Part shown: in pieces, positions 1 to 64,000 of the stretch | How positions within the stretch are numbered: position 1 is the stretch's first letter | How the letters are laid out: each line of letters begins with the position of its first letter | From: Agarophyton chilense | Lineage: Eukaryota; Rhodophyta; Florideophyceae; Gracilariales; Gracilariaceae | Assembly: GCA_030374765.1 (NCBI GenBank) | Contig: JARGXX010000002.1 | Location: forward strand, 1,054,001-1,118,000 | DNA length: 64,000 nt | Direction of reading: 5' to 3' | Translations under genes and position numbers: made by a program | Notes under the pieces: generated by a model | Database searches by the model: none | Seen by the model: only the letters and a program-made list of their open reading frames with translations | Told to the model about the DNA's origin: nothing

Positions 1-21
1 CGACGCCTCCGCCTCGGAGAT

Positions 22-1464
22 CTATTGCTGCTCCCATGGGTTAAAGAAGATGAAATTTCCGGCCAACGGCGTGCGACGCCCCGGAGACCGATCAGCCCTA
101 CCGGCTTCTTGACCACGGCCGCTCTTCCGGATAGGCACGACAGCCCAGTTGACACGCCCAATGATGTCGATGAGCTCCTGCGCTTCATCAGCGTTATTGA
201 CACCTCCAAGAGGGAGTTGAAGGTCCAGCTGCCGGACGTAACCACGCAAACGCGGAGGAAGATACCACCGTCGATACTGGTCGTAGGCTTCCCACAAGAT
301 GTACGCCGCGGCGCGGACTGCCCATTCAGTTAGGACCACGGACCATAAGCCGGAGTGCGGATCCTCGATGAGGTACGAGCCCAGATAGGAGACGACTGGA
401 GGCAACTCCACGTAACATCCCCGGCACACCTCGACGGAGGACCACCACCCAGGCAAAGGGAGCGTATCGCCCGAACTCATAGAAGGGACTAATCCGGTTT
501 ATCTGCGTGTTCTGATAAGGGACAAAGAACCCAAGCTCCAACGCTCCTCGCGGATGTAGTTCTGTAACCACCGATATCGGGACTAACGACGAAGATGACG
601 GAACTCGGCACGAATGATCGGACGGACCCAGCAGATCGCTTCTTGACGCGCTCGCGGTTGACCGCGCCATGCGTAAGTTTCCAACGCCGCAAGACGGTCA
701 CAATAGCCGATCTCACCCTGCGTCCGGTACATCCGTAGGTCGAAGCCGAATTCGTCGGGGATGGGGTATTGAAAGTTCGCCCGGTTGATCCTTGAATAGC
801 CGATGCGGACAAATACGCAATGCGCCTCCTCCGCCGACTCGCGCCTTCGCCGCAGAATCGCGTGAACGGGAACCGCCACACGGCGTCGCCAATCCCACGA
901 GGTGGTGATCAAAGCCAGCAGCTCGCCCGGGACACGCGCATTGCCATCAGCATACGACGCCACGAGTTCTTCGTCGAAGACCGCTGTCGGATGGAAGCAC
1001 GGAGTTCTCCGGAGAATCGCCGCATGTTGACACGGGTTTAACCCGACGAGTTCGTCGTAACTGGGCCAGGTGTCCTCCGCAGAAGTGATGTGGCTTGGAG
1101 CTTCAACGGGACCCCGGGATCGGCTCGGCACGGTTGACGAGGCACTCTCCCGCGGAAGGGGAGCCGAATGGAAACCGGAGAAGTACCCCCGGCGGGGATT
1201 GTTACCACCGTTCATCGGGAATACTGGTCGCCGAGGTATCGGAATGTGTTTGCTGGAAGTTGGTGTACGATGCAGAAGAACGCTCGAAGTTCGGGGATTG
1301 GTTACCGCGTTGGTGCGTTTCTCGTTCGGTTGTGTAGCTCTGCCTTCGACAGTCGAGTGGTCGCTGGACGCGTTACACGGCTCGCTTTTATACCGGTTGA
1401 ACCGTTGCCTCCCCGCCATGTCGACGGCGTGTTCGTCACCTAAGGAGGGGGATATGAAGTGCAA
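22..1464 (-). pseudogene. Unassigned coding relic, two open blocks
   Basis: The minus strand is open over 583-1464 and again over 22-480, and the two blocks read as one protein lineage running leftward, possibly beyond the window edge. The predicted protein is rich in Arg, Pro and Tyr, with no motif I recognise. Base composition is more GC-rich than the region to its right. It could be the first gene of a retroelement cut by the window edge or a dead host gene; nothing in the sequence decides this. The coding call rests only on the length of the open frames. Confidence 0.25.
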
Positions 1465-2754
1465 TGCCCTTCAAGGGGGTTTCTTCCCAGGACTTAGAGA
1501 TTTCGCTCGCTTGAGGACCAGCTTGGTCTATGACAAGCTATACCGCTATTGCGTGCCGACGGCTGGTTAGGACAGGAGGTGCACACTGGTGGAACACGTG
1601 GACTGCACGGATGCCGACGCTCGAGTGCGAGGCGTGCCACACGTGGCCCGGATTCTACCTAATGGTTAGTATTTTTTAGTATTTTTTAGTATTTTTTTAG
1701 ATATGCTATCGCTATTTAGTGTCTACTTTTCAGGCGCGCGCCCGCTGTCAGGGGCCGCGCGCCACACTGCTTAGAAGGTTGAGCACTGCTCCCCAGTAAA
1801 CACCGTCTGGGGATATCCCAAGGAGGGGGCCTTGGCTCTGAACTTTTTGCCTTCGGCGCGTCTTCACCGCATACTGCATGAGCGCCCGTCGCACGTTAGT
1901 TCATCCACCCCTCTGTCGACTAGAGTGCTACCATCACCGTGGGTTCATATTTAATCGCCGAAACTTGTCGTAGTCTCGCCCCTGTATAGGGTTTCGCCCC
2001 CGTTTTCCTCTTGTTCTCCTTTTTGGCTTTCGTGAGTGGCCGCACCACTCATCTCGCTCGTCCCCCTCATACGAGTTTTTCCTCACTCCTTTTCCGAAGA
2101 TCGCCGTGATACCGCTCCGCCTGGGATCGGTCACACCGCGGTCTGTGCCGTGCTCACCTAAACACTCTAGGTATATCCCGCCGGATTGGCCTCGGTCTTA
2201 CACCCGACTCCGTCGTGCCTTTCCAGAGTGGCTCTGTTTCTGTGCTCCGCTGGGACGCATCTCCTCCGCCTGAGGCGTGTCTCTCAAGAGAGGAAGATCC
2301 CGAACATCTTCGTGGTGTCTCCGCTCCAAGCGTTGTCCTATACTTTTTTTCCCCTTCAAAGAGAAAAGCGGCAACGTTTTGTATTGATTTGTGACCCCCA
2401 AAATGCGAATACAATCCAAAAGCAGCAGCTCCTCGCTCTTGGTCATAGCTAACACAATCGAAACATTAGTCAGAGAGGAGTTGTTTATCACAGATTAAAA
2501 GAGAGAGGTTACGAATTTGCCGGGGCCACATAGTTGTCGGGGGGGGGGGTTAAATTTGTAGAAATGCTAGGTAGGAAAGGTGGAACGTGTAGAAAGTACA
2601 ACGCATATTTGGCGAAAAGCAAGCGTTGATCTATTTAACCACGAGATTAGAAATTGCATAGAGAAGGGCGAGGTTGGGTTGTTGAAGGGCAGGAATTTGA
2701 AGGAAAGGAAGCGAAGTCGGCAGGGGCACACTAAAGTGGGGCGCCAACCGCCGG
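1465..2754. other. No gene seen; T-rich repeat and G run
   Basis: No convincing coding frame. A short direct repeat of TAGTATTTTT units lies at about 1669-1700 and a run of ten or more G at about 2539-2550. The open frames at 2154-2491 overlap on both strands and look like chance. Confidence 0.3.
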
Positions 2755-3491
2755 ATGGGTTCGAGTGGTTGTGTGGTGTGCGGCAAGGGGTGCTGTGGAA
2801 GTGGTGATGGAGTAGGAGTTGGTGAATGTGGGGTTGTTGTAGTTGACACCGTCTCAAACTTTAATGCCGTGCGTCTTTCGTTCGTCGCCTGCTGCCAGCC
2901 CGCCCCTAACATTACTAACGCTACCACTGCCACCACCCTCACGCTTGAACTATTTGTTTCCCCCGCTGAGCCCGTTTTATATAGAACTTGTACTACTTAT
3001 TTCGTCCCCAACGTTGTTTCTGATGCAGTAGAAAAGCCTCTCATCACTTCGTTGCCTGCCGAAAACGCCCTCAAATATCACCGTCATCAACTGTGGCTTT
3101 CCACCAAGTCCCTCCTCACCAAGTGCACTTGGCTCGAAACCCAATGGATTCCTCTTCGTTTGCCGACCTCGTGCTTCGTTAAAACCTCGTGGATCAGTGA
3201 ACCGCCCCCGTGTCGCTGCAATTTCCTGATTCAAACCTCTCCCTCTTCCAGTACTTTACTAAAATCCGCGCCAAGGAATGTGTCTTCAAGTCCTCCAAAC
3301 TTGGACTTATCCACTCTCTGGCGGGTCAAATATTTTACTTCGGCGTTCGGTGCAATGACCAGACAGAGTATGCTGACCCGTCCCTTGGCCTATCTTGGCC
3401 CTACCCATTCCAGAGCAAGAAAAGTCGCTATCATTTCATTGCTCGTTCTATCTCACCATTTTTAACACTTTGCTGTCTTCATTCCGTATAG
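2755..3491 (+). pseudogene. Decayed coding sequence of unknown family
   Basis: The plus strand is open for 236 codons from 2755, and a second frame, 3210-3491, has a more protein-like composition (aromatic, charged and evenly spaced residues). The two frames overlap, and the earlier part of the second frame is interrupted by stops near 3170-3200. This looks like a gene that has lost its reading frame. The plus strand here is C-rich, like the coding strand of the transposase at 13.8 kb, but I see no shared motif. No family recognised. Confidence 0.25.
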
Positions 3492-3743
3492 TTTCGAGAC
3501 TGATGGCGCTTATATTTGACGTCTTGATCGTGGCTATGCCGCCATGTTTTCTTGCATTGCCCTTTTGCTGCTTGACATATGCAGCATTCGTGATAGCACC
3601 TAGCAATCAGTATTTTTAATGTTGTGTAGTAAACTGCGGAGTGAATGGATGTGAATGGTCACATCTTCGCTTAAACTTAAAACGGTGATGAAAAATCGCG
3701 AAACCATTTTTCAAACCTCTGGCTCCAATGCAAATTGGCTATT

Positions 3744-4013
3744 TCATAATTCCACGTAACCAAATTTTCCGAAGCAGGAACGTTTTGAGTAATTTTCGAT
3801 CTTTTGATCATCATCCCGGCGAATCTGCCCATCTGTACGGTTAATAATGGAAGCTCTTTTTTCTAAACGTTCTCTCAATGAGGCTTCTACATCCACCTCA
3901 TACCGCGACTCTCTCGTATCGGCCGTCGATGCCGCTATGCGCGCACACTCCTCCAACAACGGCCTTTTGCTGCGCAGTGCAGGTTTGCTAGCCTTCCAAC
4001 TTACATAGCGCAT
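3744..4013 (-). CDS. Small ORF, 89 aa, unknown
   Basis: An ATG-started frame encodes a basic, charged, probably helical peptide with a run of Glu, Arg and Ala in its middle. It lies back to back with the relic that begins near 4035 on the other strand. There is no recognised domain and no homologue in the window. It may be chance. Confidence 0.2.
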   Translation of the reverse strand: MRYVSWKASKPALRSKRPLLEECARIAASTADTRESRYEVDVEASLRERLEKRASIINRTDGQIRRDDDQKIENYSKRSCFGKFGYVEL

Positions 4014-4034
4014 TCCTGCCCCTCACACTGACAG

Positions 4035-5920
4035 CATGGAGAGCGAAGCGCCTGGTGATAGTGTATTTTTCGAAACCCTCATCCTGTGACATAGAGCAAG
4101 CGATATTGAGAGGTTTGTTGAGCACAAAAGCGTCTGGGCTTCACGCATGAATGACTATTCTTAGTTTCGATGAATCCAAAGGTAGTATATCAATCTCGAG
4201 CACTGTGTGCCATAGCCCAGCAAAAGAGACACCTTGGGAGGAAGACGAAACGGTGCACGAAACTGGCAGTCTACGAACGATAATTGTTAAAACTCGTAGT
4301 GCCAGGAAATGGTATGAGTACAACCTTAACCTTGCCAGTCCTACGGAAGAAGAAATTCGCAAAAAGCCGACTTAATGTCGTTGAGGCGCCTTCGAAACGA
4401 CCTCAAGGAACTCAAAAAGCATATCGAAGAGAATGAATTGCAGCACAGCGCTCTCCAAGAGACGTATGGGAAACCAGAATCATCAGGGATACTGCACCTC
4501 TTTCTATGAGTCGAACCCGAAGCACTGACATTCCAGGTGATGAACTACAGGCCTTTCAGTCATTATTGCTGACTTGGGGGACTCCACTGGCAGATGATTA
4601 ATTTGTAGAGGACTTTTTCATACCGGGAAGTGAATTGGTTGAGAATGAAGTTCTCACTTTGAATAATCCTGCTCATTTCATTCAGTAAAGAAGTCATTTG
4701 AAAGCAATGAAATATTATCTATATCCTTTAACTGCAGAGAGAAAAATGAGTCGCGAAACACAAAAAAATGGCTTCTGTGATCCGAGTTTCGTTGGCGTAC
4801 ATAAAACGTCTGCAATTGTACAGAATCATTCTCCGAAAGGATCCTTGAACCTGCTTCACGCCATAAACGTTCTAGATCTTCCATCATAAAGAAGATGAGA
4901 GGATCTGAACCAACTTTGGAATCATGTTTTAGTTGCAAACACATCAACGATAGACGATCTTTTGGAAAGAGATTGGAACTCCTCTTCTTCCGTGAGCAAG
5001 CCTACAGTTCAAAGCGAGCGGTTGAGCCGTGTGGCTAAATATGTAAGTTTCTCACCAATCTTGGAATAGCATTTTTCGAAGGACTTAAAAAAAATGATTG
5101 GGTTTTCTCTATGAATATAGAAAACAGACTTCAAACAAAGAATGATGCTGGTTATAACCGACGCACTTCGACTGAAGTATATGTAGACATGTGTGATGAG
5201 CAAAAGGATAGTAGGTGTTCAACAAGAGTCGTTCATCATTCGAAGAAGAAGTCCTCCAAAGATCTGAACCATTCACATGTAGAGCATGCACCATCATCTC
5301 ATCGAACCTTGTGTTCAAGTTCAGTTGGTACATTGAATTATTCGAAGACACTGCCCACCAACGACCGTGGTAGAGCTGAAAGTGATATGGTATTGGATGA
5401 GAAAAGTTCTAATAGCCGTAGACTATCGGCGGTCACTCCTGGAATTAGTTTGAGTCAGGAACAACAATGAAGACACCTCCGATCGAAATGTCTGAAAAAG
5501 TCTGACCTTAACCACCGACGACCTTCAAATTTGTCGTTCCAGGTTGATAGAGACACATTGAAAGGCTGTAACAAGTTCCTTAAAGACAGTGATCTGTCTT
5601 CTGTTTCTACCGCATCACTAAATGACGAGGAACCCCGGCTTGTTCGCAGCTCCGGTCAAAGACGAATTCACACAGGCTTAGCACCAGATATTTTGTCAAT
5701 TGAATTCCTCGATATACTTTCAGGACTGATGGTGTTGAAGAAACGAATCTGCGGTCAGGGGTGGAGACAAGTAAAGAAAAGAAGCGTGCGTGAAGTTGAC
5801 ATGCGATGCCGCAGATGGAAAGCTTCAGTTTCAAAATCGCGATACCTAAGTCGTAGTGGTCATTGGTTTTCGGCCCAACGGTCCGGCGCAGGTAGATATG
5901 ATGCGCGTTTTAAATCTTAA
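4035..5920 (+). pseudogene. Broken gene with coiled-coil and Ser-rich segments
   Basis: Protein-like blocks follow each other on the plus strand with frame changes between them: 4151-4375, a coiled-coil-like stretch at 4376-4507 rich in Leu, Glu and Lys, 4502-4889 with internal stops, 5111-5470 rich in Ser, Lys and His, and 5531-5920. The order of a short coiled coil followed by a long, disordered, Ser-rich tail recalls scaffold or chromosome proteins, but no family can be named. Either a host gene decayed here or several introns are present. Repeated stops inside blocks favour decay. Confidence 0.3.
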
Positions 5921-6959
5921 CATAACGCTCGAACCAGCCTTGGCGAATTGAGTAGTGCTATGAACAAAAGAGCATTCTCTGCGGAAATGATGGCGGACGA
6001 AAACAAGTTGCAAGTCGCCTTTGCTGGATCTCATGGTCGATCGTAATCGTATTTTTCGGTTTTGCAACAACTGGAACTAGATGTGTTGTCTGGCTGCGAA
6101 AAATGGAGGAGAAAAAAACATAGTTCTAGACAGTCACAGAAAATCGGGCTCATTCAGTGCACTGAACACGCTATGTACCATCTTCAACCGTGCCAGCAGC
6201 AAATTGAGCGTACTTCCCCACCACTATCCCGTGGCTTCCACAAACGCCAGCCACTAATTACGCCAAATGCATGTGCTGCACTGAGACGGCCTCCACCGTG
6301 CAGATCATATCGGCATTCGGAACCATGGACAGCTTTCCAAAGTGCGCTGTCATGATGCACCAGTATTCGACAGACATGCGTCTTGGCACGGAGCTGACGG
6401 CGTGCAGCAATTTCAAGATGAACAGACACTCCACTGGACTCTGCAGCGCGCCCTTAAGCGTTAAGAACACGCTGAGCGCCGAGTGCACGACGAAGACGGT
6501 GACAAGCAGTGACGATACGCGCGCCCGAAGCTTCTTAACAATACCAAAGATAGTTCATTTTTACAGTAGCTTTTGTTATGAACGATATCTGTTTATTCAT
6601 AACCTGCGTCCTGGTGTTGACGGCAGCGCTTTAAGAAACCAAGGAAAGATCGAGATCGAGAATGTCCAAGCATGTCCGATGTTTTTTAGGGGTTCGGATA
6701 CGCTTTCAAGTCGAGTCGTTTTTCCATGCGCACACAGGTTTTGTGGTGAATGAATATTGCGCATGATTACGAATAACAATTTAATGTCAATGCGCAAAAG
6801 AAGGAAAGGGAAGAAGAGCAAGTCAGACTTTATAGGAGGGAGAGATCTTTGACTGCCAATCGTCCGAGACAGACAGGCAGTTTGGATGATGCAGTTTCAC
6901 TGGCGGGAAACCGTTTGCAGTTTTCCATTCCTGAAATTTTCTGCCTTCTTCGCGAAAAC
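5921..6959. other. No firm gene; one open frame 6271-6753
   Basis: The frame at 6271-6753 (plus, 160 codons) and an overlapping minus frame at 6258-6488 are both open over a stretch with higher GC. Neither shows a known motif. The minus frame is hydrophobic and could be a membrane protein remnant. I cannot support either as a real gene. Confidence 0.2.
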
Positions 6960-7035
6960 TAAGTGGCGTGATATCTTAATGGTCCGTCGTAGTCGGCTGT
7001 GGACCTAATTTCACTGCTACCGTGGCGAATATCGA

Positions 7036-9590
7036 ATGGTGTCGACGAGGAATCGAGCGTCAGGTACAGCGTATGTGCGCAGAGATCGCAAGTCCCAGCG
7101 CCATGACTCTGGGAGGGAACAGGGTGGCGCTGGCGGAGGTAGAGAAGGGCCGCCGAGAAGCGGACTAAGAAGTGTGAGAGACGCAAGGGCACGCGGCGAC
7201 GTGGATTGTATGGAGGAAACGGTTAGTGAGGAGATTTTCGCGAATCCGAACATCAACAATGGAAAGAAAGCGAAACAAAAACGAAACGTAGGCGTTGAGA
7301 AGATACACGCAATGCAGAATGAAAATCCCAAAATTTAAGCGGTGGTACAGTGCGGGGAGGACGTGGAGGTTGTTGGAATGGAAGAAACTTCTAGAACTCG
7401 CTGTGGTGGTCTAAAAGAAGTAAGGAAAGCTACTGACCCGGTTTAGAAAAAGAGTACGCTCGTTGAGATCTGTTCAGACACAATGAATGAGAAGATTGAG
7501 GATTAAATAATAGGAGAAGGTGAGAAAGAACAGTAAGGGTAGTCGACAAGCGGCGCAAACGATTCAGCAAGGCGACAAGAATCACAGGTATTAGGAAAAG
7601 GAGATTTAAGGCCAAGGATAGCAACATCTCACCGTATCCTACGAAAGGAAACAAGGGTAGCAGGTGATATCGAGAGAAATATTGCGGCCGGGACCAGACG
7701 CGCAGCTGCCCGCGCACGGATCACACATACTACAGAAGTTGAACAGGACGGGACACCCATCCGACTAGAAGAGAGGGTTCAGTACGAAGCCAGGGTCGCG
7801 AGAAATAATTGGCAACGCGAAGAAACCGCTGTAGAAGTAGAGATTACCAGATAATCTTCGGGAAGACGACAAACAGGGCGAGGAATAGAAGCAAGGCGAA
7901 CAAGAGTAGTGAAATACAAGAAAGTAGTAGCAGATGGAAGAGAAGAAGGGCCTCGTGTTTTGTGAGAGAGTTTTGTAAGTGGGTGTGGTGGAGAACAGAA
8001 GGTTGACGGTAGAAGTAGACCGGAGACTCCAGATGGCATGCGTGTGAAAAGAAAGAAAATAGTATCTATAATGGCAAAGAGGACTGCGATGGGTGACCGA
8101 GGGAGAGTTGAAAACGAAAGAGTAAGATCTGTTGCACAGAACGAGGAAGAGAGTGCAGAGGCTTTGGAGGAGAATGTCAGTATGTTACCAAGTATTGCTT
8201 CGGTTCAGAAGGTGAATGTTTTGAAGGGGGAGTTGAGTAAGGTGAAGGATGATTACTTTAGTGTGATGGTTATGGAGTTGACGCAGAAGGAAGTGAATCG
8301 CTTGACGGGGGAGGTAAGTGCACAAAAGGTATTGATGGAAAGTTTGAGGGAAGCGTTGAACACTCTGAAAAGGGAAGGGAAAGGGCTTGGATCGGGACAG
8401 ATGGCGAAGCAACGTAAATGTGGCATTGGAGTACAGGAGAGCTTCTATGGGTTTTCCCGGTATGTCTATGACAGGATTCTGCATTATGCGAAGCTGGAGA
8501 CGTCGGAGCTCTGCTTCAAGACCAAGACGGCTGAAAGGATTTAGATGAATCGAAGTAAGACGGTGGGAGCACAAAACCAAGAGAGTATATTTGTGGTAGG
8601 CCCAAACGAGATATTACCGAACTGTCCGTTTCAGGTGGCGACAGAGACGAGGGCGTACACACCGTCATTTCAAGGAGGACGCAATCCGTTGCTGAAGTAT
8701 GTTGTGCGCACGGAGGTGGAAGAGAAATGGGAGGAATCCATAACGACTGCGGGGAGGAAGGAGGAGTACGTTGAGGAGGTGAGTAAGAATTTGTGTGTAA
8801 GACAGAGAATGAGATAGACGCTGAGTGATGTGGTAGGGATACGAAAGAGGTGTGCACGTGACCGACTGCTTGGGCTGCTCGGTTATGACTTGATTGCGCG
8901 GCGTGTGAAGTTGTAGGAGGACACTGAGCTTGGAATGGAATTTAAAAAGCAGATAAAAGAGGTGCGGGAGAAGTTTTGGGTGGGGGATGGGGATGTAACA
9001 AGGAGGCTATCGGCACGGCACATGCGCGGGGTTGAAGATCTGATGTATTCGGGGTCGAAGGCTCTTCCAAGGTTCAGAAGATTTGATGATGGAGATTTGT
9101 ACTTTTGGAATAAAGTTGCGGGGGAAGTGCTGGAGGAGTGTATGGGGTAAGATGTTAGGATGGAAAAGGATGTGACAGTGACGCATCTCCCAAGACTGGA
9201 TGTGTGAAGTGCTTGCGTTCTGGCGACGATGGACAGGGAGGTTGGACACGGGGGCCAGAGGCAATTACTGTTTTTTACAATACACGGTAAGTATTTACCG
9301 CTTGCAGTGGAGGGGATTTTGGAGGTGGCTTCGGACGTAGTGATGGAGAGGAATGGTGTGGAGTTTGGGCACTTTGGTGTTCTTGCGGGGGAAGGGAGAA
9401 GGATGGCAGGAAATTCGGAGAGGGTTGCGACGTTGGGAATTAGGATGCCTTCATCTGGGAAGATCTACCTTGCAGTGAAAGAGCATTTCTTGGTGGACTA
9501 CTTGACGAAACGCCTCGGTGCTGTACTGGATTGATACTTTGGAGCTTGCCACCCGGAAGAGTCGTATTTTACTTTGTTTAAAGAGAGGGA
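7036..9590 (+). pseudogene. Copy A coiled-coil companion protein, decayed
   Basis: This is the homologue of the gene at 17247-19901. Shared blocks include the coiled coil (8200-8360, with VNVLKGELSKVKDD here and MNVLKGQMRRMKED in copy B), the GIGVQESFYGF segment near 8425, the CVRQRMR segment near 8800 and the RLGAVLD end near 9510-9535. Several in-frame stops (for example after 8541, at about 8815 and at 9148) and weaker similarity in the first kilobase show decay. In copy A the linker before GIGVQ is open, whereas copy B has a TAA there. Function unknown; it is conserved as a transposon-borne gene. Confidence 0.6.
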
Positions 9591-9979
9591 GTGGGAGCGA
9601 ATTGGAGAGGCCGATGGGAGAAGAAGTGGGAATGGTGGGTGCAACACAAGGAGTATTAGGAGACGTGAACTAAGGTAACAGTTTAATGAATGGTTTTGCA
9701 CCTGGGTCCCGATAGAAACGGTTGAGGTAGAAGCGGTGGAATCGCCATTCGAGGCGTGGTGCGAAAGGGTGAGCGGGGTAGTTCTTGCGGAGAACAGGAA
9801 CAGAGCTGAGGATGGAGGAAGAAGGGATGAGACCGAGCCAAGGGGAGACGTTGTCAGAGATTGAGGCTGAAGAGATGGGTGCAGGGTGCCCTGTGTGGTT
9901 GTGTTCGTAGTCCGTGGCCCAGCGGAGGGAGATTTAGTGGAGGGTTTGCTTAATTTTGTCCCTTGGGGGGACTACCACC

Positions 9980-12942
9980 AAGAACTAAACGAATACGAGT
10001 TCCGTGGAGGTTTTGGGGGTGTTTGTTGATGAGAGTCGAATGAGGGAGTTGAGTTTGCATACCCAGATGCTGAGGGAAGAGGTGGAGAAGGTTTTGCTGG
10101 CGATGATGACGTGTGAAAACGTTGGAGACTTGGAGGGACCGAAGGAGGGAGCGGCGAAGATGCGTTGGATGACTGGGATGGTGGGATCCTTGAGTGCAAT
10201 TTTGTTTTGATTCGGCCGGTTATCCTGTATCGTGGGAATGTATCCACCGACGATGTACACGGACTTTACTACGGTGAGATGGAAGAGACGGATGTCGGGA
10301 TGGTGATCGTGGAGGAAAAGTGTTTCGAGGGAGAGCGTGATGAAGGAGGGGAGTGCAGTGGTTGCTGTTTGCGAGAGATTGGAAATGGTATCTGGAGAGA
10401 AGAGGTCTTTGAGGGAGGATGGGTTGGAGAGGGGGTTTAGGCGGAGGAGCCTGTGTGCGGTGAGGAGGTCTGAGAGTGATACGGTTCTGCCGTCACGGAT
10501 AGAGACGGGCTGAAGGGGTGTGAAAGGAGTTTGGGAGGAGGAGGAGGAGAAAAAAGGGTGAGAGGGGATGGGGTTCCAGTGCTGGAGTGCGTGCGACCGG
10601 TCGATGTCGCGTATGGTTTCGGTATGGGCGGCGGATCGTTGCCTGGAGGTGTGGCGGTAATGAGCTTTGAAGAGGGTGTGGGCATTTTCGTAGATGCCAG
10701 CATCGTTGGAGTGGAGGCCGCCGTATTTTGGAATGTCTTCGACAGTGTGATCGAGGAGGTGGAACTTGAGGGTGCCGAAGTTGGAGGCGTGGTGGGGGCC
10801 GAGAGTGGGGACTGCCGCGAGTTTGAAGGAGCGAATGTGGTCCTCTAGTTTGGAGAGTTTATATGCTGTCCATTCTGGAACGGTGTTCTAGGGCATGAAC
10901 ATGAGGAAGAGGTCTGTGTATTTGGTGATGACGGTGGTGATCGGGGCGGTTTGTACCTCGTTGCAGCATCGGTCGATGAAAGCGCCGATGAAGGGAAAGA
11001 TCATATGGAGAGCGCGGTAATCTTTGGATTCGAGCATGCCGCGTATGCCTTCTGGAGTGAAAAATCCGTTGAGGTTACGAGCGCTGTCGGAGGTGGAGAA
11101 GTTGATGCGGAGGCCTTGGGCGGGGGAGTGAGCTTCGATCGCGGCGAGAATGGAGTTTGAGTGGTTGAATATGGACGTGCGGACGGACATGAAGGAGCGT
11201 GAGGTGTTGGAGGGGCCGATGATGGTGAAGAGAGACTCGGACGTGAGCCTTTCGGTGGCAGTAATATGGATGAGCTTGGAGATTCCGAGGTGGAAGTTTT
11301 GGAGCGGTTCAAATGCGAAGATGCTGTAGGGGGTGAGCTCTTGGGATATGGTGTGAAGGTGCTAGGATTCGAGAATAGAGCTGTATTTCGCGAGGGATAC
11401 TTCTTGGAGGGCTGTGAGTGCTTCCTATTTCTTGGTGCGGGCGACTCTTGGTTTTCGGGAGAGGTGCGCCTGTTCAGAATCATGGAGTAGAGAGGCGTGC
11501 AGCTTTTGAGTGTTGGATGCGTGATTGGGGGTGCAGGAGGGAGCGTTGGGAGAGGGTTCGGGGAGGTGGAAGCGAGTCAGGAGACATCAGTGTCAGGGTC
11601 TCTTGGGGCGTGTTCCGTGGGAGATGGCGAGGATGTCCTTGGCCTCGAAAATGCCTGCGCAGTAGCTTGCAAGGACTGGGTGACATTGGCGGAGAACTTT
11701 GTGAGTGTCGCGGAACGGGAAGCCGAGGAGACCGGAAGAGAGAAGGGGCTCGAGGACAGTTTTGATGGCGGCTTGTGTGACTTCCATTCTTGTTTCGCGA
11801 TGGATATCTGCGGGCGAGCGGAGGATAGCGTCTGCTTCGGGGGCAGATGCGGTGGGTTGGAAGGAGGTTGGGAGGTACACGACGAATGTGAGGTTTTGAT
11901 AGATGCGTTTTTGTCTGAAGCAGTCCGAGAAGTTGGGAAGGGTGATGTGAGGGGGGTAGGAGGTGATGGAGCAGGCAGGCTTTGAGAGAGGTGAAGGACT
12001 TGTCCGAGTACAGCTGTATGAAACCAATGAAGGAGTCTATTCAGGTTGTGTGGGGGCAGTGCCACATGATCTTGTCGTTCTTGGACTGCATGATGGCGGA
12101 TTTTAGTTCGGGGAAGACGTTGTGCCCGAGAGAGGCGGCCATGGGGTGAGCGAAGTCGGGGGAAGCAGATTGTGACTTTTGGGCGATGGGGTGGAAGAAG
12201 GAGTTGTGGTGGTGAGCAAGGGAGAGCTGACGTTTGAGGACATCGATTGGGTTTTTGAGGTAGACGTTTGCGGAAAGGCGGTTGAGAGTGTCGGTGATGG
12301 AGTGTGGGACGAAGCCGAAGGAACTGATGCGGTGCTTGAAGAGGGTTTCCTGGAGCTCGATGTTTTGGCGGACGGAGGAGATGGTTCGCTCGAAGGTTGA
12401 CTTGGAGAGCTTGAATCGTTGAGGATGTCGATGAGCTCGTCCACTTTTCGATGGCCGAGGTTGGCAGCAATGGAGGAGATGTAGAGCACGAGCTGCTCTA
12501 CTTGTGGGTGTTCGAATATGGGGGTGAAGGGGGGCTTGGGGACTGGGCCTGAGGATGAGACGGAGCAGAGAGGACTTTTAACGAAGTGGTGTGCGTCTGC
12601 GGTGTAGAGAAAGGGCATGTTGCAGGTGGTGGTAGGAGTCCAAATCTGCGAGGAGGACATTACCGGAGGGGCGGTTTGAGGGGGTGAGAGGGGCGTGCAG
12701 TTGAGGAGTGGACTTGTGGCGCTTTGTGTGTGGGAGGAAGTGGGTTGTGGTTTGTTTGGGCGTGCGTTATGTTGGGGAGAGCCGGTGAGGGCACCTTTGT
12801 TGGTGGCTCTGTAGGGCAGGAGTGGTGCAAGCGAAGAAGGAGCAACGGGAGAAGCAGCAGCGAGGCATGGTGTGGAATGCAGGGGGCGCGTTAATGCGGA
12901 AGAAGGGAAAAGAAGCAGGGGGGCGTAGAGGTTATGGCGCAT
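9980..12942 (-). pseudogene. Copy A Plavaka-like transposase, decayed
   Basis: Minus-strand frames reproduce the copy B transposase in order: a Ser/Pro-rich start at 12942, the VLYISSIAANLGHRK block near 12450, SYPPHITLPNFSDCFR near 11950, AKDILAISHGTRP near 11620, the FGALHSND-like region near 10720, and a C-terminal block ending near 9980 with IQRIFAAPSFGPSK and WVCKLNSLIR. The frame changes several times, so it is dead. It shows which residues are conserved: where copy B has a TGA at 16309, copy A has an Arg codon. Confidence 0.65.
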
Positions 12943-13379
12943 GGGGTGCGGTGATAAATGTATGGGGAGAGTTGTGGGGGATGCAGTTCACGTGATGCAG
13001 GGCTGTGGAGAGGACTCGAGACGGACTGGGGGCACTGACTACTGCGGTGTGGAAATATGAAAATTTGGCTATGTGCCGCCGATGTGCCAGATTTCTATTC
13101 CTATTTTAATATTTATTGCCATTTCCAGGCTTCATTTACTATTACGCGAACATGAGTGATGGTAGCGAATTTTTGAAACACATGTCTAATGTTTTAGTAG
13201 GCCCGTCTGATTGGGGCTCGCCAAAACTTCGAATTATGCAGTTTTTTACTGGTTAAGTTTCACTAAGAACTAGCAACTTTGAATGAGTGAAGTTATTTTA
13301 GAAATTATTGAACCGCAAAAACGAAAAAATTCGCGGGTTTTCTATCCATTTTAGTTCGTCCGTTTTTGACGCCTAACGT

Positions 13380-13382
13380 CAG
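13380..13382. repeat. Possible target-site duplication CAG, left
   Basis: The three bases CAG precede the left terminal repeat and also follow the right one at 26426-26428. CACTA-group elements make 3-bp duplications, so this fits, but a 3-bp match has a 1 in 64 chance. Confidence 0.45.
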
Positions 13383-13401
13383 TGTTCTCGGAATGCTAGT
13401 T
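13383..13401 (+). repeat. Left terminal inverted repeat of copy B
   Basis: Nineteen bases that match the complement of 26407-26425 without a mismatch. The next G outward also pairs with a C at the far end, so a 20-bp repeat is equally possible. Confidence 0.8.
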
Positions 13402-13600
13402 CAGTGGTCAAAAAAGGACGAATTGAAATGACCGAAAAACCCGTGAATTTATCCAAATTTAGAGGTGTTAATTTCCGAAAATATTTTCATTCGTTCATTA
13501 GTGCTAGTTTGTATGGGAAGCAAAACTAGCACATATCTGCAGTTTTTCTAGTTTTGATGGAGGTAAAACTAGCGTGAATCTTTCTGTCGCCGCAGTTTAA
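13402..13600. promoter_or_regulatory. Left subterminal motif cluster
   Basis: Copies of CTAGTT or AACTAGC occur near 13502, 13523, 13549 and 13567. The same motif recurs inside the right end at about 26320, 26358 and 26382. In CACTA elements such clusters bind transposase. The region also aligns, inverted, with 13260-13380 of copy A. Confidence 0.55.
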
Positions 13601-13774
13601 AGGTAAAAGTAGAGAAGTGGTGCAGGAGCAGATTCAATCGTTGTGCGCTCTAGATTGACAGATTAGTACAAACAACCGGTCCCAAAATGGACCTCAAAAT
13701 AGAAATTGAACATTTAGTACCATCCATATCAATCGCAATAGAATCGCAGCCCGACCTGGCAGACCTCACGTGCC

Positions 13775-16700
13775 TTGCATTCTATATTATTCTCCACCGC
13801 CCTCCCCTGTCACGTGCCCTGTGTGCGCCATACTCTCTCTCCGTCTACGCCTCCTACTAACTTTATTCCCACCACCTCTCCTCCACCCAGAGAAATCCCC
13901 GCCCTCCAGCAGCACCAGAGAAGGTGCCCTCATCGCCTCTCCGCCAACAAGCGCTTCCTCTACCCTGGCGGAAATGAACCCAACTTCCCCCCCCGTACAA
14001 AACGCCACAAGTCCACCTCACAACTCCCCCCTCATCCTCCTCCCTCACATCGCCCTTCCGACAACGTCCCTCACGCACACCATGACTTCTACCTCCAAGA
14101 CCAGCTCTCTCTCTCCCTCCACACCCAGGACGCCATCCACGTCGCCACTGCCCCTCTCGGTTCCCCCTCCTCTCTCGCTCTCTCCCCCCTCCCTCCTTCC
14201 GCTCCCCCCCTCGACAACCCCCACCTGCAGAAAATGGTCCTCTACATCTCCTCCATCGCCTCCAAGCTTGGACAACGAAAGGCTGAAGAGCTCATCACTC
14301 TCCTTAATGATCCCCACTTCTCCGAATCAACATTCCGGAACTCAGTCTCCTCCGCAAAGCAATGCCTCGAGCTCCAGGCAGACCTCTTCCACCAGAGAAT
14401 CAGGTCCAATGGTTTCGCCCCCTCCACCATCTTCGATCCCCACAAACGCTTCTCCGCAACCCTCTTCCAGAAAGACGCAATCCATGTCCTAAAACAACAG
14501 CTCGCCCTCGCACACTTCAAGAACACCTTTTTCCACCCCATCTCCCAAACATCCGCCTCCGGCTCCCCCGCCTTCGCACACCCCATGGCAGCCACCCTCG
14601 GCTCAAAAGTCGTCCCCGCACTCAAGACAGCCATCATGCAGTCCAAAAAAGATAACATCGTCTGGCATCTCCCTCACTCCACCGGTATCGACTCCTTCAT
14701 CGGCCTCGTCCAAATCTACTCCGACAAGTCCTCTACCTCTCTCAAATCTTCTTCCATCACCTCCTACCCCCTCCACATCACCGTTCTCAACTTCTCCGAC
14801 TCCTTTCGCCGCAAATTCATCTCCGACAATCTCACACTCCTCGGCTATCTTCCCACCTCCTTCACCCCAATCACTCCTTCTCCAGATGCAGATATCATCA
14901 CTCATTCCTCCTCCATCCCTCGCCAAACAAAAATGGAACTCATACAGCAGACCATCTCCTCCCTCCTTCAACCTCTCTTCTCTTCCGCCCTCCCCGGTTT
15001 CCCCTTCCGCGACGCAGACGGCGTTCTTCGTCAATGCCACCCCATCATCGCCAGCTACTGCGCAGACATTCCCGAGGCAAAGGATATTCTCGCCATCTCC
15101 CACGGCAAAGGATTCTCGCCATCTCCCACGGCACCCGTCCCCAGCACCCCTGCCACAGATGCTCTGTCCCTCGCTTACAACTCCACCAACACTCTCACGC
15201 CCATCCCCCTCGATCTCTTCCCCTCACCCTTGCAGCCCGCAACAAACACTCCTCCCTCCTCAAGGACTCCGAAGCAGCTCTCCTCGCCCGCAAGCCAAGA
15301 GTCTCGCGCAACTTCAAGGAACAAGCTCTCCAAGCACTCCACTCCCTCTCCCTCGCAAAATACCCCTCCCTCTTCGAGTCTTACCCCCTTTTCAACATCA
15401 CCCCCCTCCTCACCCCATACAACATTTTCCCGTTCGAACCCCTCCACAACTTCCATCTCGGCGTTTCCAAACTCATCAAGCTCGCCGCCATCGAACGTCT
15501 CAGATCAGAACACCTCTTCACCACCATCAGCTCCACAAACTCCCGCCGTTCTTTCCACTCCGTCCGCACCTCCATCCTCAAGCACTCCAACTTCATCCTC
15601 ACCGCCATCGAAAATCATTCCCCAGCTACCGGCCTCCACATCGACTTCTCTACTTCCGAAAGCGGGCAGTCCCTCAACGGCTTCTTCACAACTGACGGCG
15701 TCCGCGGCATGCTAGAAGCAAAAGACTACCGCGCCCTCGACATGGTCTTCCCCTTCATCGGCGCCTGCTTCGACCGCTGCTGTGACGAAGCCAATTCCGC
15801 TCCCATCACAACCGTCTTCTCCAAGTACACAGACCTCCTCCTCACCTCCATGTGCTACAACTCCGTCCCCGAATGGACCACTTCTCGTCTTGCCAAACTC
15901 GCCTCCCAAATCCATTCCTTCAAGCACAGAGCTGTCGATGTTCTCGGTCCATACCATACCTCCAACCTTGGCACCCTCAAATACAACCTCCTCGATCACA
16001 TCGTAGACGACATTCGACGCTTTGGGGGTCTCCACTTCAACGATGCAGGCATCTTCGAACAAGCCCATACCCTCTTCAAAGCACATTACTTCCGAACCTC
16101 CAAGCGCAGACCCACCGCGCACAACGAAACCATCCGTGCCATCGAACGCTCCGATGCCGTCAACAATTGGATTTCTCTCTCCGCTGATCCTTCTGTCACC
16201 TCATCCTCCCATGCCCCTCCTCCTCCCTTCAAAGCCCGCAGACCAGGTTTCGTCCGTGATGGCAAGCACACCTCCTTTTCCGATCTCATCACCGCTCACA
16301 AATTCCTTTGAGCAAACCCCCACTCAACAATCTCTTCCCTTCAGGACCTCTTCTCCCCAGACACTATCACCATCATCTCACAGATTGGAATTCTCGCACT
16401 CCCCTCCTTCGTCACACTCACACTCGAAACACTAGCTCTCAACCAGGACTCCCCCACTCTCCGCCAAACCCGTCTCACATTCGTCAATTCCGCATACGTC
16501 GTCGGCGGCTTCACCCCAACCCTAGACGACTACATCGCCGATCGAAACGAGCTCGCCGTCAAAGATCCCCCTCTCCCACTCATTCAACGTATCTTCGCTG
16601 CTCCCTCCTTCGGTCCCTCTAAACTCCCAAAGTTCTCCCACATCCTCGTTGCCGGTTACAGCTTCTCCAACCCCACTCCCACCGCCTGGGTTTGCAAGCT

Positions 16701-17172
16701 CAACTCTCTTCTTCGCTTCATTACCCCTTCTTCCCCTTCCACTCATAACGAGTTCGCCTTCGTTCAGTTCCTCGAACTCGTTCCACCCCAGGATCAAGTC
16801 GATGTCTCTCTCAATTGCATCTGCCTCCAATGGGCAACAGACGACGAACAAAACCACACCGCCCACCCCCTTCCTATCTCAAACACTTCCAACTCCGACA
16901 ACGTCTCCCCCTGGTTCGGCCTCATACCATTCTCTTCCATTCTCGGCCCCGTTCATGTACTTCGCCAAAACTACCCCGCACCCTCCTTCACCCCTCGATT
17001 GCACTGGCGCTTCCATCGATTTTACCTCAACAGATTCTACAGAGACCCAACTGCCAAGCCCTACTTCTCCAACACCACCACTGGTGACACAACACCACCA
17101 CTGGTGGCACAACACCACCACTGGGTGGCACCCATAATAATACCTCCCAAGGCACATGATCCAATAAAATAG
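13775..17172 (+). pseudogene. Copy B Plavaka-like transposase, lightly damaged
   Basis: This is a DDE-type transposase of about 1,120 residues. Family landmarks in order: SDK at about 14728-14740 followed by a YPLHITVLNFSD block (Plavaka proteins have SDKTQ and YPVYLTIGNI at this place), LLGYLPT near 14840, an acidic CADIPEAKD near 15060, a CHRC pair near 15150, and NIFPFEPLHNFHLGV near 15425 (the PLHxxxLG signature). The C-terminal block, 16312-17172, holds WVCKLN and FGLIPFSSILG. Two lesions are visible. A 26-nt repeat of the AKDILAISHG coding segment at about 15086-15138 shifts the frame, and a TGA at 16309-16311 stands where copy A has Arg. The start is the ATG at 13775. Transcription converges on the coiled-coil gene. 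The exact catalytic triad was not resolved. Confidence 0.7.
17067..17130. repeat. Three tandem 20-21 bp units in the transposase tail
   Basis: Three copies of an AACACCACCACTGGTG-like unit lie in the last codons of the transposase. Each contains the palindrome CCACTGGTGG or a variant. They may be simple slippage. Confidence 0.6.
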
Positions 17173-17246
17173 TCACCGCTGCTTTTCTTCCATAGCCGAC
17201 CCCCATCTTGCTCCACCTCCTTACCCCCTTATCCCCCCGTACCTTA

Positions 17247-19901
17247 TCACTCTCCCACTCCTTGCCTACTCCACAACGTTAAGTGCTTGAACCGTGGTTC
17301 TTCTGGTCCACATGACGCTATATAGCAATCTAACACCGCTCCAAGTCTTCTCGTGAGATTCTCCATGAAAAACTCCTCCCTTCTCGCCAGATAGATTTTC
17401 TCTCTCGACGGTATCCATAGCCCAACCGTCGCGATTCTCTCCTTATTCCCACTCACATCTCTACGACTCCGTCCACAGAATCCATCATTCTCAAACTCCT
17501 CGGCATACTCATCCTTCACCATGTTCCAGGCAACCCTCAATATGTCCTCAACAGCCAGTGGCAGAAACCTCCCAAACAGCGTCGAGAACAAAAGTTGCCT
17601 TTGGCCTCCCCGCCCAACGTCTCTATCCATCGTGGTCACCACACATCCAATCCATGCATCAAGTCGCGCAAGATGCATCACCGTCCCATCCACATACTGC
17701 CTTTCTCCATTTCTGTGACTCTCTACCGCGTAGCCCATAAACTCCTCCAACACTTTCAACGACACCTGATTTCGAAAATACATATCTGCCTCACCAAAGT
17801 CCTCCAAGTTCTCAGACACCTTCGATCCAGAATAAGTAATATCTTCAATCGCACTCGTTCTCCACGCACACAGCTTACCTCTCCCATCCTCACCAGACCC
17901 CATCAACTTCACCTGCGCCTCCTCAATCTGCTTCTTCAACTCCGCCCAAAGCTCCGTCCCTTCAGTCACCTTAGCTCGTTTCGCGATCAAATCATATCCA
18001 AGCATGGAAAACAGCTTATCACGCGCTGCTCGCTTCCGCACCCCAACCACATCGCTCAATGTCTGCTTCATCCTCTGTCTTAAGCACCTATCCGCACTTA
18101 CATTTTCCACGCACTCCTCTCTCCTCCCCGCTTCCCTTATTGACTCCCATTTCCCTCCCATTAACTCAGTCTCTACCACGTGCTTCAACAACAAATGGCT
18201 CCCGCCCTCTGTCGACGGCGTATACGGTCTCATCTCATATGCAACCTCAATTGGACATCTCGGAACCATTTCCTTCTCTCCCACCACAAACATACTTTCC
18301 TCCCTACTCTCCCCAACCGCCTCACTTCTATTCTTCCAGCTTCGACCCACCTTCTCGGTGTCGAAGCAAAGTTCCGATGCCTCCAGTTTTGCACAATGAA
18401 GAATCCTATCATACACACGACGTGCAAATCCATAAAAGCATTCCTGCACTCCAATGTCATACTTTCGTCGCCGCGTCACGCCTCCCTCCCCCCTCCCTTA
18501 CCCAGCGATTTTACATTTCAACGCCTCCCTCAAACTCTCAATCAGCACATTCTGCTGCTTCATTTCCTCCCTCGCCCGATCCAGCTCCGTTTGGGTCATT
18601 TTCAAACTCACCATCACACTGTAGCTGTCTTCCTTCATACGTCTCATTTGTCCCTTCAACACATTCATCTTCTCAATTAGCATCGACCGCGGCAACAAAC
18701 CTATGTCATCATCATTTGCTTCATCTTCCACTATACGGACGGCGTTCTCCACGACATTTAAATTCGCATTCTCCCCGTTATCATTATTCTTTGTGAATAA
18801 AATGTTTCTCCTTACTCGAATACCTTCCGGCGTCCTTCGCCTTGCGCTCACCTCAAACCCTTCAACTCCCAAACCCACCCCTCTCCTCGGTGGCAAACAC
18901 TCGACATCTTCTCTCTGATGAGAAAGAACTGCTGCTCTTCCATCGCCTTCCTCCCCTGAACCACGTGTTCTCCCTCCAGCAAACCCCCTTCTCCCCCCCT
19001 CACTCACATGCACTTCTCTGCTTTCCCTTTCGTCTATCGCTCTTCTTCCTGTAACTCGAACACTCCCCATTCTTTCCCTTGCACGCTCTCTCCTTTCTTC
19101 CACGTAATCCAAGTTCGCCCCCTCCCATCTTTCCGCCTGTTCCCCCGCGGTAACTCCAACACTCTCTCCTTCTGTTCTCTCTCGAACGACTTTTGCGCCC
19201 GCGATTAGACCACTACTGGGTCCATCTATTCTACCCTCCCCACCACGGCTACTCTCTATTCTCCCTTTCTGTATCTCATCATCACCGTCCTCTTCCCTCA
19301 TACCCGTAAACGATGCCCCTGCTTCTTCAACGCCTCTGAGGCGGGATCCACGTTCTCCGATCATTCTCTCTCCCTCCTTACGCCCCTTCGTCTTCTCATT
19401 CGGAATCTCTTCACCTCCTTCAGGTGCAGAGCATGGATTTACCGGCTCCACATCAGCTGAAGAAGTGAGTACAGCACTTAGAGTCCGCTCGGATGCATCC
19501 CTCTCCTTGTCCTCCCTGGAGCTCTGCTCGCCCTCCCCCGCAATCCACTTCTAGGTACACGCGTGCGGTTGCTTCGCACGCTATCCCGTTTTCCATCGCC
19601 GCTCCGCACCATCTCTCCCGTAGGCGACGTGATTTGCTCCGTACGCGACGTGATTTGCTCCGCACTCTCCTCCGTCGCCGTCTCCTTTGCGCGAACAGCC
19701 TTTCCTTTGTCCCCACTCGCCTCTCCTTCCCCACCATATTGCCTTGATCTACCTCTCAGGCGCACGCCTCCCTTCTCTCCACTCGCGCCCTGGAGCCTAC
19801 GCCCCTTGTCCCTTCCGCCCTCCGCATCCCCTCCATGCCGCCGTGATTTTTGTACCGCGCCCGCTAGTGTTCTCGCTTCTCGATTTGCGCTTCGGAGCCA
19901 T
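17247..19901 (-). CDS. Coiled-coil companion protein of the transposon
   Basis: Two long open blocks, 19451-18498 and 18497-17247, are in the same frame and separated by one TAA at 18498-18500. The coding sequence may begin at the ATG at 19901, whose first residues (MAPKRKSRSENTSGRG) resemble the copy A start, but the frame between 19901 and 19451 is not continuous. The first half is Arg/Glu/Gly-rich and disordered. A coiled coil at about 18680-18510 ends in LIESLREAL. The second half is a conserved globular region of about 400 residues with GIGVQE-like, RQRMKQTLSDVVG and RLGAVLDC segments. No known domain recognised. Conservation between the decayed copy A and this copy argues for a transposition or maintenance role. 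The TAA lies in GGGTAAGGG, which also resembles a splice donor. Confidence 0.6.
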
Positions 19902-20225
19902 GGTTGAAGAGAGAGAGAGCGATCGTGGTATGGTCTTCCACGCGTTGCAATGCGATGGATGGGAGAGAAGCTTCGAAACATTCTGCTTTCAAAAATATAC
20001 CTCCACCCTTTTCGTGTTCTCAGAAAACCCCCAAACTTTTCAGATATTTTAAATATGCGCTCGAATGCACCAGATATTGGAAAAGTATTCTCCTTCGGTG
20101 TACATGACTTTCCTTTAGCATATTTACTACGTCACGCTTTGACGTTATATGTAGCGACAAACATAGTAAAAGCCCACAATATCTGGTACACTACGATGAA
20201 GTAAAGTAACAAAAGCGATGCACTT

Positions 20226-23200
20226 TTAATCGATTACTATGACTGGCGTGTTATTCATACTCCAGATATACTCTGTCCCATAATCCGCGAACAGCTCCTC
20301 TCCTATTTCTATATCTCGAATTGCTTGCACAGAAAACAATCTATAGTCTCTCAACTGAAATGGGGTCCGCCCCGTCCCCGGAGTTCTGATGACCCGAACA
20401 TTTGCAGTTCGGCGTCTCATTAACCCGTCTTCAACCGCATCCCTGTCCCTATCCCCTTCCACATACTTGGGGTCGTTAATTGTTCCCCCCAGGCAAAATG
20501 GAGCAGGGACAATCCACACCGGAATAAGAGACACCCCACTAATTCTTCCTGGTAGCTTGTGAAACACTTCCCCTCGGACGCTTATCTCCATCGCGTACTG
20601 CCGAAAACGATCAGCAGTCGCTTTCAATAGCCCCCCTCCGTATGCCTTATGAACTTCCTTCCGCTTTGAAAGATCATGGTACACCAAAGTCCCGTAAAAG
20701 TAACAATCAGTCTCACCTTGTATCACCCGGCGTGTTGTGTACACACCAACTCCAGCATTTGCAATCCGACAACCACATACTGTCGCCTCCACTGCCAGAA
20801 TAGCATTCCAATCCAACAGTGACATCTTTCCTTGAAAACTTCTTGGCCACTCATACAGCGCCTGCCGTCGCCCAATCTCCGATATATTCTTATCCTGCCA
20901 CATGGAGGAGAGAAAATCCACGATATGGGGTGGAAACATCTGATGCTCGGGAAATCCGGTAGGTGTTTTCCAGGGCTTCGAACGCTTTATGACGACGTCC
21001 GGAAACAAGCATGTCACTCGAGTCACAGCGTTCCGAACATCTTGCGTTATATGAATGTCCGTCTCGTTGTTCCGCATGCATGACGCAAATTTCACTGGAG
21101 CGGCGTGCTTCGCATGAGCAAAACACTGCGGATCTGGCTCAAACCCTAGAAACGGACGGTGCTTTTCCAGTTCCATGCATGCCATGGCCGTTGAAAATGT
21201 TCCGGGGAAGAGGTCCACCACTATGTCTCCCGGCTGAGAAAACCTGCTGATGAGCTCCTTCAGCAAAGCGCGTGACTTCTGTTCCGCCCGCACTTTCTGA
21301 TACGTAACTGCTCCTTTGACATTCTTCCTTCTCCATAGAAGTGTTTCACCATTCGACATGGGAGGCACTTGGTCAATCACGCTATGGTAACCCGGATATC
21401 GCGATGGTACATAGCTGAAGTTCTCATAGTTCACCATGCCATGTTGTTCGGCGTAGGACAACCCGCTGCAAACTCCATGAATGGCGTACTCTGTTCCGGG
21501 AAACAGGGAGCACGAACTACGTCCGGGATTACGCATCGGATTGCCTTGAGAGCGAGTGAAGTGCAGCTGGACCTTGTCCACGACAAACGACCTGCTCTTC
21601 TGTCCATTCTCATCTTTTGCACCAATTCGACCCAACACTTCTTTCCATTCGTTCACCTGCTCAATCTCGCAGAATATAACGAAATGCCCTCCCGGACGCA
21701 GAAGTTTAGAGATGAGCTTCGCCGTCTTCACCATGTCTTGCCGGTTAAGAACGTCGTACCAGCTGTTTTTCCTGTTCTTCTTCGCACGTATATTATACGG
21801 CGGGTCCGTGAGAACCAACTGCACTTTCCCTATCGGAGAGACCCCATTGCTGCGCAATGTCTCGTCAATCTCCACCAGGTTCTCGAAAGTACAATTGTAC
21901 ATTCGACAGTGCTTATCCATCTCCGACTCGCACTTTTGAAGAGACATTATATCATCCAGAGAGGTAAGGTCGTGAGACGGCAGAATATCCACCGACTCAG
22001 ATTCAACCGACCTTGGTCCAGCTGTGGAAGAATGCTGACCAACACCCATGTTCTCTTCCTCATTCCCGGTCCCACCCTCCACTCCCTCTCCACCCTCCAC
22101 CGCCGGAACCTCCGAATCTTTCTCAGGGGGTACAACTTCTATCTCGTCTTCTTCCATAACCATAGTAGGTTCCGCCTTTGTCGCAGCCACCACTTCCACC
22201 TCCACACTCCCTCGCAGCTTTAGCGGCGATATGTATTCCGAGATGGTAGAGATAAGAGAGTTCGAGAAGCAGTCGAATCTCTCCGCAAACACTCTAGGCA
22301 AAGTGTATGTAAACGGTTTTAGAACGTCCCATCTTTCCGGAGCTGATAAAGAGTAAAGCTGCTCATTCACCACCACTTTGTGCAGGTCAGCGAGAAACTC
22401 TTTGGCCAACATACGAAGTGGAGTGTCAACGTACTCCGGCAGGTTCCACGCCTATGGGACGACATACTCCTCCAATAAAGTACGGTTTCTACCAGGAAGG
22501 AGTCGTTGGGCCATATCCTTGTGAGAGAACCCATCCCTTCTGTTTCCGATTGCCTGGAACTGCATATCAGAATATCGTAGATGAATAAAGCGCAAAACCA
22601 TGAATTCCACGCCAGGGAATCCCAAATACTGGGCGAAGCTGTCCCACGCGTTATTGACGAGCTGCACACCAAAGCCCACACGCTGAGCTACTGGTTTGTC
22701 ATAAATCGCCACCTTCGAAAATGGCGTATCGTAGGTTCTGTCCCGCTTTCTTCGCTTACGGGAGACTCTTCTCTTCTCCATAGAGACCGACTGAATACAA
22801 ATGAGGAACAGCAACCTCTGGAACATTGTCGGGAAGTCGGTCGTGAATGGAGCCCGGCTTTTGCTCGCCTTCTTTTGGGTTGTATCCAGACCTTTGAAGA
22901 ACTCTGTCAAATTGACATTCTTCGGGATGCCCTTGAACTCCACCGCCTCGTACGCGTTCCAAAAGTCCCTCACGTGCCTATCTGGGTCCCCATCCCTTAT
23001 ATCCAACAACCTCGCCGAGAAATAATTATGACAGTTCGAGCCCCTCATTCATACAACTCGGAGCTCATCTTCTGTGTAATTGGTGTGGTAGGGACCTAGG
23101 AGAGTATAAAAAAACTTCGCGGTCTCCGGTAGGATGTGGCGATTGGCAATTGCAAAATCCATGAATGCAGTGTGCCCCACTTTTCGCGGCTCATCTTCCT

Positions 23201-23336
23201 CCCGCCTCGTTGATGCGTAACGATCACGCAAATCCAGACACGCCCTGATAACTTCATCCCCCGTACCAAACAGTTTACCCATTTTGAAGGTGTCTGCCGC
23301 AGGCGATGAAGAAGTTCTCGTGGGTTCTGGAGCCAT
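20226..23336 (-). CDS. DNA adenine/cytosine-N4 methyltransferase fused to SET domain
   Basis: One frame runs from the ATG at 23336 to 20226, broken only by a TGA at 23049-23051 and a TAG at 22452-22454. The largest block (728 aa, from 22412) has methyltransferase motif IV, TDPPYNI, at residues 202-208, and the AdoMet site GDIVVDLFPGTFSTA at 395-409 followed by FLGFEPD at 421-427. This motif order, IV before I, is that of the beta-class N6A/N4C DNA methyltransferases (N6_N4_Mtase family). The C-terminus is a SET domain: AGVGVYTTRRVIQGE at 553-567, INDPKY at 645-650, and IEIGEELFADYGTEY at 701-715. The N-terminal 300 residues are unknown. It could modify both DNA and a protein, perhaps a histone. 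It diverges from the ParB-like gene across the palindrome array. The two stops suggest recent inactivation or read-through. Confidence 0.7.
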
Positions 23337-23516
23337 TTATGTACGTGTTCAAACAACCTCACGGGCGGTCTTCACGAGAGCCTGAGTGAAAGAGAGCAGC
23401 GGGTGCGGGTGGGTGCGGGTGGGTGCGGGTGGGTACGGAAAGATTGTGAGTACGGTTGAGGAGCGCGCACGGAAGAACGGTTGTTGCGGAACGACTTCGC
23501 AGCTATCCTGGTTGCA

Positions 23517-24030
23517 TTCTGTCGGCCGTCAGAGGAGCGCTTCGACTTCATAGGGGGTCTCGATGAAGTCCCCGCGCACCTCTGTCGGCCGACAGAATGC
23601 ACCGTGTACACCTGGGAGTCCTAAAAATTACAAAATTATATGTATTATGTCGGCCGACAGAGGTGCGCGGGGATTTCATCGGGACCCCCGATGAAGTCGG
23701 AGCGCACCTCTGTCGCCCGACAGAGTGCACCGTGTACACCTGGGCGTTCCAAAATTATATGTATTATGTCGGCCAACAGGGGTGCCCTGCGACTTCATCG
23801 GTCCACCGATGAAGTCGCAGGGCACCCCTGTTGGCCGACAAATACGCCATAACATCACGCATGATGCGTTTCTGAGATGTTGGTCGACTGTCGGCCGACA
23901 GAGTGCACCGTGTACACCTGAGCGTTCCAAAAATTACAAAATTATATGTATTATGTCGGCCGACAGAGGTGCGCCGGGACTTCATCGGGACCCCCGATGA
24001 AGTCGGAGCGCACCTCTGTCGGCCGTCAGG
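23517..24030. repeat. Array of four long palindromes between divergent genes
   Basis: Four hairpin-forming units lie at about 23518-23595, 23647-23722, 23767-23840 and 23954-24029. Each starts and ends in TGTCGGCC-GACA-like 12-bp palindromes, and the centre reads GACTTCATCGG...CCGATGAAGTC. The third is perfect: 36-bp arms with a 2-nt CC centre, and its stem differs from the others at several positions on both arms together. Linkers repeat GAGTGCACCGTGTACACCTGG followed by CGTTCCAAAAATTACAAAATTATATGTATTAT-like sequence. The array fills the space between the methyltransferase-SET and ParB-like starts, where promoters or a protein-binding locus would sit. Confidence 0.85.
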
Positions 24031-24292
24031 ATATTTTTAATTTTTTAATTTTATTTTCTTGTATCGCCTACCAAGCCAATAGGCGTGTTTGCGATGGAAA
24101 GAGACAAGGAGTTTCTTGAGTTTGAAACTAAGCGGACGTAGTTCAGGCTGATTGCAATGAACTGCTCTCGGGAGTGTTCCGGATAGTCGCCACCAAAGGA
24201 GCTCGATCCAATACGTCTTAGTCTGTATACCATAAAAGGCTCAAAGCGCTCTGCGACCATTTGCAACCTCGACTGACTACGATCCGATTCAA

Positions 24293-26056
24293 ATGATGAC
24301 TCGAGGCAAAGCGAAAGCGAGGGGTACTCCGCGGGGTACTCCACGCGCCACTCCGCGAAAAGCTACATCGGGAAACAATCTGGCTGGTGGAGATAGGGTG
24401 GCGTTGTTCCTGGCGGATGGGACAGGGAAGAAGAAGGGTACTATGGTTGGCACTGCGGAGTTGAGAGGTGTTGGGGGCAGTGGAGCGGCCGGGAAGGCGC
24501 TTTGCAGAGCGATGCGTGGCCATACGTTGCGCGAGTCTGCGAAGCCGGGAGAGGACTTGGTGGCCATCTGGAGGACTGAAATTAAGGAGGGGATCAACTC
24601 CAAGTATCCGTACTCCTTCAAGGGAGCAGAGGAGCCGCCGGAGTTGCTGAAGGATATGGTGTCGGCAGGTATATACGCATGGGATACCTCGATGATGACA
24701 CGCGTCTCCTCTGTGCTGACTCCAGGGCCTCCTCGGCCGGAGACTCCCAAAAGCGCGACTCCCTCGAAGGAGTCTGCTACGCCTTTGAGGGGGAAGAGGG
24801 CACAGCCAACAACAGTGCCGCCGGCCATGAAGCAACCCGTCAAGCCGAAAAAGAGGGTCACCATAGAGGATGATTCTGATGAAGATGTTGTGGAGGTGGG
24901 GTCAGCGGTGAATGTACGCGGGGATTCGCACACCGGTCCCGAGTTGGAGTTGTTCGATGACGGCGATGCCGTTCCTTCGCAGGAAGTGGATAGGACTCTC
25001 GTGGAAATGAAGATCTCTGTTTCAGACTATGACCAGTGCCGCTTGATTGTGGACATAGATGACATACAAATCCCCGAGAAGACTGTCAGAAGTGTGAATG
25101 CGGAACACAAGGCGGCGACGATGGCAAAGTGCAAAACTTTTGGCTGGCTTGCGTCGGCAGGGTCGATTGCTGTTGCCATCGTCGGGGGAATGGAATTGGA
25201 TTTCAGTGAAATTGTTCACAATGGGAGGGTAGTGGTGCCTGTCATACTCATTGACGGTCATCACCGCGTCTTGGTTCTGCGAGATCTGAAGAATGATCCC
25301 TCTGAAGGGAGAAAGTGGTTGGAAATTGTGCGGTCTCTTGATGTCGTTCTTTGGAGACGCAAGGACCGGAAGCCTTTATCGCTGAACGAAGTGTTCGGTC
25401 TTGGTAATGTACTCAATGAAATGAGTTCAAATGTGTTGAAGATGAGTTTCGCTGACAAGGTTCATTCGACAGTGTCCTTCATTTGCAACTTGATTGACGG
25501 AAATAGAACCAAGTTGGCTGACCTTAGTCCGACACGGATAGCTGGGGCGCTGACGACAAGCGAAGCTATAGGAATCTACAGCTTGCGCCACTTGAATCGC
25601 TATGCGACTCTTGGGTTGAAATTCGTCAGGAGCGAAGGTCTCCTGGAGTTCTTTGAGAACGTATGCAAGGAGGGTCCAGTGCTAACGCTTGCGCATGTGT
25701 CGAGTGACTTGTTGTTAGGACTCGAAGACGAAATATTCCGTTTCGCAATCCGTTGTTTGCAGCTACATGTGAGGGTGAGGATGGGTTCTACGGGGAATAT
25801 GGGACGTTTCCAGGAGACGCGAAAGCAGTTCTTCCAATGCGCCATAGGAATGTTCCAACTATGCGAAAGGGCGGGAAAGGAGAAGGGTCTGACGGCGGGG
25901 AAGGTTCTAGACAGCACAATTGTGATGGGAAAGAACGAGGTGTCTTTAAGGGAGTACCTTTGCATGCAAACGGCGAAGATGGAGCTCAGTGGTCCGAAGC
26001 GGTTGTGGCCGGGGTTGGTGTCGAAGAGGATGAAAATCGCACGTGGACGAAGTTGA
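24293..26056 (+). CDS. ParB/sulfiredoxin-fold-like protein, 587 aa
   Basis: The N-terminal 240 residues are basic then acidic and low in complexity (repeated GTPRATPRK-like units, then DDSDEDVVEV). Residues 250-335 look like the ParB/Srx nucleotide-binding domain: DIDDIQIPEKTVRSVNAEH, then VPVILIDGHHRVLVLRDL with the DGHHR motif at 321-325, comparable to the GxHR box of ParB and sulfiredoxin families. The helical remainder is unrecognised. In bacteria, ParB proteins use CTP and load at palindromic parS sites; some eukaryotic relatives are nucleases or DNA-modification partners. An open stretch in another frame after the stop (about 26044-26136) could be a displaced C-terminus, so a late frame change is possible. 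Its upstream region is the palindrome array. Confidence 0.55.
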   Translation: MMTRGKAKARGTPRGTPRATPRKATSGNNLAGGDRVALFLADGTGKKKGTMVGTAELRGVGGSGAAGKALCRAMRGHTLRESAKPGEDLVAIWRTEIKEGINSKYPYSFKGAEEPPELLKDMVSAGIYAWDTSMMTRVSSVLTPGPPRPETPKSATPSKESATPLRGKRAQPTTVPPAMKQPVKPKKRVTIEDDSDEDVVEVGSAVNVRGDSHTGPELELFDDGDAVPSQEVDRTLVEMKISVSDYDQCRLIVDIDDIQIPEKTVRSVNAEHKAATMAKCKTFGWLASAGSIAVAIVGGMELDFSEIVHNGRVVVPVILIDGHHRVLVLRDLKNDPSEGRKWLEIVRSLDVVLWRRKDRKPLSLNEVFGLGNVLNEMSSNVLKMSFADKVHSTVSFICNLIDGNRTKLADLSPTRIAGALTTSEAIGIYSLRHLNRYATLGLKFVRSEGLLEFFENVCKEGPVLTLAHVSSDLLLGLEDEIFRFAIRCLQLHVRVRMGSTGNMGRFQETRKQFFQCAIGMFQLCERAGKEKGLTAGKVLDSTIVMGKNEVSLREYLCMQTAKMELSGPKRLWPGLVSKRMKIARGRS

Positions 26057-26309
26057 GAATGCGGTGGTGGACTTCTTCAACCTCAAATACCCTCCCGGTG
26101 GAACGCTGGAACCTAGTAAGCAAAAGGGCCAGTAAGGAGGTAGAAGGTACTGACGACTGCCTTGGTATGGATCTCCACCCAGAGCGGTCAAAAGTGACCA
26201 GTAAACTGCAAATGCAGATTAAACTGCAAATGCAGATTAAACTGCATTAAGTGGTCAAAACACTAAGATGCATGGAGTTCTTATTTCCAAATTTTTTTTT
26301 CAGGTGCCG

Positions 26310-26406
26310 AACTAGCGCAATCTGCAAAATTCTTAGATTTTTTGGCTTTTTATTTACAAAACTAGCTATCTAGCACACTTATCTAGCATTCCGAGAACAC
26401 AGACGA
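26310..26406. promoter_or_regulatory. Right subterminal region with duplicated terminus
   Basis: AACTAGC motifs at about 26319 and 26359 precede an extra copy of the terminal repeat (CTAGCATTCCGAGAACAC at 26383-26400), which is itself followed by CAG. The two termini are 26 bp apart. An earlier tandem motif, AAACTGCAAATGCAGATT, repeats at 26207-26247. Confidence 0.6.
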
Positions 26407-26425
26407 AACTAGCATTCCGAGAACA
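26407..26425 (-). repeat. Right terminal inverted repeat of copy B
   Basis: Exact complement of 13383-13401, followed by CAG. This outer copy is taken as the end because the match to the left terminus is one or two bases longer than that of the inner copy. Confidence 0.75.
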
Positions 26426-26428
26426 CAG

Positions 26429-27779
26429 AAGTGGCGATAGGGTAAATCATCGGCGCAAAGGGCTAAGGTGCTCTGCACATTTGCACGATCAGGAAACCAT
26501 ACATCACAACTCGTATATATTTGCTGGTGGGAACTGGGATACGATCTCTTCAGACTTGCATGTTCTCGCGGGGTCTTCACTTTGAGTAGCGGGGTGAATT
26601 TCCAAACGCCTGATCACGGGCGCATCATTCCTGGCCTGCTAGCAAACAGCAATGTGCTGTCATATAAAATAGGAGTGCGGCGTTCTGCGGCCGCCATCAC
26701 CGTCCAGTCTGTTTGATTCACTTCTACCGAGTAACGGCTCTCAATCAAATCTGTCGCTTGAGTAAAACATTGGTGCAAACTGAAATTGCGAAAGCAACAA
26801 TTCCTGTTCCCTTGACGCTTGTGTCTTTTGCTCTCCCCGTGTCGTTGTCTCGGTCGTCTTCAACCAAGATGCAGCCGTGAACGCGCTATGACTTGTGTCC
26901 TCTCCTCGCGAGCTGCGCGCCGCGCGCGAGCGATTTAAGTATGGTTTTTGAACAAGTCCTTGCACTGATCAACAAGCGGGAGCAGTTCAACTGGACGTTA
27001 CGCAACTCAATTGCAGGTTCTTCTTGGTCATTTTCTCTCATTGACTACATGAAAGCTCGATACGCTGGTACTATAACGCTTCGCAGTCTATCTAACTAAT
27101 ATTGGCAAGGTAAAAATAAATGTTTTGAGAACAACATTTCAATTTTTAGTACGAAGCTATAGTGTTTTAAACTACCACGCGATGGCATCAGAGCGACTTA
27201 ACCGGAAAAAAATAAAGTCCCATTCAGCTCACCACCACTTCCCGAAAACCAATCCTAGCCTAAAAACCCATTAATTTCCAACAACCAGGTCAACTACTAA
27301 TATCCAAACTAATCTGCATATTGAGATATAGGTTCCGAGCTCTAAGTTGATATTACAGGAGACAGTTTTCTGTTATAACGATTTTTTCAGAAAACTAATT
27401 CCGAGTGTCAGAATTCTGCGAGTCGTGTGCAGAATTCTGACGAGCTGACTTCAAAGAAAACGATTTTCAGCTTGAGTTTCCACATGATGATCCAGACCAC
27501 TAGCCCAATCTGGCGGCGGTACGTTTAAAGATGTGTATGCTCTGGTGTAAACCGCCTCAAATGACTGCCTTTGGGCCGGGGTTATTTCGTTGAGCGCTTG
27601 GTATAATTTGTGTGGTTGAATTTATCTCTTAAAATTCTTATCGCTTTGCCAACGACCTCGACATTTTATTTCCTGGTCAGGGAGGCGAGCATAAAGCTTG
27701 TTGGTAGTCGCTCCGCCGTATCTAGGCATGTGTGGAGAAATTGAAAATGGAATTTCTAGACGTTCGACCGCTCTTCGGA
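26429..27779. other. No gene seen; two inverted repeats
   Basis: Only short open frames. An inverted repeat with perfect 13-bp arms (GTCAGAATTCTGC) lies at 27407-27419 and 27429-27441, and a 9-bp one (AGTTTTCTG) just before it at about 27364-27396. These may belong to the 3' end of the retroelement fossil to the right. Confidence 0.4.
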
Positions 27780-30600
27780 GGCCGGCCCAAAACCGGCCCG
27801 GTTAATATGGGAAAAGAACTTATGCTTCTACCAACTTCATTCTTCTAACCAATTTGTTCACCAGAACTGCCAAAAAATACGGCCTTATCGGGACTGATTC
27901 GTTACCGCCACGTTTTACTATCGCAATATTGAGCATGCCGTAGTGCAGCCACTTTTCGGTTAGCAGGAACATGGTGACATCCAATACTTTTACCTGCAAT
28001 AAGTCCCCTAGCCTGAGATACCTATCAAACAGCAGCAACAATCCTACATCAAGGTCCGGATCCCCGTGTTAGAAACGATCCAATGCCAGTCCATATACAA
28101 CTATTTCCGGACATACGCCAAAATGAAAGTTAGGGCGCGATGCTGTCCAGACCTGTATACTTTGATTTGCCAATACCAATTTCGCGCTGAGTTCGAGGAG
28201 AAAAAATTCCAACGCTGATTCTGCCTGAGCTACAACTCCTGCCTTCAATTACTGATTACCATGAAAAAAATCAATGCAATACCTCGTGAACAATTTATCG
28301 ACTTCTTTTGGCTTCTTACGTCGACGGCGAGCGACTGGTTGTTGCAACAGCCACTCCAGGAAAAACCAAGGTTCTTACGGTATCATTGCAGTGTTGCCGT
28401 ATTAAACCGTCGACGAGCTAGATCAAAAAGCCCGTGACGGTTTATCGGATGGATTCTTCCCACTAGGGACATAAAAATAATCCATTGTCAGGTCACCAAC
28501 CAGTACCAACGCGGCAACGCGTCTGCAAATGTGGTTAAAGATTCGCTTATTGCTACTTCCCTTTAGAAAAGCTTCAAGAAGCGACTGGTTATCAATGAAC
28601 ATAATAATCCGTGTTTGATAATTATCCCGATTCCGAAGAAGCCAACGCAGACCAAGAATGACTGCCTCGCCTTCTAGAATATGTATCGGGTGTTTTTTCT
28701 TCCATCGGTGTCATATCGCAGTTTTCCATTTCTGTTCTTCAACCCATTCAATCCGATCTGATCCCTCGCAAATTTTTAAAGGATCTCGGCACTCGGTGTA
28801 AACTACTCCTTCACCAATTATGCTTGCGTCTGTACAAATTATTGTCTTGTTGAACTGCTTAGACATATTAATCCGGATCAAAGGTGCTGGTTGTGAAGGA
28901 GCAACGACTACGTTTGAGTCCTGTGAGCCGCCAGGGCCTGAGGTATCTTACAGATTCCACGTGGACTGGCCGACCTTCGCTGTACATATTTAGATAATTA
29001 TTTTATTTTGTTTATTGTAACAGGATAGCTTTACCGTGCCCGGGAGATCCCAGCGCCTCGCCATCGACATTTACTTGGCTCGAGTGACGCTTCTCCCTTA
29101 GAATCAAGTAGGCACCGTTAGGATACTGAATTACCCCCTTCGGTACACTAGTTCCACCAATTGGTTTTCAAGCCGTCGTTTTCGTAACTCCGAACTGTCG
29201 GACTACGCAGTAAACGCCCGTCCATTACTCAAAGTTCTCTGGGAGTGCTGCAGTCAAGGATACAAACATTAAGACCCGCTCTAACACGCAACTTCAGGTT
29301 TAGAACAGTACGTGGACCCACCAGTCATTGCGTTGCACTAGCTTTAATAATTATTACAGCTCCTTCCGGCTGACTGCATTGCCGCCAACATATTCTTTGG
29401 TGGAGGACGTAACCGTATATATCCTTTCGAAGACCGAATAAAGCGGCCTCCTTAAGAGCATAAACCACGCCCATTTTCCAACTATGCTTTGTACTCCTCG
29501 CACCTTCCATGTCTTCTTTTTCAACACTTTTCCTGTAATTGTTATCAGCGTTCTCATTTTTTCTCGCTTTGGCATCAATATGCCAAAAATTTCGACTTCA
29601 ATTCCCAGGACTTCTGTGCTCTCTTCTTCCGCAGGCCATGATACTTTTGTCGTCTGCGGAGGCAAAGAGCTACGCTCGGAATCCTTTATCACAGCTCGCG
29701 AGTTTCTTTCCGTCATCTCCTTGCTCGTTTTCATTGAAAAATAATCATCCACGTAAGCTCCAAATTTGTATTCGCCAACGGATATTGAAATCGCTACCCA
29801 GTCGTTCATAGAAAGTTAGCGAGAGCTAGAATTTCTAAAAGGATTTTCTGAGCTACAAAGGCAAATTGGGACCACCCCGTGATCATTGAAAGTATAACGG
29901 GGAATAGTTTTTTCCGTCCAACTTCGATTGGTGATAAACCGAAATACGTACTCATCCATCTCGGTAATTTCATTCGATGATATTGGTTGTCCATATCTGA
30001 CTTTCCACCACAAAGCGATCGTCCTGCCGGGATTTGTAATCTCGCTAGATGTACTGGGTTAGGAAGCTCGATCTTTGGTGGGTCAATAAACTGAAGATTA
30101 GCGTTCTGGCGTCAAGTATAAGCCTTATTTTTTCCTCTTTTTTGGGAGCGCAAAAATGCTATTCACAACTTTCGGTTTTCTTTCCCTCAGATCTACTAAA
30201 CCGCCTTCAACCAGTTCCCTAACCAGTGCCATGTAGTCTTTTGTATTCACTCCGCCAAACGGCTTCTTCGCTCCTTTCACCTCTTCATCTTCTCGAATAA
30301 TATTTCTAGTCATGTATAGTAGCTGTATATCTCCCGGTAGTAATGAGATAGTATCAGCCGAGGCTGCCAGACTATTTTCTGGCAATGATACTCGGTCCGG
30401 ATTTAGCCAGACCCATTGATGTGGGTCATTGTATTCCAACGTAGAATCAACCTTCCTCACGGACTTCTCCGCAACCAAATAATTCCGGCGAATTGAGTCC
30501 GTCCCGATGCTTTTCAAGATATTGCTCGCCAGGCTTTGGACAGCGTTTCTCTCTTGTGCAGGTAGAAAAGGGTAGATATGCCTGGCACACAAGCAATGAA
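27780..30600 (-). mobile_element. DIRS-like tyrosine-recombinase retroelement, broken fossil
   Basis: Reading leftward on the minus strand, the parts are: an N-terminal reverse transcriptase region (about 30592-30125), a reverse transcriptase core with a YVDDY box (about 29809-29354), an RNase H domain (about 28700-28440, with HILEGEAVILGLRW and YVPSGKNPSDKPSR), and a tyrosine-recombinase-like segment (about 28041-27820, with YLRLGDLLQVKV). This order is that of DIRS-type elements, which integrate by a recombinase rather than a DDE integrase. The copy is broken in many places and is old. Its ends were not defined. Confidence 0.6.
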
Positions 30601-31300
30601 GCCCACTTCCAAGTCCCTCAGGTATACTTTGAATTTTCTTCTTGCGTTTCCACTTTTATCGTTGTCGTGCGCTTGCTTCCCCGTCCTGTACATCAGACGC
30701 CCCTGAAATAGGAAGCACGTACCGGAAATAATAATCCCTACGCAGGGTCTGGATTAAAACAACACCGTATCGTCATGAACAACCTTCACGCTATCCACAT
30801 TTCCAACGCAAACGTCAACTCTCGCAAGAATCACAGCACCACCATCGCTGGTTGTAATTCCCTTTGACAAACAGGTCCAATGAAATGCTTTCGGATCCTA
30901 TCCCCGAGATTCTTCGCACAAAAGGAAGCATTCATAACTGCGATCATCACCAGACAAAGAGAAGCTTGTCGTGTAAAAGAACACAAATGTGCTCTGCCAA
31001 AATGTGGTTCAGAGTGATCGCTTTCAAACCAGAATTGACAACGACTGTGCAGCGATTGATAATATCATGATGCCATCATGCATAACTGTATAGTCCAATA
31101 AAAAGCTCAGGCCAGTAAGAGTATCCTCTATTTTAACAATAAGACTGTTGTTTCTTACGTAGTATCAGTGTAAAAAGCTGGCATGGGCGGAGGCATCAAC
31201 ACCTTTCCTTCGACGATGTGGTGTCTCCTATATTCTATCGGACACACAGTTGAACCATCTGAAGAAGACGTTACTTTGAATGACGGGTTTCGATAATCGC
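30601..31300. other. No gene seen
   Basis: AT-rich sequence with scattered short frames. I see no domain or repeat beyond what flanks it. Confidence 0.3.
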
Positions 31301-31414
31301 CAGCACCCTGATCAGACAGTACCCTGAGCAGGAAAGACCCTGATCGGAAAGGACCCCGATCAGAAAGGACCCTGATTATAAAGGACCCTGATCAGAAAGC
31401 ACCCTGGTTAGAAA
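31301..31414. repeat. 16-bp tandem repeat, about seven units
   Basis: Degenerate units of the form CAGAAAGGACCCTGAT follow one another with a 16-bp period. The middle units are most alike. Confidence 0.8.
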
Positions 31415-31699
31415 ACTCGATCAACTTCATGATCTTACTCATTATCTTAGGATCCAAAGCGCCCTAGTTAGTGGCCTGCTCCTGGATATTGAGATCTGGA
31501 AAAGAGCCAGCAATGAGGCTGTATATAGAATTAGAGACACGAGACAAAATCGTTGGGCTAGAAGACGTTCTCATGACACACTGATTCCTCTCTGCCATGG
31601 GTGCAGCAACAGATTGGTGCGACGTGAGTAGTTACCCTTTCGCAGGTCTGGTGAGCGATGGGAAGAAGAAATGCCACGAAGTTCGGCGACATTTACCAT

Positions 31700-32030
31700 A
31701 CTAGCAGCTCATAGAGATCTCCTCATGCCAAGACCGTGGGGACGGCGGGTGTGGGTGAGATGGCGGTGGTGAAGTGGAAGGAGACGGCGGGTGTAAATAG
31801 AGCGTAGCGGTGATGGCGGTGGCGCGGCGGGAGGGGAGGCCGAGTGTCGGTGGGTCCGTTCGAGCGGATCGGGAATGGAGGAGTCGCGCCGGGAGGGTGG
31901 CTGGGGTCGGTGGCTCGGGACAGCCAAGCGGGGATGGCGGGAGCGCGACCGGAGGGGAAGGCACGCAAGGTGAAGAATGGAACGGCGGGATGGCGTGGGG
32001 GCGTGTGTCGGGTGTAAGCACAGCTACTGT
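31700..32030. other. GC-rich island, G-rich on plus
   Basis: A locally GC-rich, purine-biased stretch with GGCGG and GGCGGGTG repeats. Frames open on both strands reflect composition. No gene is supported. Confidence 0.4.
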
Positions 32031-32599
32031 ACGTCCAGTTACTGAATTCAGCCAATCAAACTATAATATAAATATAAAATTTTATTTCAATTTGGTCCTT
32101 GCATTTCTCAGCCAAAGGATGATAAAATTGGTCAACATTATCAATGGAGTGGCGGATTGCTCGAGTGAAGTGAAGCCCAGAGCCGTTCGGAGCCTGGGAA
32201 AGAGTATGATCAAGAGCTCCTAATTTTGGTCAGACGACTAATTTGAGTCGCTTGACAATGGAATTTGTCAAAAATTTCAAAAATTTCAAGGTCTGGACTT
32301 TTCCTAGCTGTTCTAGCGAAAAAACTGCTCATCCGATTCATATCTTGACAGCAGCGATAGTTTTGGCGGGCTTTGTTCCATCGACAACCAACTTCTGGAC
32401 TGCTGAGGCCGTCCTATTCGCCCTCAAATTCTCTGGGGATTATCGCAATAGCACATTCTGTTCAAAGCCTAAAACCAATAGCCCTTATGCTGTGCAAGCG
32501 CGTTTCTGCCCCCAAACAAGGCGTGCTTTGCAATGAGTAAGCTGGAGCAATAGCCGAGCTTCAAACCTCCGCAATATCTATCCGAAATTGTCCGCGAAT

Positions 32600-33700
32600 A
32601 CACAAAGTGTCGTACTATTCTTTGCAGCGAATACACAGCCATAATAAAAAAACGCCAAAGACAAGAGACAAAAAGGCACTGTTCAACCCCCAGGAAGTAA
32701 CAGTCATCCAAAAATCACTCCTATGCTTTTCGAACAAGAGTACGCCACTTTCCAGAGACTATTTCAAGGATCACGTTCAGCACTTTGTCGAGTCTCTGCC
32801 GTAGCAACGTAGTACAAAACTCCCATTCATTAATGATCGCCCAGGAAATGGATTTGTGTGAAACTTCTTGCGAAGACACCAAGATCTGTCTCTGAAGAGA
32901 AGGTCACAACTTGAAAAGCCACGCCAACACGCAATGTCCGCAATCAATCTTGCAAAAATTACGCTAGGTTGAGGCAATAATTCCACGAGTACAGAATAAT
33001 ATCCCCTGAGCAAGTGTTTAACAACGACTAGAGTAGATTTTCGACCCGGACTGCAGCGCGATCTAGGACTGAAGCTCTTTTCGACTCACGTGGACGCAGC
33101 GATTCTGTCGAGTTGAAATGGTCTACAAATGCAAAGCACGTTACTATTATGGCCCTCGTCTCTACCGATGAACCAGCATGGTGCCTACTCGCAGTACTTC
33201 CCGGAAAGCAGGCAAAGTACAGAAAAAAACTGACGGAACCATTGATTCGCCTTCCAATTTCTTACCACCAAACTCGTACTGCTTCTAAGTAGAAAAAGCG
33301 GGAGTAGACACAGAGATATTCTACTATTGTGGTCAGAAGTTTGTGGAAGAAACACAAATGCTTCGACGTAAGTACAGAAATATTGTGCTTGCATTCAACG
33401 GCAATGGTGCGCATGTGTCATTCAAAGTTTTTCAGCTCTCCAGAGAAAATAGGATCGTAGTAGTCGGTTTGCCTTACCATAAAAGCCACCGAACTCAGCC
33501 GCTTGACTACTCCGTGTTTTCGGTGTACAAAAAAGTGTTTCGGAGTAAACTTAATCGGTGAAACCTGGTGGTGAAAGAGGTTGTCAAATATGATATACAA
33601 GCTGTGTGTGAACTTCCTAAAAGCTCGTATAATCAGTCTTTTACGTTCCAAAACATAATAAGTAGATTCAAGGCTTTTAGATTATGAGACAAACCGACTG
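32600..33700 (+). pseudogene. pogo-like (Tc1/mariner group) transposase relic
   Basis: Plus-strand frames contain the DDE core of pogo/Tigger/jerky-type transposases: SPEQVFNND near 33000, KHVTIMALVSTDEPAW and LPGKQAKYRKK near 33130-33230, then NIVLAFNGNGAHVS near 33370 and LPYHKSHRTQPLDYSVFSVYKK near 33470. The family norm for the third block is LDGHGSHxS, so the second catalytic Asp is Asn here. Stops and at least one frame change separate the blocks. No terminal repeats were found. It is an old DNA transposon. Confidence 0.6.
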
Positions 33701-35737
33701 GGGGCGTTAATTCAAAAGTCAAAGAATCTACTGACATAACCAATGTTGAGGATAATCAGTCCCAGGCTACGGCTTTCATGTCGTACAAGGAGTTGGTAAG
33801 ATATTGCAAGACGTCCTGTAATCTATTGCACAGAGATGGGGTGATATTGGTCAATGGTACGCTTAATACTACCAGTGCGATGTTATTGACTAACGATTCC
33901 ATGCTCCAAACTCTTCGATGGCTGCAGGCCGTGCGAGACTAGGCAAAACAGAAGGAGACAGAAAGAACAGCGCAGGCGGAAGAAAATTGCCATTAGAAGC
34001 AACGCGAACTTGCTGAACGTCAGCAACTTCGCGCTTAGGCCGAGTTAGAGAAACAAGCTCCCAGCTTTTGGCTCTCTCGTTGCGATGAACGCAACTTAAT
34101 TCTAACTTCGAACAGGGCTTCCCGTCGCCGTGATGCGAGGCTACGAGTTTGTTGAAGCGTAGAGGATATTGCATTTACACATTAAAAGTAGTAATTTTGT
34201 GGCATGGACGCGGAGCTTTTGACCCAGGTTTTGTGCGTTGTAAAGCTATGAGGTTATTGAAGCGCCTCTTTGGGTGATCATTTATGGATCCTTTCCTGTC
34301 TGAACGTAGCACATTTGACCACCGAGCCGTATGAATAGGTTATAAAGGTTATATAAGAGAAGTCTCAAGGCAAACAGTGTACTATATACATATATAGCTT
34401 TTATTTCTTTCAATTTGATCCAACATTTGGTTCTTTATGGTATCGGTGGGTCTCGTAATGCGTACAGTGTTCCAGCATTGCAAAAACACACGTTTACGGA
34501 ATTTCAGCAGCATTTTCACTCTGTATTTCACCGCTGGCGTCGAAAACCAACATGGTGCATTAGGAAAATTAATATATTTGTTATAATTCTGTTTGTGAGT
34601 GTGCTGCTTTTAACGCTGCTAGCAGTGATTAGAGTAACCTAGAAGCACAAAGTAGTAACTATCGAGTAGTAATGCGTTTCAGCCCCGTTTTGGTGGTTCT
34701 AGATCTCTATAAAAAGGGCTCTGATGTCTCAAAGTTCTCTCTCGGACGACTTCAAGACACAGTCGACACCCAAAAAAACATTAATTTTCTTTTCCTTCAA
34801 GCCCTTCATCTTTATCAAAAGGTGAGGCGTTTGCCGCTGGAAGAGCAACCCCATAAATTATAAAAGTCTGTGAGGCGTTTGCCACGTTACAGGGGTCTAG
34901 TGAGGCGTTAGACGCTGGGCGAAGCACCCCCTGTCAGATCACTTCACCGGATGAAGCGCTCTCGGCGTGGACGGAAAACGGTATGTGTGTACGAACGGTA
35001 CTGGGTCTGTCTACAAAGCCGCCACAGATTGAAAATCTTTTGATGGTCGTAAAGCCTTGGCGGCAATCTGGGTTCTAGTAATGGACGGAAATCTGCCGCA
35101 AGTGGTGCCGCGTAACGTTTTCCGAAAAAGGCCAGCTTCGGGTATATAGTGAAAACATATCTTTTGTTATTACCTCTCTTCGGGAAGCTTTGCAGGTATT
35201 TTACACGCCTGCCTCTGGTTAAGACAGAAGTGGGAAGGCTGAAGAAATCGTTACACATCCGGAGTGTCTGACCGGAAGCCAGGGTGTTTGACCCCTAGTG
35301 ACTATTGATGTAAGTCTTTGGTTGCGGTGGTTTAAGAAGTTTAAGAAGTTTAAGAAGATTAAAAAGATTTAGAAGAAGAAGTTCATATCGAAATATTTAT
35401 ATCTCATTTCATCTATCTGGGCCATTCAGTAACGGAAAAGGCTTATATTCACCGAAGTCTACTGTAACCCACAGCGTCACATCCAAAGATGGCGCCCACA
35501 ATATCTCATGCTTGCTTTGACACTCGAGAGGGCAGTATCTACTACTGTGCGCAGCGTCGAATGTTTTCCTATCTATTGCTCTCTTCGGCTCCTCTGCAGA
35601 GAAACAAGGATAGCATTTGGCGAGCAAGAACAATTGTTCATTCAACTTGGTGCACAAAGTCAAGAGCCTTCTGCACGCGACTGTTAACTATTTTTTGCTT
35701 GCTTTGATTGGTCTTCGTTGCTCAAAACTGAAAGAAG
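33701..35737. other. No gene seen; short GTGAGGCGTT repeats
   Basis: Three copies of GTGAGGCGTT(T) lie at about 34821-34910, within a stretch that also repeats GGGGTCTAGTGAGG-like phrases. Short AAGTTTAAGA repeats occur at 35335-35380. No coding frame is convincing. Confidence 0.35.
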
Positions 35738-37552
35738 ATGAAACGGATGAGAACCCTCGAAGCAAACGATAGCGAGAAGAATCCAAAACGTCCATTGAAA
35801 CTACTTGATGAACCCAATGGCGTTAGCAAGAGTACTTCGCGAAGGTCGATCGACACGAAGGAAGCCTGGCGAGCTCCGGCAAAAGACTCACCGGCGAACT
35901 CGCTGGACACAAAAGACAGAATCAAGTGCCTGACTTCTTCAAGACATAATACTCTCCAGCGTTCTAACGCTAGTTGGGCCCATGGTATCAGAAGTTGTCG
36001 TAACGCCTTCGTTCACAACTGTGAGCAACGTGCATCCTTCAACTTCCCTCTTGTTCTTATCGGCACAATTCCAAACGTACTGGAATGGTAAGAATGATCA
36101 TGGACAGGCACCCCTTGTCTAGTTTCGAATCAGGAGACCTAAAGTCAGCAGCACAACGGATGGATCTAGTCAGGACAATCAAAAACGAAGTTGCTGAAGC
36201 CATTGCGCGGGAGTTCAAGGTTTTCGTTTGGCTTCCTGAAGATGAGAGCATGGTTAAAGGTCAGCTGCGCTTTTGGCAGAATCTGTGCCATTTCGCAATC
36301 AAAATGCCTTCAGCTGGTCTTGCATTGAACATTATGGAGGCAATGAAAAGATATTCGTCTTCAATCTTGGTGAATTCTGGATTAAACCTCTTGTTTGGAA
36401 CGAAGAAAATGTTGGGACGAGTAGTGACTCGAACATCTGCTGTAACGGCCTGTCTCTCGTTTTTTGAGAAGTTTGGGGGTTATGATAAGAACGGTATCAA
36501 CTTTTGGTTTGACACAGATGCTTTTGGTCGCATGCAAGAAATTGTCATCCATTTCGCAGCAGTTTCAGAGTATCTTCTGCGATGCGCCTATCGAGCGAAG
36601 GAACTTAAATCAGATAGGATCTCTGCTGCTGAACAATTTCTTCGATTAGCCAAACGATGTATTATCGAGACTAATGGGGACTTCAAGTCACTGAGGTTTG
36701 ATTCCACCGACATCCTCGACGACATGACAAATACTTCAGCAAGCATGTGCCTAACAGAAGCTATACAACTCACCCGAGAAAGCTTCGATGGCGGAACCCA
36801 GGCTCTGGGAAGACTGATTGGAAAGCGAAAGACAAAAAGTCAAGATCGGCAAAGAATTACCCTCTCGAAACTGGGACGTTTTCCTGTTGTACATTTAGAC
36901 TCACTATTAGAGAACAGCTGTCACCATGTCCAAACTATCGTGGAAGTTTTTATCGACTTCGATCGCTTTGAAGTAGAGGTGACGCGATTGCTGCGGGTTG
37001 TGAGTGCAGTGTTTGAAGAAACTGGCGCAGCATTGAGGAATGCAATCAACTCAAGTGGAACCGAATTTGAGTTCCAGGGAAGAACTGACAGGAACAGCGC
37101 AGCGCCGTATAGATACAGAATTGCTAATGTGTACAATACTGCTATCCTCCAAACACCCCAGGTACAACCCCCGCTGCGCCCGGACGTGGATTAGGCGGCA
37201 ATCATATGTGATCACACAAACAAAGCAGCGATAGAAAACAGCCTTCGTAAGCATGGCAGCACTTGCGGTTGTGTTGATCCTCCATTCTTTCTTCTTTCCG
37301 ACCTTAAACAGATCTAATGTCTACGTTGGTTTTCAGGTTCAACTGGACCTTTTGGGCTGTATGATGCATGGCAAACTGCCTACATGGAAGATCTCTCTGG
37401 TGCAGATATTTCGAGCCCATCCATGTCAGAAGATTCAACAGTCGCTAAAAATGGATGTCACTCAGGTTCTTGATCAAGAGCTGGATTCACTGGACATAGA
37501 AACAATGAAAAAAGAGACAATTCCTCCTCGGAACACGCGTGACCGCAACTAA
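35738..37552 (+). CDS. Unknown helical host protein, probably spliced
   Basis: The main frame, 36085-37194, encodes 369 residues of evenly mixed, mostly helical composition (for example [17 protein letters not shown] and [15 protein letters not shown]). Protein-like composition and lack of stops support a real gene. An upstream frame (35738-36091, 117 aa, Ser/Lys/Asn-rich) overlaps it and could be the N-terminus, with a GGTAAG donor-like site at 36088. Downstream, CCCAG|GTACAA at about 37161 and TTTTCAG| at about 37336 could bound an intron of about 175 bp leading into the frame that ends at 37552. No domain recognised; exon structure is uncertain. Confidence 0.5.
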
Positions 37553-38015
37553 TTTGTTAATTTGTTTTGGCGCTGCGGCACTGAACAGTAGGCCACGTGT
37601 ATCTACCAGTAGCCCAACTTTCGAAAAGCAATCACAAAAAAGCACACCGCAGAAGATCAAGCGCAAATGCTCAGAGTTCCATCTTTGTAGATATCTACGC
37701 TTCGTAGCTAGCGTACGGAAACCCCACCACCAACACTTCTAGAGCTTATTTTGGCGCCATGCACCACCTATCCTGCGATTCAAAACTACATAGTCGGAAG
37801 ACAACGTATACACCCCCCCCACACCTCGCTCTCTCTCGTCCGAAGAGATATCCATTAATCCGTTCCCATCTTAGCACAGCTATCCGCATCGCGCCCCGTT
37901 CATTCACGCGCTCTACATTCGTTGAACGGCTTGCTCACCCTCCACTTTTCTGCCTCCCTGCTCCCGCGCAACGTCCCCCCTCTTCCCAAAATATCTATCA
38001 ACCACGGATGTCGTC

Positions 38016-41000
38016 ATGCAGCCCGGAACCGCGCCTCCCAAACCGCTCACCCTCCCGTCCGTACAGCCTCATGTACCTCTGTCACCCGCCCCCGTTTCCT
38101 TCTCTCGTGTGAAGGGATCAAAGCGCCATCGCCTCACCACGGATATGATCTCAGCACCTAAGCGACTCAAAACCCCCTCCGAACAACGCGAAAAGCTTGC
38201 CCCACTAGCCGACCCGCATTCCAATAAATGCGTGTTTTGCTCATTGCCAGGTGATATCCCAGAATGTGAGGGAAAGCTTTTAGGTCCTTTTCATACACGG
38301 CCCAAGTCCACAGATCCCCGATATGCTATATACGCCCATCGGAATTGTGCCTTGTGGGCGCCTGAGGTATTTTTTGATGATGCAGGAAAGATGAACGACG
38401 TTCCAGTCGCCAATCTTCGCGCTCGAAAGAGAAAATGTATGTTTTGTGCAGACTACGGAGCGTCCCTTGCATGTTCTTTTCGCGGCGCAGTGTGTTGTCG
38501 CCCCATGCATTTCCGTTGCGCCTTAAGAGGAGGAGCTAGTCTTAGACATGGCTACCAAGTTTTGTGTCCAAAGCACGCCAAGTTTTCTCTGGATGGAAAA
38601 GCACAGCCACCCTATCCAGGCATCTTTTTGGACCGAACGCCCATTGTGGAGGAATTGATCACCCCTGGTCATGGTTGTTCGCTCTGCAAAGGAGATGCTT
38701 ACGATATTGACTCCGGTGCTATTCTTACCTGCGCGAGATGTTCAACGAGATATCATTCAAAATGCCTTATTCCTGGTATCGAGGCTGACTGTACTTTTTC
38801 AGCACTATCTTGGGGTGGCCTATTTTACTGCAAGAAATGTATGTGCTGTTCCAAGTGCAACTTGCCGGTCGACTCTCATCTATACTCCGCAGATCTCGAC
38901 GACGAAAACGAAGTTAGCGATAGCGTGTTGTGCGTCGCATGTCACCATGTTGCCATGCACATCAACTGTTTGCCAAAAGGGTCTGTTTCGGGACAATGGC
39001 GCTGCGAGTCTTGTCGAGTATGTCGTCATTGTCATGTGTACAATGTTGTATTCGAGAAATGGAGCGAGCGGTACAAGGCGTGTCCAGATTGTGCTCGAGA
39101 GATTAGAAATGGGGGAGTGGTTTGCCCGGTGTGCGAAAAAGTATATCGTGAGGGTGAAAACCTGCCCATGATACAGTGTGATTATTGTGATAAGTGGATT
39201 CACGCAGATACATGTGGACGCTTGAGTACAAAGAGGTTTCAAAAGATGGGCAACAGTAAAGACCGCTATCGTTGTCCTATTTGCACCACGGAGAAGCGGA
39301 AACGGGACCAAGAGAGACGTCGTCTTAACAATTCGTCGGCGGTTCGATTGTCAAACTCTTCGAGACAGCGAGCATCCAGTCTGGATTTGACTACTGTTTT
39401 AAAACAAATGCTTGTGGATCAAGAGGGCGGTATGTCTTTTAGCGTTGTCACAAAAGCTTCCAATCATGCTGCTGAACTATCAAGAGTGTGTGAACTGCTC
39501 GGATTTGGGTTCGATGTCTGTCGCCAATGTTGTTCTAGAGGAGAGGAGCATTCCCTGATATATTGCACTGATTGCGGCGAGTGTTATCACAGGTATTGCA
39601 GCGATGACCTATCGGAGTCAAGTTACCTTGGCAAAAAGAAAAACGTCAAGGCCCAACGAGCGTTTCCAAAGGCTAATCAAGAAACATCCTTGGGTAAACT
39701 CGGAGCAAGTGCCTCTCCATGGCGGTGTATTCGCTGTGAAGGTTTTGTTCATTTTGGAGTGGATACCATGTCTACTGAATCCAAAACAACTCTGAACGGC
39801 ATTGTGCCAAACGCGATAATTCCCAACGTTATTTGTGCCCCAGTTGTCTCAGACTTGCCCAAACCCACTGCGCTAAGCAAGCCATGGGCTCGAGGATGGA
39901 AGAATGGAATCTCAAGGAGATCCCGTTCTTTATTTGTCAAGGCAGAAGATGAACTACCAGTGTACGAGCCGTTGATCTGGATTGATTCGAGAAAATGCTG
40001 TCTATGTGCTCGTTGCGAGATGGCATCTACCGCTGAGGGGAGATTGATTCCATGGGGAAGCAGTACTGTAGCAGATTCATCTCATGTTTGGATTCACCTA
40101 GGGTGCGCAATTTGGTCGAATGGAGTGACATTACATGGCTCAACAAAAACGGAGAATGTGATCTTGGTAGGTTTACGGAAGAAAATTGTCTCACAAGCCC
40201 GAAGAACTACTTGTGTTCGATGTTTTGCGAATGGGGCTTCACTCCGTTGTGCCGCTCAAAATTGCATGAATACATATCACTTGTCTTGTGCGCAAGATGT
40301 AGGTCTCTCTTGTAATTTAATCACGACGACCTTACCACAGAGGGCTGCGAAAGGCCGCACCAATGATAGTTCGAGAGTCATTCAACGACTCCTCGTCTTT
40401 TGTCCTTCCCATCTTAACTTTTCGACGAAAGAAGGCCGGCCAAAGCATGCCCTTGGTGATTGCGCGTCAGGCATTAGCATGAATCGAGTTATGAAAGTCC
40501 TTGACAGACAAGGATATGAGCCGGATTCAGCCCCTCCCCGAAAGAAACCGCTCTCTGCAGACAGAATGTTGAGCATTCGCATTGGTTCTTTAGCAGTTTT
40601 GGAATTCGGGCAGCTTCTACCTGAAGTCGACGACTTCATTGTCAGATCGTGTCTCGTTCCGTTGGGATACTGCGCTGCCAGAATATTTTGGTCAATCGTG
40701 AATCCTGGGCAGCGATGTGTATATTTTCTAGAAGTGTGTGGTCACCCTCAATCTGGTCCTCACTTCGTCATTCGCTGCAGTGATGCACCGCTGTGGAGAG
40801 CTGAATCCCAATGCCCGGACAAGGCTTGGTCGCAAGTTATCAGGTTGTTGAAGAAGACGAGAAAGCGTGCAGGTATGATTGACCCTTCCAGTCAGTCAAT
40901 CCGAACCAGCGGGCTGGAGGCGTTTGGTCTTCTGAACTGCATTCCCGTCGTTACCCACATAGAATCCCTACCAATGGCATCAATGTTTAATGGAAGATAT

Positions 41001-41810
41001 AACCACAAGCGAGTAGTGACTCACAAAAATAATGAGATTATCTTCTACAATTCGCTCTCTAAAAAGTTCTTCCCAGTCAGGGTTTTGATCAATAAGACAG
41101 GATCTGCCCGCTCGGAAGGGTACTTGCCGAGAAGAGTGTTGGGAGAGAAAAAGATTCGAGACGCAGACTCAGTTCCATCGTACGAGAACGCACGATCGGG
41201 TGCCGCATTTCAACTGCAAGTAGCTCGGGATGTTTTCAATAGAAAGGAGGAACCCCATGATTCTGTAAAACAGCGCATGAGAGCGAAATGTAATGCCGCC
41301 GGTGGAACCAGAAACGCAAGAACAAAGGTTACTCCGCATCTTCCCGTTGCAACTGAATATCAAGGTATTGCAGAGTCATCCAAATTAAGAACAATAGTTC
41401 TACGATCAGAAATCGATGGATGGGGGGTGTTCGCGACCAGAGATATTCCGGCAGGAGAGATGATTATTGAGTATGTCGGTGAAATCATCAGGCCGTCTCT
41501 ATCGGATGTGAGAGAAACAAAATATGGGGACAAAGGTATCGGTTGCTACATGTTCGAAATTGTTCCAGGGGAGATTGTGGATGCAACAATGTGCGGCAAC
41601 GCCGCACGATACATCAACCACAGCTGTGCGCCCAATTGTTACTCGAAAACAGTGGAAATTGATCAAGGGAAACAAGTTGTTGTGATTATCGCAAAGAGAA
41701 GGATTCAACGAGGGGAGGAACTTTCATACGACTACAAATTTCCGTTCGATGATTCCGATAAGGTCAAGTGCGGCTGTGGCACGGATCAGTGCAGAGGATT
41801 CATGAACTAA
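38016..41810 (+). CDS. Trithorax/ATX-type SET histone methyltransferase, 1264 aa
   Basis: This predicted H3K4-type lysine methyltransferase would act on chromatin. Domains in order: extended PHD at about 70-189 (CVFC...CMFCADYGA...CPKHA), paired PHD-like Cys/His clusters at 220-340, PHD at 369-427, PHD at 503-577, a second extended PHD at 660-801, FYRN at about 855-905 and FYRC at about 914-960, SET at 1124-1249 with DGWGVFATRDI, NHSCAPN near 1202 and GEELSYDYKF near 1234, and a post-SET CGCGTDQCRG at the end. FYRN/FYRC with a terminal SET and post-SET is the MLL/trithorax/ATX layout. It is one exon. An upstream in-frame ATG is absent, so 38016 is used. It converges on the MYB gene. Confidence 0.9.
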   Translation: MQPGTAPPKPLTLPSVQPHVPLSPAPVSFSRVKGSKRHRLTTDMISAPKRLKTPSEQREKLAPLADPHSNKCVFCSLPGDIPECEGKLLGPFHTRPKSTDPRYAIYAHRNCALWAPEVFFDDAGKMNDVPVANLRARKRKCMFCADYGASLACSFRGAVCCRPMHFRCALRGGASLRHGYQVLCPKHAKFSLDGKAQPPYPGIFLDRTPIVEELITPGHGCSLCKGDAYDIDSGAILTCARCSTRYHSKCLIPGIEADCTFSALSWGGLFYCKKCMCCSKCNLPVDSHLYSADLDDENEVSDSVLCVACHHVAMHINCLPKGSVSGQWRCESCRVCRHCHVYNVVFEKWSERYKACPDCAREIRNGGVVCPVCEKVYREGENLPMIQCDYCDKWIHADTCGRLSTKRFQKMGNSKDRYRCPICTTEKRKRDQERRRLNNSSAVRLSNSSRQRASSLDLTTVLKQMLVDQEGGMSFSVVTKASNHAAELSRVCELLGFGFDVCRQCCSRGEEHSLIYCTDCGECYHRYCSDDLSESSYLGKKKNVKAQRAFPKANQETSLGKLGASASPWRCIRCEGFVHFGVDTMSTESKTTLNGIVPNAIIPNVICAPVVSDLPKPTALSKPWARGWKNGISRRSRSLFVKAEDELPVYEPLIWIDSRKCCLCARCEMASTAEGRLIPWGSSTVADSSHVWIHLGCAIWSNGVTLHGSTKTENVILVGLRKKIVSQARRTTCVRCFANGASLRCAAQNCMNTYHLSCAQDVGLSCNLITTTLPQRAAKGRTNDSSRVIQRLLVFCPSHLNFSTKEGRPKHALGDCASGISMNRVMKVLDRQGYEPDSAPPRKKPLSADRMLSIRIGSLAVLEFGQLLPEVDDFIVRSCLVPLGYCAARIFWSIVNPGQRCVYFLEVCGHPQSGPHFVIRCSDAPLWRAESQCPDKAWSQVIRLLKKTRKRAGMIDPSSQSIRTSGLEAFGLLNCIPVVTHIESLPMASMFNGRYNHKRVVTHKNNEIIFYNSLSKKFFPVRVLINKTGSARSEGYLPRRVLGEKKIRDADSVPSYENARSGAAFQLQVARDVFNRKEEPHDSVKQRMRAKCNAAGGTRNARTKVTPHLPVATEYQGIAESSKLRTIVLRSEIDGWGVFATRDIPAGEMIIEYVGEIIRPSLSDVRETKYGDKGIGCYMFEIVPGEIVDATMCGNAARYINHSCAPNCYSKTVEIDQGKQVVVIIAKRRIQRGEELSYDYKFPFDDSDKVKCGCGTDQCRGFMN

Positions 41811-42212
41811 CATCACTAACCCAAGAGCTCCGTTTTTAACATGCGCAGCACTTCGTCACCAAGCCAAGAGCTGAGTATTGCCTACTTTTCGAAGTCGCAC
41901 ACACCCACGACTAACTCCTTGGAAATCACGTCGGAGTGTTTCTGAAAACGCACCTACCCATTTGGACGGTGAAGGGTCTGGTAAACATCCTCCGAGCAAA
42001 CAAGTGCAGTCCCTTTATAGACATGACGAAGAATATATGTAAAAAGCTGCCTGTATATATATATCTGATAACATATATACACATATATATTATATACGAT
42101 GTAAGAAGGATTGTGTACGTTGTCAAAAGCAACCAAAGACAAAAAAAAGGCGCAAATAATGGTGGTGCGCGTTCACCTCTACCTGATTCTGATTAATAGT
42201 TCGCTGTGCAAG
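41811..42212. repeat. Intergenic; TA-rich microsatellite at 42050-42105
   Basis: The spacer between two convergent genes. It contains a TATATA/ACATATAT simple repeat and otherwise nothing I can name. Confidence 0.6.
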
Positions 42213-43991
42213 CTATGTGTCGCTCCACTTCTGATCATCCTGTATGGCTAGCGCAACGGCCCCTGTATCCTCGAGGTCATCGAAGCCCATATGATTAAGC
42301 TGACTGAAACTAAAGGTTCGATCACCCATCGTACCAAGCGAATTGTTGGCCGTCATGGTCTGACCTGCGACTACGGCGGCGTTTCCGGCGGCATCCACAG
42401 CCTTGAGGGCGGCTAGCACCTTGTCATCCGAAGTGTCCAACCCAAGCAATCTGTCTGTGCTTGGGGACTCTCTCATCACGGTGGGAATGCCGCTGAGAAG
42501 GGAAAGAATACTATTGGAGCGAGTCACGCCCTTGCCTGTGGGCAGTACGAAGGAGTTGGAGCGGGAGAGCACTCCGGCATTCTTCGACAATTCAGCGAGA
42601 ACTGAATTTGAACTACCGTTTCGCCGCATTGCGGGCGGCTTGAATGCACTTGGTCCTACATCATCTCCTGCCATGGCACGCATCCAAGTCCTGAAGTTGG
42701 CGATACTACCACCACTTTCCTTGACGGATGCCTTGAGATCATGGACAGTGCGCTGTTGAGCGTGAGTCTGAGATCTCAATGGAATTACAGCAGTTTCAGG
42801 CTTAGCGGACTTGTCTTTTTGTGAGTCTGAATCGGGTGGAGATGCGGAGGACGATGGCGGTGGAGGAGGAGTGGATGCTGACCGCGTTGGTGAACCTGGG
42901 GTATTTGTGGTGAGAGTTGGAGATTGTTTGGTGGCCGATGGTTTTGCGCGCTTCCGAGGACTACGGTGAGATGCAGATGGTGGAGGTCTTTTCGAAGATT
43001 TTGGGGGGATTGCTTTGGCAGGGGATTTAGATTTGTCCTGTTTCTCCGTGACCTGGAGAGTGGGGGGAGCCGTTACAGCCGGAGGTTGACTAGTAGCTGA
43101 GGGCGGGGACAATTGTTGTTTGACGGGCACTGGATGTGGGAGCCCAGGCGACGGAGTGGAAGGAAGCGATTCGGAGGAGAACTGTAGCGGTGGAGCGGCA
43201 TCGGCGGGGGGAGTAGAAGCACTAGGGGGAGAAAGCCTTGAGGAAAGAGTAGACCGCTGTGGATTACTGAGTCCCGGGTTGGGGTTGCTGCTGACGTTTG
43301 GTGTACTGGAGGCACTATTGTTGAGCGAGTTTGTATGACTATTGGAGTTGCTTGCTGCGGGGTAGAATATTGGCTGCTCAACGGCTTCAGACTTGACGAT
43401 GGGACCACTCGATTTGGAGGACGAGGGCTTCTGGGAGCTCTTGAGGTCATTGGCGGCTTTGGCGCGTTCGCGCTCAATGCGGAGGTAGTACTTCTGAGCG
43501 TGGGTGCGCACCTGAGTGGCGTTCCGGGTGCCAACGTGACGAGCTATGGCCTTGATATCTTTCTGACCAAAGAGGCGGAGGCCTTCTAGAAAGCGGTTGT
43601 GCTCGTCAGGGGTCCAATAGCGCGAGCTGGTCTTCTTGGCGTCGTCGTGAGCACACTGCTGTTGGTGTGCGGTGGGCGGTGGGGGGGAGGGATGAGAGGA
43701 ATCGATGAGAGGGTTATGAGTAGCGCGAAGGCGCACAAGCTCCATCTGGGTGGACGCGAGCTCAGCCTCGAGAGCCTTGATGCGACGCTGCTGCTCGATG
43801 AGCAGGGCGTGCACGGCGAACTGACCCTCCATATATGTGAGCTGCGGCACGAAGGGCTGAGGGGGGGGGGGCGGCGGCTTGTAGCGGAGGGCGGAAGTGG
43901 TGGCAAACGGGTACACGAAGGCAGCCGAAGGCGCGCCCGGCGGCACCGGCGGCGCGGAAGAGGAAGGCGGCTGCGGCGGACGACCGGCCAT
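42213..43991 (-). CDS. SHAQKYF-class single-MYB transcription factor, 592 aa
   Basis: A single MYB repeat at about residues 125-180 carries YWTPDEHNRFLEGL, then ARHVGTRNATQVRTHAQKYY, the plant/protist SHAQKYF class that includes the circadian CCA1/REVEILLE proteins. Before it, a coiled coil (HALLIEQQRRIKALEAELA) could allow dimerisation. The start chosen is the ATG at 43991 (MAGRPPQPPSS). The frame stays open upstream to 44150, but that part is Arg-rich and would reach into the promoter shared with the Deg gene. The remaining 400 residues are Ser/Pro-rich, disordered and probably activating. Likely nuclear. The exact subfamily and targets cannot be told. Confidence 0.85.
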   Translation of the reverse strand: MAGRPPQPPSSSAPPVPPGAPSAAFVYPFATTSALRYKPPPPPPQPFVPQLTYMEGQFAVHALLIEQQRRIKALEAELASTQMELVRLRATHNPLIDSSHPSPPPPTAHQQQCAHDDAKKTSSRYWTPDEHNRFLEGLRLFGQKDIKAIARHVGTRNATQVRTHAQKYYLRIERERAKAANDLKSSQKPSSSKSSGPIVKSEAVEQPIFYPAASNSNSHTNSLNNSASSTPNVSSNPNPGLSNPQRSTLSSRLSPPSASTPPADAAPPLQFSSESLPSTPSPGLPHPVPVKQQLSPPSATSQPPAVTAPPTLQVTEKQDKSKSPAKAIPPKSSKRPPPSASHRSPRKRAKPSATKQSPTLTTNTPGSPTRSASTPPPPPSSSASPPDSDSQKDKSAKPETAVIPLRSQTHAQQRTVHDLKASVKESGGSIANFRTWMRAMAGDDVGPSAFKPPAMRRNGSSNSVLAELSKNAGVLSRSNSFVLPTGKGVTRSNSILSLLSGIPTVMRESPSTDRLLGLDTSDDKVLAALKAVDAAGNAAVVAGQTMTANNSLGTMGDRTFSFSQLNHMGFDDLEDTGAVALAIQDDQKWSDT

Positions 43992-44289
43992 GGCGCGCGC
44001 ACGAAAGCAGCGGCGGGATGACGGCATACTGCGGGCGCACGCCACGGTGGCGCCGTGATAACGGAGGCGGTGCACCTGCAATGCGCCCGTCAACCGTGCG
44101 TGGCGTGGTGAGCGTGTTGTCGTGGCCACGCATCGCTGGGAGTTCACCACGTGGCCACGTTGTAACCACTTGCGGTTTCGAGTAGTTTAGCGCCAGCGCG
44201 TGCGACCGCAAACTCTCCGGCGTCGCCCAAGTCTGCACTTCGCGTATGAGCTGCAGTTGAGCCGCCAACGTCTTCGCTCCGCACTCGCT
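43992..44289. promoter_or_regulatory. Divergent promoter region, MYB and Deg genes
   Basis: The 298 bases between the two chosen starts must hold both promoters. They include inverted ACGTGGCCACG-type sequence near 44145-44160 (GTGGCCAC occurs twice, also near 44130) and ACCACGTGG, an E/G-box-like CACGTG at about 44149. This fits co-regulation but does not prove it. Confidence 0.5.
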
Positions 44290-45630
44290 ATGGCCTTCGT
44301 CTCCGCCGTCCCGCTGCGCCGCCCAGCTTCGCCGTCTTCCCGCCGCTCTCCATTGCGCACCCCCCCGCGGCCAGTTGCCTCTCTGGCCTCGTTGGCGTCG
44401 CTGGCCTCGCTTCCTGCGCTCTTCAACCCTTTCAGTCCCCCAAAGCAGCCCGACCCCCCTGCGCAGCACCAGCCTGCTAACCCACTCAACCCCTCAGCCG
44501 CAAAGCCTAGCTCCGAAAAGCCTCTGCATCTCTTCGATTCTACCACCAAGAAACCCCGCCAGAGCTCTTCTTTCGTCACACAGGCCGTGCGTTCCGTGGG
44601 CGCTGCCGTCGTTCGCATCGACACCGAACGCGTCATTCGTCAGCTCCCGCAAGACCCTCTCTTCGATGACCCCCAATTCGCCAAGATCTTTGGCGAGGGC
44701 CCTTACCGTCCACGTTTCGAGCGCGGCCAGGGCTCAGGCTTCATCATCTCGTCGGACGGCCACTTGCTCACCAATGCCCACGTTGTGCGCGCCGCACAGA
44801 GGGTCACTGTCACACTGACCGACGGCCGCTCATTCATCGGCGTCGTCAAAGGTTCCGATGAGTACCTGGATCTTGCTGTTATAAAGATCGACGCTGGCGG
44901 AAAACCGCTTCCGGTTGCTCCCATGGGCTCAAGCTCTGAGCTCCAAGTTGGCGACTGGGTCATTGCCGTCGGAAACCCCGTTGGTCTCGACAACACCGTC
45001 ACTCTGGGCATCGTCAGCAGCCTCAACCGCTCGTCTGCGGAAGTCGGTATCCCTGAGAAGCGTCTCAATCTCATCCAGACATCAGCCTCGCTAAACCAGG
45101 GCTCGTCCGGCGGACCCATCTGCAACCAGTGGGGTGAGGTTGTTGGAATTAGTACTGCCATAAGAATCAACGCGGAGGCCATTGGTTTCGCCATTCCAAT
45201 CGACATAGCCAAGGACGTCGCCTCCGAGCTGGCGCGCGGGAGGCCCATTGATCACGCTTATGTCGGCGTCAAGATGACAACCATCACTCCTGCCTCCGCT
45301 CGCCAGAACAATCAAGACCCCAACTCTTTGAGCATTGTCCCAGAGATTGATGGCGCTTTGGTGGTCCGTGTTATGCCGAAGAGCCCTGCCGCGACAGGCG
45401 GCTTGCGGCGCTATGATGTAATCGTTTCCATAGATGGAAAAAAGGTCCGAACTGCAAAAGACGTCCAGTCCGTAGTGGACCGCTCTCGTGTGGGTCAACT
45501 CGTCAATGTTCAAGTTATTCGCGGAGAGTCCAGTTCCCCGATTCAGCTGGGAATCAAGACTGGCAACCTTTCATCCCTGAAACCCGAAACATCTACATCT
45601 ACAACGAGCCCGTTTGATCAGCTTAAGTAA
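44290..45630 (+). CDS. Deg/HtrA serine protease, organelle-targeted, 446 aa
   Basis: ATP-independent serine endopeptidase of the trypsin-like S1C family. The triad is H164 (in LTNAHVV), D194 (in YLDLAVIKID) and S273 (in NQGSSGGPI), using the ATG at 44290. The first 40 residues (MAFVSAVPLRRPASPSSRRS and on) are rich in Ser, Arg and Ala and poor in acids, as in chloroplast or mitochondrial transit peptides. An in-frame start at 44200 exists but adds an atypical leader. One PDZ domain follows at about 340-425 (ALVVRVMPKSPAATGGLRRYD). One protease plus one PDZ resembles Deg1/Deg8 or HtrA2. In plastids such enzymes remove damaged photosystem proteins. Single exon. Confidence 0.9.
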   Translation: MAFVSAVPLRRPASPSSRRSPLRTPPRPVASLASLASLASLPALFNPFSPPKQPDPPAQHQPANPLNPSAAKPSSEKPLHLFDSTTKKPRQSSSFVTQAVRSVGAAVVRIDTERVIRQLPQDPLFDDPQFAKIFGEGPYRPRFERGQGSGFIISSDGHLLTNAHVVRAAQRVTVTLTDGRSFIGVVKGSDEYLDLAVIKIDAGGKPLPVAPMGSSSELQVGDWVIAVGNPVGLDNTVTLGIVSSLNRSSAEVGIPEKRLNLIQTSASLNQGSSGGPICNQWGEVVGISTAIRINAEAIGFAIPIDIAKDVASELARGRPIDHAYVGVKMTTITPASARQNNQDPNSLSIVPEIDGALVVRVMPKSPAATGGLRRYDVIVSIDGKKVRTAKDVQSVVDRSRVGQLVNVQVIRGESSSPIQLGIKTGNLSSLKPETSTSTTSPFDQLK

Positions 45631-46388
45631 CCCAGCAGACACACGACTATGAACCTCTGATAGTGTAGCTATCTCGCTGAATGTTACTAGAATCATGGTT
45701 GACGTTTCGGCTGCCCGTACTAACTCCTCATATCGCGCTGAAGCCAATTTCATTGACCGAGGGATGGGCTACTTTTATTCATTGGCCTCATTTATTCATG
45801 ATTGGGGCTTGGGCTATGAAAACATTTCGAAACACGCTGGTAGCTTGATAATCGTCCGTCTCAAGATTTCTACTGTGTATCACAAAAGCTTTATCTATGA
45901 ACAGTGTCTTATTCTTCAGTTCGTCTGACAGTCTGTGTAATCGTGAGGCATTCTCCCGAAAAATATCCATCCCAAAATCTCAATGCCCGTACAGAGTGTC
46001 AAGTCCTTGCGATATCGATATGTTTGGCTTTCAAACGCGCCCTGCGTAAAATTGTTTGGATGCTCCGACCCGCAGATAAGCTTCGAGCGGACAAGGTCGG
46101 ACCTTGATCGGCCGATTATATTTCTATGTTTGATCCTTATCCGATTTGGTTTAGAACCATCTGCTTCGTATCCAACCAAAGTCCAATACCGCCCAAACTC
46201 AAAAAATTGCACCGTCAAATCAGGTACAATGCGTTGCATACTTGCCGAGAACACCATGATGATTTGCAATCTAAGCTTGAACCCATCGAATGTGCATTGG
46301 GACGTACGTAGGATACAAGATTGTATCGAAGGTATACAGGGCAGGCACAGACTGGCGTGCCAAACAATTTTTGCCTCCTCCATCAACA
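45631..46388. other. Intergenic; open frames on both strands
   Basis: Frames of about 150 codons are open on both strands (plus 45983-46438, minus 45916-46389). They overlap each other and neither has a known motif. This may be the 3' untranslated sequence of the flanking convergent genes. Confidence 0.3.
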
Positions 46389-48056
46389 TCAGCCCTGCTG
46401 CACTTCCAAAGAATGAATTTGCCGGAGCATGGCTTTGACGAAGTCTTTGTCATGTCCAGGGTAATCCAAAAGCCTCATACCATATTCTTTCGCTTTAGCA
46501 AGGTCGTTATTCGATATCCAATGCTCTGCTAAGAAACGCAATGCTTGAGCAGTTTCCTCCCCACCCAACTTCTCTTCGTCCCGCATAGCGAGATTCGCTG
46601 TGTAATACTTTGCAGCTCTTTCCATGTACAAACTCACTTTTTCATGTTGCCGGCCATCTTTTTGGGCTTCTTGCGCCATGCGATTGTACAAATACCCTAA
46701 CTTTCCAAGAGCAAGCCCTTCCTGATCGTCACATCCAACAGCACGCTCATAACAGTTGATGGCTTCATCCCATCTCCTCAGTTCTTGTAGAGTTTGTCCA
46801 ACCGCGCACCACATTCGTGCGTCACTCGGACGTAGAGAAGCTGCTTTTTGATAGTAGTACAATGTGTACAACGGCATGTTCAAAAGTTCATATGTCTGAC
46901 CAAGTCCGTACCAAGCACGGAAGTCCTTCGGATTAATGTCTACTGCCCGACGATAAACTTCAACAGCTGCAGAAGTGTTTTTCATTTCCATAAACTCATG
47001 CCCCATCAGAGTCCAAGCCGAAAGATAGTTGCGGTTAAGCTTCAATGCCCGTCGAAAATAAGAAAGAGCTTGATCATGTTGTCCACGAAGGGAATAATAA
47101 TTGCCAATAACGCAACATGTCTGTAACCTGAACTTATCAGTTTTCATGCATCTATTGGCGAGGACACTCAGCTGCACCTTGTCCTCCTTAACGTAGAGAA
47201 TATTGGAGTATATATCTGCACCATCCATGTAGTTCTCATCGCTTGCGAAAGTGTCCTCGTATAGCTGTTGAGCCTCATCAAACATTCTCATGTTATACAA
47301 AGATAATGCAAGTTGGGTTTTAATGTATAACGACTTCGGTACTACTTCCAGCACCCTTTCGTAAATCATACGAGCATAATCAGCTGCATCGGTCTCGTTC
47401 AAAAAATGTGCTGTGAACAAAGTCTTCATCCAAGAATTTTCGATGGCCAACGATTCAACAGCATCCCGAGTTTCACAAAGAGGAGCCAATTCCAACCAAG
47501 CACCCCAATTGTATGGAAACAAAGAAATACTCTTTTGCAAAGCCTGTGAGGCACCCTTCTCGAGTTTAAGATGACGAAGTACGACCCCAAATAGATACCA
47601 AAGATGAGCATCCATTTCTGAATTATTGCTCATCTGAGTTAGTTCATCACGCAGAGAATCGAGTTCTGAATTCACAGCCTCTGGCCAGCCATCGTGTTCG
47701 TGCCTTTCCTCTTCTTTTCGCTTCTCTCCATCCAGATAGGTTGCAAACATGCGAAGAAAACGAGATAAAGGAGTTTGCAAGGCTTTGAGAGTGGACGCAG
47801 CGCGACGATACTGTTTGCTATCAAAAAATGATTTCGCGAGAACGTACTTAGGCTTCTGCACATGCTCCATGATGTCCTGGTCAACACTCATGTTGATTTG
47901 AACACCACTCTCCTCTGGAAGCGAATTAAGCATCTCCGACGCCCAGGTTGCAGATTGAACTAGACCTCTAGCATTCATCTGATGGATTGCATCGAGAAGC
48001 CGTCCACGCACCTCACGACTTCGCAGGCCATCAATTTCCAACGTTTCCGGTTCCAT
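46389..48056 (-). CDS. CDC23: Anaphase-promoting complex subunit 8 (CDC23), 555 aa
   Basis: A TPR protein of the APC/C, the ubiquitin ligase that drives mitotic exit. The N-terminal half fits the CDC23 family (YVLAKSFFDSKQYRRAASTL, then WYLFGVVLRHLKLEKGASQAL). At least seven TPR units follow, including IYSNILYVKEDKVQLSVLA, CCVIGNYYSLRGQHDQALSYF, AWTLMGHEFMEMKN, AWYGLGQTYELLNMPLYTLYY and MWCAVGQTLQELRRWDEAI, which match the most conserved region of APC8. The start chosen is the ATG at 48056 (MEPETLEIDG). The frame is open to 48167, but that stretch is unlike the family. Single exon, nuclear. Its promoter side abuts the LINE insertion at 48.46 kb. Confidence 0.9.
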   Translation of the reverse strand: MEPETLEIDGLRSREVRGRLLDAIHQMNARGLVQSATWASEMLNSLPEESGVQINMSVDQDIMEHVQKPKYVLAKSFFDSKQYRRAASTLKALQTPLSRFLRMFATYLDGEKRKEEERHEHDGWPEAVNSELDSLRDELTQMSNNSEMDAHLWYLFGVVLRHLKLEKGASQALQKSISLFPYNWGAWLELAPLCETRDAVESLAIENSWMKTLFTAHFLNETDAADYARMIYERVLEVVPKSLYIKTQLALSLYNMRMFDEAQQLYEDTFASDENYMDGADIYSNILYVKEDKVQLSVLANRCMKTDKFRLQTCCVIGNYYSLRGQHDQALSYFRRALKLNRNYLSAWTLMGHEFMEMKNTSAAVEVYRRAVDINPKDFRAWYGLGQTYELLNMPLYTLYYYQKAASLRPSDARMWCAVGQTLQELRRWDEAINCYERAVGCDDQEGLALGKLGYLYNRMAQEAQKDGRQHEKVSLYMERAAKYYTANLAMRDEEKLGGEETAQALRFLAEHWISNNDLAKAKEYGMRLLDYPGHDKDFVKAMLRQIHSLEVQQG

Positions 48057-48446
48057 ACTGGCGGCCCGTCGAAGCGTGAAAGGAACGAAGCCGATACTGA
48101 GTGGAAAAGATTTGATTGAAACGAGAGACAGCCTTCCCTGGGACGGCGGGTCACCGCTCTGGATCAAAAAGCGATCGATTGCACAGTATACGCCACTCGC
48201 TGCTGATTTCTTCTACCTTAACATACCCCCAAGATCATCCCTCAGATTCCGCTCTACAGAGAAATCAGGTCTTTCTGGATGACATATCAAGTCTTCCTCG
48301 ACGGCGATCCACGAACTGATGCGCTGCGGGGTACGACCGTTTCACTCATAACGATTACGGTGCCAAATTAGACAGTGATGTCGGGAAGGTGGCATTTCGG
48401 TTTCGAAGATTTCAATGTTTTAATTTCAAATAGACCTCTACAGACC

Positions 48447-48457
<11 letters not shown>
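48057..48457. promoter_or_regulatory. Upstream region of CDC23, ending at a LINE insertion
   Basis: 400 bases between the CDC23 start and the mobile-element cluster. No coding frame is convincing, so the CDC23 promoter must lie here or within the elements. The last 13 bases, 48445-48457, match 54567-54579 and look like the left copy of the LINE target duplication. Confidence 0.4.
48445..48457. repeat. Likely LINE target duplication, left copy
   Basis: CCTACCCTCTCTC is repeated exactly at 54567-54579, just beyond the other end of the LINE sequence. The left copy runs into a CT microsatellite, so its inner edge is uncertain. Confidence 0.55.

Positions 48458-48479
<22 letters not shown>
48451..48479. 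repeat. CT microsatellite, probable LINE 3' tail
   Basis: About 14 CT units lie directly after the LINE 3' end (read on the minus strand as GA repeats). Many LINEs end in a simple repeat. Confidence 0.75.
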
Positions 48480-48480
<1 letters not shown>

Positions 48481-49016
48481 ACGGGCACACTTGTCTAATT
48501 CCTACGTAGTGCAGAGCGTTCTTTGTCAAAAAAACGTTCCCTCACTAGGAAGACCAGCATTTTTTCTGGCCACTTCTTGATGATTTCGTCTACCGCTAGG
48601 CCTTGACGTTCTTGCACAGGGGGCAAACATATTCTTCTTGACATAGTTCTCGACGGGCATCTTAAGACATAATGATCTACATCATTGAGCACCCCCGGCC
48701 TACAGGTACAATAGAGCCTTTTCTTCTGTAAGTACGACCCCAATGGATGCAAGCACGGTGTGTGACCAACTACAAGTTGCGATAAAGCGACGTTTGCCTC
48801 TCGTAGAGAAACAATGTTTTCCAGTCCTTCTGGAATGTTTTCTATTAATGGGGACTTCTTTTCCTTCGTTATGACTCTTCTCTTCACATCCGCAAAATCA
48901 ACTGGAACGGCGACTTGATCTTGCATAGAAATATTCAGAGCTTCTTTTGCTAGGTTATCCACCATATCATTTCGAGGGATACCACAATGGCTTGGAATCC
49001 AAACCATATCAACGGT
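48458..49016 (-). mobile_element. LINE 3' fragment, distal part (RNase H and tail)
   Basis: The minus strand encodes the end of a non-LTR retrotransposon polyprotein: RNase H with VWIPSHCGIPRNDMVDNLAKEAL, then a C-terminal tail with YCTCRPGVLNDVDHYVLRC, a Cys/His cluster, and ICLPPVQERQGL. It ends at 48495. The upstream half of the same RNase H is found at 54197-54566; the Copia element lies between. The same family is present, more decayed, near 59.4-60.2 kb. Confidence 0.75.
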
Positions 49017-49345
49017 TGTAACAACAGGGTTACTGTTCTGATTCATTACGTAGGGCTGCGTCTACAAAGTCGTAGGTTCACGGAATAGGTTCAGCACAAC
49101 GCTGGGCTCGTCTCTGCACGACCGACGCCATCTCGTTTACTCGGCCTCAGGCTGGGCCTTTGTAGCTCTCTGCTTGTGCCCGTTCGCGTGGGCACTCTCT
49201 AGCGTCGTTCGTGCTGACAATCGTCATTGGGCGCGCAAGCCCTGGTTCAACTTGTATTATGCGAATGCTACATTGGGCGCGTAAGCCCTTCTTCAACTTG
49301 CGAGCATTGCGTGCTCTGCAACATCGTACGTTTCACAGTTTCACA
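49017..49345 (-). repeat. Copia 3' LTR (left copy on plus)
   Basis: 329 bp, starting TGTAACAACAGGG on plus and ending TTTCACA. Its inner side carries the G-rich tract next to the Pol end (a run of Gs on minus at about 49348-49353), the likely polypurine tract. Confidence 0.85.
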
Positions 49346-49377
49346 TTCCCCCCAGTTGCAGCAAGCTCTTGCTGCAA

Positions 49378-52300
49378 CTACGTCCAAGTATTACTGTTTA
49401 GGTAGAATGACTTGTGATCGGGGAGCAGTAGTTTGCCGCTTGCAGCAATCCGATTAAGCAAACGGTGAGATGTTGGGTTGTTCTTCGTTAGAGCATCTGC
49501 AATATTGGCCTTACCTTGAATCCAGCGTAAAGAGTCCAGTTCTTTTGCCTCAAATGAGTCCCTGATCCTTTGAACGGTCTGGCGAAGCCTGTATTCTTTG
49601 CCATCGTGCAGTGTGGTAATGGTGTCAAAAAGTCCTTTCGAATCTACGTTCAAGACATGCGGGAACTCGTCTGCAGGAGAGATCGATTTCAGCGTGCCCT
49701 TAATGTTAAACCCTCTATCGTCTGCATCGGTGCATGCAATGATCTCGGCGCCGTACGATGAGTGCGATACTCTTCTTTGCTTCACGCTTGCCCAATCAAT
49801 CAGATGGTAGGTAGTAGCATCACCTGTTGTTGTCCTATAACGAATCCCACTAACATACCCGGTCTGGCCATATTGTTGATTAGCTGAGATGTTAAATGAA
49901 GCATCCGAAAACGAAACTACTTCGGCAGATTCGATTTTCCCTGGAGGAAGTCGAAATGTAACAACAGGTCGCAGGTTTCGAAGCTCTGAAAGAGTGCGGT
50001 TGGCTTCAAGCAGTTGTTCCACTGTCAGGCGGGAAAGCCTTTGCTGCATGAGGGAACCAAAGTATGCTGCTTGCGGAAGTGCTCCGCAACCGAGCCAGAT
50101 GAGCGCTCCTGCCATCGTGCGGTACGATCCAATTTCGTGTGGGAGTGCCTTGTCTTTTTGCATGACTTTTCTTGCCCTACTAAGGTTTATCGGCTTGATA
50201 TTACTGGCATACTCTTCCATGGAGAGCTGTGTGGTGAACTGTTCGGTTTGCGAGATCGTACAGCCGTTGAACTTAATATCTTCATCGATGACTGCCTTGC
50301 TGATCCTGAACCTTTTCTGAATTTCGTCTGAGAAATCTTGCATGTCTTGAACAGACCCTGAAATGAGAAGGTCGTCTATGATTTTGGCGAGGAGCATCTT
50401 GATATCGCCATCCCGCTTCCGTCTAATATACAGCTGACTCACTCCAAATGCACGTGAGAAGTTAGCCTCAGATAACAGCCAGTTTTCGATTACTGTGGCC
50501 CACTGCCTTCCAGCTTCACTGATCCCGTATGGGAGCTTGACGAGCTTCCACAACATGCCGCGCTTCCCATTCCATTCTGGTGGGGGTCTTACGTACAGGT
50601 CACGCTTGATAGGTCCACTCTGTAGATAGGCCCCTTTTATATCGATGCATCCGAGACGAAATTTCATAATCGTAGAGAGTGACAAGAGTGTACGAATGAT
50701 GTCAAACTGGGCATTGGCAGAATCGTTGCGAATGTTCCCTTTTTCTCTGTCACGATTTCCGTGGGGGCAGAGCCTGGCTTTCATGCGTTTCCGGTCTTTC
50801 TCTTCGCTCTTCACCTTGTAAATCACATGTGAGCTAATAACGTTAGCATTCCGTGGTACCGTTTGTTCGGTAACCTCGATGTAAGCGCCTTTCCAGGCCT
50901 TCTTCAGCTCCTCGTTAACTGCCTTATCTAGTATCCATTGTGGAGCGCAATCCATCTTCTTCCGGTTCACCTGTGTATTACCAATCGCATTATAGATCTC
51001 ATTCAACACGCATTGTTCATTCGTTTTGAGGAATACATCCTTCTCGTCACTAGGACCTTTAGCATCAGGTTGTCCTATGTCCCGTGAGGGGTCTCCGACA
51101 AATTTAGTGGTGAAAAACGATGAACGGGCGGGCATGTTCGTTACTCCGGCATCATCAGTAGGACTTTCTGGACCAAACACATCGTACATTATCTGCTCAG
51201 ATTCTGTACGTTGGACAAATTCTTCATTAGTGGCGGCTGGTGGTATATCTTCTATTGGCGTATCGTCGGCGAGTACGTCTTCCAGTATTCCTTCTTGCAG
51301 CTCTGTGGCAAGCTCGCTGTCTGGTACAAGTCTGACATGTTCGTACGCAACTTTCATAGGCGGACCCCGACCAGATCGTCTGCAGCGTACATAGAAAGGT
51401 GCCGAGTCTATCACTGTGGCCTTGATCCATCGGACAGGATCATTTTGCTTAGATGTATTATAATAGACCCAAATGTCAGCCCCTGTCTTGACGCAGTGAG
51501 GGGGAAGAAGGTGGTTATCATGTGCCTTAAGAACCTTCTGAAGCGCTCTCGTTGCCATGGTGCGTTTGTGAGCTTTGAGCAGCTCTTCTGGAACTAGGGC
51601 TGAAGGGATCCCTAAAAGCGATGGTGAGTATTCTCGTGCCAGTTGGAACGCGCTGAGTGTAGAGATTCCATGAAAAAGATTGCTAAGGAAAGATGCGCGG
51701 GCTACTAGTGTGTTGGGTGAAGCGGTACTCTTCTCCTTCGCGATGCGTGAAAATACGGATTTGAACAGACCATTGTTGCGCTCGACTTTTCCGTTCTTAG
51801 AAGAGCACCGAGATGGCCGTTCTTCAATTACGATACCATGCGAGGATAACAACCTAGTCAAAACTGGCCTCGTAAACTCAGGGTCCGCACTGAAATACTG
51901 GGGCGCTCCATGATTATATATCCATACCGATTCCAGCTTGTTCGACAGCTCTTCTGCATTCTTCTTGGCCACGATTACGCGTTCTCCGTAGTTTGTACCA
52001 GCGTCAATTATATTCAGGACTTCGTATTTATCTTCACCGACATAAACGACGAGAAAGTCGGCTTGCACGGATTCGTTAAATGCTTCGTTCACATGGCTGA
52101 CTGATATCTTCTTACGGAGCGCAGGTCTTCCAGTTGACGCGCAAACGTCGCATGCGTCGTAAACTGCATCACAAATGTTAGCTAGGTTGTCGTTCAGCTC
52201 ATCTGCGTCTTCCAATAACGTCTTCATCTCATCGGAAGTCGCGTGCGTAAATCTGTGTATCTTCTTTATTGCATTCTTATCCATATTCCTGTTTGAATTG

Positions 52301-52767
52301 CCGAGTAGCGAATGCATAGTAGATGCGTGATGTGGGATGATTTCCATACGGATTCGGTCGTTTCCATGCCGATCGGCACCAATATATGTAAAAAAGACGC
52401 GTTCAGTGTTGTCCATCGGACGTTTGAAGTGAAAAGCGGCTGGAAATGCACGGTTAAGCGTATCAGAGTAACGCTTGAGATCTAATCCAATCAGCAGGGG
52501 TGAGGATCCATGAACCAAGTCGAAAGGTATGGCTGTCGGGAGTCCATTAGTGTCATTAATCACGAGTACCCAGGAGCATACAATCGGCCGAGCATTTGCG
52601 CCATCACTACCCCACCCATGGAGATAAAAGTCACGTGGCGGTTCTAAAGTCAGCGGGATACCGAGGGCGTCGCACATCGCAGTTGCTTCCTCGATTCCGC
52701 CGGTTGATGTGGGGGCTCCTTCATCTAAAATTGGATTGAGGTCAGAACGGAGCTCAGCTGACCTCAA
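49378..52767 (-). CDS. Copia Pol polyprotein
   Basis: One open frame of about 1,129 residues. Parts in order: aspartic protease (ILDEGAPTSTGG near the start), integrase with a His/Cys zinc-binding segment and a catalytic core (QADFLVVYVGEDKYE, then HGIVIEERPSRCSSKNGKVERNN), reverse transcriptase (LGCIDIKGAYLQSG, KLPYGISEAGRQW), and RNase H (VVSFSDASFNISAN, HSSYGAEIIACTDADD). It overlaps the end of Gag in a different frame; LTR elements are known to use frameshifting at this boundary. The RNase H wording recalls Copia lineages of red algae and diatoms, but the lineage is not proven. Confidence 0.85.
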   Translation of the reverse strand: MRSAELRSDLNPILDEGAPTSTGGIEEATAMCDALGIPLTLEPPRDFYLHGWGSDGANARPIVCSWVLVINDTNGLPTAIPFDLVHGSSPLLIGLDLKRYSDTLNRAFPAAFHFKRPMDNTERVFFTYIGADRHGNDRIRMEIIPHHASTMHSLLGNSNRNMDKNAIKKIHRFTHATSDEMKTLLEDADELNDNLANICDAVYDACDVCASTGRPALRKKISVSHVNEAFNESVQADFLVVYVGEDKYEVLNIIDAGTNYGERVIVAKKNAEELSNKLESVWIYNHGAPQYFSADPEFTRPVLTRLLSSHGIVIEERPSRCSSKNGKVERNNGLFKSVFSRIAKEKSTASPNTLVARASFLSNLFHGISTLSAFQLAREYSPSLLGIPSALVPEELLKAHKRTMATRALQKVLKAHDNHLLPPHCVKTGADIWVYYNTSKQNDPVRWIKATVIDSAPFYVRCRRSGRGPPMKVAYEHVRLVPDSELATELQEGILEDVLADDTPIEDIPPAATNEEFVQRTESEQIMYDVFGPESPTDDAGVTNMPARSSFFTTKFVGDPSRDIGQPDAKGPSDEKDVFLKTNEQCVLNEIYNAIGNTQVNRKKMDCAPQWILDKAVNEELKKAWKGAYIEVTEQTVPRNANVISSHVIYKVKSEEKDRKRMKARLCPHGNRDREKGNIRNDSANAQFDIIRTLLSLSTIMKFRLGCIDIKGAYLQSGPIKRDLYVRPPPEWNGKRGMLWKLVKLPYGISEAGRQWATVIENWLLSEANFSRAFGVSQLYIRRKRDGDIKMLLAKIIDDLLISGSVQDMQDFSDEIQKRFRISKAVIDEDIKFNGCTISQTEQFTTQLSMEEYASNIKPINLSRARKVMQKDKALPHEIGSYRTMAGALIWLGCGALPQAAYFGSLMQQRLSRLTVEQLLEANRTLSELRNLRPVVTFRLPPGKIESAEVVSFSDASFNISANQQYGQTGYVSGIRYRTTTGDATTYHLIDWASVKQRRVSHSSYGAEIIACTDADDRGFNIKGTLKSISPADEFPHVLNVDSKGLFDTITTLHDGKEYRLRQTVQRIRDSFEAKELDSLRWIQGKANIADALTKNNPTSHRLLNRIAASGKLLLPDHKSFYLNSNTWT

Positions 52768-53897
52768 TGATGAAAAAGCGATTTTGAAACGGTTTCGGGT
52801 TTCACCTCGTCAGTTTGAGGTGGCTCATGGTCAGGAACTGGCTTTGCTGTGGTCATTTTGCTTCGAGAACGTCGTCTCTTCATTTCCTCGAAGCATTTTT
52901 CCTTGTCTTTGTACCAGTGCCCGATCTCGCCGCATACACGGCATGCACTCTCTTCTTTAAGCTTCTTGATAAACTGTCCTCGCCCGTGTTGATTGTTTGT
53001 CGTCCTCTTTCCAAGCATGGTGTTCTGAACTCTGGTGTGGCTCGCATTGAAAGGTAGCTGCTGCGTGTCATCTACGTGTGATAGGTATTCCGATGCGACG
53101 TCCTGTGTAAACATAGGGACATTACATGAGCGTTGGTTTTGAATTCTCTTTTCCGCTTCAGTCACTTTGATTGCAAGTACCTCACAATTGGGGTACTTGT
53201 TTTTGTCCGCAGATGACAACAGCTCTGACAACGACTTTAGTTCAGATAATACGACAGGGAGTTGGGCAGAGTGTTGTACGTTTGAGGAATTGCTTGACGA
53301 GGTAAGTTGGAACACAAGAGCATTCATTGTATCCGGTGTAAGGTTGGCGTTACGAAGCATGAGGATAGCAAACTGTCTGCTTATCGCGTCGCTGATACCT
53401 GCAGTGTGGTTTGCATAGCGTGCCACTGCTCCAGAGAATCTGCTAGCAAAAGATGATACCCTCTCATCAGGGTTACGTTCACATTTCTGGATTGCTGTCA
53501 GCAGGTCGACTTCTCTCTTGATAGATTCTGTGGGGCTATCTTTAGCAATAACTTCAAGGATTGTCTCAACCAAGCGCTCATTATTCGGATCATCCGGGTT
53601 ACCGTCAAGAGAAAGAAGTCCTGAGGTTTCTGCCTTCGTGAGCATATCTTGTGCTGTTTCATCGCAAGCCATATAGATGATGTGACCTGCGCCATCACAC
53701 AAGGCTTTCCATTTGTTGTCCACTTGGGCGAACTTCGTCATCATGCGCATCCATCTTCGTAACGCATCTCGATAGCGGACTTTGGAAGTGACATTTGTGA
53801 TGAACTTAGGTGCGCGGTTAAGACTACCGCTGGACTCTGTAGATACAGACCCTTCTGGGCCCATAACTGTAACAACAGGGTTACTGTTCTGATTCAT
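52764..53897 (-). CDS. Copia Gag protein
   Basis: 377 residues with a CCHC zinc knuckle near the C-terminus (CRVCGEIGHWYKDKEKC) and a helical capsid-like middle (for example FASRFSGAVARYANHT). The first ten codons lie inside the 5' LTR: the ATG is at 53897 and the LTR ends at 53868, and the frame reads straight across the LTR boundary and the primer-site position. Confidence 0.8.
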   Translation of the reverse strand: MNQNSNPVVTVMGPEGSVSTESSGSLNRAPKFITNVTSKVRYRDALRRWMRMMTKFAQVDNKWKALCDGAGHIIYMACDETAQDMLTKAETSGLLSLDGNPDDPNNERLVETILEVIAKDSPTESIKREVDLLTAIQKCERNPDERVSSFASRFSGAVARYANHTAGISDAISRQFAILMLRNANLTPDTMNALVFQLTSSSNSSNVQHSAQLPVVLSELKSLSELLSSADKNKYPNCEVLAIKVTEAEKRIQNQRSCNVPMFTQDVASEYLSHVDDTQQLPFNASHTRVQNTMLGKRTTNNQHGRGQFIKKLKEESACRVCGEIGHWYKDKEKCFEEMKRRRSRSKMTTAKPVPDHEPPQTDEVKPETVSKSLFHH

Positions 53898-54196
53898 TAC
53901 GTAGGGCTGCGTCTACAAAGTCGTAGGTTCACGGAATAGGTTCAGCACAACGCTGGGCTCGTCTCTGCACGACCGACGCCATCTCGTTTACTCGGCCTCA
54001 GGCTGGGCCTTTGTAGCTCTCTGCTTGTGCCCGTTCGCGTGGGCACTCTCTAGCGTCGTTCGTGCTGACAATCGTCATTGGGCGCGCAAGCCCTGGTTCA
54101 ACTTGTATTATGCGAATGCTACATTGGGCGCGTAAGCCCTTCTTCAACTTGCGAGCATTGCGTTCTCTGCAACATCGTACGTTTCACAGTTTCACA
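53868..54196 (-). repeat. Copia 5' LTR (right copy on plus)
   Basis: 329 bp, matching the other LTR except for one base near position 290. It carries the element promoter, and its last 30 bases on the coding strand encode the Gag N-terminus. Confidence 0.85.
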
Positions 54197-54566
54197 ACGG
54201 TACAGTACTTTCCAATTTCAGAAAGGCTGATAGATACTTGCTGTAGAGAATACGATTGATGTCGGGCAACTCCTCTGAGATTATCCAATATGCTGTGAGA
54301 GTCGGTAACAATTCTTATATTTCCAATCCATCCCTCCCTAACGCGTATCAGAACAACTTGCAACGCTTTTTTCAAAGCCTTTATCTCAGTAAAAAAGGAG
54401 CACGTTTCAACTCCTGCCGGGAACATTCCTTTTTGCGGTTCTTTATCATCGTTCCACCAAATTGCAAACGCACTCCTTCCTACTTCAGTAATTTCTAGAG
54501 TTTTCCAGCTTAGTTCGTGTCCATCTGCATCAACAAGATTTCGGTGGTTTTCAGATATAGAATAGG
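54197..54566 (-). mobile_element. LINE 3' fragment, proximal part (RNase H)
   Basis: On the minus strand, WKTLEITEVGRSAFAIWW leads into CSFFTEIKALKKAL and NIRIVTDSHSILDNLRG, the Glu- and Asp-containing first half of an RNase H domain. Its frame continues directly into the 48458-49016 piece on the other side of the Copia element. The 5' end at 54566 is truncated, as usual for LINEs, and is followed by the second copy of the 13-bp duplication. Confidence 0.7.
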
Positions 54567-54579
54567 CCTACCCTCTCTC
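54567..54579. repeat. Likely LINE target duplication, right copy
   Basis: CCTACCCTCTCTC, identical to 48445-48457. Confidence 0.55.
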
Positions 54580-56580
54580 GCTCGCCTACTATACAAAGGT
54601 AGATTTATTTCTTGCATCATCTGCTGATATTAAAGGTTGGAACCAAATGCACATACTCAGATGTAACACAATGGCTTTCAAGGACACGAGGAAATAGTGA
54701 ATAAATTATGTTGGACGTATTTCACTGACGCTAGGGAAAAGCCACACAGAAGCTTTGCTGTATCGGGGCCGATCAGCGTTCGATATGCGAGTTATATCCA
54801 CGATCCTCGTGTGTTACCGTGCCATTCGACTGCAAATTAAGACCCTCGTCTTTGGCTCGGAACCATAATTTGCCCTCTCGTTAGGGGTGGAAACAATGGC
54901 AAAGGGATTACTGCATAGAGGAGCAATCCCATCACACAATCTCCGAGCGCAAGTCGTCTGCCATCCCGTTGCAATCTTTTCATTTAGATTTTAATTCCTA
55001 CCGTAATCCCAAACTCTTAAAACTCTTTTCTCTAGTACAAATTCTTTCTTCTTACTCATCATGCTCAATAGCTTCAAAAAAGTTCAGGTTGGGCCATGAC
55101 GATCGCACACGTCTAAGAATCCTTTGATTAGACTAGCATCAGGACACTTAAAGCAGCCGACGTTCTTTGTTTCCATGATGGCAGAACTATCGGCAAACTT
55201 GATCTCAGCATTCATTGCTTCAATCGCGCAATCACTTGCTTACTGAGTAATCTCAGATTGCTCAAAGAGATATTAGAATTGATCACAATCCCATCGCTTA
55301 AAACGCACCCCTGCGCCTCGTACCCAAATATCTGCACTTCATTGACGGTCCATTTTTTATAGATATTCAAAATCGAGAGCGCAACGTTTGCATATGGTAG
55401 AGAAACAGCGTTCTTGTTTTTGTCCTTTTAGAGGTGCTCAGAATGTATCGCTCTACATTGCAAATGGCTATTTCTTCAGCTGCTCAAAGTTCATTTCTGG
55501 CTATATTGGACCCAAGAGCAAGCAGCTTGGGTTTAAAAATAACTAGCTACAAGAATGTATCTTTTATTTGTTTGTGAGATATGTGCTCCTCTGTACGTTG
55601 TGACTATTCAGACAGCTTAACCCTCATACGTTTTCCCGACTTCACCCTCCTCCTAATTAATGAGCAATCATGCACTCCTTTCAATGTAGATATGATAGAT
55701 CCTAGAATTCAGAATCCTTCAGGGATGGAAAAGGGTTCTGCCGTTTGCATTATAACAAACTAGTATACAGTTTCCGGGCAAAACGCAACCCAATGTTTTT
55801 TTTTTTAAGTCTTCACTTCAGGCCACTCTTTATTCTGTTTACATCTTGCGGCAGATGTGCACTGTCGTGCTTGATAGTATCTATTAGACCGATGGCCTCA
55901 TATGAAGCCAATTTTTATTTCTTTGTACTTCCGCAAAAAATACGATCCACAAGCTCTGCATAACTGTAACATATTGTTAAACCCTCTGACTTTGTTGGCA
56001 TCTACCTTTGAAGTATGCAACATTAAATGATTAAACCAGATGTTTAGTTTTGACATGTTTGTCTAGGATTGCGTAAGGCCAACTTTTTTTGTGATTGTTA
56101 TACTTGCACCAACTTTGGTTGGCTATACCAAAAAATATATCATTTTGAAGAAGAAATTAAAAGCTATGTTTTATAAGTTTTCTGATTCTTTTCGTCAATG
56201 ATAAGGATAAATGGTTTTTATTTATGTTGAAAAAAAGAAAGACAGATTCGAAACCGAACCTTTTTACAATTTCAGTTTTTTCTGGACTGTACCCAGTACA
56301 TAGAGCGTTTACGGGAATGCATGATGGAATTGGTGTCTTTTGGCTAAAGAAATACCTGCGTGCCTAGCAAAGAGAGTAAGATAAAAAGGATCCAGGCCAA
56401 TAAAATTTGTTCGAAAAGAGTTACCAACCAAAAGAGTGAAAAAGGGAAACAATAGCATACAGTCGGGGGAGCAAAGCTTTACGAACGAAACAAAATGCAA
56501 CCAAAATATAGAAACCTTATCCAGGGAGCGAAAATACAGAAGTTTTCAAAAACAGACAACAGCAGCAGTTTTACTTCTTT
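54580..56580. other. No gene seen
   Basis: AT-rich sequence with only short, unsupported frames (the longest is about 72 codons at 55745-55963). Confidence 0.35.
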
Positions 56581-56589
56581 TGTAGACTC

Positions 56590-57520
56590 GGGGTGACTCA
56601 GTTTACCCAAGCCAATGCGGCAAAACCTCTGAAGAGAGTCCTAGCGCGCGCAAGCGAAAAAAACCTAGAGCGGCAAGAATCCGATGGTAGAAGACATATT
56701 AAGCGACAATTCGAGACTTTTAAGGGCATCATATAGTAAAAAAAGACTACAGTGAATTTTTTATTCTAAAAAAATGCAAATAATAAAATGTATATCCAGC
56801 CAGCAGTGCTGGGCAAACACATATACACCCTGCGTGTACGAGGAGTTTGTAGTTCATTGATGCTTTGTAATAGGGGTAAGACTCATAACAACATGCAACC
56901 GATAAATATTCCTAGGTCGTAGGAAATCATCTTCAAAAAAGTTAAACTTCATTTTTTATTTTATTTTTAGAAAATCTCTGAAAGTTTATATTTATGAGCG
57001 CTTTGCAAGCATTTAATATCGGGTTGTTTAGCTAACACAGCAAAGCGACTTTATATAACGCATGTTGCGAGCAGTGGAGTCGATGCATACCTACTAAGAT
57101 TAGTGCAAGTCCTAAATGCAGCTCTTGAAGATGTAGGGAGGGTAAGTCTACCGTAAACAACACGGCACAAAATTTGAAGAGAGTCGTAGCACGCGCAAGG
57201 GGAAAAAACTTAGAACTCGATTGAGAAAGATATGCCGAGCCGGAATGCAAGACCGCCGAGCCACTATGAAGTGTAGAGAACTACAGTGAACTTCTTACCT
57301 TAAAAAAACGCAGATACTAAGAAATACAACTAGCCAGCAATGCTGTGTGTACACGTGTATATCTCGCATGCACGACCAATCCATTGGGCGATGATGCACG
57401 CTAATAGAGGCAAGCTTAACAACCTGCAAGCGGTAAAAATACCAGTCGTCGGAAACCACCTTAACAAAAATGCACTTTAACTACCTTCACTCCTTTTTTA
57501 TTTGCGACTTTTCATACATA
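56590..57520. repeat. Diverged direct duplication, period about 560 bp
   Basis: 56590-56970 and 57150-57520 align along their length: AAGAGAGTC-TAGC-CGCGCAAG, ACTACAGTGAA-TT, CAGCCAGCA-TGCTG, AACAACATGCAA-CG and TCGTAGGAAATCATCTT-like landmarks occur in the same order. Part of each copy can be read as KRVLARASEKNLE and KRVVARARGKNLE. These may be old copies of a short coding sequence or of a repeat element. Similarity is imperfect, so the duplication is old. Confidence 0.6.
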
Positions 57521-59390
57521 AGAATGGGAATAAAGCTCGCAGTTTTCGGGTAAAAAACGCTCACAACATCAGTAGTACAAGAATCATTTAGAGCCACAAG
57601 ACTTTGGCCGAAAGACTTTAGGTTTTTTTAATGGGTGAAATTTTTTTTACTAACGTTACTGTTTCATTACACTCGTGGTCAAAGCCAAATAAAGTAGGAA
57701 GACGTTCTCAACATGTTATCGCCGTAGCTGAGATTTTAAAAGACGTCACTCCGCCTTCGAAAACATGTAATGCGGTAAAAACGTACGTCAAAGAATCCAA
57801 TAAATATAAAAAATTGTATATGTATGCATTCAGATTCTAAAGCAAATTTTGAAGTGGTCGGTGTAAGATCTGTTTGGTTTTACTCCTTCCGCAGCATATT
57901 TTGCAGTGTACCTAACTAATCGGGACAGATTGGATGAAAGAAAGCAAAAAACAAGATACTTTTTGCCAAAAGAAAGAAAAGAGAAAATAATTCTGCCAAA
58001 GGGCGAATGAATCGAGAAAAGTAGGTAGCTTAAAAGCGTGAAGAAAAGCGAAGAGCTGTAGACGCCAGGACAGAACAGAAAAATAATAAAAAGGGCGAAG
58101 AGACTGCAAAGGCTATTATAACCATCGATTTGGTTGCAAAATATAAAACGAAACGTCATGCTGATGAGTCCAACGAATTTCGAGAAGAACAGGTAACATC
58201 AATAGCTGGCAAAGACGTTCTTCAAAGCCCAAAAATTCTGGAAAAAGCAGAAAAGACTTTCAGAGAGAAAATGAGAAAGACAAGGATGGCAGCGCAAAAA
58301 AGCGGATAAACTTGAATCCACGAAAGAAACGAATATCCACACCCCTGATCCAGCATTATTAACACTTTGGGGTTGATGGAGACGTTTCAGCAACACATGT
58401 AGCTTTTGTGGCATCGGTGGGAGATCAAACTGTTCTCAACGAAGAGAAGTTCAAACCGTTTACGCTGCGGAGGAAAAGCGAGAGTGTTCATCCTTACCCT
58501 GTATGCCCAAATAAAGACCTCGTTCAGAACGGGGGAGTAGATTTGACGTAGCTCTGGAGGTGGTTAATCAATGATTAAGAGACTTCCCAAGGGTGAAGTG
58601 GACACCAAGATACTACTTTTGAGTAAAAATGTTTTTAATTTAGGGTGTGTTACGATTGGTTTTGCGCTGTCGGACTAAAAACATGTTCATGCTTGTCCTG
58701 TTGGGGAAGGGTTCCTGCGAATATGAATCTCATGTTCCGAGTCTATTGTAACCCTTCTATTAGCTACCTCAAATGCGTTGTTGAGTACAAACACCTTTTT
58801 AATACTTTTACGACAATTACCGGTTATGGTGTGTTGCGCAGTACTCAGCTGATTGCTCCAGAGCCGTCGAGTCAAAACACAGGACAATGTCGCACAGTCG
58901 CTTCGTCTGCGATGTCCGATGCCTTTACTCTCTGATGCTGCCAAGCTGATGTCAGCTTCTTATGCAGTTCAGTCGCGACCTTTCGGTTCATTCTACTCAG
59001 TTTCTCTAAACTGTCATTTACTTATTCCCTTACGTCAACGGTCAACACCTTAGTTCTTATCGACCGCTGACTTGGGTCGACCGTTCCTCTGATCCGATTA
59101 AGCAAAGGTCTAGGTGTAACAGGTGGTAGTTGATAGGGTCTATAAGTTTTGCAGGTGCTGGTTTGTCGTTGGCTTTTTGAACTTTGCGAAGCCATTGTAC
59201 TGCGAAAGACGTCATATTGGTCTGGATGGTTTGACGGATGGAGGGCTGGTTCTTGAGGAGTTGTAGCGCTGCTTGGCGCCTCAGTTTTTCTTGTTTTCGT
59301 TCTTCATGCCTCCGTTTGAAGGTGGTGTCATTGCCCGCATTGACGGTGGCATTCTGGGCTGTAACATTTCGGAGAACAAACATTTTGGTT
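57521..59390. other. No firm gene; scattered short frames
   Basis: Short frames at 57631-57840 and 58645-58935 (plus) and 59057-59416 (minus, Lys/Arg/Gln-rich) have no recognised motif. The last may be a trailing part of the LINE relic to its right. Confidence 0.3.
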
Positions 59391-59399
59391 GGAACGAGT

Positions 59400-60250
59400 T
59401 GGGTCTTGAAGTGCATGGTCAGTGCTTATGGTCAACAAGGTTTCGATCATCAATTCAAGACCTTTGTTCGCGCCACCGACTAAAAGGACTGTATCAAATT
59501 GGGCCGTGCACCAACTTGAGCCTTTCATAAGGGCTAGTTCTTTGCGTTCTCGTAGTGGAGGCAGGCATAGATTTCTTGATGCTCTTCCCACCTCAAAACA
59601 AAAGTGTCGTCATCATTAAACATTTCCGGTCGACAATTGCACATTATCCCCTTCCCAAGAGATGAGTGTGCCGCGGGTTCAAGAAAGGAAAGTGTCCTAC
59701 AGACAGCTATGAGAGAAGCTTTTCTGCCTCTCGCTATGTGAAAAATTTTCTAGTTGTGGACGTAATGCAACAGGTATTAATTCCTGCTCGTCCGAATTTT
59801 CGTTCTTCCATGAACTCTGAATAGTCTACAAGAACCACGAGTTGTTCTTCCCTCAGCAAAAGAAACGCTCTGTTAGCAAACTTATTCACTATTGTATTCG
59901 AAAGTACTCCACGGTGATTGGGTACCCAAACACATTCCGCAGTGTATACATTGTATCGCAAAGAAAAATGAAACCAGCTGCATTGAATGTGATTGACTTC
60001 GCAATGAGGATTGTAGATTTTCGAGTACACTGCGAGTCGTTCATGATTTAACTAGTCCTCTCCCAGACGCGTGGACCATCATCAAGATTTCTAGTGCGCT
60101 TTGGATTACCAAAGACTCACCCACAGGAGAAGATGTAACAACTCTTGCAATTACAAGCTATGTTTCTGACTGCTTTTATCCACTCCCCCCTACTGCACAC
60201 GCCCCTCCTCGAAACACAGAAACTTCTAACGATATCATTGCAACCTAGGG
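59400..60250 (-). mobile_element. Second LINE relic, same family
   Basis: Minus-strand frames match the LINE at 48.5 kb in order: VWVPNHRGVLSNTIVNKFANRAF (versus VWIPSHCGIPRNDMVDNLAKEAL), CNCRPEMFNDDDTFVLRW (versus CTCRPGVLNDVDHYVLRC) and NLCLPPLRERKEL (versus ICLPPVQERQGL). The blocks fall in different frames with stops between them, so it is decayed. Both ends are approximate. Confidence 0.65.
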
Positions 60251-60525
60251 GCGCTCTGTATCTACAACTAGTCGCCTTCATTTTTGAGTTTGTAGGCCAT
60301 TAGAAATCCATTGTCATATTCAGCAACTATATCTGAAATTCATTTGCACTTGCCTTATCATTCAAAAAACATGTCATACATATTCTCGTGAGCGCCACAC
60401 TTACGCGACCTTCTTTGTCTATTGCGTATACAAATAAAGGTTCCAAGCCAAAAACCAAACACCTATACCTTCAGAATGACGCTAATCTTTACGATAGGAA
60501 CAAACAAGGCGAAGGGCAGCAAAAC

Positions 60526-61959
60526 ATGGAGAACCACATTTCGTTTTCGTTCCTTTTGCTCCTTTGCTTCCTTTCTTATGTCAAAGGACACGGCATGATG
60601 TGCACACCTCGACAGAGAGGGGCGTATCATGCTAAAGACAAATGCGGGTCAAATTTATCTGAACCTCCCAATCCAATAACGGATTACTGCCCTCACTGCC
60701 TGAACGGGGGTACTGTGGCCACTGTCAAACAAAATCTACCTCCGGGAGGATGGAAAGAATATGATCCAATAAGAGATGAGTCTACCATGAAGAGAGCTGG
60801 ACTGTGTGGCGACCCAAGAGCAAACAATGATCACATGCTAGGCGGGAAGTTCATGAAATATGACAAGACCCCCATTGTCAAAAAATGGAAGAGTGGAAGT
60901 GTGGTTGACCTTCAGGTAGAAGTAGACACGAATCACAATGGATATTTTGAATTCTTTCTTTGCGACTTGGATACCTGTGGCGTTTTGGATATATCTGAGA
61001 AGTGTTTCAAAAAGCATTGCTATCCTTTAAAGAGGACTAGGGTCCCCAAGTGTCAATCACCAACAGAGAAAACTCACACTCAATGCGGACCAATTGACGA
61101 GAAGTACCCATCTCGGTTCTATGTTCCTTGTCGAAAAACTGGTCACGTTGGAATACATCTTTTAGGTGGAGATGGAACAATGTTATATAAGTTACCCGAT
61201 GGAGTGTCTTGCGCGCATTGTGTTTTACAATGGTACTGGGCATCTGGAAATTCTTGTGCGCCTCGTGGGTTCCTAAATTACTTCGAGAAGTATAATAATC
61301 CCTTCGGAACGACTTGTGACAGTGATGGGGGTGGCAAGGGAGCGCATAGAAAAGGAATGGGTAGCTGCGGTGGCCAAGTTGTTCCTGAGGAATTTTGGTC
61401 TTGCGCTGATGTTAGTATCACTGAGAGCACAACCCAACAATCCTCAGGGAAGGGAGGCTCCAAGCCTTCAAAAACGGATTCCGTTCCTCCAAAACAGTCC
61501 AAAAATACCCCTCCTCCTCCTCCGCCAAAGAACAATCCAAAACCAACTAAACCTCAATCAGGTGTTACAAGTAAGCCAGGTTCACAAGCCGCCAATCCTA
61601 GGCCCCAAAAGGAAGAAGCTTCACCCGCACGGAAGCCTAAGCCACCACAAAAGGATCGCCCAAAAAGACGTCCAACACAAAGAAGATGTGTTAATGAGCA
61701 CGGTACTTGCAACGGAAAGGTTCGATGCTGTGGTTCAGAGCACGTCTGTGTTTACAAGCCCAGCGCTGAACGCTTTATGTGTGAAATATGGTGGAAATTA
61801 TGGAGTGAAGTTAAGGGTGGTGGAATGGACCGAGCTGTCATTACGGAAGGAAAACTATTTGATGATGAGAAAGATGACTTTAATAGAGAATTTGACTACG
61901 AAGGATATGGTGAAGAAGAGAGCCTGGAAGACTACATGGGAAGCGACAAGGAGCTGTAA
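60526..61959 (+). CDS. AA15-like lytic polysaccharide monooxygenase, 477 aa, secreted
   Basis: A predicted copper enzyme that oxidises glycosidic bonds of chitin or cellulose outside the cell. Residues 1-21 (MENHISFSFLLLLCFLSYVKG) are a signal peptide whose cleavage exposes His22, needed as the N-terminal half of the copper histidine brace. His103 in NNDHMLGGKFMKY fits the second His. CGDPRAN before it and the Cys-rich body (to about residue 295, ending CADVSI) match the AA15 group, once named chitin_bind_3-like. A Pro/Lys/Ser linker (about 320-385) leads to a six-Cys module, CVNEHGTCNGKVRCCGSEHVC, resembling a cystine knot, perhaps a carbohydrate-binding part. The tail is very acidic. The start is the ATG at 60526; the frame is open further up without a signal-like leader. 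Single exon. Confidence 0.8.
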   Translation: MENHISFSFLLLLCFLSYVKGHGMMCTPRQRGAYHAKDKCGSNLSEPPNPITDYCPHCLNGGTVATVKQNLPPGGWKEYDPIRDESTMKRAGLCGDPRANNDHMLGGKFMKYDKTPIVKKWKSGSVVDLQVEVDTNHNGYFEFFLCDLDTCGVLDISEKCFKKHCYPLKRTRVPKCQSPTEKTHTQCGPIDEKYPSRFYVPCRKTGHVGIHLLGGDGTMLYKLPDGVSCAHCVLQWYWASGNSCAPRGFLNYFEKYNNPFGTTCDSDGGGKGAHRKGMGSCGGQVVPEEFWSCADVSITESTTQQSSGKGGSKPSKTDSVPPKQSKNTPPPPPPKNNPKPTKPQSGVTSKPGSQAANPRPQKEEASPARKPKPPQKDRPKRRPTQRRCVNEHGTCNGKVRCCGSEHVCVYKPSAERFMCEIWWKLWSEVKGGGMDRAVITEGKLFDDEKDDFNREFDYEGYGEEESLEDYMGSDKEL

Positions 61960-63348
61960 CGATGGCGGTCACGTTCGCTCAGTGTTGTCCCTCGTAAAAC
62001 GGCAAGAGACGACAGAATATTGGGTAGATTTTAAGGTCCAGCTATGGTCTGAGTTGCCCTCGTTAACATATTTCGGCAACTCTGATGTTGCTATTTCTTC
62101 AGTTGTCGCACTATTCTGCATACGCTATCTAGACCATTTTCACGGTGTATTGGCAAGAGGGAACGTGATATCTAAGAATTTGACGTGGGAGACATGCCTC
62201 AGTGGTCATTAAAGAAATAGGGGGAACCCTACTACCCGTTTATCAACTGTTTAGAGACACGAGTCCTGGACAACCAAGGTAGGTAGGTAGAAGAGAAAAA
62301 CTACTTTCAAGGACTTGCGCAACAATTGCAATTGCAATCGCACGTGCGTGAATCAGATAGCGGTTGTGACCAGGGGGGTAACCAATGCGATGGGGATGGG
62401 ATTGCTTTGCCCGGTTTCCATCCCACAATGAATTGCAGATGGATTGCTCACCCTTTACCCTGGTCAGCAATCCGATGGCAATCTCTGTTCTGAAATCGCC
62501 ATCAGATTGCAATATCGTTATTGATGACGACACGATCAGGACGTGTGGTTTGCAAGTACGGTTCTCGTCGTTCAGCGAGAAACATATGTACATGAAACAA
62601 ATACAAAATGTTTGAGCCCCGGCTTCAATAATGCTTTTGGGCAACATCACTCATGTCACCATGTCTGAAACACCTAATTCCACATTTCTTTCGGCGTCTA
62701 TTGTGGATAATCCCTTTGAGAGCCAGAATAATCCTGTAACACCCCCATCGGTGTTACAGGAATAAAATTTCAAATGAGAAGGCGCGTTTCAGTGCTGTCC
62801 TGGCCTTGTTCTTTGTATTCATCGCCAGGAAGACAGCAAGATTGACAGCCCCTCCGATTCATTTCGATGGTAGTCCTTTCGTTAAACTTTCTATGGCTGC
62901 GACTAATGTGGGTACGGACGGAACAGGCTTGAAACTCAAACACATCGCCAAACCTCCCTTACTGAATACAAGTTGTATCCAAAATCGAGCATCTAAATCC
63001 TTTTAGCTGTAAAGGGCTAGGATTGCTACCTCTCGCGCACAACAGCGCCACATCATTCCAGCTCAAAACTTGGCGCGTCCTCACTAGAAAGATTTCGCTG
63101 CTCTCTAGTGTGCATGGAAGCAAAAAAGAGACGGGCGAGAACGGCTTCTCAAGAGGAAACGCGAAGGGTTTTCGAGGAATTCTGGTAAACAGACAAGCTA
63201 ATCTTTTTACGGGTTTGGCTTTCAATGTTTTCCCTTATAAGAATCAGCCATTCAACTGTGTTAGCGTTTAAACTTGAAGTCAGTAGTGATGCAGAAGGAA
63301 GTAAGTAATTTTAACAGTTTGCTTTTCATAAGACATGCTTTTGCAGCC
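61960..63348. other. Intergenic; hairpin and ATTGC-rich patch
   Basis: No convincing gene. 62320-62520 is dense in GATTGC, GCAATC and CAATTGCAATTGC words. The frame at 62806-63006 has no motif. Confidence 0.35.
62733..62760. repeat. Perfect 11-bp hairpin
   Basis: CCTGTAACACC and GGTGTTACAGG are separated by a 6-nt loop. No run of T follows, so it is not terminator-like, and it does not match the histone stem-loop. Confidence 0.6.
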
Positions 63349-63999
63349 CTAGGCCCTTCTTTCGGTAAATGCCGCCGAAGTAAACGCCGGGGGCCCACCT
63401 CCATTTCCAAAAACTAGACCATTCGAATTCCCCGCTAAAGCAGCAAATCCTGACGCGGATCCAGACGATTTCCCAAATCCTGTTCCCGTGGCCAACGCTC
63501 CAAATGGTGAACCACCGGCCATACCTGCAGAGCTCACTCCTAGCCCGAGGATTGGCGTGGACTGCTTACCAAAGCTTGACTCCCCAAACCTTGGGACAGG
63601 CATGGCGAACGGGGAGCTCTGAGCTCCAATAGGAGAAGCGTTTCCGAATGTTGTTGATGGCGTGCCAATAGCAGAAAGAGCTCCGAAGACCGGTGCTTCA
63701 CCAATGCTCGAAGTCATCCCGAAAGAAGCACTGGCTCCGAAGGGCGAACTTTGAAGTCCAGGATTCGCTCCCATTGGATTGGCATTTGGAGTCCTAAAGC
63801 TTCCAGGGGATGCGTTCAACTGCTGTATACCAAAAGGGGCTCCCATTTGAGAGGAGGATTGAGCAAATAATTGCGCACCAGACACCGGTTTTCCAAATGC
63901 TGACGAGAATGCTTGACCAAAGAGAGAGCCACCAGTCGTGGTCGGGTTTGAGAAACCATGACTACCAGAATGGCTTGAAGTTCCCATGCTTGTATCCAT
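63349..63999 (-). CDS. FG-repeat nucleoporin, possibly partial
   Basis: 216 residues made almost wholly of Gly, Ser, Ala, Phe, Pro and Thr with repeated FG dipeptides in LFGQ, PFGA, SAFGKP, VFGA and TGFGKS contexts, the mark of a nuclear pore FG domain. It ends in GGGPPAFTSAAFTERRA, which recalls the C-termini of Nup214/Nup159-type proteins (FTQMR-like). The first Met falls at the window edge (63999), so the protein may extend beyond the window and only its tail be seen. FG domains fill the pore and bind transport receptors. Confidence 0.7.
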   Translation of the reverse strand: MDTSMGTSSHSGSHGFSNPTTTGGSLFGQAFSSAFGKPVSGAQLFAQSSSQMGAPFGIQQLNASPGSFRTPNANPMGANPGLQSSPFGASASFGMTSSIGEAPVFGALSAIGTPSTTFGNASPIGAQSSPFAMPVPRFGESSFGKQSTPILGLGVSSAGMAGGSPFGALATGTGFGKSSGSASGFAALAGNSNGLVFGNGGGPPAFTSAAFTERRA

Positions 64000-64000
64000 A

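Follow-up and report, generated by a model that had tools for sequence, protein, structure and literature searches.

The 64-kb stretch of DNA analysed in this work, hereafter the window, harbors a Plavaka-type transposase gene and three other genes enclosed between perfect terminal inverted repeats. We propose that they form, within a eukaryotic genome, one cut-and-paste transposon of about 13.04 kb, of the CACTA/EnSpm-related group, whose cargo, a predicted fusion of an amino-methyltransferase to a probable SET domain, would mark the chromatin of the element itself. The probability of this reading is put at about 0.5.

Ends and boundaries of the element

The element is bounded on the left by TGTTCTCGGAATGCTAGTT, a 19-bp terminal repeat that starts with TGT at 13383-13401 of the forward strand, and on the right by its perfect inverted copy at 26407-26425 of the reverse strand, so that about 13.0 kb (13.04 kb) is enclosed. 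Matches to this terminus with up to three mismatches number three in the 64-kb window, against 0.01 expected. The trinucleotide CAG was found directly outside both ends (13380-13382 and 26426-26428) as a putative 3-bp target-site duplication. The AACTAG/CTAGTT motif occurs at 25 sites in the window, and 8 of them are clustered in a total of 354 bp at the two ends, with five in 13383-13600 (spanning 13396-13573) and three, as AACTAG, in 26290-26425 (spanning 26310-26412). An earlier note on this DNA had reported the perfect repeats, the subterminal CTAGTT motifs, the flanking CAG and three further genes besides the transposase within the same ends, and all of these observations were confirmed. 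In addition, the right end was found to consist of two 26-bp units in tandem, with an inner copy of the repeat at 26381-26399 (reverse strand, one mismatch) that is also followed by CAG; therefore, the right boundary may be either 26399 or 26425. All four genes lie inside the 19-bp inverted ends of this element, which is known from a single copy in the window and would move as one unit. Neither Rfam nor tRNA scanning of the window gave a match.

Transposase and coiled-coil genes

The transposase gene occupies 13775-17148 of the forward strand, with an uncertain start codon. It matched Pfam PF18759 (Plavaka) at 64.7 bits (1.1e-17; cut-off 26.3) over positions 111-236 of the 325 of the model, which bears out its earlier assignment to the Plavaka type. 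By eye, acidic residues were placed at D 14723, D 15065 and E 16057, with CHRC at 15151-15162 and a histidine pair, H(2)H, at 15442-15462. In passages on Plavaka in PMC12730594, the CMCT group is described as having C(2)C and H(3-4)H placed, in its acidic triad, between the second D and the E; PlavakaA is given TGT..ACA ends and a 2-bp target duplication, PlavakaB a duplication of 2-3 bp and the wider group one of 2-5 bp. The TGT..ACA ends of our element match the PlavakaA end type, while the flanking CAG, with its 3 bp, agrees with PlavakaB or with the wider group but not with the 2 bp of PlavakaA.

Three of the four genes of the 13-kb copy carry lesions, and only the fourth gene is open. In the transposase gene, a 26-bp tandem duplication (15086-15133, forward strand; 22-nt copies at 15086 and 15112) breaks the frame, and an in-frame TGA follows at 16309-16311. 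No Pfam match was obtained for the piece behind the frameshift, scanned up to the TGA that precedes the last piece (16312-17148). Intact transposase could not be made from this copy, barring splicing or readthrough of the lesions. The coiled-coil companion gene (17247-19550, reverse strand) is convergent to the transposase gene; its frame contains a TAA at 18500-18498 and further stops before its uncertain start.

A decayed relative of the element, in the opposite orientation, lies outside it at 7990-13370 of the reverse strand and abuts it head to head (about 8.0-13.37 kb). Its outer end was looked for and not found. Both transposase pieces of the 13-kb copy are 58-60% identical to the transposase of this left neighbour. 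The in-frame lesions may be short introns, although in the left relative neither the TAA at 18500 nor the 26-bp duplication is present, and a sense codon stands where the 13-kb copy has the TGA at 16309. This comparison applies to the core lesions, and two stops in the methyltransferase-SET gene are without a comparator. A changed genetic code was also considered and rejected. TGA, TAG and TAA all stand in frame yet also terminate other long frames of the window, which argues against it. The left relative holds the transposase and coiled-coil genes only, and the methyltransferase-SET gene and the fourth gene are absent from it; this suggests that these remaining genes are optional cargo.

Methyltransferase-SET gene

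The methyltransferase-SET gene is a single frame of 1036 codons on the reverse strand (20226-23336) with two in-frame stops, TGA at 23051-23049 and TAG at 22454-22452. The DNA methyltransferase and SET-like regions share the open frame 20226-22412, in keeping with the fusion claimed in the earlier note. The true start of the gene is 23336 and its length is about 1036 codons, not 728. Only two stops stand in these 1036 codons, whereas 46.8 were expected and the minimum in 2000 simulations was 25.

The N6/N4 amino-methyltransferase domain was located at 21111-21824 (reverse strand), where TDPPYN (21809-21792) precedes the SAM motif DLFPG (21215-21201), that is, the beta-class order. It matched Pfam PF01555 at 63.5 bits (3.6e-17; cut-off 26.7), while its NCBIfam matches were far under their cut-offs. 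The closest match was the PHROG family phrog_67 (1e-21), with 27% identity to gp173 of Acinetobacter phage BS46, and the alignment with the phage methyltransferase covers nearly the full length of the domain. The relatives in PDB include both N4-cytosine and adenine enzymes.

SET domains carry the motifs G-x-G, N-H and GEEL..DY. In the probable SET domain (20277-20753, reverse strand), GVGVYTT and GEELFADYG are present, and the IND of this segment has ND in place of NH. The segment alone scored 22.0 bits in Pfam (E 0.00023) over the full model, and the whole ORF scored 18.1 bits (E 0.0037), both under the cut-off of 22.4. In a phmmer search of PDB, the segment matched no SET structure and hit one unrelated chain at E 0.19; the whole ORF also matched no SET structure in PDB. 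The single-sequence structure prediction of the segment was uninformative (pLDDT 32.0). Taken together, the frame appears to encode a bacterial-type amino-methyltransferase and a probable SET domain. Thus, of the N6A/N4C-type methyltransferase fused to SET that had been claimed, the methyltransferase and the single frame stand, but the SET part is only probable, at 22.0 bits against 22.4.

When the methyltransferase ORF was searched against phages, one record, BS46, was found. The alignment of the methyltransferase with BS46, used as a query, recovered 17 prokaryote loci from 116 stretches, the best segments being 21-41% identical. The methyltransferase-SET gene had no match in plasmids. In viral contigs, there was no match to the methyltransferase-SET ORF, its 198-aa N-terminal piece or the fourth gene, and the transposase alignment and the 19-bp terminus were likewise unmatched.

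Fourth gene and hairpin array

The fourth gene (24293-26056, forward strand) is an open frame of 587 aa that belongs to no recognised family and contains IDGHHR at 25250-25267. No stop occurs in its 587 codons, against 24.5 expected and a minimum of 11 in 2000 simulations. It had no match in genome contigs or phages.

The protein had been called ParB-like, and this claim found no support in the single-sequence tests. No match was obtained in Pfam, PHROG or NCBIfam, and the best PDB hits were unrelated chains (E 0.16). The hhalign probability to ParB_N was 0.2% for the segment and 0.1% for the whole protein, equal to that of two control proteins of the window (0.2% and 0.1%); the ParB_N set held 12 domains from five of the seven bacterial genomes searched, and hhalign used 10 of the 12. 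With hmmsearch --max and ParB_N, neither the fourth protein nor its segment scored, whereas 136 of 200 shuffles did, the highest at 4.6 bits. A match to the fourth protein was found in one of the seven bacterial genomes (43 residues, E 0.168) and was taken as chance. The single-sequence structure prediction (pLDDT 36.4) was uninformative. A ParB/Srx identity was thus set aside as unsupported on the profile searches and the hhalign controls, although a very remote relation may exist. Some phages encode ParB domains joined to methyltransferases of this kind; the phage protein examined for this link has 254 aa and consists of the methyltransferase region only.

An array at 23497-24060, composed of four hairpin units of 74-75 bp, separates the methyltransferase-SET gene from the divergently oriented fourth gene and holds four copies of a 12-bp palindrome. 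As the two genes diverge across this array, the palindromes could be binding sites, which would fit the idea that the modification aids transposition itself by labelling donor DNA, or DNA that has just been replicated, for either the transposase or the fourth protein. We consider this idea highly doubtful; the fourth protein has no family assignment, and within the window the 19-nt motif is confined to the array and does not recur in the left relative.

The array lies at 23.5-24.06 kb, within a region that might have arrived by a composite or nested insertion. In that case, the real element would be the 6-kb core, and 20.2-26.06 kb would represent another element, or host genes that were captured, which came into this one copy and are not working cargo. 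The core-only content of the left neighbour and the presence of the hairpin array agree with such an insertion, and the base skew of the two cargo genes differs from that of the core, changing at about 19.3-19.9 kb, which is compatible with a separate origin. However, no terminus with up to three mismatches was found near 20 kb, where a core of transposase and coiled-coil genes would be expected to end, and no clear repeats surround 20.2-26.06 kb (19451-20300 against 26051-26382; the highest local scores were 18 for direct and 18 for inverted repeats). The coding constraint in both cargo genes also speaks against a composite origin, which we regard as rather unlikely.

Possible role of the cargo

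In the preferred reading, that of one transposon with self-marking cargo, the core of transposase and coiled-coil companion protein would have acquired a module of two divergent genes, namely the amino-methyltransferase-SET fusion and the gene of no recognised family. If intact, the element would most likely use the fusion to mark its own chromatin; the protein may methylate DNA at adenine, or possibly at cytosine N4, and may add a histone lysine methyl mark. An element marked in this way would stay transcribed or competent to move. Our analysis suggests that the fusion gene may mark the element's own DNA, which would avoid its being switched off, and we infer that both predicted enzyme activities would be targeted to the element. 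This anti-silencing idea is in line with published precedent (TET/JBP in Plavaka; SET in HarbingerS and MuDR). In favour of the preferred reading, passages of PMC12695648 place 6mA between H3K4me3 nucleosomes, downstream of start sites, in eukaryotes that encode AMT1; against it, the same paper ties robust 6mA to AMT1, an MT-A70 enzyme, and not to beta-class enzymes like that of our element.

A more specific form, in which the fusion is a two-layer "keep me on" writer of 6mA and an active-type histone methyl mark, aimed by the fourth protein or the palindrome array, seems unlikely.

If the self-marking reading is true, a mobile fusion that writes DNA methyl and probably histone methyl marks would be a natural tool for testing if 6mA and histone marks act as coupled causes of open chromatin, and the element would illustrate one way for methyltransferases of bacteria to become part of eukaryotic epigenomes. 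The reading is directly testable in any host with intact copies.

Comparison with known systems

An amino-methyltransferase-SET fusion in a transposon was not found in the titles and abstract openings among the matches listed, a scope that mostly leaves out subscription papers and Repbase Reports. Already known are TET/JBP genes in fungal Plavaka and SET genes in Phytophthora HarbingerS and MuDR, while a DNA-methyltransferase-SET fusion in Plavaka was not met among the matches listed. Kojima (2025, PMC12730594), in passages on Agaricales fungi, reported that Plavaka transposons carry TET/JBP genes. Those elements resemble ours in combining a Plavaka transposase with a carried enzyme that acts on DNA base modification. 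However, their enzyme is a TET/JBP dioxygenase and their ends are CATCA..TGATG (PlavakaB), whereas our element has an amino-methyltransferase with a SET-like region, TGT..ACA ends and a 3-bp CAG; no TET/JBP match was found among the eight proteins scanned with Pfam. The HarbingerS and MuDR elements of Phytophthora, cited in the same paper as carrying SET genes, are alike as DNA transposons with a SET histone methyltransferase, but they belong to another transposase superfamily, and the citing sentence of PMC12730594 mentions no DNA methyltransferase fusion. No Harbinger or MuDR transposase was found in our element, of which the transposase piece matches Plavaka alone.

In the protist Amoebidium, giant Plavaka repeats (PMC11244446) likewise form large intron-poor gene clusters associated with a Plavaka transposase. 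They differ in reaching up to 50 kb and in having tyrosine recombinases, and section 7 of that paper describes no methyltransferase-SET gene. Phage methyltransferases of phrog_67, including BS46 gp173, are the nearest match of the methyltransferase domain, but the BS46 protein is a phage gene without a SET domain.

The N4CMT of bdelloid rotifers, as presented in passages of PMC8885841, joins a beta-class bacterial amino-methyltransferase to a eukaryotic chromatin domain, as our element probably does, and it deposits 4mC on active transposons. By this precedent, the fusion might write a repressive mark as in host-type silencing, and the element would be kept quiet and tolerated. We consider such self-restraint quite improbable, as N4CMT is a host gene and not the cargo of a transposon. 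It carries a chromodomain and SPPY, whereas the enzyme of our element is transposon cargo with DPPY, the form given in the same passages for bacterial N6A enzymes.

Results

The left end of the Plavaka-like element is TGTTCTCGGAATGCTAGTT (13383-13401, plus strand), and the perfect inverted copy claimed in the earlier note is indeed found at 26407-26425. A third copy with 1 mismatch lies at 26381-26399, giving three matches in the 64-kb window at ≤3 mismatches against 0.01 expected. A CAG triplet stands immediately beyond each outer end, as had been described, but a 3-bp flank match occurs by chance in about 1 of 64 cases, and the pair is weak evidence taken alone. The right end consists of two 26-bp units in tandem, and for that reason CAG also follows the inner right copy. 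This tandem also leaves two possible right boundaries, either 26425, where the outer copy is perfect, or 26399, where the inner copy has the more extended pairing with the left end (30 nt, 90%). The subterminal CTAGTT motifs noted earlier were confirmed, with 8 of the 25 AACTAG/CTAGTT sites of the window inside two subterminal stretches of 354 bp together; one further site (13268) belongs to the end of the left neighbour that points towards the element.

The transposase belongs to the Plavaka family in Pfam, as had been proposed (64.7 bits, cut-off 26.3; model positions 111-236 of 325). Its frame covers 13775-15114 and gives way to a different one for 15115-17148. What shifts the frame is a tandem duplication of 26 bp, seen as identical 22-nt copies with a spacing of 26 bp, that the left relative does not have. 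There is also a TGA at 16309, where that relative has a sense codon. The 3' part has 1 stop against 9.0 expected (simulation minimum 0), a weak test here because the composition makes stops rare. The companion gene is encoded on the minus strand and converges on the transposase gene, and the two ORFs reported for it are a single frame split by a TAA (18500-18498), at which the left relative's frame is open; more stops occur upstream, and any stated start would be provisional. It is a putative coiled coil by its earlier label and our reading of the sequence, and its weak Pfam matches to coiled-coil proteins are all below cut-off.

A heavily decayed Plavaka relative (7990-13370) faces the element head to head, and 12 bp separate its conserved end from the left end of the element. 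In reverse complement the element aligns with 8204-12820, the similarity being 69% across 3.2 kb and 65% across 1.2 kb, and the facing ends (13407-13509 and 13370-13268) are 71% alike over ~105 bp. The relative's frames contain many stops, and its termini were looked for and not found. When nine pieces of the element were used as queries for the remainder of the window (1-13382, 26426-64000), all five transposase and coiled-coil pieces matched this stretch alone, and none of the four methyltransferase-SET and fourth-gene pieces had a match at E up to 0.01. A related element with only the core thus stands beside this one. The left neighbour is not a copy of the element and neither proves nor refutes co-mobility; it does show that not every element of the lineage carries the cargo.

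The ORF at 20226-22412 of the earlier note is the 3' part of a longer frame that begins at an ATG at 23336. Over its 1036 codons the whole frame holds two stops (TGA 23051-23049 and TAG 22454-22452); its composition predicts 46.8, with a minimum of 25 in 2000 simulations, so it was coding until recently. Within the 728-aa ORF, N6_N4_Mtase (PF01555) scores 63.5 bits at residues 197-434 (cut-off 26.7), with DPPY ahead of the SAM motif, the beta order. According to PMC8885841, bacterial N6A enzymes have DPPY and most bacterial N4C enzymes have SPPY. The nearest relatives among those compared are phage enzymes (phrog_67, 1e-21); in pairwise alignment BS46 gp173 shares 27% identity, and of the phage HPTQKP stretch QK alone is retained. 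Relatives in PDB are bacterial amino-methyltransferases, DpnA (adenine) being the best at 7.5e-10 and PvuII, an N4-cytosine enzyme, lower at 0.00046.

The fusion to SET claimed earlier holds for the methyltransferase and for the stop-free stretch between the two regions, and is borderline for SET itself. Residues 554-712 of the 728-aa ORF score 18.1 bits for SET (E 0.0037); scanned alone, the segment reaches 22.0 bits (E 0.00023) and covers all 105 model positions, the cut-off being 22.4. Compared with the opening, NH and closing motifs of SET domains, GVGVYTT and GEELFADYG are good and ND is in place of NH. Against SET stands a phmmer search of PDB with this segment, in which one unrelated chain was listed (E 0.19) and SET structures were not found. 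Taken together, the C-terminal domain is a probable, though not proven, SET domain.

The fourth gene (24293-26056) is open, with no stops in 587 codons (24.5 expected, minimum 11). Its earlier description as ParB-like found no support in Pfam, NCBIfam, PHROGs, PDB, hhalign with controls or hmmsearch, these being single-sequence tests that a very remote relationship could escape. The AlphaFold2 model was uninformative (pLDDT 36.4). Between this gene and the divergent methyltransferase-SET gene, 23497-24060 holds a spaced array of four near-perfect hairpins of 74-75 bp each. The array includes every one of the four occurrences of the palindrome TGTCGGCCGACA in the window, as well as three of the five of GTGTACAC; one unit folds as DNA at -53.8 kcal/mol. 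The 19-nt hairpin motif (≤3 mismatches) was not found elsewhere in the window. The array may be nested foldback repeats or binding sites.

The window has eukaryotic gene content, with a trithorax-like PHD/FYR/SET protein, APC8, a Myb protein, which we take to be of the SHAQKYF kind, and a copia-type reverse transcriptase; a Deg-type protease presumably has a plastid-like N-terminus. Such a gene set hints at an alga as host. The copia-type retrotransposon (49017-54163) is probably a recent insertion because its two 296-bp direct end repeats are identical. Fragmentary minus-strand ORFs at 29354-30592, one with a YVDD motif, are perhaps remnants of a reverse-transcriptase element; in Pfam, neither they nor a 369-aa open frame at 36085-37194 (plus strand) had a hit at E 0.01 or better. 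A lytic polysaccharide mono-oxygenase lies at 60388-61959 on the plus strand (LPMO_10, 1.8e-15).

Discussion

Strand asymmetry is extreme in both elements, with GC skew near -0.5 over 13901-19300 and +0.5 over 8001-13000. In the present element it is -0.42 to -0.58 across 13.9-19.3 kb, mirrored by +0.44 to +0.53 in the left neighbour (8-13 kb); it then passes through -0.35, and beginning at 19.9 kb its values range from -0.22 to +0.24. The fourfold sites of the transposase (2% G, 62-65% C) are unlike those of the cargo or the measured host genes. This seam fits addition of the cargo onto the core, and it equally fits a foreign insert. Clear repeats framing the cargo were not found, nor was the end of a smaller core in the terminus search (≤3 mismatches, 64-kb window).

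Beyond gene content, the mechanism we propose is inference throughout. The transposase would cut at the TGT..ACA ends, and the coiled-coil protein perhaps binds the subterminal motifs; TNPA of CACTA elements binds such motifs. The fusion would mark the element twice, with a DNA methyl group and with a histone mark, and could open chromatin as a 6mA writer linked to a SET domain. An active mark is proposed because, according to PMC12695648, 6mA in eukaryotes with AMT1 sits between nucleosomes with H3K4me3, downstream of start sites. By analogy with bdelloid N4CMT, a repressive role for the fusion is possible.

Among the matches listed in the open-access literature, no Plavaka element was found in which a single frame holds SET together with an amino-methyltransferase of bacterial type. 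What may be new is this combination, in a single instance, one damaged copy with a borderline SET domain. Chromatin enzymes as accessory genes of DNA transposons are already known. Fungal transposons have repeatedly acquired TET/JBP enzymes and Phytophthora transposons have acquired SET genes, according to PMC12730594, and we propose from these acquisitions that the fusion may likewise benefit its element.
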